DNA of 64,000 nucleotides from Helicostylum pulchrum. Its lineage: Eukaryota > Mucoromycota > Mucoromycetes > Mucorales > Mucoraceae. A program made the translations under genes and the position numbers. Position 1 is the stretch's first letter, and each line of letters opens with the position of its first letter. The notes beneath the pieces are model-generated. The model was not told the DNA's origin and ran no database searches. It saw only the letters and a program-made list of their open reading frames with translations. The DNA is taken from the NCBI GenBank assembly GCA_025677825.1, contig JAIXMO010000063.1, forward strand, positions 95,353-159,352, read 5' to 3'. Of this stretch, positions 1 through 64,000 are shown in pieces.

Positions 1-879
1 AGAGATCTAACAAAAATGATTTCAGCCCTTCTTTTCCTTTTTTTTTTAAAAAAAAAAAAACTTACTCAGCATAAATAGCTTCCAACATATTTTGAGCAGG
101 CTTTCCCAAGACAGCATCCGGACGTCTACCAAGAGCAGCAATGATAGGAGCAGCAATGGCACCAGCACCAGGGTAGAAACTACCGTGTTGAGGGAAAGTG
201 GTATCTTCGTTTGTGACAATAAAGTAACAGCCTGGGTTTCTGGTCAAGTAAGCAAATGCCTTGGAATACTTTTTATAGTTAACTTTGGTATCAAGACCAA
301 TAACAACAGCACCGACTTCCTTGTCGTCTGCAACAGCGTCGTTGTCGGTTAATCCCGCATCCTCTTCTCCGCCACAGCTACGAATACCTTCAGCAGCTAA
401 TTCATCTTTAATACCGTCCATACCAATAATGTAAACCTTCTTATCTTCGGGGAACTTTAACACATGCTTAAGATAAGCTGCAGTAGCGAATGCAGAACTG
501 AAAACTTCTTTCTAAAAAAAGAGAGAACTTATTTAGTTCATTAAACATGTATTTGGTTTCTCCTTCTGTAGCTTACAAGTTCAGCTTTGATACCGAAGCC
601 TTCAAACTTTTTCAAGAAAGAGGAGCGAGACTTTGTACTGTTGTTGGTAACAAAGAATACACGTTTACCCTTTTCACGAAGAAGTGTCATGGATTCTGCT
701 ACACCGTCAAAAGTGTTTGTTCCTTCCCATAAGACACCTAAAATGAAGGGGAATCAGCATGTTATTTTTTTTTGGGGGGTTTCAATGTTTAACAATTTAC
801 CATCGCAATCGAATAAAAAGTTGTCGTATTTATCGATAAAGGCCTCGCGGTCTTCCTTGGTACTCAAGTATTGCAACAT
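1..879 (-). CDS. PHO13/PGP-type HAD phosphatase, 3' part cut by window edge
   Basis: HAD-superfamily phosphatase of the p-nitrophenylphosphatase/phosphoglycolate phosphatase family, which in yeast (Pho13) and mammals (PGP) removes toxic side products such as 2-phosphoglycolate. I reconstruct exons 801-879, 577-738, 66-511 and the first 6 nt of a further exon (1-6), with GT-AG introns between. Motif I is FLFDCDGVLW with catalytic D24 and D26. Motif II is FVTNNST. The cap region holds the family patterns YIIGMDG, VVIGLD and FIVTNED, and the LGKP lysine motif is near the visible end. In-frame reading stops at 62, but that stop lies inside a clean donor GTAAGT (61-65), so the protein must continue off the left edge with the motif IV aspartates. 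The start at 879 gives the usual family N-terminus. Family very sure, substrate not. Confidence 0.9.
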
Positions 880-1133
880 GTTTTAAATAATGAAGAGAAA
901 GAGAAAGGGAATGATTTTTTCCCGTCGTATCTTGATAAGGTTTTTTAAGCAGTCCGGTTAAACCGATCCCCGAGCATTTGCACTTCAAAAACTAAAAACC
1001 AATCTGAAAACTAGAGAAAGAAAAGCTGCGTATATTTCTCCTTTTTATTAGGGGATTTTATTTATTGAATCTGGGGGAGGAGTTAAATTATTAAAGGAGG
1101 GAGGAGATGACAAACAAAAACAAACAAAAAAAG

Positions 1134-2000
1134 TTATTGATGTGTGATAAATTTTTCATCATATTGTTTGGTTGATGTCCAAGCCGTAGTAGGCTTTTCA
1201 TTAACGTGAGCATAAAGAGGTACAGTCACAAAATCCACAGAAGGATAGCGGTTAAATTGTTGACTAGAAAGTGCATTATATCTATCATCAAACTCTATTA
1301 AAATAGACTTTTTTTAAAAAAAAGTTGTATTAGCCATCAAGTTAAAAAATGTCGTCAGCAACAACAACAACAACAACAACAACAACACTTACATAAATAG
1401 TTTTCAAATTTGAATTGGAAACAATAGACACTTGCTTGGATAGATCAGATAAATCAGAACCATTTTTACTAAACCTATAGTTGATACCTCGAATATTTTC
1501 TGTTGCATTAATGCGATTACAGATACTAAGAATAGATAATTCAAACTACACATTTATATTAATTAAATGCATTCAAACATGTCTGTTTTATAAAAAACAA
1601 ATTTTACCCTTTGTCGAAGTACTCGGTGTCGCCAAATACACAATAATGTCGTAAGTATCATAAAGAAAGGTAAAATTACAAGTCCATGAGACGACTTTGT
1701 AAATATCCATAAAAGATAATTTGAAATAATAGCAATCATCCAAAGTATCCAAATAGCAATCACCCAAACGAGTTTATTTCCTGGTGGTGGATTTTTAAAA
1801 ACTGATTGATTAAGTAAGTTGAACGATGAACAAAAATCTTGAACTGATAACTAATTACAATATTTTTTGGGTTAGCGTTTTTTTTTCTTTCTTATATGCA
1901 TTGTATCAAAAAGAAAGAAAAAACCTACGTATCCTTGAAGATCAAATGTATATTGGTCATCAAATTTTTTATTTATTAAAGAGAAGCGAACAGATTTCAT
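1134..2000 (-). CDS. two-TM membrane protein of unknown function, 213 aa
   Basis: I do not recognise this family. Exons are 1929-2000, 1608-1850, 1393-1545 and 1134-1307, all joined in phase 0 with GT-AG introns (donor GTAGGT in the first), giving 213 aa from the ATG at 2000. Residues about 47-67 and 71-92 are two adjacent hydrophobic segments separated by a short TKSSH turn, followed by a basic stretch WRHRVLRQR. After that comes a soluble C-terminal half with a compact conserved-looking patch (ICNRINATENIRGINYRF) and an acidic/aromatic patch (IEFDDRYN). The N-terminal 45 residues are hydrophilic with no signal peptide. Topology suggests a hairpin in an ER, nuclear-envelope or Golgi membrane with both ends cytosolic; this is inference. 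The last intron carries a CAA microsatellite. The exon model is firm because every junction keeps frame. Confidence 0.75.
1358..1388. repeat. (CAA)n microsatellite in an intron
   Basis: About ten CAA units, reading TTG/GTT on the coding strand, just after the 5' splice site of the last intron of the two-TM protein gene. Likely length-polymorphic. Confidence 0.9.
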
Positions 2001-2194
2001 TGAAGGAGTGTAATGGAGGTGTTTTTTTTATAACAGTAAAGAGTGTAATGGGTTTTTTGGACGAAAAAAAAATCCTTAATAATATATAAATAAAGAAAGT
2101 AATGAAAAGAAAATAAATTATGGGCAAGAGGTTATATATATATATATATTGAGGTTTGAAGATCATGACGTTTCCGCTACAAAGAAAAAAAGGG

Positions 2195-2229
<35 letters not shown>

Positions 2230-3233
2230 ATTACTACTGTTGTTTTAACTAGACAAAAAGGCGTGAGATGATCAGGAGAGACATGATAAGTATGAATAAA
2301 GGAAGAAGAATGAAGTCTACATTACTATTTTCGTTCTTTATTGCTTGATTCCTTTATTGTTTATTAATCTTTGCTAAGCTTATACATGTTTCTCAAACTA
2401 ACTACAATGTAATTTGTAACTACAATGCAACTTGTAACTACAGTGTAACTGCTAACTATAATGCAACCGCTAACTACAATGTAACTTCTATCCACAAAAT
2501 AACTGCCAACAAAATACATCTATAAACATTTTGATGTCCAGACTTTTATTGTACTCAAAAAATCTATTTATGCGCATCCAACTACTATGACCTGCTTCTT
2601 TTCTTTTCGTTGTGTCTGTAGGTTTTTTTTTTTTTTTAATTATTAAACTTTCAGTCAATCTAGTGGCTACACTAATATGTCTTATATAGAGTTGCACTTA
2701 AGCTATATGTTTATCAATTCGGGTGTCCTCCTCAAAATGAGGTATAAATAGCAAAATATATTAGAAATCTCGGAGCTGATGCGTCTTGGCAAAAGAAAAG
2801 AAACAAAAAACTTTCAAGTAACATCTCTTTATTATTTTATATAGTTATAAATATATTTGAGCGAGTAATAACTCTAAACATAAATTTACTCGTGTCAAAT
2901 TGCATTAACAGAGTCCCCCCCCCCCCCCTCCCCTGAGCACAAAGAAACTTACTATAATTAGTATTTAAAAGAGATCAAAAATTACCGTCTTTTTGAATCG
3001 TGCAGATCAAATAATTTAAACTTTAATCACTTTACTACAATTTTTTTTTTTGAAGACAAAATCATCGAAATGATTGTATTTTATTAATTGCGAAATAATA
3101 AAAATGATATAAAAAAAAACTAGATGAATTTTAGGCTGTGAGCGGGTATATCCGCTCTTGAAAGTATGCGGTAAACAAAAAAAATGAGAAAAACAGTGAA
3201 AACAATGAAAATAAAAAAGGTATCAAACCCAAA
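2001..3233. other. non-coding interval with homopolymers and a minisatellite
   Basis: No gene supported. It holds a (TA)n run near 2135, a long A run near 2200-2227, the 18-bp minisatellite at 2400-2507 and a C tract near 2915-2930. Short open frames here are low-complexity and lack splice or start context. Confidence 0.6.
2400..2507. repeat. 18-bp minisatellite, six degenerate units
   Basis: Six consecutive 18-nt units starting at 2400, 2418, 2436, 2454, 2472 and 2490, consensus AACTACAATGTAACTTGT. Units 1-5 differ from each other at a few positions and unit 6 is more diverged (ATCCACAAAATAACTGCC). Array length is exactly 108 bp. It is not part of a coding frame. Confidence 0.85.
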
Positions 3234-3782
3234 TTATGCAGAATAGATGGATCTCTTCTTTCTACTTTCTGTAGCAATTGTCTTTTCATCAGCCTTTTTT
3301 GCACCTTCTCCAACTCTAAAGATTTGACTACGATGAACGTCATCATCATGATCGTTTTCTCCGTAAGGACCTTCAATTTCATAGACTTCAGCATAGTAAT
3401 CTCCATCGCCTACATCAATACTCCAACGGAAAATGAAATCGCCATCATCAAATGCCTGTTCTTCTTCAGGAGTTCTAAAGTATTCATCGGCTCTCCATTC
3501 ACCCATTTCTTCTACATAGACACCGTCAGCTGTAAATAAGGAAGCTCTGATAGTATCGTCGCTATCATCAGTTACATCTTCAACAACAAATGTAACGCTA
3601 TCACCGGATTTATAAACGGATCCGCTCTTTGGGTATTCAAAGTATTCAAGGTCAGCAATGACTGAGGAAACAGCACCGATAAGAAGGGCAGAGATAATAG
3701 AAAGCTAAAGAAGAAGAAGAAAGGTTAATACAACATGTGCAAAATAATAATGTTAAAAAGAAAAGAAAAGTTTTACCTTCAT
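3234..3782 (-). CDS. small secreted Kre9/Knh1-like protein
   Basis: 158-aa secreted protein. Exon 1 is only two codons (3777-3782, Met-Lys). A 72-nt GTAAAA...TTTAG intron follows, then exon 2 at 3234-3704. The N-terminus is a clean signal peptide, with a Lys then a hydrophobic core rich in I, L, A and V up to about residue 19, probably cut before DLEYFEYP. The next 90 residues look like an Ig-like beta domain with the GSVYKSGDSVTF pattern typical of fungal Kre9/Knh1 and Ser-Thr-rich GPI-anchored proteins (PF10342 type). The tail is acidic then basic (RKKRS). There is no C-terminal hydrophobic GPI signal, so it is probably soluble in the wall or medium. A beta-glucan or wall role is inferred from the family only. 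Confidence 0.75.
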
Positions 3783-6611
3783 GATGTTGTAATAATTTAA
3801 AATAAATATAAAGATGAATAAAAAAAAAAAAAAGATAATGAAACAAAGTAATTCGCTTTTATATATACTTTTTTTTTATTTTTATAGCTCGCTTTTAACA
3901 ACTCCTTTTGTAATAAATACTAATATTTTCTTCCCCCTCTTGATACTGTAACAAATTTATATAATAAATGGGGTTTTTTTTAGCGGAAGAGTAATATTAT
4001 CAAATAAAGTGAATAAACTCATTCTTATTTTTCTATCGTGGTAATTCTTCCAGCACTAAAGTAAGTACGACTCTCCCTTTTTTTTTTTTGCAAGCAGGAA
4101 AAGAAGGTAACTTTAATGAAAATCTACGCTTAGTATCTCTCTCTCTCTCTCTCCCTGAAAAAGGAGGAGATAATTCTATTTTTTTTCTATATCGTCGCAT
4201 CATATCCTCAGGTTGGTCGTTTTTTAAGTATCTCCCTTCTTCTTTGGTTACTCCGAAAAGATATATATATAAAATATATTTGCACACGCTTATTTACTAC
4301 CCGTATAGACTTTTATTGTAATTTACCCTTTATACAAAATAATAATAATAATCGTTTAATACATACTTTATATGGTATTTCTATACACGGTTTCCTTGTC
4401 AGAATTTACATAGTTTATGATGACTTATCAAAGTGCATTTTTTTTTAAAAAAAAATCATGTAATGCTAGGCCAAAGATCACCGTGAATTAAACTCAGGGA
4501 GTTTATCTTTCATCATGCAAGAAAGAAAAAAAAAAAAAAAAAAAAAAAAAGTCCTTGGCGGTAGTACAATCACATATAAAAAAGCAGCAGTAAAATGATG
4601 ATTAAGGTTTAAATTACTTTGGTCTTAATTACAAATTCATAAATAAGCCCAGAAGAAATAGTAATTTTTATTTTTTTTACACAACAAAAGGAGTATGCAC
4701 GAAAAAAAAAAACGCTCCTAATTAGCAAAAAAAAAAGGGGGAGGGGAGAATGAGGGCAATTTCATGCCGAATAATACCTTTAGGTTCCAGTATAGAATAT
4801 ACACGTTTGTTCTATAGTCTGATTTAATTTATATAATTTAGGATTATATACAATTGCTATTGCAGAATAAACTGTATAGGTACTCAATTTTTATTTTTAT
4901 TTTGCTCCTAGAAAATGATTTATACCTTATGAACATTTAGTTTATTCAACGAAACGCGCCTGTACTTGTGAATCATAGAATATCGGAAAATTAACTCAAA
5001 AAAGAAAGTATCCAATTAACCTATTAGAATTCTCTTATAAAATAGTAAACAGACAAGTTTTTAATCGGCCTTTTAAAGTCATATTTTATTAGCTGTGATC
5101 ACTACTGACAGTCTAAATATATTATTTTCTTTTTTTAATAGTTATGGAAAGACTGTCAATAATGACACTTGTGGCGTATTGCATATCTATACTACTCCTC
5201 TTAATTCTGTCATCTCATATAGATAGATTACTTGACACTTTTATCAGCATTCATAGATTTTATAGCTAGTAATACTCTCGATATGAAAGCAGCGTACATT
5301 TTAATATGTACCACCATGAGTTAAGTCATATTTATTATCCATGTCAGGAATAAGACAACGATTCTTCTGCCGTATTTCATACCTCTTTCTAGGTAGTATG
5401 ACGCCATGAACTCCATATAAATGTTACTTTGTACGTACCTCTAGGTAACTTTGTATGTCCTGTCACATATCGTACAATGTTTGCCTACTTATTTCATCAA
5501 TAGCTGGCATTTCGGTAGGATTAATGCATTTCGACACATCACTTTTGACAGAAATACTTTATGACTTCGCTACTAGGTACCTTCAGGTTCTTGCTTAATA
5601 TAAACTCTTGTTCTTGGTCTACGTATTTTCAAACCTTGATTAGACACATTATTTTTAACATGCTGAACTCTTTTTTTTTTTTTTTTTTTTCATTGTTAAG
5701 GATTCAATCACATATGAAACGCGTTAAAAGGGGAGTAAGCATATGAAAGGGAAGGCAAGATAAATTATTTACGTAAAAATAACTGCCAGCAAGGTACAAT
5801 AGCAGCTCTAGGGTCGTTATTCTTTTCAGATAATTCAGGTAGCAAAGAGGCTAAAAACAAAAACGTAACTACGAAGGGAAATACGGTGTGGCTCATATTT
5901 TAGCCACACATCAATCCATTTTTGTTTTTATAAACATCACAAGCCCATTCTTCTATAAAAAAAACAAGTATAGTAATCTGCTCTAACTACGTACTGAATA
6001 CTGTTTATCATAACGTATATCGAATGTCTGATTAGCAATATCAGTAGTTACACTAACGAGACAGATTGAAACGGGTGAAAAAGTTGTTTAATATATAGAT
6101 ATATACATTTCTTTGTTCAATAAGTATAGCTCTCACGGTCAGTGATGAAACTGTACGACATGTCAATAACCAAGTGATGGCTCAAGCAGTAATTTATCTG
6201 TTTCAAAAAGTGTATACTACTCTTTTTCTGTACCAAGCAAAATAGATTTTAATCGCACATGATTTCTGGGTTTAGATTGTGTGTTTAACCAGAGATATAT
6301 ATAAGGTTTCAACGTGGAGCTCATCTACGGCTCTGATTTAACACTCAATTCTGTTATTTACAGAGATAAAAAAGCTTCCCGCTAGAATGTACGGATCACA
6401 TGTTAAAGAGCGGATTAGCGGTAGAAATAAATCCACGTGTATTAAAGTCAAACAACAGGAAGATTGTGTGTCACAAATTTCATTTACAGAAACAGAAAAT
6501 AAATATGTATGTATAATAAAAAAAATAAAAAAACAGTTCATGATAGGGGAGAAGGATAGTGTGATGACAATTAGAAAAAAAAAAGAAGGTATACAGTAAG
6601 ATAGAAACAAG
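3783..6611. other. 2.8-kb gene-free AT-rich interval
   Basis: I see no supportable gene. Contents are (CT)n near 4137, several poly-A/poly-T tracts (for example 4528-4550 and 5670-5690) and small hairpins. One hairpin at about 5888-5910 has TGTGGCT and AGCCACA arms around a 7-nt loop; another at about 5108-5155 has TGACAGTCT and AGACTGTCA arms. The short open frames around 6338-6610 overlap on both strands and look like chance. Confidence 0.55.
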
Positions 6612-7533
6612 TTAAGATGTGCAAGACGTATTAGAAGGGATTCGTAAGCTTAAAATACTCCGAACATCAGCAGTAAAACGAAGTGCGTCAAGTAACGGTA
6701 ATAAATCTAGTAAACAATCATCTTTTGGATTTGATATCCATGTTGTTAAAGGAATTGCATTTTCTATTTTCATTATTCATTAGAACTAAGCACAATTAAA
6801 GTTTTTTTCTTTGTTTACCTTGACATAATTCGTAGGCAATTGGACTGTTATCTATTAAACATACTTTAGACAAGTCGGTTTCAGCTATTGTAATATCTTT
6901 TAAAAAGTTTCCATCCCTTAATAAGCAAGACTATATAATATAGATTAGTTATCTATTCGTATTGTACAACATGTATAAACTTTTTTTTACTTGTCTAAAA
7001 TATCGTTGGCTAATAAACGTTTGATCTTGATCTAACCAATCTATAACAGGATCAGCATATTCAGACATGGAAGCTGTGAAAATAACGACTTTATACCATT
7101 TACTAATCTATGTATATATATATATATGTATATGAATATATAAAAGAGTTAGTTCATATTGCATGTTAGATGATAATCGTTGAAATATACTGACAGTGGA
7201 AAGGAAAAAATCTACATGCGGTCTTTTATAAACTTGATATAAAATACTTTGTTTATCACTAGTTACTTCTATTGTTTTCGTCTTTATCGAAGGACTGATA
7301 TTTACTTCATTTGTACCAAGACGAACAGAGTGAACTAGCGTTTCATCCAAGTCTAAAACCAACGTTTTTCCTTTATAATACTGTAGTGCAATCGTGTTAT
7401 GCATGGTAGCTGGCTTTACAACAGGAGCTCTGATAAAAAGTGACTGAATGTATTTGTATATAAAGTTCAATAGCTCGTACAGTTGTTGAAATAGGAAAGG
7501 TTGCCTACTGTTACCATTCATCGTTTTTGGCAT
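6612..7533 (-). CDS. NEM1: CTDNEP1/Nem1-type nuclear envelope phosphatase
   Basis: 239-aa FCP/SCP-family phosphatase. In yeast and animals this family dephosphorylates lipin/Pah1 at the nuclear envelope with a Spo7/NEP1-R1 partner and so controls phosphatidate to diacylglycerol flux. Exons are 7195-7533, 6991-7107, 6819-6930 and 6612-6763. Catalytic motif [10 protein letters not shown] has D61 and D63. Downstream are the family patterns [26 protein letters not shown] and the CTDNEP1-specific ending [16 protein letters not shown]. The N-terminus (residues about 12-35) has the amphipathic/hydrophobic membrane segment. Length matches animal CTDNEP1 (about 244 aa) rather than the longer yeast Nem1. 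The first intron uses a GTCAGT donor; the nearby GTATAT would break the frame. Divergent from the C2-domain gene, with 235 bp shared between starts. Confidence 0.92.
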
Positions 7534-7768
7534 TATTAAAATAAAGAGATTTAAAGAAGAACAAGAGAAAAAAAAAAGAAAAAGAAAAAGAGGAGATATT
7601 TATTGAATACAAGCGCCGAAAATGTTGTTACTTTATAACGTCACTGCAAAACAAACAAAAGCCCCAATTTCTTCTTGCTTATTTCCCCCCCGTATCTCTC
7701 TATCTCTCTCTTTCTCTTTACTAATTTTTTCTTAAAAAGAAAAAAAAAGTACTACTCCTTTAATACAA

Positions 7769-8683
7769 ATGTCTCCTTTTACACATCTTTTTATATCAAA
7801 AAGTAGAAAAGTAAACTTTGAACTATCGCTTATTATAAGAGACTTGGTAAATGTACCACTAGTTAGTGGATATTATTATGTAAATTGGAAATTAAAGAAC
7901 TCTACTCATACCACTGGTTCAACAGCCAGGTAAAAATTAAGAAGTAAAACAAAAATCAACTATCTCTAAGCTAACTTTTTTGCTTTGTGTTTGTAGAGTG
8001 CACATTAAAGACCATCAAGTTACTTGGAACCATCCCATTAACACAATGATTCAACTTGTTACCAATAAACAGCAAATACTCAGTACTTGCGAGTTAAAGT
8101 TAGAAGTACATCAAAAAGGCGGTAAAGAAATTGGCTCTCTGTCCATCAATTTGTCAGAATACGCTGATTCAGGAGTAACAACAGAACGTTATTTATTACA
8201 AGACTGTAAATATAATTCGACAATTAAGGTATAAATATATACATGTATATTGATTACTACAATAATGTGCTCATTGTACAACATTTGACAGTTATCGTTA
8301 CGGATGAATATAAAACCCGATTCCGTCAATACTTTTCAAACGTAAAAAAATATATTTTGCCCCGTATACAAAAACAATGATTAATTTTTATCTGTTCAAT
8401 ATAGCCCACCTTTATCAAGACAACAAATATTTAAAGATATACCGTCTATTGTACATCATACCACAAAACCAATACCATCAATACCTTTACTTCGAAAATC
8501 CCAATCGGCTATTTCCTTGGTAAATATATATATGTACCAATCTACTATAAAACAATTCAGTTCTCTTATAATCTTTTCTCAAAATAGCCAAAGTATTGCA
8601 GAATACATGCTTCACAAGAACCCTCTCCTGTTGATTTAGTGGAACAGTTGTTTGCTGCAAAACAAGTTCGACTTCAAGCATAA
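7769..8683 (+). CDS. EEIG1/EHBP1-type N-terminal C2 (NT-C2) protein
   Basis: 217-aa protein. Exons are 7769-7929, 7997-8228, 8292-8341, 8405-8519 and 8588-8683, all GT-AG and in frame. Residues 1 to about 145 fit the NT-C2 domain: a KVNFELSLIIRDLVNVPLVSG opening, a WKL...HIKDHQVTW strand pair, and then the L-x-V-x-Q-x-G-G-K-E-I-G-x-L-x-I-N-L-S-E-Y signature that closes this domain in EEIG1/FAM102, EHBP1 and plant PMI1 proteins. These proteins use the domain to bind membranes or actin-linked cargo. The remaining 70 residues are Pro/Ser-rich and end in a short helix (VDLVEQLFAAKQ). Fungal members are uncharacterised or act at contact sites, so the exact role is open. Confidence 0.82.
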
Positions 8684-8885
8684 CTTCTTTTATTGGTTAC
8701 AGGGTTTCCCACTATTTTTGGGAATAAATGTGGAAATTAATGGAAATATTAATAAAATGAAGTTCGAAAAAAGTTAATTAATAATGCAACTCTTAAAGAC
8801 ACTTTAAGGTTTTACCTGTATCTTGATTATCCAAAGCGATAACTTTATTGAAGACGGGTTTTTTTTCCAATCCAATCTGATCTCT

Positions 8886-9244
8886 TTAACGAGATTTGGC
8901 TTCTGGAAAAACTTGCGATGTGGCTCGTAAGCTAAAAACAATGTTTCTAAAATTAAGAATGGCAGCAAGGTCCCTGTTCCATAATCTATAATTATTAAAT
9001 TCAGTAATTGTTTGTGGCTTTAAACATTTGAGATTTGTACATCCAAAAGTGATAAGAATACTTCTTTATAAAAACTTTGAACTGCATATTCTTCCAAATT
9101 AAGATTAGGCTCTTGAATAAATATATATCTTATAAATGAATATGTGTGAGTGACAATAACATGAACGTCATGAACGAGTTTCTTCAAATTTGAAAGATAT
9201 TGAGGTTTCCATCCTATTCCAATAATTGAAAACTTTACGGCCAT
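8886..9244 (-). pseudogene. decayed, internally deleted Fanzor/TnpB-like element
   Basis: Two pieces of what looks like one mobile-element protein. From the ATG at 9244 to 9020 a 74-codon frame reads as a helical N-terminus (VHDVHVIVTHTYSFIRYIFI, then FYKEVFLSL), similar to my memory of N-terminal helices in mucoralean Fanzor-like ORFs. About 30 nt downstream, in another frame (about 8992-8886), lies RLWNRDLAAILNFRN, which resembles the RuvC-III Asp region of Fanzor/TnpB nucleases (W-N-R-D followed by A-x-x-N). The large central region with the other RuvC residues and zinc ribbon is missing, so this is a deletion derivative. Assignment rests on short motifs only. Confidence 0.45.
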
Positions 9245-9663
9245 AACTTTTTTATTATTAGCGAAAAATTAGATAGTCATAGCAGTTCCTTTTTATTTTA
9301 TTATTGTAAAAAGAGAAATCAATATTGTAATTAAGTCCCAAAATTACTGGGAAATACAGTATGTCAATAAAGTCGTCACAAAAAGCAGTGCAATTTTTTA
9401 TATCCCCTCTTCAAATACGCATCTTTTTTTTTTTTTTTTCTCTCCACTCATCTTGTTTCTTTATATATTATAAGCACCCTCTCTTTTCTTCTTTTTTTTT
9501 TTAAATTAATCTCGAAGAGAGAAAGTCTATATTAAACTTGTATAAAAGTAGTCTTTATTTTTAGGTACTTTTTACTTTATTAAACACGTCATTTTCAATT
9601 TTGTCAAGACACTAACACTAATTATATTTTCTAGATTTTATATCAGTTTAAAAAAAAACAAAA

Positions 9664-12600
9664 ATGAATAATAGCAGTTCGGGATTACCCATCCCTGTTG
9701 GTGGAACACCCTCTGCTTATACAAACCAGTATGATCAGTACGCGTACGAATCAACCCCTCAAACTGAAAAATCTCAAGAAGACAAGTTGAAAGAAAAAGC
9801 TAGAAAATGGCAACAATTACAAAACAAGCGTTATGGTGAAAAGAGAAAATTCGGTAATGATACACATATATAAACTGCGCCACCTACATATAAAAAAATT
9901 GTGTACATGTCCATGCTAACACTTATTTATATATTTTAGGCTTCATTGAACATGAAAAGGCTGATATGCCTCCTGAGCATCTTCGTAAGATTATTAAGGA
10001 CCACGGTGACATGACAGCAAAGAAATTTAGACATGATAAGCGTATTTACCTTGGTGCACTTAAATATGTACCTCACGCCGTTTTAAAGTTATTGGAAAAC
10101 ATGCCAATGCCTTGGGAACAAGTAAGAGAAGTCTCTGTTTTATATCATATTACCGGTGCCATTACTTTCGTCAATGAAATTCCTTGGGTTATCGAACCTG
10201 TTTATATCGCTCAATGGGGTTCTCAATGGATTATGATGCGTAGAGAAAAACGTGACAGAAGACACTTTAAGCGTATGCGTTTCCCTCCCTTTGATGATGA
10301 AGAACCTCCTCTCGATTACGGTGACAATATTATGGACGTTGAACCCTTGGAAGCTATTCAAATGGAATTAGATGAAGAGGAAGATGATGCTATTTATGAT
10401 TGGTTTTATGATAACAAACCTTTAATGGATACTAAATTCGTCAATGGCTCTAGTTACCGTAAATGGCGTTTGGATTTACCTATCATGTCTACTTTATATC
10501 GTGTTGCCCATCAATTATTATCGGATCTTAACGACAAGAATTATTTCTATCTCTTTGATCTTAATTCTTTCTTTACCGCAAAGGCTTTAAGTATGGCTAT
10601 TCCTGGTGGTCCCAAGTTTGAACCCTTGTATCGTGATATGGATTCTGCTGATGACGATTGGAATGAGTTTAACGATATCAACAAGATCATTATTCGTCAA
10701 CCTATTCGTACAGAATATAAGATTGCTTTCCCCTTCTTGTATAACTCTCTCCCTCGTAGTGTTCATGTTTCCTGGTACCATTACCCTACTGTTGTCTTTA
10801 TTCGTTCTGAAGATCCTGATCTTCCCGCCTTCTATTTCGACCCCATCATTAACCCCATCTCTTCTCGTAACATTGAAAATGCCGGTACTCAACATGAGGA
10901 CGAAATCTTTGGTGACGAAGAAGAAGATACTGAGTTTACTTTACCCAACTATGTTGTTCCCTTCTTGGAAGACACCCAACTTTACACAGACAACACTGCT
11001 AATGCCATCTCTCTTTACTGGGCTCCTCATCCTTTCGATAAGAGATCAGGCCGTACTCGTCGTGCTCAAGATGTACCTCTCGTCAAGAGCTGGTACCTTG
11101 AACATTGCCCCGCTGGTCAACCTGTCAAGGTCCGTGTCTCTTACCAAAAGTTGCTTAAATGCTACGTCTTGAACGCTCTTCGTCATCGTCCCCCTAAGGC
11201 CCTTAACAAAAAGTACCTTTTCCGTAGTTTAAAGGCCACCAAGTTTTTCCAAACCACACAAATCGATTGGGTCGAAGCCGGTTTACAAGTCTGCCGTCAA
11301 GGTTACAACATGTTGAACTTATTGATCCACAGAAAAAACCTGAACTACCTTCATCTTGATTATAATTTCAACTTGAAGCCCGTAAAGACCTTAACCACCA
11401 AAGAAAGAAAGAAGTCTCGTTTTGGTAACGCTTTCCATCTCTGCAGAGAAATTTTGCGTTTAACGAAACTGATTGTCGATTCTCACGTACAATACCGTCT
11501 TGGTAACGTCGATGCTTTCCAATTGGCTGATGGTCTTCAATACATCTTTTCTCATGTGGGTCAATTGACCGGTATGTACCGTTATAAGTACCGTTTGATG
11601 AGACAAATTCGTATGTGTAAGGATTTAAAGCATTTGATTTACTACCGTTTCAATACTGGCCCCGTTGGTAAGGGTCCCGGTGTGGGTATTTGGGCTCCTG
11701 GATGGAGAGTCTGGCTTTTCTTTATGCGTGGTATTGTTCCTTTGCTTGAACGTTGGTTAGGTAACTTACTTGCCCGTCAATTCGAGGGTAGACATTCCAA
11801 GGGTATCGCCAAGACCGTTACCAAGCAACGTGTCGATTCTCATTACGATTTAGAACTGAGAGCTGCTGTGCTTCATGATATTATGGATGCTATGCCTGAA
11901 GGTATCAAGGGTAACAAATCTCGTACCATTCTTCAACATCTTTCTGAAGCCTGGAGAGCTTGGAAGGCTAATATTCCTTGGAAGGTTCCCGGTATGCCTG
12001 CTCCTATTGAAAACATGATTCTTCGTTACATCAAGGCCAAGGCCGATTGGTGGACCAGTGTTGCTCATTATAACCGTGAACGTATCAGAAGAGGTGCTAC
12101 TGTTGATAAGACTATCTGTCGTAAGAATTTGGGTCGTTTAACTCGTCTCTGGCTTAAGGCTGAACAAGAACGTCAACACAATTATCTCAAGGATGGTCCT
12201 TATATCACTGCTGAAGAAGCTGTTGCCATCTATACTTCTACTGTCCATTGGTTAGAAAGCAGAAAGTTCTCTCCTATCCCCTTCCCTCCTCTTTCTTACA
12301 AGCATGACACCAAGTTGTTGATTCTTGCTTTAGAACGTCTTCGTGAAGCCTACAGTGTGCAAGGTCGTTTGAACCAATCTCAAAGAGAAGAATTAGGTTT
12401 GATTGAACAGGCTTATGATAATCCTCATGAAGCTCTTTCTCGTATTAAACGTCTCTTGTTAACTCAACGTGCTTTCAAGGAAGTCGGTATTGAATTTATG
12501 GATCTTTACTCTCACTTGATCCCCGTTTATGATATCGAACCTCTTGAAAAGATTACCGATGCTTACCTTGATCAATACCTCTGGTACGAAGCTGATAAGC

Positions 12601-15600
12601 GTCACTTGTTCCCTGCTTGGATTAAACCTTCTGATTCTGAACCTCCACCATTGCTTGTTTACAAGTGGTGTCAAGGTATTAACAACTTGACCGATGTTTG
12701 GGATACCACTGAAGGTCAATGTAACGTCATGATGGAAACCACTTTCAGTCGTGTCTATGAAAAGATCGATTTAACTTTATTGGGTCGTTTGTTACGTTTG
12801 ATTTTGGATCACAATTTAGCTGATTATGCTACTGCCAAGAACAACATTGTGTTGAATTATAAGGATATGAACCACGTCAACGCATTTGGTTTAATTCGTG
12901 GTCTTCAATTCGCTTCCTTCATCTTCCAATACTATGGTCTTGTTTTGGATCTTTTGGTTTTGGGTCTTCATCGTGCTAGTGAAATGGCTGGCCCCCCTCA
13001 ATTACCCAACGACTTCTTGCAGTACCGTGATGTAGATACCGAAACACGACATCCTATTCGTCTTTACTCTCGTTATGTTGATCGTATTCACATCTTCTTT
13101 AGATTTACCGCTGATGAAGCTCGTGATTTGATCCAACGTTACTTGACTGAACATCCCGATCCCAATTTCGAAAACATTGTTGGTTACAACAACAAAAAGT
13201 GCTGGCCTCGTGATTGTCGTATGCGTTTAATGAAACATGATGTCAATTTAGGTCGTGCTGCCTTCTGGGATATCAAGAACCGTCTTCCTCGTTCTTTAAC
13301 TACCATTGAATGGGAGAACAGTTTTGTCAGTGTTTACTCTCAAGATAATCCCAACTTGTTGTTCTCCATGAGTGGGTTTGAAATCCGTATCTTGCCCAAG
13401 ATTAGAAGTATGAATGAAGAATTCACTTTGAAGGATGGTGTTTGGAATTTAGTCAATGAACAAACCAAGGAAAGAACCGCCCAAGCATACTTGCGTGTAG
13501 ATCAAGAATCCATGGATAAGTTCCATAACCGTATTCGTCAAATTTTGATGGCTTCCGGTAGTACTACCTTCAGTAAGATTGCGAACAAGTGGAACACTGC
13601 CTTGATTGGTTTAATGACCTATTATCGTGAAGCTGTTGTGCATACACGTGAGTTGCTCGATTTACTCGTCAAATGTGAGAACAAGATTCAAACTCGTGTC
13701 AAGATCGGTCTTAACTCCAAGATGCCTTCTCGTTTCCCTCCTGTTGTCTTTATGACACCTAAGGAATTGGGTGGTCTTGGTATGCTCTCTATGGGTCACG
13801 TCTTGATTCCTCAATCTGATTTACGTTGGTCCAAGCAAACCGAAACCGGTATCACTCATTTCCGTTCTGGTATGTCTCACGATGAAGATACTCTTATCCC
13901 CAACTTGTACCGTTACATCCAATCCTGGGAATCTGAATTTGTCGACTCTCAACGTGTTTGGGCTGAATACGCTTTAAAGCGTCAAGAAGCCAACGCACAA
14001 AACAGACGTTTGACTTTAGAAGATTTAGAGGACTCTTGGGATCGTGGTATTCCTCGTATCAATACACTTTTCCAAAAGGATCGTCATACACTTGCTTACG
14101 ATAAGGGTTGGCGTGTACGTACTGATTTCAAGCAATATCAAGTCTTGAAGAACAATCCGTTCTGGTGGACTCATCAACGTCACGATGGTAAACTCTGGAA
14201 CTTGAATAACTATCGTACCGATATGATCCAAGCGCTTGGTGGTGTTGAAGGTATTTTGGAACATACTTTGTTCAAGGGTACTTACCATAAGGATTGGCAT
14301 GGTCTTTTCTGGGAGAAGGCATCTGGTTTCGAAGAAAGTATGAAGTCCAAGAAACTTACTAACGCTCAAAGATCCGGTTTGAACCAAATTCCTAATCGTC
14401 GTTTCACTCTCTGGTGGTCTGTTACTATTAATCGTGCTAATGTTTACGTCGGTTTCCAAGTCCAACTTGATTTAACCGGTATTTTCATGCACGGTAAGAT
14501 TCCTACTCTCAAGATTTCTCTTATTCAAATTTTCCGTGCACATTTGTGGCAAAAGATTCATGAAGCTTTAACCATGGATTTCGCTCAAGTCTTTGATCGT
14601 GAATTAGAAGCTCTTCAAATTGAAACTGTTCAAAAGGAAACTATTCATCCCAGAAAGTCTTACAAGATGAATTCTTCCGCTTCTGATATTTTGTTGTTTG
14701 CTGCCTACAAGTGGCCCGTCTCTCGTCCTTCGCTCTTGAGTGATCCCAAGGATGTCATGGAAGGTCCTACTACTACCAAATACTGGCTTGATATTCAATT
14801 GAGATGGGGTGATTATGATTCTCATGATATTGAAAGATACACTCGTGCCAAATTCTTGGATTACACTACTGATAACATGAGTATTTATCCTTCTCCTACT
14901 GGTCTTATGATCGGTGTCGATTTAGCTTATAACTTGTACTCTGCTTATGGTAACTGGATTCCCGGTATGAAGCCTTTGGTTCAACAAGCTATGGGTAAAA
15001 TCATGAAGGCTAATCCTGCTCTTTATGTTCTCCGTGAACGTATCAGAAAGGCTCTTCAATTGTATTCATCTGAACCTACCGAACCTTACTTGTCCTCTAC
15101 CAACTATGGTGAATTATTCAGTAACCAAATTATTTGGTTTGTTGATGATACCAATGTTTATCGTGTCACTATTCACAAGACCTTCGAGGGTAATTTGACT
15201 ACCAAACCTATTAACGGTGCTATTTTCATCTTTAACCCACGTACTGGTCAACTTTTCTTGAAGATTATTCATACATCTGTCTGGGCCGGTCAAAAGCGTT
15301 TAGGTCAATTGGCTAAATGGAAGACTGCAGAAGAAGTAGCTGCTTTGATTCGTTCTCTCCCCGTTGAAGAACAACCTAAGCAAATTATTGTTACCAGAAA
15401 GGGTATGTTGGATCCATTGGAAGTTCATTTGCTCGATTTCCCCAATATTGTTATCAAGGGTTCCGAACTTCAATTGCCTTTCCAAGCCTGTTTGAAGGTA
15501 GAAAAGTTTGGTGATTTGATCTTGAAGGCTACTGAACCTCAAATGGTCTTGTTCAATTTATACGATGATTGGTTAAAGACTTTCTCCTCTTACACTGCTT

Positions 15601-16805
15601 TCTCTCGTTTGGTTCTTATTTTACGTGCTCTCCATGTCAATACCGATAAGACCAAGATGATCTTGCGTCCTGATAGAAGTACCATTACCGAACCTCATCA
15701 TATCTGGCCAACTCTCTCTGATGAAGAATGGGCCAAGGTTGAAGTTCAATTGAAGGATTTGATTTTAGCTGATTATGGTAAGAAGAACAACGTTAACGTT
15801 GCATCTCTTACGCAATCCGAAATCAGAGATATCATTTTGGGTATGGAAATCCAAGCACCTTCTCTTCAACGTCAACAAATTGCTGAAATTGAAAAGCAGA
15901 CCAAGGAACAATCTCAATTGACTGCTGTTACAACCAAGACTCGTAATATTCATGGTGATGAAATGATCGTTACTACCACTAGTAACTACGAACAAGCTAC
16001 CTTCTCTAGTAAGACTGAATGGCGTATTCGTGCTATCTCTGCTACTAATTTGTATTTGAGAACCAACCATATCTATGTTAACTCGGATGATATTAAGGAA
16101 CATACTTATACTTATGTTATGCCCAAGAACGTATTGAAGCGCTTCATTACCATTTCTGATTTACGTACTCAAATTGCTGGTTTCATGTATGGTGTCAGTC
16201 CTCCTGATGCACCTAACGTCAAAGAAATTCGTTGTGTTGTCATTCCTCCTCAATGGGGTACACATCAAACTGTTCACTTGCCCCACACTCTTCCTGAACA
16301 TGAATACTTGGCCGATTTGGAACCCTTGGGCTGGATCCATACTCAACCTCAAGAATTGATGAATATCTCTCCTCAAGATGTTACTACTCATGCCAAATTA
16401 TTAGTCAACAATAAGAATTGGGATGGTGAAAAGACAGTTACTTTAACTTGTTCTTTCACACCTGGTTCTTGTTCTCTTTCTGCTTACAAGTTATCTCCTG
16501 CTGGTTTCGAATGGGGTAAGACCAACATTGATCCTGGAAATCAACCTCAAGGTTACTTGCCCACTCATGGTGAAAAGGTTCAAATCTTGTTATCTGATCG
16601 TTTCCTCGGTCACTTTATGGTTCCCTCTGAAGTTTGGAATTATAACTTTATGGGTGCTCAATTTAGCGCTAATATGAATTATAGACTTGTTTTGGATGTT
16701 CCCAAGGAGTTCTATCATGAATCTCATCGTGCTGCTCATTTCATGAACTTTAGTAGTGAAACTGAAGCTACTACTGAAGCTGATATTGAAGATAATTTCG
16801 CTTAA
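9664..16805 (+). CDS. PRP8: PRP8, spliceosomal U5 snRNP core protein
   Basis: 2351-aa pre-mRNA splicing factor 8, the scaffold around the spliceosome active site. Exon 1 is 9664-9853 and exon 2 is 9940-16805; the single 86-nt intron splits a Gly codon near residue 64. Length matches human (2335) and yeast (2413). Visible landmarks are the N-terminal [20 protein letters not shown] block, the [12 protein letters not shown] and [20 protein letters not shown] blocks, an RNase H-like region from about residue 1770, and a C-terminal Jab1/MPN domain from about 2100. The C-terminal tail is acidic. The coding sequence is less AT-rich than its surroundings and strongly codon-biased, as expected for an abundant protein. 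No intein interrupts it, although PRP8 is a classic fungal intein host. Converges on the HIU hydrolase gene, 145 bp apart. Confidence 0.99.
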
Positions 16806-16950
16806 TCTATTATTTTTTTTCTCTCTCTTCCTCTCTTATACACTCACACACACACATTGTACAAAAATAATAAATATTTTTTTTTATAATTTTTTATATA
16901 GCTTAGTGTTACACACATAAAATTATACCATTTGTTTTACTTTATCCACT

Positions 16951-17545
16951 TTAACTTCCGCGATAGGTGGTATATGAATAAGGACTAATTAACAATGGGA
17001 TATGATAATGTTGTTCAGGGTTAGCAAGCTCAAATACAATCTATACAGAAAAAATAATTTAGTTTGATGATAGGTTTATTTATCTAGTTCTCTCTCGTAC
17101 CTGGACATAAGGATAAAAACATTCTTGACCAATCTTTGAGAAAAAGGCTTGCGTTTCAAAAGTGACACGATAAATACCTTTCTCGGCTTTATATCCATCA
17201 GGTAATAAAGTAGGGCAACGACCATCACTATTAGTTTGACTATATAAAAATACAATATGTTAAGTACATGATATCAATTCTTTCTTTTTAGTAGGACTTA
17301 CGAGGTAGAAAGAGTAGTAAATCCACCAGCTGAATCTAACTTTTCGATCTTTACATCGATATTTTGTCCTGGTGTACCCAAAGAAGCAATAAGGACATGA
17401 CAAGTTACAGGGCTTTTATGTGCAGACATGGTAGGCTAGAGTTTTTGTAATTAATATATATGTATTGTATATGTGGCTATACAAAAGTAGTAAATACCTT
17501 TAAATGTTGTTTAACTGTTTCTAGTCTAGAGGAAGCAGAAGACAT
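16951..17545 (-). CDS. 5-hydroxyisourate hydrolase (transthyretin-like)
   Basis: 136-aa HIUase, which converts 5-hydroxyisourate to OHCU in urate breakdown. Exons are 17498-17545, 17302-17435, 17101-17239 and 16951-17040. Diagnostic features are H29 in the TCHVL strand, TNSDGRCP (active-site Arg region), HYHIPLLISP and the C-terminal YRGS tetrapeptide that separates HIUases from transthyretins. The first 18 residues (MSSASSRLETVKQHLKPT) have the look of a PTS2-like peroxisomal signal (R-L-x5-H-L), as in many eukaryotic HIUases; that part is inference. Its tail faces the PRP8 3' end. Confidence 0.95.
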
Positions 17546-18306
17546 GAGATACAAAAAAAGAAAAAAGAACAAGAAAATATAAAAACTAAAACTCCATTTT
17601 TATAACTGCTATTTATTTCAATCGCAGCTTGCTTTTTTTTTTTTGCCAGTTTTGCTTTCACTTGTGTCTTGCACATTTTTTTGTCTGCTACGATGGTCAG
17701 GTTTAGATAGCAAGTAACGTATATGTCTACATTATAATCCTTCTTTTGAAAATTCGTCATACTGAAACATATAATTTCTAAAACTAAATATTGGATTACG
17801 AACTTTCAAGCACGTCAATGGAATCCTTGCTGCATATTCATTAAAAACTTCAAAGTAATCCTTGCATTAAAATTAACATGTTTATACCACCAATTCTCTT
17901 GGGGTAGTAAGAGTTTTCGCAATTATACTGCTGCTTCGCCAAACTTACTTACTCTACTCGTCACTTTTTCTAAGCTGGGATCCCTTTACTAATACTTTCT
18001 TTATAATAATTCCTACAGAAGCAGAAAACGGCATGTATTTACTAATTTAAATACGTCAAAAGGTAAGCGTTGACAACTACACAATAGTAAAAGCGGTAGC
18101 ACAAAATCACTTTCTTTTTTAAAAAAAAAAAACTCATGTAGACGCTCGCATAGTACAATATCTCTCTCTCTCTCTTTTCATCACAGCATATACATGTATA
18201 TATATACCAAAACTGCTGAAAAGTTTTCCTTTTTTTATTTTAAATTTTAGCGCTCGATTGGTGTATAGTGTATATATAAACTCTTTCTTTTTTATTGTTT
18301 CGTAAA
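17546..18306. other. non-coding interval upstream of the HIUase gene
   Basis: No gene seen. It contains the presumptive HIUase promoter, T/A tracts and a (TC)n run near 18160-18178. Confidence 0.55.
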
Positions 18307-18763
18307 TTAATGGTGATGAGCAGAAGGATCATTCTACAGCAAAAAGGAATTATCATTAGTATACATATTTTTATAATAAAAAAATCGATATACTTACAAC
18401 AATAGGAGGGAGGTTACGTTCCCATTTGGTACCTTCGGGACCCAAGGCGACTAAAGAAAAAAAAAACAGTCAGTACAAAAATGAAAAAAAAAAAAGATCT
18501 CGAATATATTTAGAAAAGATCAAATTACATTTATAAGGATCGGGGTGTTCCCATTCTTTGAGTTCGTTCTCTGCGTTTTGAACAAGAACTTGAATTTCCT
18601 TGGGGTTGGTAACAGATTTGTTTTGTTCGAATTGAGCTCTAATAGCTAAAGCTTTTTGACGCCATAAATCACGTTGGATATACCAATCAAGCGAGAGCTT
18701 CAAGGAACGCTTATAGAGTGATTGTACGTGCAAACGATGAGCTACTGCAACTGGAGATGACAT
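18307..18763 (-). CDS. NDUFB9: NDUFB9/B22 subunit of mitochondrial complex I (LYR protein)
   Basis: 104-aa accessory subunit of NADH:ubiquinone oxidoreductase. Exons are 18529-18763, 18398-18450 and 18307-18333. The protein opens with VAHRLHVQSLYKRSLK, a complex1_LYR motif (L-Y-K/R), then WYIQRDLWRQKALAIRAQFEQNK, the NDUFB9 pattern that binds the mitochondrial acyl-carrier protein, and EHPDPYKF. Fungal members are shorter than the 179-aa human protein, so the length is normal. The ending NDPSAHHH is short and low-complexity. Confidence 0.92.
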
Positions 18764-18987
18764 TTTACAGAAGAAAAAAAAAAGAGTGAGGGGGGAGGTT
18801 TTTTTTTTAAAAGGTAAATTGATATAAAAAAAAATCAAAACAAAAACATAGTCTTGGATAAGGTATGGTTATCTCCGCCATGTTGCGGGGTGTGCAAAAA
18901 ACGAAACGCTAAAGCCTACGTCACCTTTTCAGGTGTTTTCAGGTGGTTTTCATTGTATGAGAAGGAGATATTTTATTTAAAAAGAGA

Positions 18988-19332
18988 TTAAGATGGTGAT
19001 GAAGAAGAATTATAATGAGAATGGTCATTAGGAGATTCAGGTATATCTTGTTCGAATTGAGTATCAAATAAATCGTTACTAGTATCATTATTATACACAA
19101 CATTATCGTCGTCAGACATAGCTGCTGTATCCTCTTGGTTACAGATACTTGTCGGATCGATTACACTTGGTTTCCCTCTAATTAAAATGATTGCCCCCGT
19201 TTGAACATTTTTTGACCGTCTTTCTGCTAATCTTTCTTCCATTTGTGTGATTTCTGTCAATTTATCCTGTGTTGATTGTTTCTTTGAGTACCAACGAGAG
19301 CTACTAGCTACTGATGTCAGTGACGGATACAT
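18988..19332 (-). CDS. hypothetical protein, 114 aa
   Basis: Not recognised. Single-exon frame from the ATG at 19332. The N-terminus (MYPSLTSVASSSRWYSKK) is Ser/Arg-rich without acids, compatible with a mitochondrial presequence. A short helix with charged heptads follows (DKLTEITQMEERLAERR), then the hydrophobic patch TGAIILIRGKPSVID and a long Asp/Asn/Ser-rich tail. It is divergent from the HP1 gene, with only 138 bp between starts, so the two may share a bidirectional promoter. It could be a real small gene or a fortunate open frame; the helix and intergenic position favour real. Confidence 0.55.
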   Translation of the reverse strand: MYPSLTSVASSSRWYSKKQSTQDKLTEITQMEERLAERRSKNVQTGAIILIRGKPSVIDPTSICNQEDTAAMSDDDNVVYNNDTSNDLFDTQFEQDIPESPNDHSHYNSSSSPS

Positions 19333-19470
19333 TTTTATTTTTCTAAATACAAAGCGAAACAAAAAAAAAAGATTTTTTGTTTTTTTTGTTCGTTCATACG
19401 TGACCTGATTTTAACTATCTCTTTTCTTCTTCTTCTTTTATAAACATATACAAAAAAAAAAGTAAATACC

Positions 19471-20218
19471 ATGAACGCAGACACTAACCAAATAATTGAA
19501 TCTGACGAAGAAGTATACGAGGTGGAAGAATTAGTGGGACATCGCCATCCATTAAATAATAAGGTAAAATAAAAAAAGACCTATTACGAACACGCAAAAA
19601 AAAAAAAAAAAAAAAAAAAAAGGTACTGACATTCTGACAGAACTACATTGAGTACCTCATTAAATGGAAAGACTATGCTGATGAGTATAACTCTTGGGAG
19701 AACGAAGATAATATGTAAATAATAACATATATACATAACCAATGATATATAACTGATATAATATAGCTTCTCTGAAGAGTTGATTAAGCAATATTGGAGT
19801 CGGCAAAATTGTACTTTGGAAGAATTCAGAACTAGAGCACATAAAAAAAAGGCAAAGCTATCCGGTGCTAAATATAATCCTTCACCCAACTCAGTAATGT
19901 TGGAAATTGAAAGAAAGCAAAAACTGAACGATATAAAAGCTTCTACAATAACTGCTGAACCACCTGCAGGATTAAAGTGGTCAGATGTTGACTCTGTCAA
20001 TAACTTGTTTCATTGTGGTACCAATACATATTTTGCCGAAGTAACCTGGAGTAAACCTGATACAATCTCCTTTGTACCAACTAGATTATTACGAAAGAAT
20101 TGTCCTTTAAAGGTAATATATACTAACTCTTTGCTTGTTTAACAAATAATAACGTTTTTTTTTTTTTTCGTTTTAGCTTATTTACTTTTACGAAGCTCTT
20201 CTCGACTTCCAAAAGTAA
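19471..20218 (+). CDS. HP1/Swi6-type chromodomain protein
   Basis: 184-aa heterochromatin protein with both HP1 domains. Exons are 19471-19563, 19641-19714, 19767-20112 and 20177-20218. The chromodomain spans about residues 13-65 (acidic lead ESDEE, VYEVEELVGHR, YLIKWKDY, SWENEDNI), with the Tyr/Trp/aromatic cage expected for H3K9me binding. A short Lys-rich hinge follows, then a chromoshadow domain from about 125 to the end (FAEVTWSKPDTISFVPTRLL, then LIYFYEALLDFQK). It probably silences repeats, which this window has in quantity. The intron before the second exon carries a long A run. Confidence 0.93.
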
Positions 20219-20327
20219 ATACCACATTTTTCTCCAGTCACGAAAAAAAACGCGCCTTTTAAACAGTTTATATCCAATCGCGTTTTTTTTTTTTTTTTCT
20301 TGCTAAACATTATAATAATAATAAAAA

Positions 20328-21800
20328 ATGAGTCTTTGGGCCGATAAGTACAAACCTAAAACATTAGATCAACTTTCCTATCATAAGGAGTTATCTAACC
20401 ACTTGAAAAAGTTGGTGAGTTTCTTTTTTTTAAAAGTATTTTAATAGAGAGTGTATAATAACCCAGGGCAAATGTGTAATTTTTTTTTATGTAGGCCCAT
20501 TCAGATAACTTTCCTCATATGCTGTTCTATGGTCCTTCAGGTGCTGGTAAAAAGACTCGTATCACAGCTGTATTGAGAGAAATTTATGGTCCTGCTGTTG
20601 ATAAACTTAAGGTCGATCAACGTCAATTCATTTCTACTTCAAACCGTAAAATGTTGTTTACAGTCGTGTCGAGTAACTTTCATTTAGAGTTGAATCCAAG
20701 GTAACGTATTTTTTTCTTAAAAAAAATATATGTTTAGATTAGTTGTCAAGAAAATATTAAAGACGTGTATTATTTTTTTTTATAGTGATTTAGGAATGTA
20801 CGATCGTGTTATTGTGCAAGATGTCATCAAGAGTATCGCTCAGTCTCAACAACTCGATCCTAACGCCAGACATCAATTCAAGGGTACATATACATACATA
20901 TTAAAATTTAATGGCGTAAAATAAGCTAAACCAATATATGTAGTTGTTATTATTGATCAAGCCGATGAGTTAACTAGAGAAGCCCAAGCAGCTCTTCGTA
21001 GAACAATGGAAAAATATACATCTACAATGCGTTTAATTCTTTGCTGTAATAGTCTCAGTAGAATTATTGCACCTGTTCGATCTCGTTGTTTATTAATGCG
21101 TGTTGGAAGACCTGAAGTACCTGAAGTTGTTCGTGTTCTTCAAGATGTATCTTCAAAAGAAGGATTTGAATTACCGAGCAAATTGGCAAGTAAAATTGCT
21201 GAACATGCTGAACGAAACTTGAGAGCAGCCATGTTATCGTTAGAGAGTACAGCCGTTAAACAGTAAGATATCGCCTATATACAGATAACTATTACAAAAG
21301 TAATTAACTGTGTTTTTTTTTTTGCTAGTTCTGATTTAACAACTATTACACAACCCGAAAGTTTAGATTGGGAAATGGCCATTGCTAGAGTAGCAAAACT
21401 AATTTTAGAAGAACAATCGCCTGCAAGATTATTATCCGTCCGTTCTCATTTATACGACATTATCACTAAATGTATTCAATCATCTATTATTATAAAGAGA
21501 TTGGCATTTTATCTAACTAGAAATATGGATGATGAGATGAAATTAAAGGTCATTGAAAGAGCTGCTTTCCACGTAAGTTTCAATATGTACGTATAAACAT
21601 TTAAATAGTAACTAACAGGATACGACAAAAAAAAATAGGAGCATCGCTTACGTTTAGGTGCTAAAGATATCTTTCACTTGGAAGCATTTGTAGCCAATGT
21701 AATGAGCATGTACAAAAGGTAATACATATACAAACTATACATCTATTTTTATTACTATATAGCTGACGTATTTATTAATAGACATCTGAATCAAATGTAA
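20328..21800 (+). CDS. RFC3: RFC3, replication factor C small subunit
   Basis: 350-aa clamp-loader subunit (human RFC3, yeast Rfc5) that helps load PCNA. Seven exons: 20328-20414, 20495-20700, 20786-20883, 20944-21262, 21329-21572, 21639-21718 and 21782-21800. Starts MSLWADKYKPKTLDQL. Walker A is GPSGAGKKT (residues 42-50), with the RFC3-type GKK. The degenerate Walker B is VVIIDQADELT, followed by the arginine-finger region AALRRTMEKYTSTMRLILCC and PVRSRCL (SRC motif). The C-terminal collar helices end at HLNQM. Exon 7 is only 19 nt. The stop lies 28 nt from the stop of the convergent Kei1 gene. Confidence 0.97.
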
Positions 21801-21828
21801 TATATAAAAAAGTAATAAAAAAAAAGTA

Positions 21829-22639
21829 TTATTGTCGTTTGTCATCGTACTCTTCATCTTCATCATATGCAACGTTTAATTCTTCATCAATTGCAGCAGC
21901 GACTTTAGAATATTGTGTTTTGCCCATTGAGTGATAGTATTGGGTAAGGACAATGGCAAAGTAAAGCTATTATAATAGATAGGTTAGCATATAAAATATA
22001 CGTCATTTATTTTTATTTGTACTTTACGTGAGTAACTCGAATAAGAGCCAAGAACACAATGCTGACGATACTCTCTGCTCTAAAAATATCATCATGTTGT
22101 TGCGTTTCTTCCACTTTTCCAGCTAATTCAGGTAAGCTATGATCAGTATACAGGAACCATTGAATTGCAAGATAAATCGTTGTCATTGTGCTGATAACAA
22201 AATCCCCCCAATAAAAAAGTGCGAATGAACGGATAAAACTGTATTTGTCCTAAATAAAGTAATTAAAAAAAAATTGCTTCATCTCGTTCTTTTTTTTTAT
22301 AGTTACATTATGAATGCCATAAAGACCAGCTGAGAATATACCCAGCGCTAAAAGTGAATAGACATGAATGCAAACTACAAGCGGTTCGCTATAGTCTAAT
22401 GATATAAGTCCATAGAATCCAGATAATTTATTGATCTAGGCAAAAAAAAAAAAAAAAAAAAATAGTAACATGAGCTCAAGACATTAAACAAAAAAGGTTA
22501 ACTTTAACATACAAGACCGATAATGGTTATAAGATAAACACCTATTATACACATGAGCTTCTTAAAACTTTTATTTAATACACTGACATTTCGATTTACC
22601 TGTTTTTAAAGGCATTAAGCAACAATTAGATAGTGTCAT
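21829..22639 (-). CDS. KEI1: Kei1-like subunit of inositol phosphorylceramide synthase
   Basis: 185-aa Golgi membrane protein. Yeast Kei1 is required for activity and Golgi targeting of the IPC synthase Aur1. Exons are 22600-22639, 22513-22541, 22307-22435, 22028-22249 and 21829-21966. Features are the N-terminal CLMPLKTGV motif, INKLSGFYGL, four or so hydrophobic segments (GVYLITIIGL, VVCIHVYSLLALGIFSAGLY, YWGDFVISTMTTIYLAIQW and SIVSIVFLALIRVTHLYFAI), then a cytosolic acidic tail ending DEDEEYDDKRQ. Exon 2 is a 29-nt microexon whose acceptor I chose because the alternative AG 38 nt upstream breaks the frame. Family assignment is by pattern memory (DUF1753/Kei1). Confidence 0.82.
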
Positions 22640-24161
22640 GTTTCGTTTCGAAAAAATTAGGACCACGGAAAAAAGGGATAATTTACACAACCAGATCTTG
22701 GTTTCCTTATAAATATACGGGATTTTCGGTCAATTATAAAACCGAGACCGTTTTAGAAGAGCCAATCACGGTTCCTCAATAACTGTGTAAAGGTGCCGAA
22801 GTTTAAGGCAGTGCTTTTACTCTTTATTTTGTACCTGTTGGACCCTGCTTTCCATTGTACTTTTTACTTTTATTTCCCAAGTCGTTGTACGTATAAAACA
22901 GGAACCGATGCTCACTTTTCTTACTGTTACCTTATTATTACCTTATTGTTACCTTATTGTACGCTTTTAAGCTTTACCACACTATCTATTAATTAACACT
23001 ATATATAAAAAAGTAAAACTACAAATTTCTATTTACTGTTTTCTTAACAAATGCACATAAGAAACTGGAAATAATTTTATTGAAAATTTATTCGGTGTTT
23101 ATTACGCCGGTGATTGTTGAATATGCCATATTACATAGTTAAGACAATGTTATAAGGTGGGGACAGACTTGTAATAAAACACTTTAGAACATTTGCTTGC
23201 TACTTTTTATCCCACATGGATATGTAATCTATCAAAGTAATCATGTGGGATAGCTATTGCCAAAAGTAATTGTGTCAACTGCCATACCTTCTACAATTAC
23301 TTGTACCTTTACCAACGGATATACATACGCTTAGGGACCATCTAATAATTGTGCTGTTACAGGCCTTAAAGCCTCAGCTTCTCCGTTCCGCGTTGATCAT
23401 TGTAAAGGGCTCGACCGTAAAATAAAGTCAATTGTATTATTTATACATGGCCAAAAAATTTAAGCAGTTGTGTTTATTTAAACTTGAAATAACCCAAGAA
23501 GACCGTTCCTGACCAATATATCCATTATCGTCATGTATACCTCGAGACTTCGCGTGCCAAAAAACGAAATCGTCTACCATAAGAGCTTGTATTTGTCTTG
23601 AAACTCGGATTATATGCCAAGTACCAATAAAGACACGCAGGTAGAAATAAATGCATAGAATGATAGAATACATAATAGATAAAGTTATTACAGATACAAG
23701 AATAAATAGTAGAGTACTTGAGTCACATTTTCGCAATAATTATAAGACCACGTAACGTAACAAGGTCTATTCATAACCAGATGGTGAAAGCCCTATACCT
23801 TTCCCCAAGTCTACCCCTTGACGAATTATAGAACGTCCAGTTTAGACCAATACCCAATAAACTACAAGTCTTTTTCATCAGAAACGCTTTAGAGCCAGTT
23901 ATGGAAAGCAATGTTTTGCTTTTATTCAACTTAATCGCAATCCACCTCTCGACGCAAATTTTGAACTGTAGAACCTCCAAAGCATAAGAAATGTAAAACA
24001 TCGTTAAACCAGAGAGAACACAACAAAGTTACTTAGTAGCCCCATACAAAGGAAAAGTGAGTCTGTACTCATATTGAGATCTGGATTGTACATATGTAAA
24101 GAAAACAGAAAGCTCACTAAGATACCCGAATTTAAAAAATCGCTCACATAAGAAATCACTG
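22640..24161. other. 1.5-kb interval between Kei1 and arm A, no supported gene
   Basis: Contains the Kei1 upstream region and then AT-rich DNA. Minus-strand open frames at 23437-23736 (with a hydrophobic N-terminus) and 23771-24001 exist, but I see no splice partners, homology or matching copy in arm B, so I do not call them genes. Confidence 0.5.
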
Positions 24162-24418
24162 CTAATTTAATTACTTTCCCGAGTCAATTTTCTAAAGATT
24201 CACGGCAGATACACACTCCATTCAAGTCTATATATATATTGTCTTTATATTTTATAAAGCTGGATCTCGCCCTTAAATAAAGCCGCTACAGTATAGATTT
24301 TTCACAATACTTTCTGCTTTTTTTTTACTTAGTTATTCTTTGATTTCACTTTATTTACCTATATTATGTGTAGTTACGCGGGTAAGGTTTATACTCAAGA
24401 GACCTTTTTCGTGTACTC

Positions 24419-24466
24419 TTTGCTGAGCCATTGTACTTTTTAGAAATTGAATATAAGTACTTAAAA
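24419..24466 (+). promoter_or_regulatory. shared promoter module, copy A1
   Basis: TTTGCTGAGC at 24419-24428, then a TATA-like GAATATAAGTAC just before the upstream-ORF ATG (24467). The spacer is longer than in A2/A3 and identical in layout to copy B3. Confidence 0.65.
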
Positions 24467-24887
24467 ATGAGTACCATAACCTTTGTTTTTCTTTTATCTA
24501 ATCTTACACCTACATATACCTGGTTCTATAACACAAAACAATGTCATATGCAGTGGAATATTCCCAGAACTTGACTCAAACGACATAGTTACAATTGCAT
24601 AATTGGAAAAGATTTCTCGGCCAGGATTCTGTATTGCTCTTGGATTCAGTGTGTTTACCAAGAACGAAACAATGATGTGTGGACTCAAGAATATAGACAT
24701 GGCAGATGACTGCTTAAATTATAAAATTAGGGACCCGGGATATTCTGTGAACCGTACACTTATTCTTCCCTGTCGAGTTGTTACGGATTTGGTGGTGGTG
24801 GTGGAGAGTGGAAGTAATTATCAATCGCCTAATTTTCATATAATAATTATTGATGTTTTTATTTATTCCTTTTACTTGAAGCGTTAA
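24467..24887 (+). pseudogene. small Cys-rich family member A1, disabled
   Basis: Mirror partner of B3. The conserved main frame is interrupted by a TAA at 24600-24602, where B3 reads TAC (Tyr) just before the Leu-Glu-Lys-Ile block. Downstream the frame is intact to 24887: SRPGFCI, FTKNETM, CGLKNIDMADDC, a sequon degenerated to VNRT (N-x-T kept but Gly lost), LPC, ESGSNYQSPNF and a C-terminal hydrophobic stretch ending YLKR. No ATG follows the stop in frame before the conserved core, so I score it as a pseudogene. A 34-codon hydrophobic upstream frame begins at 24467. Confidence 0.7.
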
Positions 24888-24988
24888 GTATATCCTAATT
24901 CACCTAAATAAATATTTTTGGGGGGAAGGAAAGGCAATCCCCTCCCCCACTCTCTCTCTCTCTCTCTTCTGTCTTCTTATAAATATTC

Positions 24989-25022
24989 TTTGCTGAGCGG
25001 AAACTGAGTATAAATAATTAAA
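24989..25022 (+). promoter_or_regulatory. shared promoter module, copy A2
   Basis: TTTGCTGAGC, a short spacer, then GAGTATAAATAATTAAA directly before the upstream-ORF ATG at 25023. A strong TATAAATAA box. Confidence 0.75.
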
Positions 25023-25082
25023 ATGTGTATCACGAGCTTTTTCTTGCCTTTCTTCCTCCCTTCACCTGTACTGGTTCTATAA
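25023..25082 (+). CDS. hydrophobic upstream ORF of A2 (19 aa)
   Basis: MCITSFFLPFFLPSPVLVL, stop at 25080-25082, four nt before the main ATG at 25087. Composition resembles a signal-peptide core, but it is in a different frame from the main protein. Confidence 0.45.
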   Translation: MCITSFFLPFFLPSPVLVL

Positions 25083-25086
25083 TATA

Positions 25087-25449
25087 ATGTCTACTCCCAA
25101 AATACTTGATCTAAATGAAATGTACAAATATGTATACCTTGAAAAGATTGCTCGACCTGGATTCTGTCTTGATGGTCCTAGACCGACCGTATTTACCAGG
25201 AACGAAACAATGATTTGTGGACTCAAGAATATAGACATGGCCGAAGACTGCTTAGAGTATGAAAGGTCCCACTTTGGAGACTTTGTTAACGGTACGCTTA
25301 TTCTTCCCTGTGAACATTCTGCCGGGTATAGTCGAATTGTTACGAATTTCGTGCCGGAGGTGGAGAGTGGAAGTAATTATAAATCACCTAATTTTAGTAT
25401 TATACTTATTTCAATGATATTTTTATTTGTTTTTTATTTGAAGCGTTAA
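25087..25449 (+). CDS. small four-Cys membrane-anchored family protein A2
   Basis: 120-aa member of an apparently undescribed family with six copies here. The core is PGFC, VFT(K/R)NETM, ICGLKNIDMAEDCLEY, a FVNGTLILPC block, a variable linker, ESGSNY(K/Q)SPNF and a C-terminal hydrophobic segment (about residues 101-118) ending YLKR. Four cysteines and two N-x-T sequons (KNET, NGT) are conserved, which suggests an oxidised, glycosylated ectodomain with a C-terminal anchor. The predicted protein itself has no N-terminal signal; a hydrophobic upstream ORF sits 4 nt before it in another frame. Intact, single exon. Function unknown. The adjacent secreted deaminase is part of the same duplicated cassette. 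Confidence 0.75.
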   Translation: MSTPKILDLNEMYKYVYLEKIARPGFCLDGPRPTVFTRNETMICGLKNIDMAEDCLEYERSHFGDFVNGTLILPCEHSAGYSRIVTNFVPEVESGSNYKSPNFSIILISMIFLFVFYLKR

Positions 25450-25509
25450 AATATCCTAATTCACCTATAATAAATCCCTCTTCTCTTTTTTTTTCGTGTA
25501 AAAAACTCT

Positions 25510-25544
25510 TTTGCTGAGCAGAAATTGAGTATAAATAATTAAAA
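25510..25544 (+). promoter_or_regulatory. shared promoter module, copy A3
   Basis: TTTGCTGAGC, a 10-nt spacer, then GTATAAATAATTAAAA immediately before the ATG at 25545. Nearly identical to copies A2, B1 and B2. Confidence 0.75.
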
Positions 25545-25592
25545 ATGTGTATTACGAGCTCTTTCTTACATTTCTTCTTCTCTTTAACCTAA
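25545..25592 (+). CDS. hydrophobic upstream ORF of A3 (15 aa)
   Basis: MCITSSFLHFFFSLT, terminating 24 nt before the main ATG. It begins like the other copies but ends early, so the close stop-start spacing is lost here. Confidence 0.4.
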   Translation: MCITSSFLHFFFSLT

Positions 25593-25616
25593 TATACCTG
25601 TATACTGATTCTATAA

Positions 25617-25967
25617 ATGCCTCCTTTCCCAACCCTTGATGTAAATGAAGTAATTCGTCTTCAATACAAGGAAAAGATTGTTCAACCTGGGTTCTGTATT
25701 GGTAATGGAGCGACTGTATTTACCAAGAACGAAACAATGATCTGTGGACTCAGATATATAGACCTGGAAGAAGATTGCTTAGAGTACAAATTTATCAGTC
25801 CTGGATACTCTGTTATCGGTGCATTTATTCTTCCCTGTGAACATATCGTAAGCCAATATCTAATTGTTATGGCGCCACCAGAGAGCGGAAGCAATTATCA
25901 ATCACCTAATTTTAATATATTGTTTATTTCAATGATGCTTTTATTTATTTTTTATTTCAAGCGTTAA
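25617..25967 (+). CDS. small four-Cys membrane-anchored family protein A3
   Basis: 116 aa, intact, mirror partner of B1. It keeps PGFCIGNG, VFTKNETM, ICGLRYIDLEEDCLEY, LPC and ESGSNYQSPNF, then a C-terminal hydrophobic segment ending YFKR. Unlike A2, B1 and B2 the second sequon is lost (VIGAFILPC where the others have VNGTLILPC), so only one glycosylation site is predicted. The N-terminal 25 residues (FPTLDVNEVIRLQYKEKI) are hydrophilic. Same promoter module and upstream-ORF design as the other copies. Function unknown. Confidence 0.75.
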   Translation: MPPFPTLDVNEVIRLQYKEKIVQPGFCIGNGATVFTKNETMICGLRYIDLEEDCLEYKFISPGYSVIGAFILPCEHIVSQYLIVMAPPESGSNYQSPNFNILFISMMLLFIFYFKR

Positions 25968-26107
25968 AGGAAAAATATATTCCAATTCAACCTTTTAATA
26001 AAATTTTCTAGGGAGGAAAAATAACCCTCTCACCTTTATTTCTGTCTTTATTTTTGTTTTTCTTTATTTCTGTTTCTCTGTATTTCTGTCTTTATTTTTT
26101 GTTTCCT

Positions 26108-26109
<2 letters not shown>

Positions 26110-26156
<47 letters not shown>
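26110..26156. repeat. 47-nt uninterrupted poly(T) tract
   Basis: Longest homopolymer in the window, inside arm A between A3 and the deaminase. The matching position in arm B has only short A runs, so it expanded after duplication or is an assembly/sequencing length artefact. Confidence 0.85.
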
Positions 26157-26160
<4 letters not shown>

Positions 26161-26381
26161 GGCAAGGTAAATGGATTCATTCACCTGGTGCAAACCCCGA
26201 ACCATTGGTATTACAATTTGAACTTCTCAGAAGAAGAAGAGAAAAAGTGATACTGTTTTAACTGGACCTCAAACACCGTAACACGAATTTTCTGAGGTTC
26301 AAATTACAGAAAAAAAGTTTATTCTCGATCTAAAAAGTCGTTTTTCTCTTTATCTTTTTTCTACTTTTTTCTCAACCAAAA

Positions 26382-27248
26382 ATGAAGTTATTCTCCGCTG
26401 CTATTTTATGTCTTGCATATTTTAATTCTGCATCTGCTACAGATTGTCAAGGACTTGAAAGTACAAAGGCCGTAGATGAATGCTATATGAAAATCGCATT
26501 AGACTATGCTTTAACTCATAATCCAGGGTTTCCTTTTGGCGCATTAATTGTCGATCATACCAGAAATGATATATCTTGTTACGGCGCTAATTCGAACAAA
26601 AAAAACAAGTTATTGCACGGTGAAACTGCTGCCTTCTGGAAGTAAGTAATTACAAAAGAAAGAAAGGGAAAGATACTAATGAGTTATTAGCTGTACCGAA
26701 TTGTATCCTTCACCTACTCAAGACGATATGTTTAATCCTGGTTTAGATTGGTCTCATCAAACCCTTTATACCACAGGAGAGCCAGTAAGTTTTTTTAAAA
26801 AAAAATACAGAGTATACATGTACTAACATGTATGTAGTGTCCCATGTGTGCTTCTCAAAGTATTTATCGAGGTGTACATCGAGTTGTTTGGGGTACATCG
26901 ATTCCAGATATTAATAAAAGTGGACGCCAACAATTGATGATTAGCATGTAAGTGTGTCTATTTGATTTACTTTTGTAAAAAAAAATATTTATTCTTTTTG
27001 AAAAAAAAAGGCACGATGTAGTAGCTTCTGCTAAGATTGGTGCCAACCTTCCCAACACTGAAGTGCCTATTTTAGAAGGAGGTGTACTGAAAGATGAATG
27101 TGATCATGCATTCTGGTGTGCATTTTCCGTATTTCGCGATGAAGAATATTATGCGGCTATGAAAAAGGATGGTCTTGAAGCCTATATTACAGATCGTAAT
27201 ACTCGATTCCCGTGCAAAGAAGGACCAGAAGGTCATGAGGAACTCTAA
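26382..27248 (+). CDS. secreted zinc-dependent deaminase (guanine/cytidine deaminase fold)
   Basis: 233-aa member of the CMP/dCMP-type zinc deaminase superfamily, closest in layout to guanine and tRNA-adenosine deaminase-like enzymes. Exons are 26382-26641, 26691-26784, 26838-26947 and 27011-27248. The zinc/proton-shuttle motif H79-G-E81 and the P118-C119-P-M-C122 motif are both present, as are FPFGALIVD and LYTTGEPCPMCA. Unusually, it starts with a clear signal peptide (MKLFSAAILCLAYFNSASA), so it should be secreted; family members are normally cytosolic or nuclear. Its promoter and first exon belong to arm A, and a wrecked copy lies in arm B, so it is the fourth member of the duplicated cassette. 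The substrate could be an extracellular purine or cytosine compound; this is inference. Confidence 0.85.
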
Positions 27249-27747
27249 AAAAAATTGTGTTGTTTATGGTGAACAGCTACTCCATATAAAATCACGCTGT
27301 ATATATAAAAAATCCCCCGTGGCTTACAGCTACTGCCACATTTGTAAAAAACGCTGTATATATAAAACCAATAAAACTCTTTTTTTTTTCAATTAAAACT
27401 GTTATCTTGAAATGTCATTTTTATTAATCCATGTGATGTTTTTAAAACCGTAATCAAGTGTGAGAATATAGAGGGTATTTTCAAGATAGTAGTAATAATA
27501 ATTACCTATATTGTGTAACGTATGTTTATCTGTGATATTCTCCCCCGCCCATTGTCTATCATGCATAAATTGGTTTATCGCTGTTATTATCAACACAATG
27601 AAAAAATACCCCGTTTTACGGATAAGATGTTTTTATCTTTTTTTATCCAGATAACAACTTTTTTTTTTTTCCCATAACTATTTTAACTATAAAAAGGGGA
27701 TCAAGTTATTAAATCCCAAAAAACAATTATACAAAAAAAAAAAAAGT
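27249..27747. other. non-coding interval with a repeated CGCTGTATATATAAAA element
   Basis: No gene. The 16-nt word CGCTGTATATATAAAA occurs twice, near 27294 and 27352, downstream of the deaminase. A TATA-like region precedes the oxygenase start. Confidence 0.5.
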
Positions 27748-28834
27748 ATGTCTACTATTACTTGTGCTGCTGCAGCGTCTGCTAGTATTGCTAGTACTCA
27801 ACGAGACTTTATCCGTGTTGATTTATCCAACTATGAAACTCGACAAGAAGAAATTATCAAGACCATAATGGAAGCTTCCACCGGCCAAGGTTTCTTTTAC
27901 GGTAAAAACAAAATTCTTTTTTTTTTTCTTTTAAAAAAAATAATATTAACTGATTTCTCTCTCCAAAAAAGTTGTTAATCATGGTATTGAAATCCAAGAC
28001 ATCCGTAGTATGTTTGAATCTAGCCGTGACTTCTTTGCACTCGACGACGCTATCAAAAGCAAGTACCCAATTGACGTGACCCGAAACGCAGGCTGGGAGA
28101 AGCTCTCGCAAATCCGCCCTTCAACCGGTGTGGCCGATCTCAAAGAGTCTATGCAACTTGGGTTCCACAACCACGAAGACCTCTGGCCCACGCTTACTGA
28201 CGCTCCCACGTTCCGCCCCACCGCCGAGAACTTCATGCACCAATGCAACGACGTCTCCACCAAGCTTCTTACCTGCTTAGCCCTTGGCCTCGGCTTCCCC
28301 TCTGACTTTTTCACCAAATGCCACGACGTAACACAACCCGACTGCCTCAACACGTTGCGATGCCTTCACTACCACGATATCACGGGCAAAGTTTTCCCGC
28401 CCGAGTACTGGCGCGCAGGAGCGCACACTGATTTCGACACGCTGACGCTGCTGTTCCAGCGCCGCCCAGGCGAGAGCGGCCTTGAGGTGTGCCCCGGTCG
28501 TGAAGCGTCTACAGAGTTTGGTCACGGCGATGCGTGGACAGCAGTGTCTCCAGAGGAAGGAGACATTGTGTGTAATATTGGAGATATGATTATGCGGTGG
28601 TCCGACGATGCGTTAAAGAGTAATTTTCATCGTGTTCGGGCTCCGGGTGTGGGCGAGTATCAAGGACCTCGCTACTCAATTGCTTATTTCAACCAGGCGA
28701 ATAAGTCGGCAGTCATTCAAGGTCGCACGCGGTACCCTGAACCGATTACTGCAGGGGAGTTTATAAAGTTGGCCATGGAAAGAAACTACCGTGCACTTCA
28801 GGAGTTGAAGGGTGATCAGCCTACAGCTGCTTAA
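27748..28834 (+). CDS. 2-oxoglutarate/Fe(II) oxygenase, isopenicillin-N-synthase-like
   Basis: 338-aa non-haem iron dioxygenase. Exon 1 is 27748-27901 and exon 2 is 27972-28834. The N-terminal DIOX_N-type region is recognisable (FIRVDLSNYETRQEEI, GFFYVVNHGI). The iron ligands are H203-x-D205 (AGAHTDFDTLTLL) and H271 (SNFHRV), and the 2-oxoglutarate-binding R285-x-S is in RYSIAYFN. Substrate unknown; homologous fungal enzymes oxidise small molecules, including gibberellin-like and xanthine-like compounds. Exon 2 is strikingly GC-rich (many GCC, CCC and CTC codons, at a guess about 55 percent GC over 28000-28550) against a very AT-rich background, which suggests horizontal acquisition or strong codon selection. 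It sits between the two inverted arms beside the deaminase. Confidence 0.92.
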
Positions 28835-29589
28835 TATTTTCCTTTTCTCTCTGCAGAGAATAAGGAGTTACTGTATTATAACATGGCTTATTCTTCTTCC
28901 TTTCCCCCGTATTTCACTTTTTGCAGAGAGAAATTTATTTTTGCGGTGCAGCCAAATCCGCGTAAAAAACCTGTGTAAATAAATAATTCTTTTTATAAAT
29001 AAGTTGGCAATGAGTGCACGGTCTATATTAGAAGTAATTAAAAAAAAGTCTTTGATAATCACATTCTTGACGTATGTATAAAACCCACATAAACGTGTTT
29101 TGACGTGTCACATTTATTTTTAAATCAAGTACTACCACTAATTATGATTCATATCACTTTTGTAAGCTTCAACAACTTTTTAAATAATACCTGCCACTGT
29201 ATAAATACACATATTTGCTGAAATTAAATCAAAGTGTGAACCAGTTTCTATATTTATACAGTAGTTTTTCGTCCTGCTCAATTTGGATGAATTATACTGT
29301 AACGCAGAATCCATATAGTTCCTTTTTTTTTATAAATTATATGCATAATATACCAGCATCAAAAAAATAAAGGATTTTGAAACATGTATTTGCAAAGAGA
29401 AACTGGTGCTTATGAATTCTGTCAGTTCTTCTTTCTCTCTGCATGATTTTTTTAAACAAAAGTCGAAACGAACGCTTCTTGTGACGTCATGACAAGTTGT
29501 TACTCCCAAGTTTTTTTTTTTGTTCTTTTTTTTTTCTTTCTCTTGCCATTAAACCAACCCGTTTATTTTTTTATATAAACAAACAAAAA
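28835..29589. other. non-coding interval with GCAGAGAGAAA-type motifs
   Basis: No gene. A short word recurs in both orientations: TTCTCTCTGCAGAGAA at 28845-28860 (containing the palindrome TCTCTGCAGAGA), TTTTGCAGAGAGAAAT near 28919, TTTGCAAAGAGAAA near 29388 and TTTCTCTCTGCA near 29431. Possible regulatory sites for the flanking oxygenase or SWC4 gene. Confidence 0.45.
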
Positions 29590-31396
29590 ATGAGTGGATC
29601 TGATATTCGCGACATTTTACAGATTGGTTCTCCTAGTGAATCAAGTCCAAAGAGATCGAAACCATCGGTTGAAAAAAGACCAGGTAAATTTTTTTTTTCA
29701 ACCAAACTAAAGAAGAGTATTGATTATTTTGTAAATAGATGGTATTAGTAGAGAGTTGTATAGTTTAATTGGTGGAGCACCACCAGTTGCGTTTGTTAAA
29801 CCTACGTTTAAAGCTAAATTCAAAACGAAAAAGAAGGCTACACCGTGGGTTCTTACACCCTTTTTGAATCCTGCTCGAACCGATGGATTAGTTTTACAAC
29901 ATTGGCTTAAAGCTGAAGAAGCCGAGGACCAAGGTAATATACACACACATATAGGATAAAACAATTTGTACTGATGTAGGGTGTTTTTTTGATAGAGTAT
30001 CCGTTTGCCAAATTTAATAAAGTAATTGATATCATTGAATATACCGAAGACGATTATGAAAAATATTTAACAGGTAAATAAAAATTCACAAAGGTAAAAA
30101 AAAGAAATATGCGGAAGAAGAGGGATTAAAAAGAAAGATACTAAGCATGAAAATAGACACAGACTGGAGTAAAGAAGAAACGGATTACTTGTTTGAACTG
30201 TGTCGACAATACGATCTAAGATTTCCAGTAATTGAAGACAGATATGCATTTGAAAACAAGACGAGAACGATGGAAGATTTAAAGGATAGATATTACTCAG
30301 TGTACCGAAAGTTAATCATACAAGGCAGAGGACCTATTTCAAACGACTATATACCTGACAGACAAGCCTTGGCGCAACAGTACGGTTATGACAAGAATAA
30401 AGAAGTCGAAAGAAAGAACGCATTAATCATGTTGATGAATCGTACAAAGGAACAAGTCGAAGAAGAAGAAGCGTTATTTGTTGAAGCTAAGCGTATCGAA
30501 TTAAACGAATCGAGATTGGCAAGAGAAAGAGAAAGTTTATTGAATTCACTTCAATTGGAGCAAATTCAACAAATTCCTTCTACACCTAGTACACCACTTC
30601 ACGGTAATTCACCTACAAGTGCTGGTGGAGTTTTATCTTCTCCCGGAGGTATCGGAATAACGGGTGGTACAGCAGGAGGAACTCATTCTTCTGAATTAAA
30701 GGTAAAAAAAAAAAAAAATATCACGCTTTTCTTTGTCGAATGATTTTTTTATTAAAACATAATAATTATGCAGAAAAAGAAAAAGTCAATACATGATGAT
30801 AAAAAGGGACGTAAGCTATCTAGTGCTTCAAGTAGTATGTTGGAAGGTAAGCCAAAAAAAAAAATTAATTTAATCTTGAGTAACTATAACGTTTTAACGT
30901 TTTATTTAATCAAGTAGAAAGCCATGAACATAAAAAAGAGAAGCTTACACCAGGAGTTTATATTCGAAGTCAGAAACTGCCAATTGTTAAACCTACTATG
31001 CAAGCCAAAGTACTTAAAGTATTGGAGGAAATGGGAATTGGTAAGAGAGAAAGATAAATACAATTAAAAAAAAAATCAAATTACTAAGTTTATATTGATT
31101 TTAGGTCCTAGACCCATTATGCCAACAAATCACGTCTGCCAAAAGTTTGAATTTTTACAAAATTCGATTCTAAACATGTTTGAACTCAAGAAAATTGTTG
31201 ATAAAACAGAAGCTGAACACAAGGTTAAAATACAAAAAGGGCGAGATGGCACACCCACTGGAAGGGTAAATTTTTTTTTTTTTGCCTTTACTGTTTATTT
31301 TAAAAATGCTTACTGAAATACCTTTCTTTTTAATAGAAACGATCTTCTAGTAATGCCGGTTCAACTAATGGAAATAGAGAGAAACGAAGGAAGTAA
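29590..31396 (+). CDS. SWC4: SWC4/DMAP1, subunit of NuA4 and SWR1 chromatin complexes
   Basis: 442-aa homolog of yeast Swc4/Eaf2 and human DMAP1, shared by the NuA4 acetyltransferase and the SWR1 H2A.Z-exchange complex. Eight exons: 29590-29683, 29739-29933, 29996-30073, 30157-30701, 30774-30846, 30918-31040, 31105-31265 and 31337-31396. N-terminal DIRDILQI. A conserved linker PWVLTPFLNPARTDGLVLQHW follows, then EYPFAKFNKVID and the SANT/Myb domain at about residues 123-175 (DTDWSKEETDYLFELCRQYDLRF, DRYYSVYRKL). A Glu-rich helix, a Ser/Gly/Pro-rich insert and a C-terminal DMAP1 block (KLPIVKPTMQAKV, GPRPIMPTNHVCQKF) come after. Exon junctions all keep frame. Confidence 0.95.
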
Positions 31397-31549
31397 GAGA
31401 GAGAGAGACTACTTTATCTTTTTGTACCACCCAAAACAAATTTCGTACTTTATAAAAAAAAAAATCTATAATTTTTTTTTTACTTTTTCTTCTTCTTTAA
31501 TTTTTTTTTCTCTTTTTTTTTTGTTTTTTTTTTACTACTACTTGTACGT

Positions 31550-33103
31550 ATGTCCTTGAAAGAATTACCTTTTCCAAAGGCTTTAAATATAATAAGGCCT
31601 TCTTCACCTTTAATGCAACAGCAACAAGATTCTTCACAGTCTTCTTCAACAGCTTCTTCTTCATCAATTTCAACATTTTCATCGTTTTCCAATAATAATA
31701 ACAGTGGTGGTCGAGTACCACCCACCATCATCAATCCTTCTAATTTTGCTTACTTTCAAAATAATTGGGCTTCGTTAAAATCAGCCAATGTTGTTGGTGT
31801 AAATCCTCATCGCTTTTTACAAAGACCAAGAAGTAATTCCAGTTTATCAAAATCAACCTTTTTCTCTACTTTATCTATTTCTTCTCATGGTGGTAGTGAA
31901 GAAGATGATGACGATGAAGATGAATATGATCTTGACAGTATTGATGGTTTAACTGATCAAGACGATAATGATGATAGTATAGATGACTCTGATGGAGATG
32001 ACTCTGATGGAGATGAATACGATGATATTGATGTCGATGATAATATAGGAATACCTACAAAAATTGTCGCTAAAATTAAACATGGAACTATTATGAATGG
32101 TAAAGGAGAATTTGTTAATAAAGGAAGTGCAGAAGATCAAAATTCTTGGCTAGACGAAGCAAGGGCAAATCGTAAAGTAAGAAAAAAAAACGAATACTAC
32201 TACCAACTACTATTACTATTACTTATGTAAACACAAATTAGATTGCCGATCTCGAGATAGAAAAAGCATCTTTGTTAGTATTAAACACAACTCTGGAAGC
32301 CAAGCTGCGACAACAAACATCACAGATTGCCGAGCTGCAGAAACGATTACAAATGTAAATAGATTATTTATTAATAAATATCATGTATGTGTATGTACTT
32401 AACATAATAATTGTTATATAGGAATGAAGGACCCCTGACACCCGTATCAGACAAACACGTGGATGAGGTTAATATTATTTTTATTTATTATGTATCTACT
32501 TACTAACAACTATTCATTGTTCTCTTCGTGTAGTCTTTACTATTTGATGATGATGAAACTACAATTGTATCCTCTGCAGAAGACGATGAAGACGATGAAG
32601 ATATCGAAACTGATCAAGTATTTCAACGTATAAAATCAATGCTGGAAGGTTTAATCTTACAAGCTGAAGTTGCATTACTTCAAAAATCAAAGCAATCTGG
32701 AAAAGTATTGCAGCAAGATCAATACTTTTTCAACAGAGAAGAAGAAAAAAAGAGAAATGTCGAAGGTGTGTGTGTGTGTTTTTTTGAGCGAATAAATATA
32801 TTTATATACTAACATAACTTACACGTAGATACATTACATAAATTAACAGTGAGAACTTCATCTCCAATAACATCACCTTCATCCACAAGTACAAGAAAAC
32901 CTCCAACAAGAAGAGTATCAGATACATCTAAACCATCCAGTGCAAAAATGTCGAGAAATCTATCCCGTAAATCATCGCCTCCAGTTATGGTGTCTACTTC
33001 TCCACGACCTTTTAGTCCTCCACCCACACAACGATCTGCTTCTCCACGATATTCATCACTATTACGAAAGGCTCAAGATCTCGACAAACCAAAGTGGGTT
33101 TAA
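31550..33103 (+). CDS. acidic coiled-coil protein of unknown function
   Basis: 430 aa, not recognised. Exons are 31550-32176, 32242-32354, 32422-32467, 32534-32765 and 32829-33103. The N-terminus LKELPFPKALNIIRP is followed by Gln and Ser runs, a very acidic Asp-rich tract (about residues 105-168) and a conserved-looking block IVAKIKHGTIMNGKGEFVNKG with a following W. Then comes a short coiled coil (IADLEIEKASLLVLNTTLEAKL, IAELQKRLQ), a helical stretch (VFQRIKSMLEGLILQAEVALLQ) and a Ser/Pro/Arg-rich disordered tail. Intron 3 has a weak donor (GTTAAT). Starts 153 bp after SWC4. Probably a cytoskeletal or polarity scaffold, but that is guesswork from composition. Confidence 0.7.
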
Positions 33104-35636
33104 ATTATTATCCCCAACCCCCCTTCTCCTCTATGAATTATGATTTGATACCTTTTTTACTGTTTTTATTATTTTCCCTTTTTTATACACACAAGCTATG
33201 TCAAAAAAAAACCCTTCCATCCTAGTATACCCCCACTCTTCTTCCTCCCTCCACACACACAAACAAAAATTTTCTATAAAAGAAAAATATTTTATATGGC
33301 TCTCACTTTCGTTTCATTCTTTCTTTCATTTTTTTTTTACGCATATTTTCATTTTTAAACAAAAAATACATAATAGATTACCACCTAAACACCCTCTACC
33401 CCCTTCTCTTGTTCCATATTATGTATATTTTTCCTCCCCCCCCCCCCCACACACACAACAACAACAAAAGCTTACTTTTTCAGTATTAGATAAGCTAATA
33501 AAACGACGCAAATCCCCTTTTTCTCTTCTTCCTAAAGAATGATTCCAATGATAAAAAATGTTTAAGAAATGACAGGAACGTCTTTTTTTGTCTCGGAGTA
33601 AAAAGTTGTATTGGCATTTTAGGTTAAAATGATGGATGATATTTAAATAAGTCAAGACACATGTGACCTTCGTGGGTAGTGTTTTTCAATACAACTCCTG
33701 ATTTTCCGTAGCCTGATTCTTTTAAAAGGTGGGGTATTACGTCTTTTTTTTTTCTGATAGATTTTGTCGCGCCATAAAATATTAGGTTTTTTTGATGCTT
33801 CCGTTTCCATTATTACATCACTTTCATACTACTTTTTTTTTAAAAAAAAAAAGTTCTGTCAGTGTAACAAAAAAGGGAAAAAAGATCTTCTTGCATTATC
33901 AAAACAACTAAAAAAAACGTAGCCTCAAAAAGAGTCATCTGGTAATAAAGATCACTTTTTTTTTCGCACTCAATTAATTTAGTGAAAAGCGGAACAAGGA
34001 CAACTTATCCGGTTTTTTTTTTTTTTTCAATACAAACTATCTAACTTGTCATACAATTTCTCCAAATTGATAGTAACATTAAAAAAAAAGCATATTTAAC
34101 TTTTAGGTTAGAGCAAAAAAGTAACAAAAAAAACACGCTGTAATAATCACGCAGACATATCTTTTGAATGTTATTGAATTACCTTTTTTTATAAATCAAA
34201 AAAAGAGGAAAAAACTTTATTTTTACTCTGACTTCCAACTTTATGTTTGGTATAACCATAAACAAAATCACGAATTTCTAAATGTCAGGTGAGGGTGCGT
34301 ACACACACCCGTTAAACTTTTTTCCTTTACAAACTGCATACCCGCAAACACATTTATGCTGTGGGAGTTTTTTTTTTTGGAGCACTGCGAAAAAAAAACA
34401 GGTCGGCTTTGATAATTTCACAAAGGAAAGGCTATCTAATTCTTATACTACATCAATCTTTGTACAACAATACTGCAAAAAAGATCTTCCTTGCTACTTT
34501 TGATGTACTTTTTTTTTTTATCAGCGAAAAAGCCGTAATCTCTGTAGCTTTATAAATCGGTTTCTTTTTTCTAATAGTCGATTTAATACGAATGATCAGA
34601 TTTGATAGCTACCAAGAAAAATGAGACGCCGTTTAACCCTTCTTATCTTGATATAGCACTGTACGCATGAGTTACACTTGTCAAACTTATTCGGCAACGG
34701 TTATGTTGTACATTCTTATACGCAGATAAAAAAAAACAAATGTTAACTGCCATGAAAAGTTAACTGCTACTTTTTCTGCATCCAGATGATTCTCCTTTTT
34801 CGTTATTATTACTACAGCAGCGGCCACATTTTAGGATAGGCTCTATTTAACAGTGTATTACCTACTTGACAATGTCGTTCATAAAAAAAAAAAACGATAG
34901 TAATCAAAATGATAGAAAATAAGTCTTTAGAAATCAGCTAGGAAAAAAGCAACTAAATACAGATAGTTTGCCAAGTGTCGAAAGATTGAAAAAGGGGATA
35001 CATTATAAACCAAACATAGTGAACACAATGGTACTTTTTAGCCCTGTAAATTATAGCAAGTAGTTTTAAAATGTATCTTTATGTGGTATTCTAATAAATA
35101 GCTCTGCATTTTATGAATTGACAGCAATAAAATGTCTAGTAAAATTTAAAATTATTCAAAGGTTTCAGCTCTTGCAGAAAAAAAAAATACAAGGTAACTT
35201 CAGTGAGTTCAAGAACTGCTTAAACTGTAATCATACATCATTGTCTGTCCATAATTCTCTTTAAAACGCGTGTCTGTAAGTGAATACTTGGGTATTACCT
35301 CTAAAAATGGTCTGCTCTTCGCCACCTAGATTACAACGTTCGTTCAATTGGGGCATTCGCTTTGTACTTCTTTTCCCGTTATCGTCATGAAAACTTCTTA
35401 AAGAGCACACATTAGCAATTCCGAACTACTTTGTTTGCGTGTGTGTGTATATTGTACCCCTTCGGAAAGGATACACTTGTAAAATAAAATGATAAATAAT
35501 TATAGCTTTTTTTAGGACCTGTTTTTTGATATATGTATTTTTTTAACTGTTGATAAAAAAAAGTTGTTGATAAAAAGTCATCAGCTCGTTTCTTTTCTCT
35601 TTTTTCTTTCTTCAGCTGCTCTCTTTCCGCTATAAA
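33104..35636. other. 2.5-kb gene-free interval
   Basis: Nothing I can support as a gene on either strand. Frequent poly-T/A tracts, a C tract at 33437-33449 followed by (CA)n, and no recognisable repeat copy of other parts of the window. Confidence 0.5.
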
Positions 35637-36469
35637 ATGCGTAAACGTAGACAAAAAGAATGTCGCAAAGAATAGGAAGAACGGTATAGTCTTCCTATAC
35701 CCAAAGCTAAAAAAAAAGAGCGCACTCTGCTGCCTTCCAATCCAATATCGATGAGTTCCGTGTTACTACCACAGAAGCTATTAAGTCTACTGCATAATAT
35801 AATAATGACGACTTTAAAAAAGAATCCTAAAAGTGACACCAAAGATCTTAAAAATCCGAAGAATAACGTAAAAAGATTCCTCGTTATACGTATGATGCTC
35901 TTTATAATCTGTATGGCTCCTACTGGACACACAATTCACTTCAACGTCTTAAACTGAACGGTCTTACAATGTACACAAACTACGTTAAAGAGAGCTTCGA
36001 TAATATATTAAAAGAAGTAAAAGAAACATTAGCCAAAGAAATAGTAAAACCTGAAAAGGCAGATTCTAGCAAGTATTCTTCAGTTGATGATGCTGTTGAT
36101 AATGCTGTTGATGATGAGAAAATAAAATTGATTGTAGTACCTCTAGGCCAAGTTCTCAGACAAGATTTACCTTTAGAAGCAAGACGTACAATAATAGATA
36201 AATTTAACAATACCATTCAACAATATTCCGATTTTGCTTCTCTCTTTGCTCTTCATGCTCAGTTAAATATACTTAAATTTGTAATATCTGATGATATTAC
36301 AGCTGAAACTACCAGAGCACAAATGTATAGTATTATTCCACATGAATTCCGAGCTTCTTCCGCCTCGATTGAATTCCCAGCGCCCCCAACTAATCAAGCA
36401 AATGATGACGTTAAAAGGAAATCCGATTACAAGACTCTGTTTATAAACGTGAAAAATCCCGAGTTATGA
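35637..36469 (+). pseudogene. decayed ORF truncated at the arm B breakpoint
   Basis: Fragments of one former protein. A frame from the ATG at 35637 hits TAG after 12 codons (35673-35675). The longest surviving piece reads YDALYNLYGSYWTHNSLQ from about 35891, then KLNGLTMYTNYVKESFDNI on to 36469, but upstream the frame is broken near 35876-35885 in an A-rich stretch. The surviving part is a hydrophilic, helical protein with SVDDAVDNAVDDEKIKLIVVPLG. The frame's last codons lie antisense to the deaminase scrap of arm B, so its true C-terminus was replaced when arm B joined here. Probably a mobile-element or orphan gene relic; I recognise no domain. Confidence 0.55.
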
Positions 36470-36530
36470 ATTAAAGCGTAATCTAATGCAATTTTTATAC
36501 GGCATTCATCTACGGCCTTTGTACTTTCAT
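36458..36530 (-). pseudogene. remnant of deaminase exon 1
   Basis: On the minus strand the sequence jumps from the CAACCAAAA...ATG context directly to GAAAGTACAAAGGCCG, then TAGATGAATGC and ATTGCATTAGATTACGCTTT. These correspond to codons about 26-48 of the secreted deaminase gene. The signal peptide codons are deleted, the frame is broken and everything past codon about 50 is gone. It proves that the deaminase was part of the duplicated unit. Confidence 0.85.
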
Positions 36531-36845
36531 TTTATTTTATTTTGGTTGAAAAAGTATAACTTTTGGATCGAAAATATACTTTTAGTAATTTGAACATCAG
36601 AACTTTTGTGTTGCCCTGTTTGAGGTTACGAATTTTAAAACAGTATCACTTTTTTTCTTCTGAGAAGTTAAATTGTAGTACCAATGGTTAGGGGTTTGCA
36701 CCAGCTGAATAAATCCGTTTACTATGCCTTGTAAAAAAAAAACAAAAAATAAGGACGCAAAAAATAAAAAAAGACAGAAATAAAGAGAAAGATGAGGGTT
36801 GTTTTTCCTCCCAAGAAAATTTTATTAAAGGTTGAATTGAATTCT

Positions 36846-37202
36846 TTAACGCTTCAAGTAAAAAATAAATAAAAGCATCATTGAAATAAACAATACATTA
36901 AAATTAGGTGATTGATAATTACTTCCACTCTCTAATGGTGGCCCCATAACAATTTGATCTAAATTTATGATACTTTTACAGGGAAGAATTAATGTACCGT
37001 TAACAAAGTATCCAGGATTGACAAATTCGTACTCTAAGCAATCTTCTTCCATGCCTATATTTTTGAGTCCACAGATCATTGTTTCGTTCTTGGTAAATAC
37101 AATATTCGGTCCTTTACCAATACAGAACCCAGGCTGAACAACCTTTTCCGAGTATTGGAGCTGAAATATTTCGTTTGCATCAATTGTCTGGTAAGAAGTC
37201 AT
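36846..37202 (-). CDS. small four-Cys membrane-anchored family protein B1
   Basis: 118 aa, intact, mirror partner of A3. Begins MTSYQTIDANEIFQLQYSEKV. Conserved core is PGFCIGKG, VFTKNETM, ICGLKNIGMEEDCLEY, FVNGTLILPC and ESGSNYQSPNF, then a hydrophobic C-terminal segment ending YLKR. Both sequons and all four cysteines are present. The main ATG (37200-37202) overlaps the stop of the 21-codon upstream ORF by one base (TAATG on the minus strand). Single exon, promoter module at 37268-37302. Function unknown. Confidence 0.78.
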   Translation of the reverse strand: MTSYQTIDANEIFQLQYSEKVVQPGFCIGKGPNIVFTKNETMICGLKNIGMEEDCLEYEFVNPGYFVNGTLILPCKSIINLDQIVMGPPLESGSNYQSPNFNVLFISMMLLFIFYLKR

Positions 37203-37267
37203 TATATAAACAGTACAGGTATATAGGTAAAAGAGAAGAAAGGTAAGAAATGGCTTGTGATACTCAT
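37202..37267 (-). CDS. hydrophobic upstream ORF of B1, stop overlaps main start
   Basis: 21 codons (MSITSHFLPFFSFTYIPVLF plus Ile) from the ATG at 37267. Its TAA and the B1 ATG share one A, giving TAATG, an arrangement known to allow termination-reinitiation in other systems. Sequence resembles a signal-peptide or membrane helix. Confidence 0.5.
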   Translation of the reverse strand: MSITSHFLPFFSFTYIPVLFI

Positions 37268-37302
37268 CTTCAATTATTTATACTCAATTTCTGCTCAGCA
37301 AA
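37268..37302 (-). promoter_or_regulatory. shared promoter module, copy B1
   Basis: Minus strand: TTTGCTGAGC, GAAATTGAG spacer, TATAAATAATT, then the upstream-ORF ATG. Confidence 0.75.
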
Positions 37303-37379
37303 AGAGTTTACACGAAAAGAAAAAAGGGGGATTGCCTTCCCCAAAAAAAATATATTTATTATAGGTGAATTAGGATATT

Positions 37380-37724
37380 TTAACGCTTCAAGTAAAAAAT
37401 AAATAAAAACATCATTGAAATAAGTATAATACTAAAATTAGGTGATTGATAATTGCTTCCACTCTGTGGCTCCATAACTATTCGTCTTTGTATTAAGTTA
37501 CGTTTACAGGGAAGAATAAGTGTACCGTTAACAAAGTATCCAGGGCCGAGTAAATCATACTCGAAGCAATCATCTTTCATGTGTATATTTTTGAGTCCAC
37601 AAATCATTGTTTCATTCTTGGTAAATACAGTTGGTCTACTATCAATACAGAACCCGGGTTCAACAATCTTTTCCAAGTATCCAAGTTTTAATATTTCGTT
37701 TGCATCAATTCTCTGGTAAGACAT
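37380..37724 (-). CDS. small four-Cys membrane-anchored family protein B2
   Basis: 114 aa, intact, mirror partner of A2 by position. Starts MSYQRIDANEILKLGYLEKI. Core is PGFCIDS, VFTKNETM, ICGLKNIHMKDDCFEY, FVNGTLILPC and QSGSNYQSPNF, then a C-terminal hydrophobic segment ending YLKR. Four cysteines and both sequons are present. Its start again overlaps the upstream-ORF stop as TAATG (37722-37726). The linker after the LPC cysteine is shorter than in A2. Function unknown. Confidence 0.78.
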   Translation of the reverse strand: MSYQRIDANEILKLGYLEKIVEPGFCIDSRPTVFTKNETMICGLKNIHMKDDCFEYDLLGPGYFVNGTLILPCKRNLIQRRIVMEPQSGSNYQSPNFSIILISMMFLFIFYLKR

Positions 37725-37789
37725 TATAGAAACAGTACAAGTATATAGGTAAAAGAGAAGAAAGGTAAGAAAGAGCTTGTGATACTCAT
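37724..37789 (-). CDS. hydrophobic upstream ORF of B2, stop overlaps main start
   Basis: 21 codons (MSITSSFLPFFSFTYILVLF plus Leu), exactly the same length as in B1, with the same one-base stop-start overlap (TAATG). Confidence 0.5.
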   Translation of the reverse strand: MSITSSFLPFFSFTYILVLFL

Positions 37790-37824
37790 TTTTAATTATT
37801 TATACTCAATTTCTGCTCAGCAAA
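37790..37824 (-). promoter_or_regulatory. shared promoter module, copy B2
   Basis: Minus strand: TTTGCTGAGC, a 10-nt spacer, GTATAAATAATTAAAA, then ATG at 37789. Confidence 0.75.
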
Positions 37825-37908
37825 AAAGAGTACTAAGTTACAAGAAGTGGATTGTCTTTCCCCCCCCCCCCCAAAAAAATATTTATATTATAAGTGAATT
37901 AGGATATT

Positions 37909-38306
37909 TTAACGCTTCAAATAAAAAATAAAATTAGGCGATTGATAATCACTTCCACTTTCCACACGAAATTCGTAACAACTCGATCATACGAGCCAGA
38001 GTATTTACAGGGAAGAATAAGCGTATGGTTAACAAAGTATCCAGGGTCCCCAATTTCATAGTTGCTTTAGCCATGTCTATATTCTTAAGTATATAAATCA
38101 TTGTTTCGTTCTTGGTAAACACGCTGAATCCAAGACCAATACAGAATCCCGACCGAGAAATCTTTTCCAAGTATGTAATCGTAACTATGCCGTTTGAGTC
38201 AAGTTCTGGGTATATTCCACTACATACGACATTGTTTTGTGTTATAGAACCAGGTATATATAGGTGTAAGATTAGATAAAAGTAAAACAAAGTTTATGGT
38301 ACTCAT
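37909..38306 (-). pseudogene. small four-Cys family member B3, disabled
   Basis: Mirror partner of A1 but broken by different lesions. The frame reads TYLEKISRSGFCIGLGFSVF and TKNETM, then has Ile-Tyr-Ile where others have an ICGLK cysteine. It shifts frame just after ATGGCTAAAGC (near 38070) because several bases of the DDCLEY region are lost. At the end, SDYQSPNF jumps straight to FYLKR: about 33 nt coding most of the C-terminal hydrophobic segment are deleted. The upstream hydrophobic ORF starts at 38306. Clearly non-functional. Confidence 0.75.
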
Positions 38307-38354
38307 TTTTAAGTACTTATATTCAATTTCTAAAAATTACAATGGCTCAGCAAA
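38307..38354 (-). promoter_or_regulatory. shared promoter module, copy B3
   Basis: Minus strand: TTTGCTGAGC followed by the long spacer also found in A1 and a GAATATAAGTAC TATA-like box before ATG 38306. Confidence 0.6.
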
Positions 38355-38510
38355 GAGTGCATAAAAAAAAAAAAAGTCTCTTGAGCATTGATCATATAAA
38401 CCTTACCTGAGTACGCATAATATTAAAAAGTGTTACAGATGTAACTAGATAAATAAATTGGAATTAAAGAATAGGTAGGGAAAAAACCAGAAGGTATTGC
38501 GAAAACTTTA

Positions 38511-38797
38511 TACTGTAGCGACTCTATCTAAGAGTGGAATCCAATCTCATAAAGACAGTATACTTATACTTGAATGGAGTGTAACTATATCAGCAGTGAA
38601 TCTTTAGGAAAAGTAATTAATTATAGAGGATTGGTAAGCGATGGGATGACTTCACGAACTATTTAAAGCGATATACAATCCATCATTTTTCATCATTAAA
38701 ACGCGTGTTTTTTAGGGATTGCTTAGACATTATCTCATTGTTATAATGATTCACTGCTCGATATAAGGCCGCCCTTAAATAGAGCCGTTACTATATG
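38511..38797. mobile_element. MITE-like element with imperfect terminal inverted repeats
   Basis: The left end TACTGTAGCGACTCTATCTA (38512 onward) matches the reverse complement of the right end (TAGTAACGGCTCTATTTAAG read inward from about 38795) at about 20 of 27 positions. Internal sub-repeats GCAGTGAATC and GATTCACTGC are also inverted. Size is about 285 bp with no coding frame. The same end sequence, CCCTTAAATA(A/G)AGCC, recurs at 24269 (arm A edge) and 63388, so it is a family. It straddles the outer edge of arm B. Confidence 0.6.
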
Positions 38798-39634
38798 TAA
38801 TTTACAGTTAAACTTTCTCTTGCGATGATCGTGCTCTTAGCTCAACAGAATGATACTATTCTTTGTTATTATTACCCCTATTTTTAAACTCCAGCAAGAA
38901 CAATAAATGCATCTCTCTTTCTACCAGTACACTTGTAATCGTACCTAGAACTTTTGCAGCATTGACGTTATATTATTACACTGTATACACCAGCTAAACT
39001 CGTCAATTTGGCCGACAAAAAAAAGACATGGATCTTTGCCTGGCATCAATATAATAATAGAGAAGTTTTATAAGAATGCAAGTAATATATGATGGCAGTA
39101 ACAAAAATAGGGCTTTAAAGCAAAAGTGCTTGTAGTTGTCATTTAATCACCAATTACTACACAGAACAGCGCAGATCCTTTCAACTATTAAGAGCCAAAA
39201 GTAGTCGGTATTTTAGTAAAAGTGCAAGTCAAAAAATTAAAAAGGATAATGAAAATGAAGTGACAGAATAAATATTAAAAGAGGTGAGAACCAAGGAAAA
39301 ACAGAGTTTTAAGTGGCAACCTGGAAAAAGAAGGGATTTTTTTTTTTTTTTTTCGTGATTTTTCAATAAGTTACATAAGCAAAGACCAATGCCAAGTGCT
39401 GAGGTGACTGTTCAAGCGCTCCCAAAAATAGAGCACAACAAGTGGACAGTCGGCATGAATACAGAGACGGGGAAAGAGAGAGAGAGAGAGGGGAATCATG
39501 ATTGTCCGCCTTGCGCGTCACGCTTAGAAAAATAACAATAACAATGTAGTTTTTTTTTTTTTCTTTTTTCTTTTCCCCCCATCTTGATTTTTTTTAAAAA
39601 GAAAGTACTTTTTTGCCCTTTCCTAAGTCAAGTA
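38798..39634. other. non-coding interval upstream of RAV1
   Basis: No gene. (AG)n near 39475-39490 and T tracts near 39338-39355 and 39550-39580 lead into the RAV1 start. Confidence 0.5.
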
Positions 39635-42600
39635 ATGTTTTTAGAACAAATTTGCCCCGGGCAAGTGAATACTCATTTACATGCTATTCATACGTTTATT
39701 TACAAGAATGAACAATTTATTGTAAATATATAAAACACAAAACTATTATGGCGTGTTTCTTAACACAAAAAATATATTAGGTGTATGCGACAGGTTCAAA
39801 GGTAGTTATTTACGCTGACCCAGATAACCTTGTACAAATTATTGCAGCTTCTACTTTATTCCATCAACAAGACATTCTGGAGCCTGTTACGGCTGTTTCC
39901 GGAAATAACAAGACTGGACAAGTAAACAGTATGAAACACTTTTGTAATACTTGTACCTTAATTTTTTATTTTATTTTTAGATTGCGTTATCCTATCATAA
40001 TCAAATAGCTGTTTTAAAACCTTGTGATGGTAACGAACATCGATGGGAGTTAGACACAGTTTTAGATACATCATATGTAATCACTTGTTTGGACTGGAGT
40101 GTCAATAGTAAAGTTATATTTTGTTTATTTAAAAAAGTAAGTCATGATACTAAACCTTATTTAGACTTATTGTTGAGTGCTGGAAAAGAGATTTTGTTAT
40201 GGGATAATACCACTTGGAATATCATTTGTTCTAAAAAACCTGCTACAGATATATTACTTGCTAAATTTGAACCAAAATCAAATAAATTCGCTACTGTTGG
40301 CAAGGTAAAACAATTTGACATATACATATTTTAAAAAAAAAGAGAGAGAGCAAAAACTGATAAAAAAAAAGAAAAGTTTGATCGATTAGTGACTATTTGG
40401 TATCCAAACGCAACTGAAGAAGTTGAAGATTATAGTTTCACTTTTATTTCACATCCAAAATACGTCACCCACTTTGTTTGGAGAAAATTACCTGGAACAC
40501 AAGAAAACGATTGTACTTTATTTACAATGGCACGCGACGGTATTGGTCGTTTCTGGAGTCCAATCAATTTAGATCAGTCCCATATACTTTACATGTGTGC
40601 CGTCATTGATTCCAACCAATCTCTTGTAACAAGTGAACCTGCTGAAGAGCAAGCGCATATTGTTCATAATGTTGCTAGTACCATGATGGGTGAAGACTCA
40701 ATAGAGGAGGAAGAGGACGATGATTATTCTCCTATTCATTATATAGGTTGTGATGAACTATCAAACGCCGTACATGCTCAATTCAAATCACATTCAAAGC
40801 ATGAACGATTCGATCAACGTTTAGAACGTATTCGTGAGCGCGTTAGAGATACGCCTGATTTATTATTTCGTATTCAAAGTGATGGTTCACTTACATTTTG
40901 GGGAGTGCAGGTAAAGTATATATATATATTTATTTTACACGTATAAAACTTCTTTTGTTAAAAAAAAAAGCATATCATCGGTAGCATTTAAATACGTTTC
41001 CTCGTCGTATTCCTCGAGTTTTTGTAGTCTTACGCGTTGATAAAGCAGTAGATCCGTTAGACGTCATTTACTTTTTAAATCCAACACAAATTCTGCATGA
41101 TTATGCTCATATCCAATCATCTTGTAAGTTTTTACATACGTTATAATTCTTGATATACTAAAGTATTTTTTAGCTACGATTAAACCTATCGAATTGTCTT
41201 TGGTAGCAAGAAACCCTCATGGTCAATTAAGATGCTACAGTTTAAACTTAGTTGATTTTTTGGATACGACACCTTTTACACCCAGATTACATTTAAAATA
41301 TACTTGGCTTGGTCATCAACATGCTATATCCAAATTATATCAATCACAAAAAAACAGATTTTGTACAATAGGTATTGACGGACAAATTAACGTTTGGAAA
41401 TATGAATTGCGTGAGGTAAGCCCCCCCCCCCCCCAAAAAAAGACACTACCGTAAAACCATATTCTTATATATATTTACTAGACTTGTGGTAAAATGACAA
41501 CTCAACTTCAATTGGATTGTTCATTATACGTAAATTCAAACCAATTATTAGCTGTTCCCGTCGAAAAAGGTTTGATTTTATTTTTTAAAAACAAATTGTT
41601 TTTAAAATTAACTCCCTTTTTTTTTTTTTTTTTGTGTGTGTAGACAAGTTTTTAGCTGTTTATGATGGCGTACAAGTTAAATTGTTCGAGTTTGATAATA
41701 TTCAAGATTGTCATTTACATCACAGTAAAGTATGCGTCAACAGTACCTCATTGGATTTGACGTCATTACACGTTTACAACATGGAAGATCCCATCACCAG
41801 TGAAAAATCATATTTACTTATCGGTGTATCCAACACACACCAAACCATTACCACCTGGTACCTTGAGCCTACCGAGGGAGGTGGGTTAGAGATCAATTAT
41901 CGCGGTTCACAGCAAATGACAAGCTGGACCTCAGATCCTCACGTGGTTGTGTCTGCAAGTCAATGGGCCACCAACACAGCGTCCCGATTATTTCATCGAT
42001 TATCGTTTCAACAAAAACACGTTTTGACAGTGACAGTAGGTACAGATGTTATCTGTTACGGTGTCAATACTGAGCAAGAGACAGTGGAGTGGGAAGCTAT
42101 CTATACATTGGATACGTCTGATTTAAACGGTCAAATACAACAAGTACGCTGCTCTCCTAGCATTGTTTCGATTGTATCGGGAACTGACGATAATCAAACA
42201 TTGTCGATTTGGATGGAAATGAGATCGAATTTGGCGCCGGTATGTGTAAAGAAATTCAAATTTAAGCAACGCGTATGTGATATGGCTTGGAACGTCACGT
42301 CAGATGCACAGTTTATTCTTGCCGTGGCGTTTCCCAATACTGTAGGGATTTTTGGGCAAAAGAGAGCCAAGAGTGTAACTGAAGATGATGATAGTTGGAT
42401 CTGTTATACTGAATTTAAAGTTGACACGTAAGTTTTGTTTTTATAAAAAAAAAAAAGCATCCGATTTTTAATCGTTATGTATACTGTATATAGACCAGAA
42501 GATATTACGGCATTAGCCTGGGTTGATTGTGGCGTTTTAACCGTTGCAGCCGGTAATCAATTGAGATGTTATCTCAAATGGTTAACCGAAGAAGACAGTG

Positions 42601-45600
42601 TAGCAAAACGTAAGTCGCTTTTTTTTTTTTCGTGGTTTACTATTTTCTGATACTTTATTCTAGAAATTCATTCACCTGAAAACGCAAAAATTGAACCAAT
42701 GTCAAGTATATTCGATATATCATTTGAAATGAACGGACCATTACCGTTTTATCATCCAGATCATATCATCCATTACGTGATGTGGGGAAAAATGGATTTG
42801 GTGCACTGTGCTTTAATCTCGCTCAACAACTTTTTTAAACAATTTGTGGATGACGATGATAATATCATTAATGAATTTCCGCCGGTATCGTTCCCCAAAA
42901 TGTTAAAGTTACAAAATGTAAGCAACTTTTTGAAACATGCTTTTGGAGTCTGTGTATGCTAAATTATTGAGTAGGAAAAGAAGTTGAAGAGTAGTGATAA
43001 ACAACAATACACTGGTTTATTTGATGAGGAATCAGATACTGAAATGTAAGTCTTAAAAAAAAGTTTATAAACGTGTATTCCTTTATAAATTCCCCTTTTT
43101 TTTAAAAAAAAAAAAAAAAATAGACTAGATAATAATGATGTGGATGACGACGACGACATTGTTCGACATTTAACTGCAAACGAAGCAAAAAACCTAGCCC
43201 ATAGTTTAAAAACAAAAGTACTACCTGGTTTAAATGAAAACGAACGAGTCCATTTAATTGCCATGGTAGATACCATTGTCGAGGTAAGTTTTTTTTTTTT
43301 TTTTTTACTTAAATAATTTAACGCTTTTCTTTTTAAAAAAAAAAAATCTGGTAGATTACAAATCAAGGAGAATCGTTGGATGAAAACGGTGCTCGATTTA
43401 CTGCTTTATTAGAAAACCATTTCCATTTAAACAAAGCGTTACCTCAAGACCAACGCCAAGCTGATTTGCAGTCTTGTGATTTCGTGTGGGCTTTGCACAG
43501 TCAATCGCAAGATTTGTTGTTGGAAAGATGTGTACGATTATGCGGTACTAAATTTGTTTGGGAAGATGCTAGATCATTAGGTATCTTTTTATGGCTTCAA
43601 AAAATTGATGTTGTGGTAAACTATATATATAAAAGTGCGAAACAAAACAAAAAAAAAATTGATCATTAACATTTAAATTATAAAAGAGAGAGCAAATGTC
43701 AAATATTGCACGAAATATTTATTTATCAAAAACAGATGACAGAGATCCCGCCGACTGTACCTTATTTTACCTGGCGCTCCGTAAAAAGAACCTATTACAA
43801 GGACTATGGCGATCTGCCTCTTCGCATAAAGAACAAACAATCATGAAAAAGTTTTTAGCAAATGATTTTAACGAACCGCGTTGGCAACGAGCCGCTTCCA
43901 AAAATGCTTTTGCTTTACTTGGTAGACAAAGATTTGGTAAGTTCACAATTTTTCTTCTATTAAATAAAAAACACATTTTTAAAACTATTACAAAAGAGTA
44001 TGCTGCTTCCTTCTTTTTATTGGCCGATAAGTTAAGAGACGCCGTCAATGTCATTTTGAAAAACATGAAGGATTACCAATTGGCCATTGCTATCTGCAGA
44101 GTCTACGACGGTGACGACAGTCCTCTTCTAAAAGAAATTCTCGAAAACAGTATTATACCCATGGCAATTGAAACAAACGATCGATGGTTAATCAGTATTG
44201 GATTCTGGCTACTAAATAACCAAAAGGATTCTGTCCGAGCCATGGTCGTACCCTTATCTCAATTCACTGATAAACTCATTGACACCACCGAAAAGGACTC
44301 TGCTGAAATCGTCTACAATCCCAACTCATTTATTCTATACCAGTACCTGAAAAAGAAGTTACGTCAACAAAATTTAGTCGTCTCCTATCAAACGGAATAC
44401 GGGTTCTCTTTATTGGTCTCGCGGTCTTATGAAAGATTAGGTTTACCCTTATTAGCATTATATATTTTAACAAAGTATTATATGAAGCCTCCAACCACCG
44501 CCGCTATCAAACAAGAAGTCGAATTGGAAACCGCGCAAAATTTATTTAACTCTGAACCTGTCTCAACTACACCTTCCTATGCTACCGATTTATTTGCAGA
44601 TGATAAACCTTCACGTGTTTCTGACTTATTTGCTAACGATGATACTGATTTATTTGCTCCCTCCAAGGCTACCGACTTGTTTGCAGACGATGACTTATTT
44701 GCTCCTAAAAAGCCGTCTGGTGGATTATTTGATGATGATGATGATTTATTTGCACCCAAGAACACCTCCAGTGGATTATTTGACAATGATGAAAAGGATC
44801 TGTTTGGATCTGAAACTAGGCCTGAAAGTAGTAACGCAGATACCGACGGCGATGAAATAAGTTTATCAGAGAGATGTTATGATGGATTAGACGGGTATAA
44901 AGCTTTACTTGTAATTCGTATGCTGCAAACGTTTTTCCATGCAGCTTCTGCGCTCTATAACGGTTTGGACACACCAGATCATGTACATGAAATACGTTAC
45001 CGGTCACATTTCTTACGTAACCGACAAGCTCTACTTGATCTAGGAGAGTCCGTAAAAGTATCCCCGTACGTCTTTTCAAGACTGTTGATGGAAAAGAGTA
45101 TTGAAACAGATGTGTTCCCACTGTACCTGTACATTCTGAACGAAAGCGTGCCTAAAGACTTTGATGTACATCAATTCTTACGTGCGTTTAAGGTTGGTTG
45201 TTTTGAAGTGAATGAGGTTGCATTGATGCCGCAAGAACTAGATTATTCTACACTGATTTTTGTTGAGAACTGGACCGAGTAAGTTTTTTTTTTTTACAGA
45301 GAGAATTTCTTATATGTTTACTAAAAATATGCATTTATAAAGACATGTTATAAAGACATTCCCTATTTGGAATGAATTGCGCAGAAAATATTGCAATCCC
45401 GAAACTGCTGCATTAACATCAAGACAAATTGCACTCACAACCTACCTCAGTTTAATTTTAATCACACTAAAGGAACGTCATTACGAAAGTTGCTGGCCTT
45501 TGTTGTTCCACTTCAAGTTCTTTTTAGAGGCGCTTGGTTCCAATGGCAGTGATACAGCCATCAATAATTGTTTAAACCAAATATTAAAGAATGAAACTAA

Positions 45601-48362
45601 AATGGTAAGTTTAGAAGAAAAAAAAAATAGTATACATATTAAGGCTGACTTTTGTTATTAGATTGAAATGTCTACAGATGATTTTGAAAGTTTCTCTGAT
45701 GGTAGTTTATTTGGGTTTGATATGAACGAAGAAGTGTATCGACCTTTATTGGATTCTCAAGATAAATCAACTGGAGTCAATATTCTAGAAGTTGCTTCTT
45801 TAAATTATGTATTGTCTGCTATTGAATATGCAATGCAATGTCAAGGAAAACATGGCAATCTATGCGGTAAAATATTATATATACTTTATGACAAACCCCT
45901 TTTTCTAAAATAATTCTTTTTTTTTTTTACATATAGAGCAATTGACAGATTTCATTTGGACTACATTATTGGATCCAGTTGCCTATAGAGCTCATCGTTT
46001 AAACGAAACTATCAAAAAGCAGTTGGATAATGATTTAACACGACGTAAAGTAATATTTATACCTCAAAAAGTTATGTTTACTTACTTTTTTGTTGTTGTG
46101 TAGATAACATATCTAAACAATTCAGAACTTTGAGACAGAAAAAATATTGGCGTTCCTTAAAAAGTCTTAGTCCACCTGAACGACTTTTACCATTTATTAA
46201 AATCTCTGTAAGATTTTACGAAAAAGTAGACACACCACATAAAAACTAACTGCTATTTTATTTTTTTATTAAGCCATCGACAGTAAATGTTTTAGAGGAT
46301 GATCAAAATACTCAATCCCATAGTGTGTATCACTCTTCAAGCACAGTTTATGCATTCAGTTTAAATTCCGTAACTATTACAACGAAAATATACACATACA
46401 CAACAAACTAATGCACACTAAAATTAGGCTTCTCGTGACTCAATGGCAATATGTATGAAATCTGAAATTCAAGAAATAGATTTATCCAAAGCAGGAAATT
46501 TCGGTGCAGTAAGTCACTTTTTTTTAAAAACCAAATGGTTCTTTTTTACCTGATTTATTTTTGTATGTATAGCCTTTATTTAGGTCTAGATCTGTATCAT
46601 CTTCTGGCTTGGGTCATGACCACCACCACCATCACCACCACTACGATAGTTATCCAGACACAGACGAAGATGATTCCGACTCTACAGATGAACATGATTC
46701 GATCCACACCAACACAACAATGAAACAAATCCAAACTCGTAAAAAGCTACCTCCTACTGCGTCATCCCGTGTCTCCGGTACCTCGTCCCCACTTGTATCT
46801 CCGGCCGGTAGTAGAACGTTTGACGAGCACGTACAAAAGGTGCCGCAGAACTTGAATCTAGATCATCTTCATGATTCGTTACGAAGGTCTTTGACTAAAG
46901 GATCTGATTATGCAAGGACACCTGTTAATGCTAGTCCATCCAATGTCGATAATGCTGAGCGTGAAAAAATGGTAAGAAAGAAAAGAAATTAAAATAGTGT
47001 GCTTACGATAAAAATAGATTCTATTAAGAAGAAATATTTCTGCAACTTGTGCTGAAACACATCCTCAATATCCTTTTTGTAAAGTAAAAAAAAAAAAAAT
47101 GCAAATACAAGAATTTAATAATAACTTTTTTTTTTTTTTTTTTTTGGTAGATATTACGGGATGTGAAGTGAATAATGGAGGTCCAAGCGCTATTTTGTGG
47201 CAATTTGGTCAAGAGAGAGAAATTGCTAGTTATTATGGCTGTCAAGGAAAAACTACCAGGTAAAAAAAATGTTTTTTTTTTTGTAAGGCGTATAATCAAA
47301 TTAACTTGTTTGTATAGAATTCATTTTGATCACTTTGGACAAAAGTTTGGCGCAGGTGATACGTCTGGTAATTTGTGCTTGTGGAGATTTGATGCGCATG
47401 CACATTCAAATAAGCCATATTATGTAAGTACATGTTAATATATACAAAGAAGAAGAAAAAAACAAACCATTTAACGTTATTTTACCTTCTAGACCTTGAA
47501 TTGTCATTCAAAAGCAACACGCGATTTTACTTTTGTAAATTCCAGTAGTTTAGTTGCAACAGCTGGTACTACTGTTACCATGAGTAGAAAGTAATCACAT
47601 ATTTTTTCCTAGTGTGCATTTTTATCTAACTATTTTATTTAGACGTGATCATGTAAGCTTATGGGATACTTTATTACCTCCTTCAAAAGCTATGGTTTGT
47701 TGTAAGTATATCGACTAATATAAATAAGAACAAAAAGTAGACTAAAAAAACAAAAACTTGTTTGTAAATAGCTTTACCAGGTCACGATGGAGGCGCATAC
47801 GCCATTACGTATGAACCAAATAGCCAGTTATTATTTTCAGGAGGAAAGAAGGGAGAAATAGGTAAAAAAAAAACTATCAAAATCAGATAATTTACCTTCT
47901 AAATATATATATTTAATAGTTGTTTCTGATATAAGACAACGTACAACTATGCATACTTTTACGGCACATCAATCCAGAATTAGATCCATATCGATTGATA
48001 CAGAAAATAAAGCGCTTATTACCGGATCTATTGATGGTGAATTAAAAGTAAGAATCCATTCCCATTTGCATATCAGTATATTAACTGTTTTTTTTTTTTT
48101 TTTGACAAAAGATTTGGGACGTAAGTACTTATAAGGTTCGACAATCGTTTGATATACAACCAAGAAATCGATTCCTTGCACCGTCATTTAACCGAATTCC
48201 TGTAAGTAGGATGCTTTTGTGAAATATTTTTTTATGCTAATGCCAAAAAAATTTTAGTTAAAGGCATTTGGTGTGACCCAAATACAAGCCATGGATGATG
48301 GTAACATTTATACATCTGGACCCAATGGTATTATCAAATGTAATCTTAATGTAAACGTATAA
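39635..48362 (+). CDS. RAV1: RAV1/DMXL (rabconnectin-3 alpha), V-ATPase assembly factor
   Basis: I reconstruct 31 exons totalling 6834 nt (2277 codons plus stop), every junction in frame. First exon is 39635-39721, then 39781-39921, 39981-40304, 40377-40910, ... and the longest is 43997-45278; the last is 48258-48362. The family (yeast RAVE subunit Rav1, animal DMXL1/2) promotes assembly of V1 onto Vo of the vacuolar proton pump. N-terminal WD40 repeats include LLSAGKEILLWD, TIWYPN and FCTIGIDGQINVWKYEL. The Rav1p_C-type central region includes LHSQSQDLLLERC and LGIFLWLQK. C-terminal WD40 repeats include GDTSGNLCLWRF and GSIDGELKIWD. The C-terminal propeller is a DMXL feature; yeast Rav1 (about 1357 aa) is shorter. 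Residues about 1346-1420 hold repeated LF-acidic motifs (see findings). A His run occurs in exon 22. Confidence 0.95.
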
Positions 48363-48716
48363 ACATCTTTCTGATAATTCTGCTGTAAGGGGTCCTTTCC
48401 TTTTTTTCTTTTTTGTTCATCCCCTTACAAAGTACCTGTTTTTTTGTGTATGATAAAAATAAAAGAAATACTTAAAAAAAAAAAGGTTTTTAATAGTATA
48501 AGCATACATGCGAGTATGTATAAAAGGATGGATGAAATAGATTATATATGTATAAACCCTTCTGAATGTATACCCACAACAACAATATCATGAGACATTT
48601 GTTGCTGTCATAGTAAGAAGAGTGGAAATAAAAATATAGGGTATTGATAAATATTTTGAGTTGTGTGTGTGTATGTGTGTGTATGGGATATAGAATATTT
48701 ACACGATGAAAAAGAT
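48363..48716. other. shared 3' interval of RAV1 and OXR1
   Basis: 354 bp between two convergent stops. A (TG)n tract lies near 48660-48685. No gene seen. Confidence 0.6.
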
Positions 48717-50231
48717 TTATATAGAAAAACCCCAAATCTCCATTTCCATACATTCGAAATCGGGTTTGATAGAAAGACATTCATTGTCAAAGGTAGGGCA
48801 AGTATTACTGTAACCTTTTTCCAGGTCAGAGTTTAGCCATAAACCAAATGTACCACTACTATTAAAGAAAAAAGGATATATTTAGTAAATTTGTCCATTA
48901 AAATAAACAGCACACTTACCCTCCGCCAATAGCGATAAAGTCGGAATCTGACAGAATCATATAGTCGTTCTTTCCTGTCCAAGGATAGGTTTTTATTTTG
49001 GGTACGTCTTTTTTTGAACCGGAAGATAATTTCCATAAAAAGCTGCAGGCATGATTAACAAAAAGGAAAAAGAGAATAGATACATGTATATTATTCTTAC
49101 CATTCACCAGTACCATAATAGTGTGTTTGAGAGGATAGGGTGTTACTAAGATAAGAACCAAAGATCTATTTTTTTAAAGAGAGAGAGAAAGAGTTTTAGT
49201 TCCCTTGAAAATACGTGGGAATACAGAAAAAAAAAATCATGTCATTATTACCTGTTTATCTGCATCTTTAATAATCATCATACATGGACCATCATAGTCT
49301 CTAGTAAGAGAATATAAACTAGCTAGACTAACGCCATGCTGATCTAAGCTATATAATAAATCCCACCTTTGAGCAATACGATATCTTCTTGGGATATAAG
49401 GACGAACCTATAAAAAGTTTTTTTTAAAAAAAAATTCTCTTTGTAAAGAAAATGTCTCCCTTTAGTTTTTACCAGTTCCGCGATTTCTTCTGTCATAACA
49501 ACTTCAGATTCAGGCTTACGATTCTGTAAAATAATTGAAGGCATATTATCAAATTCCAAGTTTGTTATTTTTGTCTTGGTTGGTATTAAACTAGCAATCA
49601 CTAATGCATCAACAGCTGCTGAATTGTTTGCAGGACAAGAAATTGAACTATTTATAGTAGAGGTCACTGTACTATTTGAACTAGTAGACGATACCGAACT
49701 AGCATCATCGTCAACATGGTTTAAACATTGGTTACTGTTGGGTAAACTAGCTCTATCCCAATCTAATACAGAAGATGATAAAGTACCTGGAGGGTTGGGT
49801 GTAACGATTTTAATCGTGGTTGGCTTTCTAACTGGAGGATGATGAGGAGGAGCAGTTTCACTTGTTGCACTAATGACGGATGCGCTATTTGGTTGATATG
49901 AAGATATAACTGAACTTTTAGTGATGGATGTCGTAGATTTGGATTTATGCCATAAACGAGGTCTTGCTTTTGGTCCCGCAAAGCCTATTTGTTTATGTCT
50001 ATATAAGTATTTTTGTTATATATTTGGTCAAAGTTAAATATTACCTAATAATTTGCAAACAAATTTAGTAATGGGTGAGGAAGAACTGTTGTGATTATTA
50101 GATTTATCATCAGTCACAGACCGATGAAGAGGAAATAATTTGTCACTGGTAGGAGACTTATTAGAAGAAATAGAAGTGTGATGACTATGATGATGTTGTT
50201 TAGGTGTAGAGCCTGTGGACAATCTCTTCAT
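48717..50231 (-). CDS. OXR1: OXR1-type TLDc-domain protein
   Basis: 394 aa. Exons are 50045-50231, 49473-49984, 49252-49407, 49101-49165, 48920-49042 and 48717-48858. Residues 1-230 are disordered (His-rich HHHSHH, Ser/Pro-rich). The TLDc domain is at about 234-394: RRYRIAQRWDLLYSLDQHGVSL, YDGPCMMIIKDADKQIFGSYLS, YYGTGECFLWKL, DYMILSDSDFIAIGGG and FGLWLNSDLEKGYSNTC, ending MEIWGFSI. TLDc proteins protect against oxidative stress and bind the V-ATPase; yeast Oxr1 drives V1-Vo disassembly. The acceptor of exon 2 is the second AG (49985-49986), because the first breaks frame. It converges on RAV1, whose product does the opposite job on the same pump. Confidence 0.94.
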
Positions 50232-50712
50232 AATACAGTGTTGAAAAGAATTTTTTTTTTTTTGTTTAAATTGGAAAGAAGAAGAAGAAAAAAAAAAAAA
50301 AAAAAAAAAAGACCTTTTTCGTGCCCCTTTTGACCTTTTTTTTTTTTTTTTTTTTTTTTGTACCTTTGCATTGACAAGTAACGTCCCCTTTTTTTTTGTT
50401 TTTGTTTGTCTTCGGCTTGTGTACTCTTTGGCCCCTTTTTTTTTTTTGTTCTCTTTTTTTAAAATAATAAAATGAATAAGAAACTTCTGTTATTAGTCCT
50501 CCTTAAGTTGTGTTTTTATTATTAAAATGTGTGTGTATGTGAATATACATGGCTTTTTCTTGTGTAAATGTGTACACATTGTGTTCCATATTATATACTT
50601 TTGGGATAATCTATAAGCATATCCTCAAATTTCTGATCCCAAAAAAAAAGGTTTTTATGTGCATCACTGATTAAAACCGAACTCGTTTTAAAATGCTTTT
50701 CTAACGAGGATG

Positions 50713-50743
<31 letters not shown>

Positions 50744-51219
50744 ATGAAATAGTACCGACTTGTACGATGGTATGATATGTTCCCTTTTTTTTTTTGAAAG
50801 GCGCTATTCTAGAAAACTATCAACTTTGATCGGTTCTTACTTCTTTCTCTAGTGTTCTTTTTTTTTTTTTCATTGCTCGTCTATCTTTTTTCAGTCAAGA
50901 TGTTTCATATGAGCCAAGTTAGTATACCATGATACTGATATATTAAAATATCCTAAAATATAATAAAAATAACAATGCAAAACTTTTCATTGTCGCTTAA
51001 AAACAAAGGTAGCCAAATACCAAGGGATTGCAAGGTCTCATACAATTGAAGAATGTCAGCTAATACTACTAGTACCTAAATAAAGAATCCCTAGTGGTCT
51101 CATGATGTATAGTTTAGTTTTTAAAAAAAAAAAGTAGTTTATAAAAAGTCTTTTTTTTTACAAGTATAATGGATACAAATGGAATGAGTCATATAGTCCG
51201 TATATTTGCATATTTTAAT
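50232..51219. other. non-coding interval between OXR1 and DDAH
   Basis: Very homopolymer-rich: A tracts at 50289-50310 and 50715-50738, T tracts at 50338-50359. No gene seen. Contains the OXR1 promoter and the DDAH 3' end. Confidence 0.55.
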
Positions 51220-52227
<1,008 letters not shown>

Positions 52228-52293
52228 ATTTATTTTATTAAAAGATATAAAATGGTATAAAAACTAAATCCTTTTTCCCCTCTATTTTATACG

Positions 52294-52329
<36 letters not shown>

Positions 52330-53281
52330 TATTATAAATTGTGGGTAACATATTACGTGAACCTTATTTATCGTATAACTGAGATCGCAAGTTCTTGGTT
52401 AACTTTTTACGCGCGCGAAACAATCGTTGCAATTTAATTAGAATGTACAAAAAGAAAATAACAGTTCCATAGTATAACGCCAGATGAAGATCCATGTCTT
52501 GGTTTTTTTGTTACTTTGCAATGAGCTTACAAAGTGAAATAAAAAAAAATAGAAGCCTCTTTTTTATTTTTTCCCAAGCTTTTTCTTTTTTCCCAATCGG
52601 AGTCGACTGTCAAGAAAAGTCATTTTTTTTTTTTTTTGGTTCGCTGGATTAAAAGCTTTTATTTGTCCTTCTGACACACCCCTTTTTCTCAGGAACATTA
52701 ACGGAGGTGATTTCTAATCTACAGGCTAATCGCCGTTAATATAAACCATGTAGTATTAAACTTTAAGCAGTTACTTGCTTGGTTTTCATCGAAAATTGTT
52801 CAGCAAAAAGTTTAGTATTTCCACTTGCTGGTTCAGTATACTCTTCTATAATAATAAAAAAAGAATCCTCGAGCAACTTGCAGATATATATTTAACCATG
52901 GTGTGTGTATAGATTATGTACTATCTTGGGTGCTATACAGTGCACATAGCTTCCACCTGTGCAGTAAAAGGGCTCTAATGCAGGCTTTACTTTTTTTTAT
53001 GTGTCCTCAAAGGTAAATGCAGCTCATTTTCACTTTTAAACTATTGATATACCTCTCATTATTACGATTGGCTCAAAAAACTCCCTACCGCCTATTTATC
53101 CTTTTTTGCTTAAAAGAGGGGATATTGTGATTCTTTTCACTCCTACAGGATATACTCTTCAGCACAATAGTAATAAACTTATCGAAATATATAGGGACAA
53201 CAATTGAAATCGATCATTTCTCTTCTCTCTCTTTTTTCTTTCCATCCATTTCTTTTTTTATTATATATTTATTTGACAAAA
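52228..53281. other. non-coding interval between divergent DDAH and RAX1 genes
   Basis: A long A tract at 52291-52326, T tracts near 52622-52640, then AT-rich DNA with TATA-like elements. No gene seen. Confidence 0.55.
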
Positions 53282-54415
53282 ATGTTACCACCACCAAATG
53301 CTTCCTATGGCTTTTTTAGTGACTATAAAAAGAATCTTAAACGATGGTTTGTTAATGGCGCTCAATCAGAGTTGAAAGAGGTTAAATTAGGTATATATAT
53401 AAAGTTGTAATATTTTTTACACGTTTATTTATTTATTTATTTTTTTGTAGAGCATGTATTAAATGGTGTTACCAAAGATCCTATTTCTCTATATAATTTC
53501 CGTTACTATGTTCAGAATAAGGAACACTCTGCCGAAAACCTAGAATTTCATTACTGGTACCAAAGCTATAAACACCGTTTTAGCGAGTTACCACAAGATC
53601 AACAGCGTCTATCTGGACCTCCTACTGCAACCCTGGACCCTGAATTTTCCAAAGTATCTGATGAAAAGAACTACAAAAACCTGACCCAGCCATTCAGAGA
53701 AGAAGTAGAAGCAACCATCAAGACTTTTTTTAACACTGAATCCCTCAAGGCATTATGCTTACCATCCAATATCGTAGAGTACACCATCTACTGCTCTAAC
53801 GAGACAACTCACCCTGATGTATTTGAAGCTGCATATGAACAGATTTACAATTTCATGCAAGAAAAGAGTTTGAAGCAATTTATACATCAAGCAGTTCAAA
53901 ATGTACGCTACGGCTACATTGTATTTCAGTACACTTGCTCTTGTATTAACCTGGCCATGATACCCATGTTCTTATTCAACTCTTTCTCCATGCACATGTC
54001 TCGCTGGAGTCGCTTGTTTTTATTCATGTTTACCTTCAACTTCTTTTTGGGGTTCCTTTCAGGTCGCGCTGGCTTCTGTATTTTACGAAGCTTATTACAT
54101 GTGAGACAGGTTCCTGCATATATGATCCTTTTATTGGACCAAATGAAACAAACAAAGTCAAGTAAATCAAATAGGGTTGATCAGCAAGACTTGGAGAGTA
54201 ACCAAAAACCCGTACACAGAAATTTGACAAAGATATTGGATTATCAAGTTATTAAATTTCACAGAGTAAAAAAAATAAAAAAATCCCCCTTATTTTTTAT
54301 GTATACTTTTATACTAATATCCCTGTCCTTATAGCAAATGGCGTTTCAAATCATCGGTACTACTCTTCTTATAGCCACCGTAATCACTCTTATTGGAGTT
54401 AGTATCTCAACTTAG
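53282..54415 (+). CDS. RAX1: RAX1-like protein: RGS domain with C-terminal membrane segments
   Basis: 334 aa. Exons are 53282-53390, 53451-54265 and 54335-54415. Residues about 35-205 form an RGS-like fold (FRYYVQNKEHSAENLEFHYWYQSYKHRF, then FFNTESLKALCLP and FEAAYEQIYNFMQEKSLKQFI). Three hydrophobic segments follow: VFQYTCSCINLAMIPMFLF, RLFLFMFTFNFFLGFLSGRAG and the C-terminal MAFQIIGTTLLIATVITLIG. This RGS-then-TM layout is that of yeast Rax1, a bud-site selection marker at the plasma membrane, and of related fungal proteins. G-alpha GAP activity is uncertain. The last exon encodes only the final TM helix. Confidence 0.85.
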
Positions 54416-55395
54416 CTATCTCTTTTTTTTTTCTATAATTTTCTAAATAAAACCGATCTTATGACACGTACCATGATGATCATCTCGCCCTTACGCGCTG
54501 ATTTTAAAAAAAGGAACATTCTTTCTGCGTTCAAGTCACACTGTTACCCTAATTCAGTATTTCTACTTGGTTTTCGGACGAAGTCATTTTAATTTTGGAC
54601 CAAGTCTTTTTATTTTTAGACACTCATTTTTAATTTCAGACATTTTCTTATTTTTTTGGAAAAACTTACAATATATCTCGACAAACAACAAAATATGTCT
54701 TGTAGTGTTAGATTACGCAGGTCTAACAACAGACCCAAGCGATTTGAAGATATTCATAGAGTAAGCTTGAAAAATAGGATTGATTCAAAGAAAATATTAA
54801 CAACTTTTTTTAGGACCAACAAGAATATTGAGATGATTATCGTTGACAACCTGCCTCAAAATAACAAAATTGAAATATTTGAAAGGAAAAAAATACTAAA
54901 AAATCCTTCAATATTGGACGCATTCAAATGCAGAACAAGTATAAAACAACGCTCAAATAAACATCATGACAAAATTTTAATATTGTTTTCTATAATTGCT
55001 TCTTTTTCTATTATTGTAGGATACTGGTGGCATCTTGGTTTGGCCCTTATGGCTTTAAGGGAGCATAAAATAGGTATACATCGATCTTCTAAATAGCAAA
55101 TGTCGACATTCGCTATAGAGTCAACTTCCTTGGTCAATTTGGCAACATTTTTTTCGTTGTATTCTTCGCAATAAAACATGCAGATTGCCTGCTCTCTTGT
55201 GATGACAACCATAGTTTTACTGATGAAAGGAAAGAATGTAGATGAGATAAACCAGGTAAACGACCAGTTAGGCTGGGTTTTAACCAAGTAGTTTGAATTT
55301 TTACCATGTAGGCAACCAGGTACAGTAGAGTGTATCTACTTTTAAACCTTCAACTTTTTTAAAAACGGTCATTTTTGAGGATTGATATCTCGATT
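54416..55395. other. ambiguous open region between RAX1 and a transposase fragment
   Basis: A 134-codon open frame from the ATG at 54694 to 55096 (plus strand) is Arg/Lys-rich then hydrophobic near its end (LILFSIIASFSIIVGYWWHL). It contains a perfect GT-AG intron (GTAAGC near 54760 to TTTTTTTAG near 54813) whose removal would leave a 27-residue product. I recognise no domain and cannot choose between a real gene and debris. A minus-strand frame overlaps at 54964-55287. Confidence 0.3.
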
Positions 55396-55898
55396 CTATA
55401 TAAGGAAATAAGTAATATTATCAGGAATAGCGACACTAACGTCTTCATAGCCATATGTCACGGCATAACGTTGGTATTCCATGATTATTTGAGACCATTC
55501 CTTTCTATAGGTCACTACGTCCTCTCTTTCGTGATCGTCGAAATAAACTACCTTACCTTTTAAATATGAGAGAAGTTATTAACTAAGTATTATCTAATTT
55601 TTTTTTTTTTTCATTCTGGCGTAAATGACTTACCCACACGTTTAAAGTGGAAACTCCATTGTATAAACTTATTGCTAATGCATTTGATAGACAAAGGATT
55701 GGTAATGGCCCCGCTATCATCAACTTCAACATTCAACGTATGGTTTTCAATAGCTGCAGGAAGGATCACAGTTTGAAGTTCGTTCTGTAAAGTAGGAATG
55801 TTTCTTTGGAACTTTGGTACTAATCGAAACCATTCAAGTACTTTTTCCTTGATATCGTTGTACGGCGAGGTACTTGGGCCGTTCATAACCAATTCCAT
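55396..55898 (-). pseudogene. N-terminal fragment of a DDE-type transposase-like protein
   Basis: Two exons (55634-55898 and 55396-55556) joined by a clean GTAAGT...AAAAG intron give 141 codons, then a stop. The junction creates FKRVGKVVYFDDHEREDVV, which matches the Y-x-D-G-H-E-R-x-D-V-V block common in fungal DDE-superfamily transposon ORFs, followed by TYRKEWSQIIMEYQR. The catalytic DDE core that should follow is absent, so the protein is truncated. Upstream residues (PLSIKCISNKFIQWSFHF) fit the helix-turn-helix-like region before that block. Part of its 5' region is duplicated at 56101-56168. Confidence 0.55.
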
Positions 55899-56100
55899 CT
55901 GATTGTTTTATGCTTAAAAGGGTTTGCCGTCGTGTTTTATCAAAAAGAAAAAAAAAGATAAAAGAGGGGGAAATCGGGGTTGAAATCCACTTCAAGTAAA
56001 CTACAATGCTAAAATATTCAAACTTCAGCTCACCTTTTTGAAAGAAGTAAAAGTGATATGCAAAAAAAAACTTGGGAAATTCTTTTAATAATGCTCTTTA

Positions 56101-56168
56101 AACAGTTCCATTTGATTATTTTATGTTAAAAAGGGTTTGCCGTCGCGTTTTATAAAAAAAAGAAAAAA
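56101..56168. repeat. duplicate of the 5' region of the transposase fragment
   Basis: Matches 55888-55955 with few changes: TTCCAT(C/T)TGATT(G/A)TTTTATG, then AAAGGGTTTGCCGTCG(T/C)G. The copy includes the first codons of the 55898 frame but no more, and lies directly upstream of the recombinase relic. Confidence 0.75.
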
Positions 56169-56190
56169 AAGTTCACTTTTAGAGAGAAAA

Positions 56191-58295
56191 ATGATTATTG
56201 CTGAGAACAAGACGTTCGTCCTAAAAATACTAGTGATTCATGGAACAAGACAAAAAAAGTTTAAGGTAATACATTGAATAAGTCCATCCATAAATATATA
56301 TTTAAACTTTGTTTTATTGATAATAGTATTAGTGCCAAGAAACAAAAAAGTTTGATGACGGTGTGTTGGTAACTGATCAGAAGCTTAGCTTTTTCCTTAG
56401 TCAATACGTTTTGACTCGTGGTAATAAGTGTAAGAAAAATGATAGTGGTATCCCAGCTCCTTTAGGCAAAGAGTCAATTCTGGCATATGTCAAAGCTATG
56501 ATGGATTTGTATACGCAGCAAAAATCATTGAATAACAACAATCATCCCCATCCAAGAGGGCCACTTGTAAGAGCATTTCTTGATACTCATGCAAAAAAAG
56601 TAACCATACGTAAAAAAGAGCAATTTGAAGATCGAGGTAAAAATACTCTGAATGATGGATATTCTAAAGACGAATTACTTCAAATAAGCAAATACTTTTT
56701 CAGACGCAATACAACATTTTCAACAAGAGATAGGCTTTGCTTTTTAATGAGTCATGCAATGCTTCTTCGTAGCAAAACAGCCCTTGCTATGCAATTACCG
56801 GATTTTTTTTCGATGGAACTAGAAGATCAAGGATACTCAAAATGTATTGCAGTAGTGGCCACTATTACATGTGGAAAAAGCAACAAGGATGGAAAGATTC
56901 AATATGGTTCTACACTGCGTCACATTGATTGCGAAGTTTGTCCGGTTGGTGAATTTGCATTGTATTTCTTCTCGCGATTTCACCACAAAAATGTACCTTT
57001 TCCCGACTTTTCATCAAGAGAAACTTGGTATAATTTGTTTTTGTTTCCTGGAAAAGATGGAAGCAAGTCACTGTCATATACTGATCAAGCAAAGGTATAA
57101 AAAGGCATTCCAAGCCGTTGGTATTAGCTCTTCCAAGGTTACACATATCAACAGGAAAAGTGCAATCAATACAATTGCTCATCAAGGAGTCCCAGGTGAT
57201 CAACAGCGCCAAGTTGGTAGATGTGGTAGTGATAGAATGGTTGGCTGTTATCTTTCGGGCCTTCCAGTAGACGCAATTAAAGTCCTTGCTGATTTTACAG
57301 TAAGAAAAGGCGACTATTTTATAAAACGTGATAATGTGAAGCCTTCCGAAGAATTATTAAAATTGATATTTCCTCAGATTGAAGAATGGAAGCAAAAAAT
57401 ATTCAATAAAGAAGTTCAAGAAGATATTGCGGGTCCTAATTTCTTAGATCTTTTGTCATATTTACGTGTCGTATTGCTTCAGGTAAAGAATATTCTAATA
57501 AATGGACTAATATATTTGATACTAATTACTACAATTTATTAATAACAGAATTCTGTTATTCTCAAACAAAAATATCCAGATCATTACTTGTGGACAAATT
57601 CAATTTTCTGGTCATCTGAATACAAGTTTTTTGAACAACAACTTTTAAGAACAGTCAGCGAAAACGATCAAAGATTTTCAATGAGTCAACATTTGGAAGT
57701 TCTAGTTCCAGAACAGGCTGCAGTTATGAAGACAGGATTTGATTCAATGGCTGGGACTCTACATGCTATGCAAGCACAAGCAAAATCAAATAGTGAGCAA
57801 ATCATCAGCACTGAAATGATTACTAGAAATGTTCTTGCTGATTCATTTATGCAAGCAGCCTCGCGTTTGAGACAGTATGAATCAACCGCAGAAGGTATAG
57901 TAGATAGTGCTACTATTACTGGCATCTCTGGTCCATCGATAAATATGACTGTAGCCAATGACAGTATAAGTAGTGAACAAACCGGCATAATTCAGTATAA
58001 AATCAATAGAAACTTAAGAAATGTTAATGATGTTTGGCGTGAATACAGTATTGGGTTATCTGGATGTCCATCAATAAAGAATTTAGAGCAAGAACATAGA
58101 ACTCTTTGGAGAATCAACAGAACTGAATCAAGATTTTTCAGTAGCGGAACAATTATATATAGAGAAGTTGAAAATATAGCAAGAAGTAGAATCGTAACAT
58201 GTGACGAAGCAGCTGGAATTTTGGAATCAAGGCTTATTGAATTAAAGGAGTCCATAGATAAATTGATAAGACTTTTGAAAGTGGGCCATAGTTAA
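56191..58295 (+). pseudogene. Ndc10/Crypton-type tyrosine recombinase with GCR1_C domain, frameshifted
   Basis: Pieces: 56191-56265 (weak first exon), 56333-57482 and 57549-58295, with GT-AG introns. N-terminal half: VLTRGNKCKK, LGKESILAYVKAMMDLY, then a recombinase core CFLMSHAMLLRS, LPDFF and HIDCEVCPVGEFALYFFSRF. At 57090-57096 an extra base shifts the frame (stop TAA at 57098). The next frame continues at once with YKKAFQAVGI, VTHINRKSAINTIAHQGV, RCGSDRMVGCYLSGLP, the H-x-x-R...Y block of Ndc10-II/Crypton recombinases. The C-terminal part is a GCR1_C domain (DVWREYSIGLSGCPSIKNLE, LWR, then a basic/aromatic patch). Only one lesion is seen, so inactivation may be recent or the base may be a sequence error. 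Confidence 0.75.
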
Positions 58296-58421
58296 AATAT
58301 CCCTTTTAAATTTAATAATTATACTTGTATTTCTATTCACCGTATAATTATCTTTTGAAGTTAAAGACGTCGCATATCTAAGCATTAAATCACTTAAAAT
58401 TAGCAAACATATTGACTTTTC

Positions 58422-58455
58422 ATTTATAAACAGTGATCGATCACTGTTTATAAAT
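58422..58455. repeat. 34-bp perfect palindrome
   Basis: Left half ATTTATAAACAGTGATC is followed immediately by its exact reverse complement, with no spacer, centred between 58438 and 58439 on GATCGATC. It lies 127 bp after the recombinase relic stop. Confidence 0.95.
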
Positions 58456-58986
58456 CGGTGTTGCAATGGAACGTACTCTGATAAAAGTTATGCGATATAG
58501 ACGTAACATTTATACGATATAGATGTAATGTTCGTTTGATTTAATGGTGATAAAACATCGTTTCCCTTGATGATGATCTTTTGGATTTCTATGTAAGATG
58601 CCTCATTAATAGGTGAATATCCAAAAAAAAATGACTTGAAAATGTTTTCCGTGTATTCTATATAGGTTCAATTTCATTCAGTACGTTATTTTGTAATTAT
58701 ACTTAATAATAAAAACAGTTTTGCTTATCAAATGGCTTGCTTTATAAATAATTGTTTAGATTGAAGAAACGCCCTAATAAAGGTAAATTACTCTAAATTT
58801 CCAAAATAAAACATCAATGTAGCTCCTAAATAAGATATTTATTAATGAGGTAGAAAAATTGAACTATACTTAGTCTATTTCTGTTTAAAAACGATGACAA
58901 AACAGTGATTTTGCATTACTTTTTTGCCGCAATTTTAAATTTTTTTCAAAACAGGTATTTCACCTTCAATCTCACTCCGACTAAAA
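58456..58986. other. non-coding interval upstream of the transporter
   Basis: AT-rich. Near 58480-58530 a short tandem-like repeat occurs (GCGATATAGACGTAACATTT, then ACGATATAGATGTAATGTT). No gene seen. Confidence 0.5.
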
Positions 58987-60840
58987 ATGAATGAGATTAA
59001 AATCTGGGATCAAGCTACGCTGTTTGGAATACCCTCTCAGTATTTAAGGTACAAGTTTTTTATCTTACGCTTAATTGATTTCTCTTTCTTGCTTTATCGT
59101 TTACTTTAATGTCGACGCATAGACAAGACAGAGAAGAGCATGTACCTCTAATCGCCCGTAATAAAGATAATTGGAGATGGCTCGTCCTATTTTCCTTTTC
59201 ATTCTTTTCTTTTTCAAGTTCACTAATGTTTGTAAAAGTCTTTATAGTTCATTTATTTGACATGTTCACATTAGACTAATTAAAGAAAAATCATTTAGGT
59301 GGATCACTTTTGCACCTTGCTTATATATTTTTGCTCAATATTATTTTGGAAATTCAGATACAACTACAACGAACGCCATCAACTCATTGTCCTCGATTTA
59401 TATGATCGTCTACCCTTTTGCCATTCAGTTTACTTTTAAATATTTTGAGGACCGTATTTCGGCCGGATCTCTTCCAGGAAACGGCCTTCGGCGAGGAATT
59501 ATGATTGGTGCCGTTCTAAATGCTATTGGAGGTGGTGTACGTTGGCTTGGTGCTACTCCTTCCGTCAATGGATTCATTGTACTCTTTTTAGGACAAACCA
59601 TTGCTGCTGTTGGTAAACCCCCCCCCCCAATATTACAATCTTTTTCGAAAGGGTTTTCTAATTTCTTTTTTAAAAAAGCTCAAGTATTTATGCTGTCGAT
59701 ACCCCCTCGATTAGCAGTTGCTTGGTTTCCAGAAACCGAAATTAACATAGCAACTTCGGTTGCGGTATCTGCAAATAATTTAGGCATTGCGGCTGGATGC
59801 GCTTTAACGCCGCTTATTATTAAACATTCGACTAGGGAGACTGATATACCAGAGTTACTGCTCATACAGGTAAAAGAGATAATGAACAAGAAAGAGAGAT
59901 CGTATTTTAAAACCTTAAATTATAGTTTATTATGGGTTTGATTGTACTTGCTTTAATTTCGTTCGCCTTTCAAAAACCACCACCTTATTGGCGAAGGTAC
60001 GTTGATTGTTACACCATCTTTTATTATCAAATCTTTGAATCTTTTTTATTTTAGCATGATCAATGAATACAATTCCGCTGACCAATCTTCTCAGCTGTGG
60101 AAACAAAAGCGTTTTATATACATGTTGGGAGCTTATACTATTATCATGGGAGCTCAATGTGCCATCATCACTCTACTAGCTCAAATTCTCATTCCTCCTT
60201 TTAACCAATTTATCGGTGAGAAACATGTTGGTTTATTAGGGGCTACCATGTTATTCGTAGGGTTTCCAGCTAGTATATCTGTAGGTTTTTATTTAGATAA
60301 AACTTTAAATTATCGTAAAGTGTGTACAATGTTATCCATCTTTACTGCACTAAGTGTTTTAGGATTGTATGTATCAACTGAAATGCGATTTCTTCGTGGC
60401 GTCGTTATATCCTGGTAAGTCTATATCGAGAACCCCGTGAATGTTATCCCAAACGTCCTGACATTTTTTTTTTTTTTAGTATTTGCTTTGGACTATCATC
60501 ATATGGTAAAAAAAAAGTGGTCCTAAAACTCATGTTTATCATTTACGGTACTAAATCATGTTTCAATTTAGCTATCTCGCCAGCATTCTTTCAATTTGCA
60601 AGTGAATTATTTTATCCAGTCAATGAGATTATACCCACAGGATATTTTTGTACAGTTGGAAACATTGGCGGTGTTTTCTTTGTAGCAGTAATGGGTTGGA
60701 ACGAAAAGATGACGGACAAGTTTCCAATGCGTTTACCCTTACTTTGCTTGACCATCACCATGTTTCTAAGTATTTACTTTATGGTGCGTGTTAAAGGCAC
60801 TTTGAAACGTACTTCGCACCAGCAATTGCGTCTTCCTTAA
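58987..60840 (+). CDS. MFS transporter of the FLVCR/DIRC2 (SLC49) type
   Basis: 465-aa multipass transporter. Exons are 58987-59048, 59123-59227, 59299-59612, 59679-59869, 59926-59996, 60055-60414, 60480-60505 (a 26-nt microexon) and 60572-60840. About 12 hydrophobic segments. Family patterns are RWLVLFSFSFFSFSSSLMW, WITFAPCLYIFAQYYF, GGGVRWLGA, AQVFMLSIPPRLAVAWFP, TSVAVSANNLGIAAG and CTVGNIGGVFFV. Animal FLVCR proteins move haem, choline or ethanolamine; DIRC2 is lysosomal. Fungal members are uncharacterised and could sit in plasma or vacuolar membrane. Donors GTTTGT (exon 2) and the C-run intron after exon 3 were fixed by reading frame. Confidence 0.9.
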
Positions 60841-63800
60841 AGAGAGAGAGAGAGAGAGAGAGAAAATATGTATATATTTGCATTTAGACAATAGAGTTTT
60901 TAAAATAACAGCTATAAAAAAAATGTTTTTGCCTTTTTTTTTTTTTGCTAAGGTTATCATTTTGAAACGTGTTTGTTTCATTTATGAGTACGAAAGCGTT
61001 TTGTTCTTTGTAAGTGCGTTATATATTAATCGGTGTTACCGATAAGTAATAATCGAAGAAATAAATCTCGCGAAGTAAAATTGACTTGGAGTGCATATCA
61101 GCAGTGAATTCAATGTTAACTAGTAGGAAGTGTAACGAAAGACACACACCAAAGCGATAAGAACAAATTGGAAAGGAATGCAGTAAGTTCATGCCAAAGA
61201 GATTAAAAACTTTTTTTACATAAATAAAAAACAACTACATTTTATTATTTTTTATAAAATAAGTTACCAGTGCTTTGGCCAAAGCAAAAGACCCCCCCCC
61301 CCTATCATTAAGTTTTGTATTGGGAAGAGTAGCAGCCATTCATGGGAAGCATTTATATCTACAAAACAATCTGAACCACTCTTAGTATAACGAAATACTA
61401 GTAGGATTCCAAATACAAAGCGAACCCGAGAAAAGACCAAATAACCACCTACCACGTGTTTTGTATTGACAGAAGAGTAGTAGAGCCAGTCATGGACAAC
61501 AGTTATAAATCTGCAAAACGGACAGAGTAGGTCCGCGCGTCACAAACGACTTTAAACAAAATAAAGCAGTAACAGAAAGCAGAAGAGGGACCAATAGCTA
61601 CCAATGTTTTTTTTGTACTGAGAAGAATAAGCAGAGTTTCAGTAGTGCTTGAACATTATTTTAGGAGAATTTGAGTATATTTTGTGAGCAAAGGTTTTTT
61701 TTTTTGCAGAAGGTAGTTTTTAAAAAAAAAAAAACTGAAAAATACACGCCCTTTTATACTTTTTTTTTTAAAAAAAACTACACAATTTTTTTCATATGAT
61801 TTAGTATCCATTTTCATAAATGTTCATGTAAACAAAAGATTATTATCTTTTTATTTTATAAAAAAAAAAGATATATACATTTATTACTAGTAAAAATTGG
61901 TATGGTTAAATTGCTATAGATATGGATTATATTTTCGAAAGGTAAAGCTAATTTATTTCATGCATTTCTCCTTACAAAAAAACGAAAAAAAATTATTTGA
62001 TATCTGTGTGAGAAAAAAACAAGTTATCTATATAATCGAAAGGAGGTGGTTTCTTTGTTTTTAAACAAATATTTGAAACGTTATTTTAAAAACCTGTTTA
62101 CTTGAGTAAATATGAAGTAATCAAGATGTTTTTTTTGCAAACACTTTCACTTTTTTTTTTATACTTACGTTAACAGTATTGCCTCTTCCAATGTTAAAAT
62201 ATAAATTGACGCAGTTGAAAGACGGGACATAAGTTGTAGAGAGATAAAGGTGAAAAGAGTAAAAAAAAAGGGAAAAGTATGTCTAATGTGTACTACCTTC
62301 CTTTTTTTTGCATGATTTGTCTATTTTTCCCAAGTCAAAAGATTTTTTCTCTTATCAAGCTTCCAAATAAGACAGTTCCCGTAAAAACATGAGATCATCT
62401 ATCGCCATCACTATATGAAAACTATCTTCGTTGTTTATACCTATGATAAAGCCAACTTTTTTTTCTCTTCTAAACAGGACTTATACGCCGTCTATATGTA
62501 GTATAGTCTGCCTAAAGCTATGTAGATCAACCAATTTCATTAGTAATCATTATTTTAAAATATAAAAAAATCATACCAACATACCGATAAAAGAGAGTAA
62601 TAAAATAAAATATAGTTATAAAAGAGAAAAGAAAAAAGAAAAGGAGCTTAATAGTGGAGAAAAATTGCGACAAAACACATGACTCGATTAGTCCCGCACT
62701 TGAAAAAAAAATACTAACATACCATCTGCTCATGTAATCAAAAACAGTATCTACAATAGGCAGTCAATCATAAACATATTTGTTTGGTGTTGACTTAGTT
62801 TCTAGTGGTACCAGAATTGAATAAATTGAACTGTCGTGTAATGTCAAAAAGATGATTAAAAGAAGATAATTCTCTATGTATAAAAAAGGGAATCTACGTT
62901 TGTTTGCTAGACGGGTTTGGCTGGATAAACTACTTTCATCATGCAAAGCAACCAAAATTGGATATATTTATCCGTATCTGTAACACGGATATAGTTCTAA
63001 TTGGTAATGCTACTTTCGATTCTTCACGCGAAATATTTACTTCTGTCCTCGAACAGAAGTATGTATATGTACATTCAACCTAATGAAAATGAAAGATAAA
63101 ACCTCTCAGTAAAATTCTGGATTTAATATACTTAGCCAATAAAATCATAGTATTCTCTTACTATTATTTTCAAATCATTAAAGCACTTGCAGTCGTGATA
63201 TTATTTTAGTGGAGGTTTCGAGCTCTTTTAACAGTATGCTTCCGTACATTTTGTAAACCCCCCCCCCTTCTCTTACGGGTTTTCGGTTTATAGGTAACTA
63301 GCTCAAACTATGGTACGTATTTCTTTTAAAAAAAAAGTGCCTAAGCCTAGCAGGGGGTTTGGGTAAGACATCCTGAAGAAATCCACCCTTAAATAGAGCC
63401 ACTACTGTAATGATGGTCATTGAAACTATTTTATGGTTGAGAACAACATTATGCATATTGAGTTTGCCTATCTACATATAAGCAGACATTATCAAAAAAT
63501 TATAATTCCATAAGAAAAAAAAAAAAGAGTAACTACTTTTCTAATTATTACAATGGATTACATTAACAATGAAAATCGATCACTATCATAAAAATATGCT
63601 GGTAAACCTTTCATATAGATACGGACTGATTCCGTTATCATTTGTTCGTTTTTATTTCTCTTTTTTTTCCCCCCCCCCCCAACATACATATTAGCGCTCT
63701 ATAGGCAAGAACAACCTTTAGGATGGTCATCATTGGTGCAGTCTTTTTTTTAAAAAAAACAAAGGTTGGATTATAAGCGTACTTGGTCCTCGACTAGTTT

Positions 63801-64000
63801 GGTTTTCAAGGTAAGGGGTAATCTCTTCTGTCTTTAGCACCTTCAACAATAATCTTCGCTTGCTTCACCAATAAAAGTTTACACTTAAAAAAAAATCCCT
63901 TTTCTCGTTTAATAAAGTTGAACTGTACATTGCAAAGTGCCTGCTATTTTTTTTTTTTTTTGTATAAAACATTATTCTCTTTCGCAAATATGGCCAATAG
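60841..64000. other. 3.1-kb repeat-bearing non-coding right end
   Basis: Starts with (AG)n at 60841-60862. It holds a degenerate tandem repeat at about 61264-61640, a MITE-end copy at 63388, C tracts near 61291, 63258 and 63670 and many A/T tracts. No gene I can support on either strand; the short frames are chance or repeat-derived. Confidence 0.5.
61264..61640. repeat. degenerate tandem repeat, unit about 150 bp
   Basis: Two to three units. GTTTTGTATTG followed by GAAGAGTAG(C/T)AG, a CAT(G)GG/CATGGA patch, TTATA(T/A)(A)TCT and CAAAAC recurs at about 61313-61368 and 61459-61518. The lead words TACCAGTG, TACCACGTG and TACCAATG occur at about 61265, 61451 and 61600. Confidence 0.5.

Follow-up and report, generated by a model that had tools for sequence, protein, structure and literature searches.

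A small-gene array of apparently narrow taxonomic range in Helicostylum pulchrum, likely doubled by an old inverted duplication associated with mobile elements

Results

We found that two antiparallel copies of a small-gene block flank a core of other genes in Helicostylum pulchrum, within the window analyzed here (i.e., the whole 64,000-nucleotide stretch of contig JAIXMO010000063.1, positions 95,353 to 159,352). Our data make it likely that this locus is an old inverted duplication, associated with mobile elements, of a taxonomically restricted tandem array that has since undergone decay and gene conversion.

The two copies, arm A (24188-26530, plus strand) and arm B (36448-38611, minus strand), were delimited by self-BLAST and global alignment. 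Self-BLAST of the window gave a long antiparallel match between 24188-26335 and 36561-38611 (2249 columns, 74% identity counting gaps, E 0) and a second one between 26456-26521 and 36464-36529 (66 columns, 89%), while global alignment of 24188-26530 with 36448-38611 gave 1710 identical columns among 2061 ungapped columns (83%). The longest stretch identical between the arms is 43 bases and lies between the outermost small-gene units, A1 and B3. The first-pass annotation had proposed an inverted duplication around the core and had named a diagonal confined to the small genes as evidence against it. The antiparallel diagonal takes in spacers and promoters in addition to genes, and the proposal is thus borne out. 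Among the whole-genome matches listed, the arm body matches these two arms alone, and the 17% divergence between them argues against an assembly duplicate and for arm B being a real one. The block order proposed for both arms (repeat edge, three small paralogs, spacer, deaminase promoter and first exon) holds, except that deaminase exon 1 is incomplete in arm B. The core carries a 2OG-Fe(II) oxygenase gene (27748-28834, plus strand; PF03171 at 1.5e-15 on 28010-28831, first exon placed by eye), the SWC4 gene (29590-31393, plus strand; 442 aa, equal to EDC94DRAFT_625306), and a third gene (31550-33101, plus strand; open frame 31472-32230), previously described as a coiled-coil gene, for which we found no Pfam match.

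Each arm contains three homologous small-gene units, of which two are open (4/6 in total); the earlier description of three small paralogs per arm needs amending in that the outer unit of each arm is broken. The open genes are A2 (25087-25449, 120 aa) and A3 (25617-25967, 116 aa) on the plus strand, and B1 (36846-37202, 118 aa) and B2 (37380-37724, 114 aa) on the minus strand. The broken units, A1 (24541-24887, plus strand) and B3 (37916-38233, minus strand), have the same 5' frame break, at a place where P0005, a family member on another contig, is open; in addition, A1 has its own in-frame stop (one TAA) and B3 its own deletions. The small proteins (114-120 aa) contain four conserved cysteines, kept in 7/7 full-length members aligned (A2, A3, B1, B2, P0003, P0004, and P0005), and a C-terminal hydrophobic segment. 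In all four open small proteins the 17-residue hydropathy maxima are C-terminal (1.98-2.37) and do not exceed 0.94 near the N-terminus, a profile that fits predicted C-terminally membrane-anchored proteins. A hidden signal-peptide exon, attached through an intron of 27-31 bases, was considered by eye and rejected, as such an intron is too short and could not exist in A2 or A3. The deposited model EDC94DRAFT_664371 (P0001, 208 aa) fuses a tailless A2 to A3; since A2 and A3 each form complete frames, this fusion is probably a prediction error.

All six small-family matches in the genome (6/6) lie inside the window. A protein search gave 6 hits among 1932 candidates, i.e., two of the window's own proteins, one from Thamnidium, and three from other contigs, the last with open frames; this search is word-based and unannotated small genes may escape it, which limits the apparent range. 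Viral contigs contained 45 stretches that fit the family pattern, none of which was confirmed. Pfam searches gave nothing convincing for P0004 and P0005 or for A2, A3, B1, and B2, where phospholamban, matching the hydrophobic tail, came closest (0.062), and a search of solved structures with A3 gave no match up to E 1. AlphaFold on an eight-row alignment produced a useless model (mean pLDDT 44.3, pTM 0.25). A literature search, with most subscription journals outside its coverage, found no publication on this locus.

The intact deaminase (26382-27250, plus strand; 233 aa; exons 26382-26641, 26691-26784, 26838-26947, and 27011-27250, splice sites placed by eye) is present in arm A only, as the first-pass annotation had stated. 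The spliced protein contains HGE and PCPMC in an intact reading frame, matching HxE and PCxxC, the zinc motifs of cytidine/nucleoside deaminases (PF00383). Exon 1 alone scored 23 bits against PF00383, under the 25-bit cut-off, while relatives of the deaminase carry PF00383. The region upstream of the gene (26155-26340, plus strand) is identical with arm B in 149 of 171 columns. In arm B, a remnant of exon 1 (36448-36529, minus strand) has neither the start codon nor the signal peptide, and the deaminase content of this genome amounts to one copy and this remnant.

We found mobile DNA at or near the joints. Arm A has at its outer edge an internally deleted remnant (24089-24296) of a dispersed element that carries terminal inverted repeats (TIRs; the inner one near 24296); this remnant matches both ends of genome copies of approximately 1.7 kb (L003, L004, and L008) joined at 24165. 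Arm B is edged on its outer side by a second remnant (38509-38796) with both TIRs recognizable, and the genome copies likewise have TIRs at both ends. Several of the TIRs are preceded by TA. The arm edges had been called MITE edges; a repeat edge is indeed present in both arms, and it is part of this dispersed TIR element, presumably Tc1/mariner-like given the CAGT termini of that group. With 40 of 143 candidates scored, 41 genome matches to the arm were listed; three of these lie in the window, and the others, at least 38, are confined to about the first 90 bases, the repeat edge. A further fragment of the element lies at 34924-35312 (matching L003-L008, with at least 35 matches in the genome, each about 340-400 bases long). 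Next to it lies a second dispersed element in truncated form (35309-36443, plus strand; 88% to C152 and C46, with partial matches at C106 and C24), which ends about 5 bases from the inner end of arm B; other copies of it are at least 3.3 kb long. With a truncated mobile element beside one joint and a dispersed element enclosing the other, mobile DNA probably supplied the breakpoints, a link made by position and not to a specific element event.

The small genes evolve fast, and omega, which purifying selection would bring below 1, is not separable from 1 for either A2/B2 (0.70, 0.37-1.41) or A3/B1 (0.88, 0.45-2.05); pooled substitution counts also gave no separation from omega 1 (P 0.26). These values, together with two of six genes being broken and proteins that have no known domain and no solved relative, would suit small frames that are non-functional relics, open by chance in a block decaying as a whole. 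We nevertheless consider this unlikely since four of the six genes are open at 114-120 codons, the cysteines are kept in every full-length member aligned, and relatives on other contigs are open. Moreover, gaps are multiples of three in 4/4 cases within the coding parts of A2/B2 and A3/B1 versus 8/26 outside (P 0.018, where coding windows start 3 bases inside the start codon, so that any gap at the A2 start is scored as outside), and changes in the C-terminal tail are mostly silent-biased (dN/dS 0.42 and 0.13, from just 6 and 5 changes). The first-pass annotation had suggested that the small genes and the deaminase form a functional unit, which selection would keep together. The block does reach deaminase exon 1 in both arms, each with two open small genes, yet we regard such a unit as highly improbable: the arm B deaminase is a fragment and two of the six small genes are broken, and the two parts are not both intact in both arms. 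The far wider range of the deaminase, with relatives in 23 named Mucorales species versus one named small-family protein beyond this genome (Thamnidium), is weak evidence in the same direction; the list of relatives omitted the window's own deaminase, and absence from it means little. As a gauge of linkage, the longest contigs for the deaminase and SWC4 are equal in size in 1 of the 20 species on both lists, Mucor hiemalis (2802658), in a comparison that takes the longest contig per cluster only and includes many fragmented assemblies. For Thamnidium, the small protein and SWC4 stem from separate assemblies, and the deaminase list has no entry from this genus.

We asked how the six units relate to each other. 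The mirror pairs A1/B3, A2/B2, and A3/B1 hold as layout, whereas a tree of the six units supports A1 with B3 and A3 with B1 but fails to group A2 with B2. Units are mosaic, with B1 and B2 alike at the 5' end and the pairs A2/B2 and A3/B1 alike at the 3' end. The site pattern A2B2/A3B1 comprises 18 sites (2 left and 16 right of column 230), the pattern B1B2/A2A3 comprises 13 (10 left and 3 right), and the third pairing has 3; the first two differ in position (Mann-Whitney P 0.00096), the column-230 split having been chosen post hoc, after inspection. This mosaic similarity suggests that exchange has occurred within the array, and perhaps also between arms, from which we infer gene conversion. 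Conversion after the duplication could also be the source of the frame break common to A1 and B3. The promoter and 5' region of A1 (24405-24540, plus strand), a patch likewise chosen after inspection, is identical with B3 in 128 of 135 columns (94.8%), a level that exceeds each of the two spacers (P 3.7e-7 and 3.9e-5) and, less strongly, the deaminase upstream region (P 0.03). Such a patch might be conserved through encoding a regulatory RNA or a short peptide and not through conversion, given that all six units retain an ATG further upstream that leads into a short hydrophobic frame. The six-unit alignment argues otherwise, as this frame is not in constant register with the gene between units, and Rfam gave no match on 20001-42000, leaving an encoded product distinctly unlikely. 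A tRNA search of the window found none. The patch and the 43-base identity do suggest past exchange, and the inverted layout would allow arms that recombine at present, with the core inverted or deleted as a polymorphic switch. There is little to recommend this, since mismatch limits crossing over, such an event is unlikely between arms that have many gaps and are 83% identical overall, and the outer and inner joints of both arms remain distinct in the partner sequences.

Discussion

Our preferred reading, an inverted duplication followed by decay and conversion, can be laid out as a series of events. An old segmental duplication would have copied, in inverted orientation, a block comprising the Tc1/mariner-like element edge, three tandem small genes, the deaminase upstream region, and partial exon 1 to the far side of the oxygenase-SWC4-third gene core. 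The small genes would be a fast-evolving restricted family kept as a birth-and-death array, in which the outer gene was probably broken before the duplication, four genes have stayed open, and units may swap sequence by gene conversion. The deaminase fragment in arm B would be a dead passenger, and the intact deaminase would work alone.

As the evidence stands, the locus mainly reflects ordinary genome evolution. It contributes a previously undescribed small-protein family of narrow known range, and a datable case of a Mucorales array doubling beside mobile DNA, then undergoing decay and sequence exchange. A bolder idea, to which we give only a slim chance, is that the array is a diversity generator, i.e., that it encodes clade-specific, cysteine-containing, membrane-anchored surface proteins whose 5' and 3' halves are shuffled with the opposed arms as conversion donors. 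In that case the anchor would be retained and the outward domains left almost free to vary, perhaps in strain recognition or an anti-microbe role. Expression and display of the small proteins, should they occur, would turn the locus into a case in which diversification through conversion between inverted arms could be tested.

The locus resembles several known systems. The deaminase of arm A shares 84% identity over 98% with Mucor velutinosus ATC70_002305, a secreted cytidine/nucleoside deaminase (PF00383), whereas arm B carries an exon 1 fragment alone. Taxonomically restricted (orphan) tandem arrays under birth-and-death evolution form a general class, and the small genes are alike in being a single-locus family of six units with two broken and with mosaic similarity; they differ in that the array is doubled, inverted, around unrelated genes. 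Inverted segmental duplications whose joints carry dispersed repeats are likewise a general class, with which this locus shares an antiparallel copy of a block including its spacers, a unique core, and mobile DNA at or near the joints, while it stands apart as old and diverged (83%), with a putative mechanism.

Arrangement of the inverted arms

The window corresponds to C129:95353-159352 of the H. pulchrum genome searched here (G000; C129 comprises 159352 bases), and the SWC4 protein spliced from it is 100% identical over 442 aa to deposited H. pulchrum EDC94DRAFT_625306. By comparing the window with itself, we found a long antiparallel match between 24188-26335 and 36561-38611 and a second, inside deaminase exon 1, between 26456-26521 and 36464-36529. 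When globally aligned (2446 columns), arm A (24188-26530, plus strand) and arm B (36448-38611, minus strand) are identical at 1710 of 2061 ungapped columns (83%), spacers included, and the inverted duplication proposed by the first-pass annotation is thereby borne out. From the outer edge inward, identical columns number 153/200 for the element edge and upstream region, 128/135 for the A1 promoter patch and 254/296 for the A1 body (both against B3), 133/180 for the A1-A2 spacer, 269/342 for small genes A2/B2, 125/160 for the A2-A3 spacer, 300/348 for A3/B1, 70/81 3' of A3, 149/171 upstream of the deaminase and 64/76 in its exon 1 remnant. Non-coding likeness thus equals coding likeness at several places. 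Among the matches listed, those elsewhere in the genome, at least 38, cover just the ~90 bases at the outer end of arm A.

A dispersed element forms the outer edge of both arms. Arm A shows, in 24089-24165 and 24165-24254, opposite ends of ~1.7-kb genome copies (L003, L004, and L008), indicating that its element lacks the interior. The corresponding matches of arm B to these copies, at 38549-38643, 38648-38727, and 38767-38796, leave different gaps. A terminal motif (TIR) similar to those of the genome copies lies near 24296, 38509, and 38796, and the element is presumably Tc1/mariner-like. Since homology continues inward beyond the inner TIR in both arms, we infer that the element adjoined the array before duplication. 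Part of a second dispersed element (35309-36443; 88% to C152 and C46, partly C106 and C24) stops at 36443, about 5 bases from the arm B deaminase remnant, and is adjoined by a fragment of the first element (34924-35312; at least 35 genome matches). Two copies of the second element, L027 and L028, stay alike for about 3.3 kb together, and a Pfam search of two L027 open frames gave no match. Elsewhere in the window, adjoining open frames at 56333-58292 carry NDC10_II (1.4e-20) and GCR1_C (4.2e-18) domains, a pattern we take to be that of Crypton-like tyrosine-recombinase elements, and a 71-bp direct repeat pair (55886 and 56099) lies immediately upstream. An open frame of 2303 codons at 9894-16805 contains all main PRP8 domains and is apparently intronless there.

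The deaminase

The deaminase of arm A (26382-27250, plus strand; introns placed by eye) has 233 aa and a hydrophobic N-terminal stretch. We found 44 relatives listed at E <=1e-20, including 23 named Mucorales species, the best being from Mucor velutinosus (84%). As had been claimed, the gene is intact solely in arm A, the arm B copy being a remnant without start or signal-peptide stretch; a search of this genome for a second deaminase gene found none beyond this gene and remnant. Deaminase HPULCUR_002574 of deposited H. pulchrum KT1b is just 69% identical to that of the window, which could reflect either paralogue loss or different species sharing one name. The earlier suggestion that the small genes and deaminase form a functional unit is not supported at this locus, adjacency being the sole tie found between enzyme and small proteins.

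The small genes

Three small paralogs per arm had been proposed; the layout holds, and A1 and B3 are broken. Neither has a single open frame, both leaving the start-codon frame ahead of the body, with an extra stop in A1 and extra deletions in B3. P0005, a relative encoded with P0003 on one 8126-base contig, is open across this region and A1/B3-like there, which suggests that the common break preceded duplication, although it could instead have spread by conversion. P0006, on a 944-base contig, is almost identical to the A1 body. The open genes A2, A3, B1, and B2 encode proteins of 120, 116, 118, and 114 aa, and four cysteines are conserved among these, P0003, P0004, and P0005. Hydropathy peaks at the C-terminus of all four proteins; one N-glycosylation-type motif occurs in 4/4 and another in 3/4, and these motifs would make sense only with an outward-facing domain. 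No signal peptide was recognised in the small proteins. Deposited EDC94DRAFT_664371 joins A2 without its tail to A3 via a predicted intron (25087-25967), probably a prediction error. Upstream, the open small genes share a promoter block that contains TGCTGAGC and TATAAATA (24981-25016 and other units). Soon after a TATA-like motif, an ATG opening a short hydrophobic frame is kept in 6/6 units (24466-24540, 25023-25086, 25545-25616, and arm B counterparts); that of P0003 is in frame with its gene.

We estimated substitution rates by NG86 with bootstrap ranges. A2/B2 gave dS 0.337, dN 0.236, and omega 0.70 (0.37-1.41), and A3/B1 gave 0.169, 0.148, and 0.88 (0.45-2.05). For A2/B2 and A3/B1, respectively, dN/dS was about 0.76 and 1.26 ahead of the last 30 codons and about 0.42 (6 changes) and 0.13 (5 changes) within them. 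Gaps are multiples of three in 4/4 cases in coding windows, 2/4 in A1/B3, and 8/26 outside, and pooled counts showed no departure from neutrality (P 0.26). Thus the small genes are likely coding, and overall constraint is unproven. A small protein, possibly orthologous, of Thamnidium elegans, which shares the family Mucoraceae with H. pulchrum, is 58-62% identical to A2, A3, B1, and B2. As a yardstick, the SWC4 proteins of the H. pulchrum genome and Thamnidium are 96% identical.

Possible exchange between units

A tree of the six units groups A1 with B3 (100/100), A3 with B1 (97.9/100), and these two with B2 (99.3/100), leaving A2 outside. At the 5' end, B1/B2 is the best pair (129/139 versus 100/125 for A2/B2, P 0.003, and 98/129 for A3/B1, P 0.0001), and at the 3' end A2/B2 is closest by windows. 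The informative sites switch partner from 5' to 3' as well, both by a Mann-Whitney test (P 0.00096) and by a Fisher test whose boundary was picked post hoc (P 0.00045). Also picked post hoc, the A1/B3 patch is more alike than the deaminase upstream region (P 0.03) and than either spacer (P 3.7e-7 and 3.9e-5), a likeness that conservation by constraint may possibly explain. Together, these patterns hint at exchange among the small-gene units.

The inverted duplication is real in the assembled sequence, old, and mostly ordinary in kind: a tandem array of narrow range was doubled, and mobile DNA lies at the joints. What is new is the family of small proteins, together with signs that its units may have exchanged sequence.
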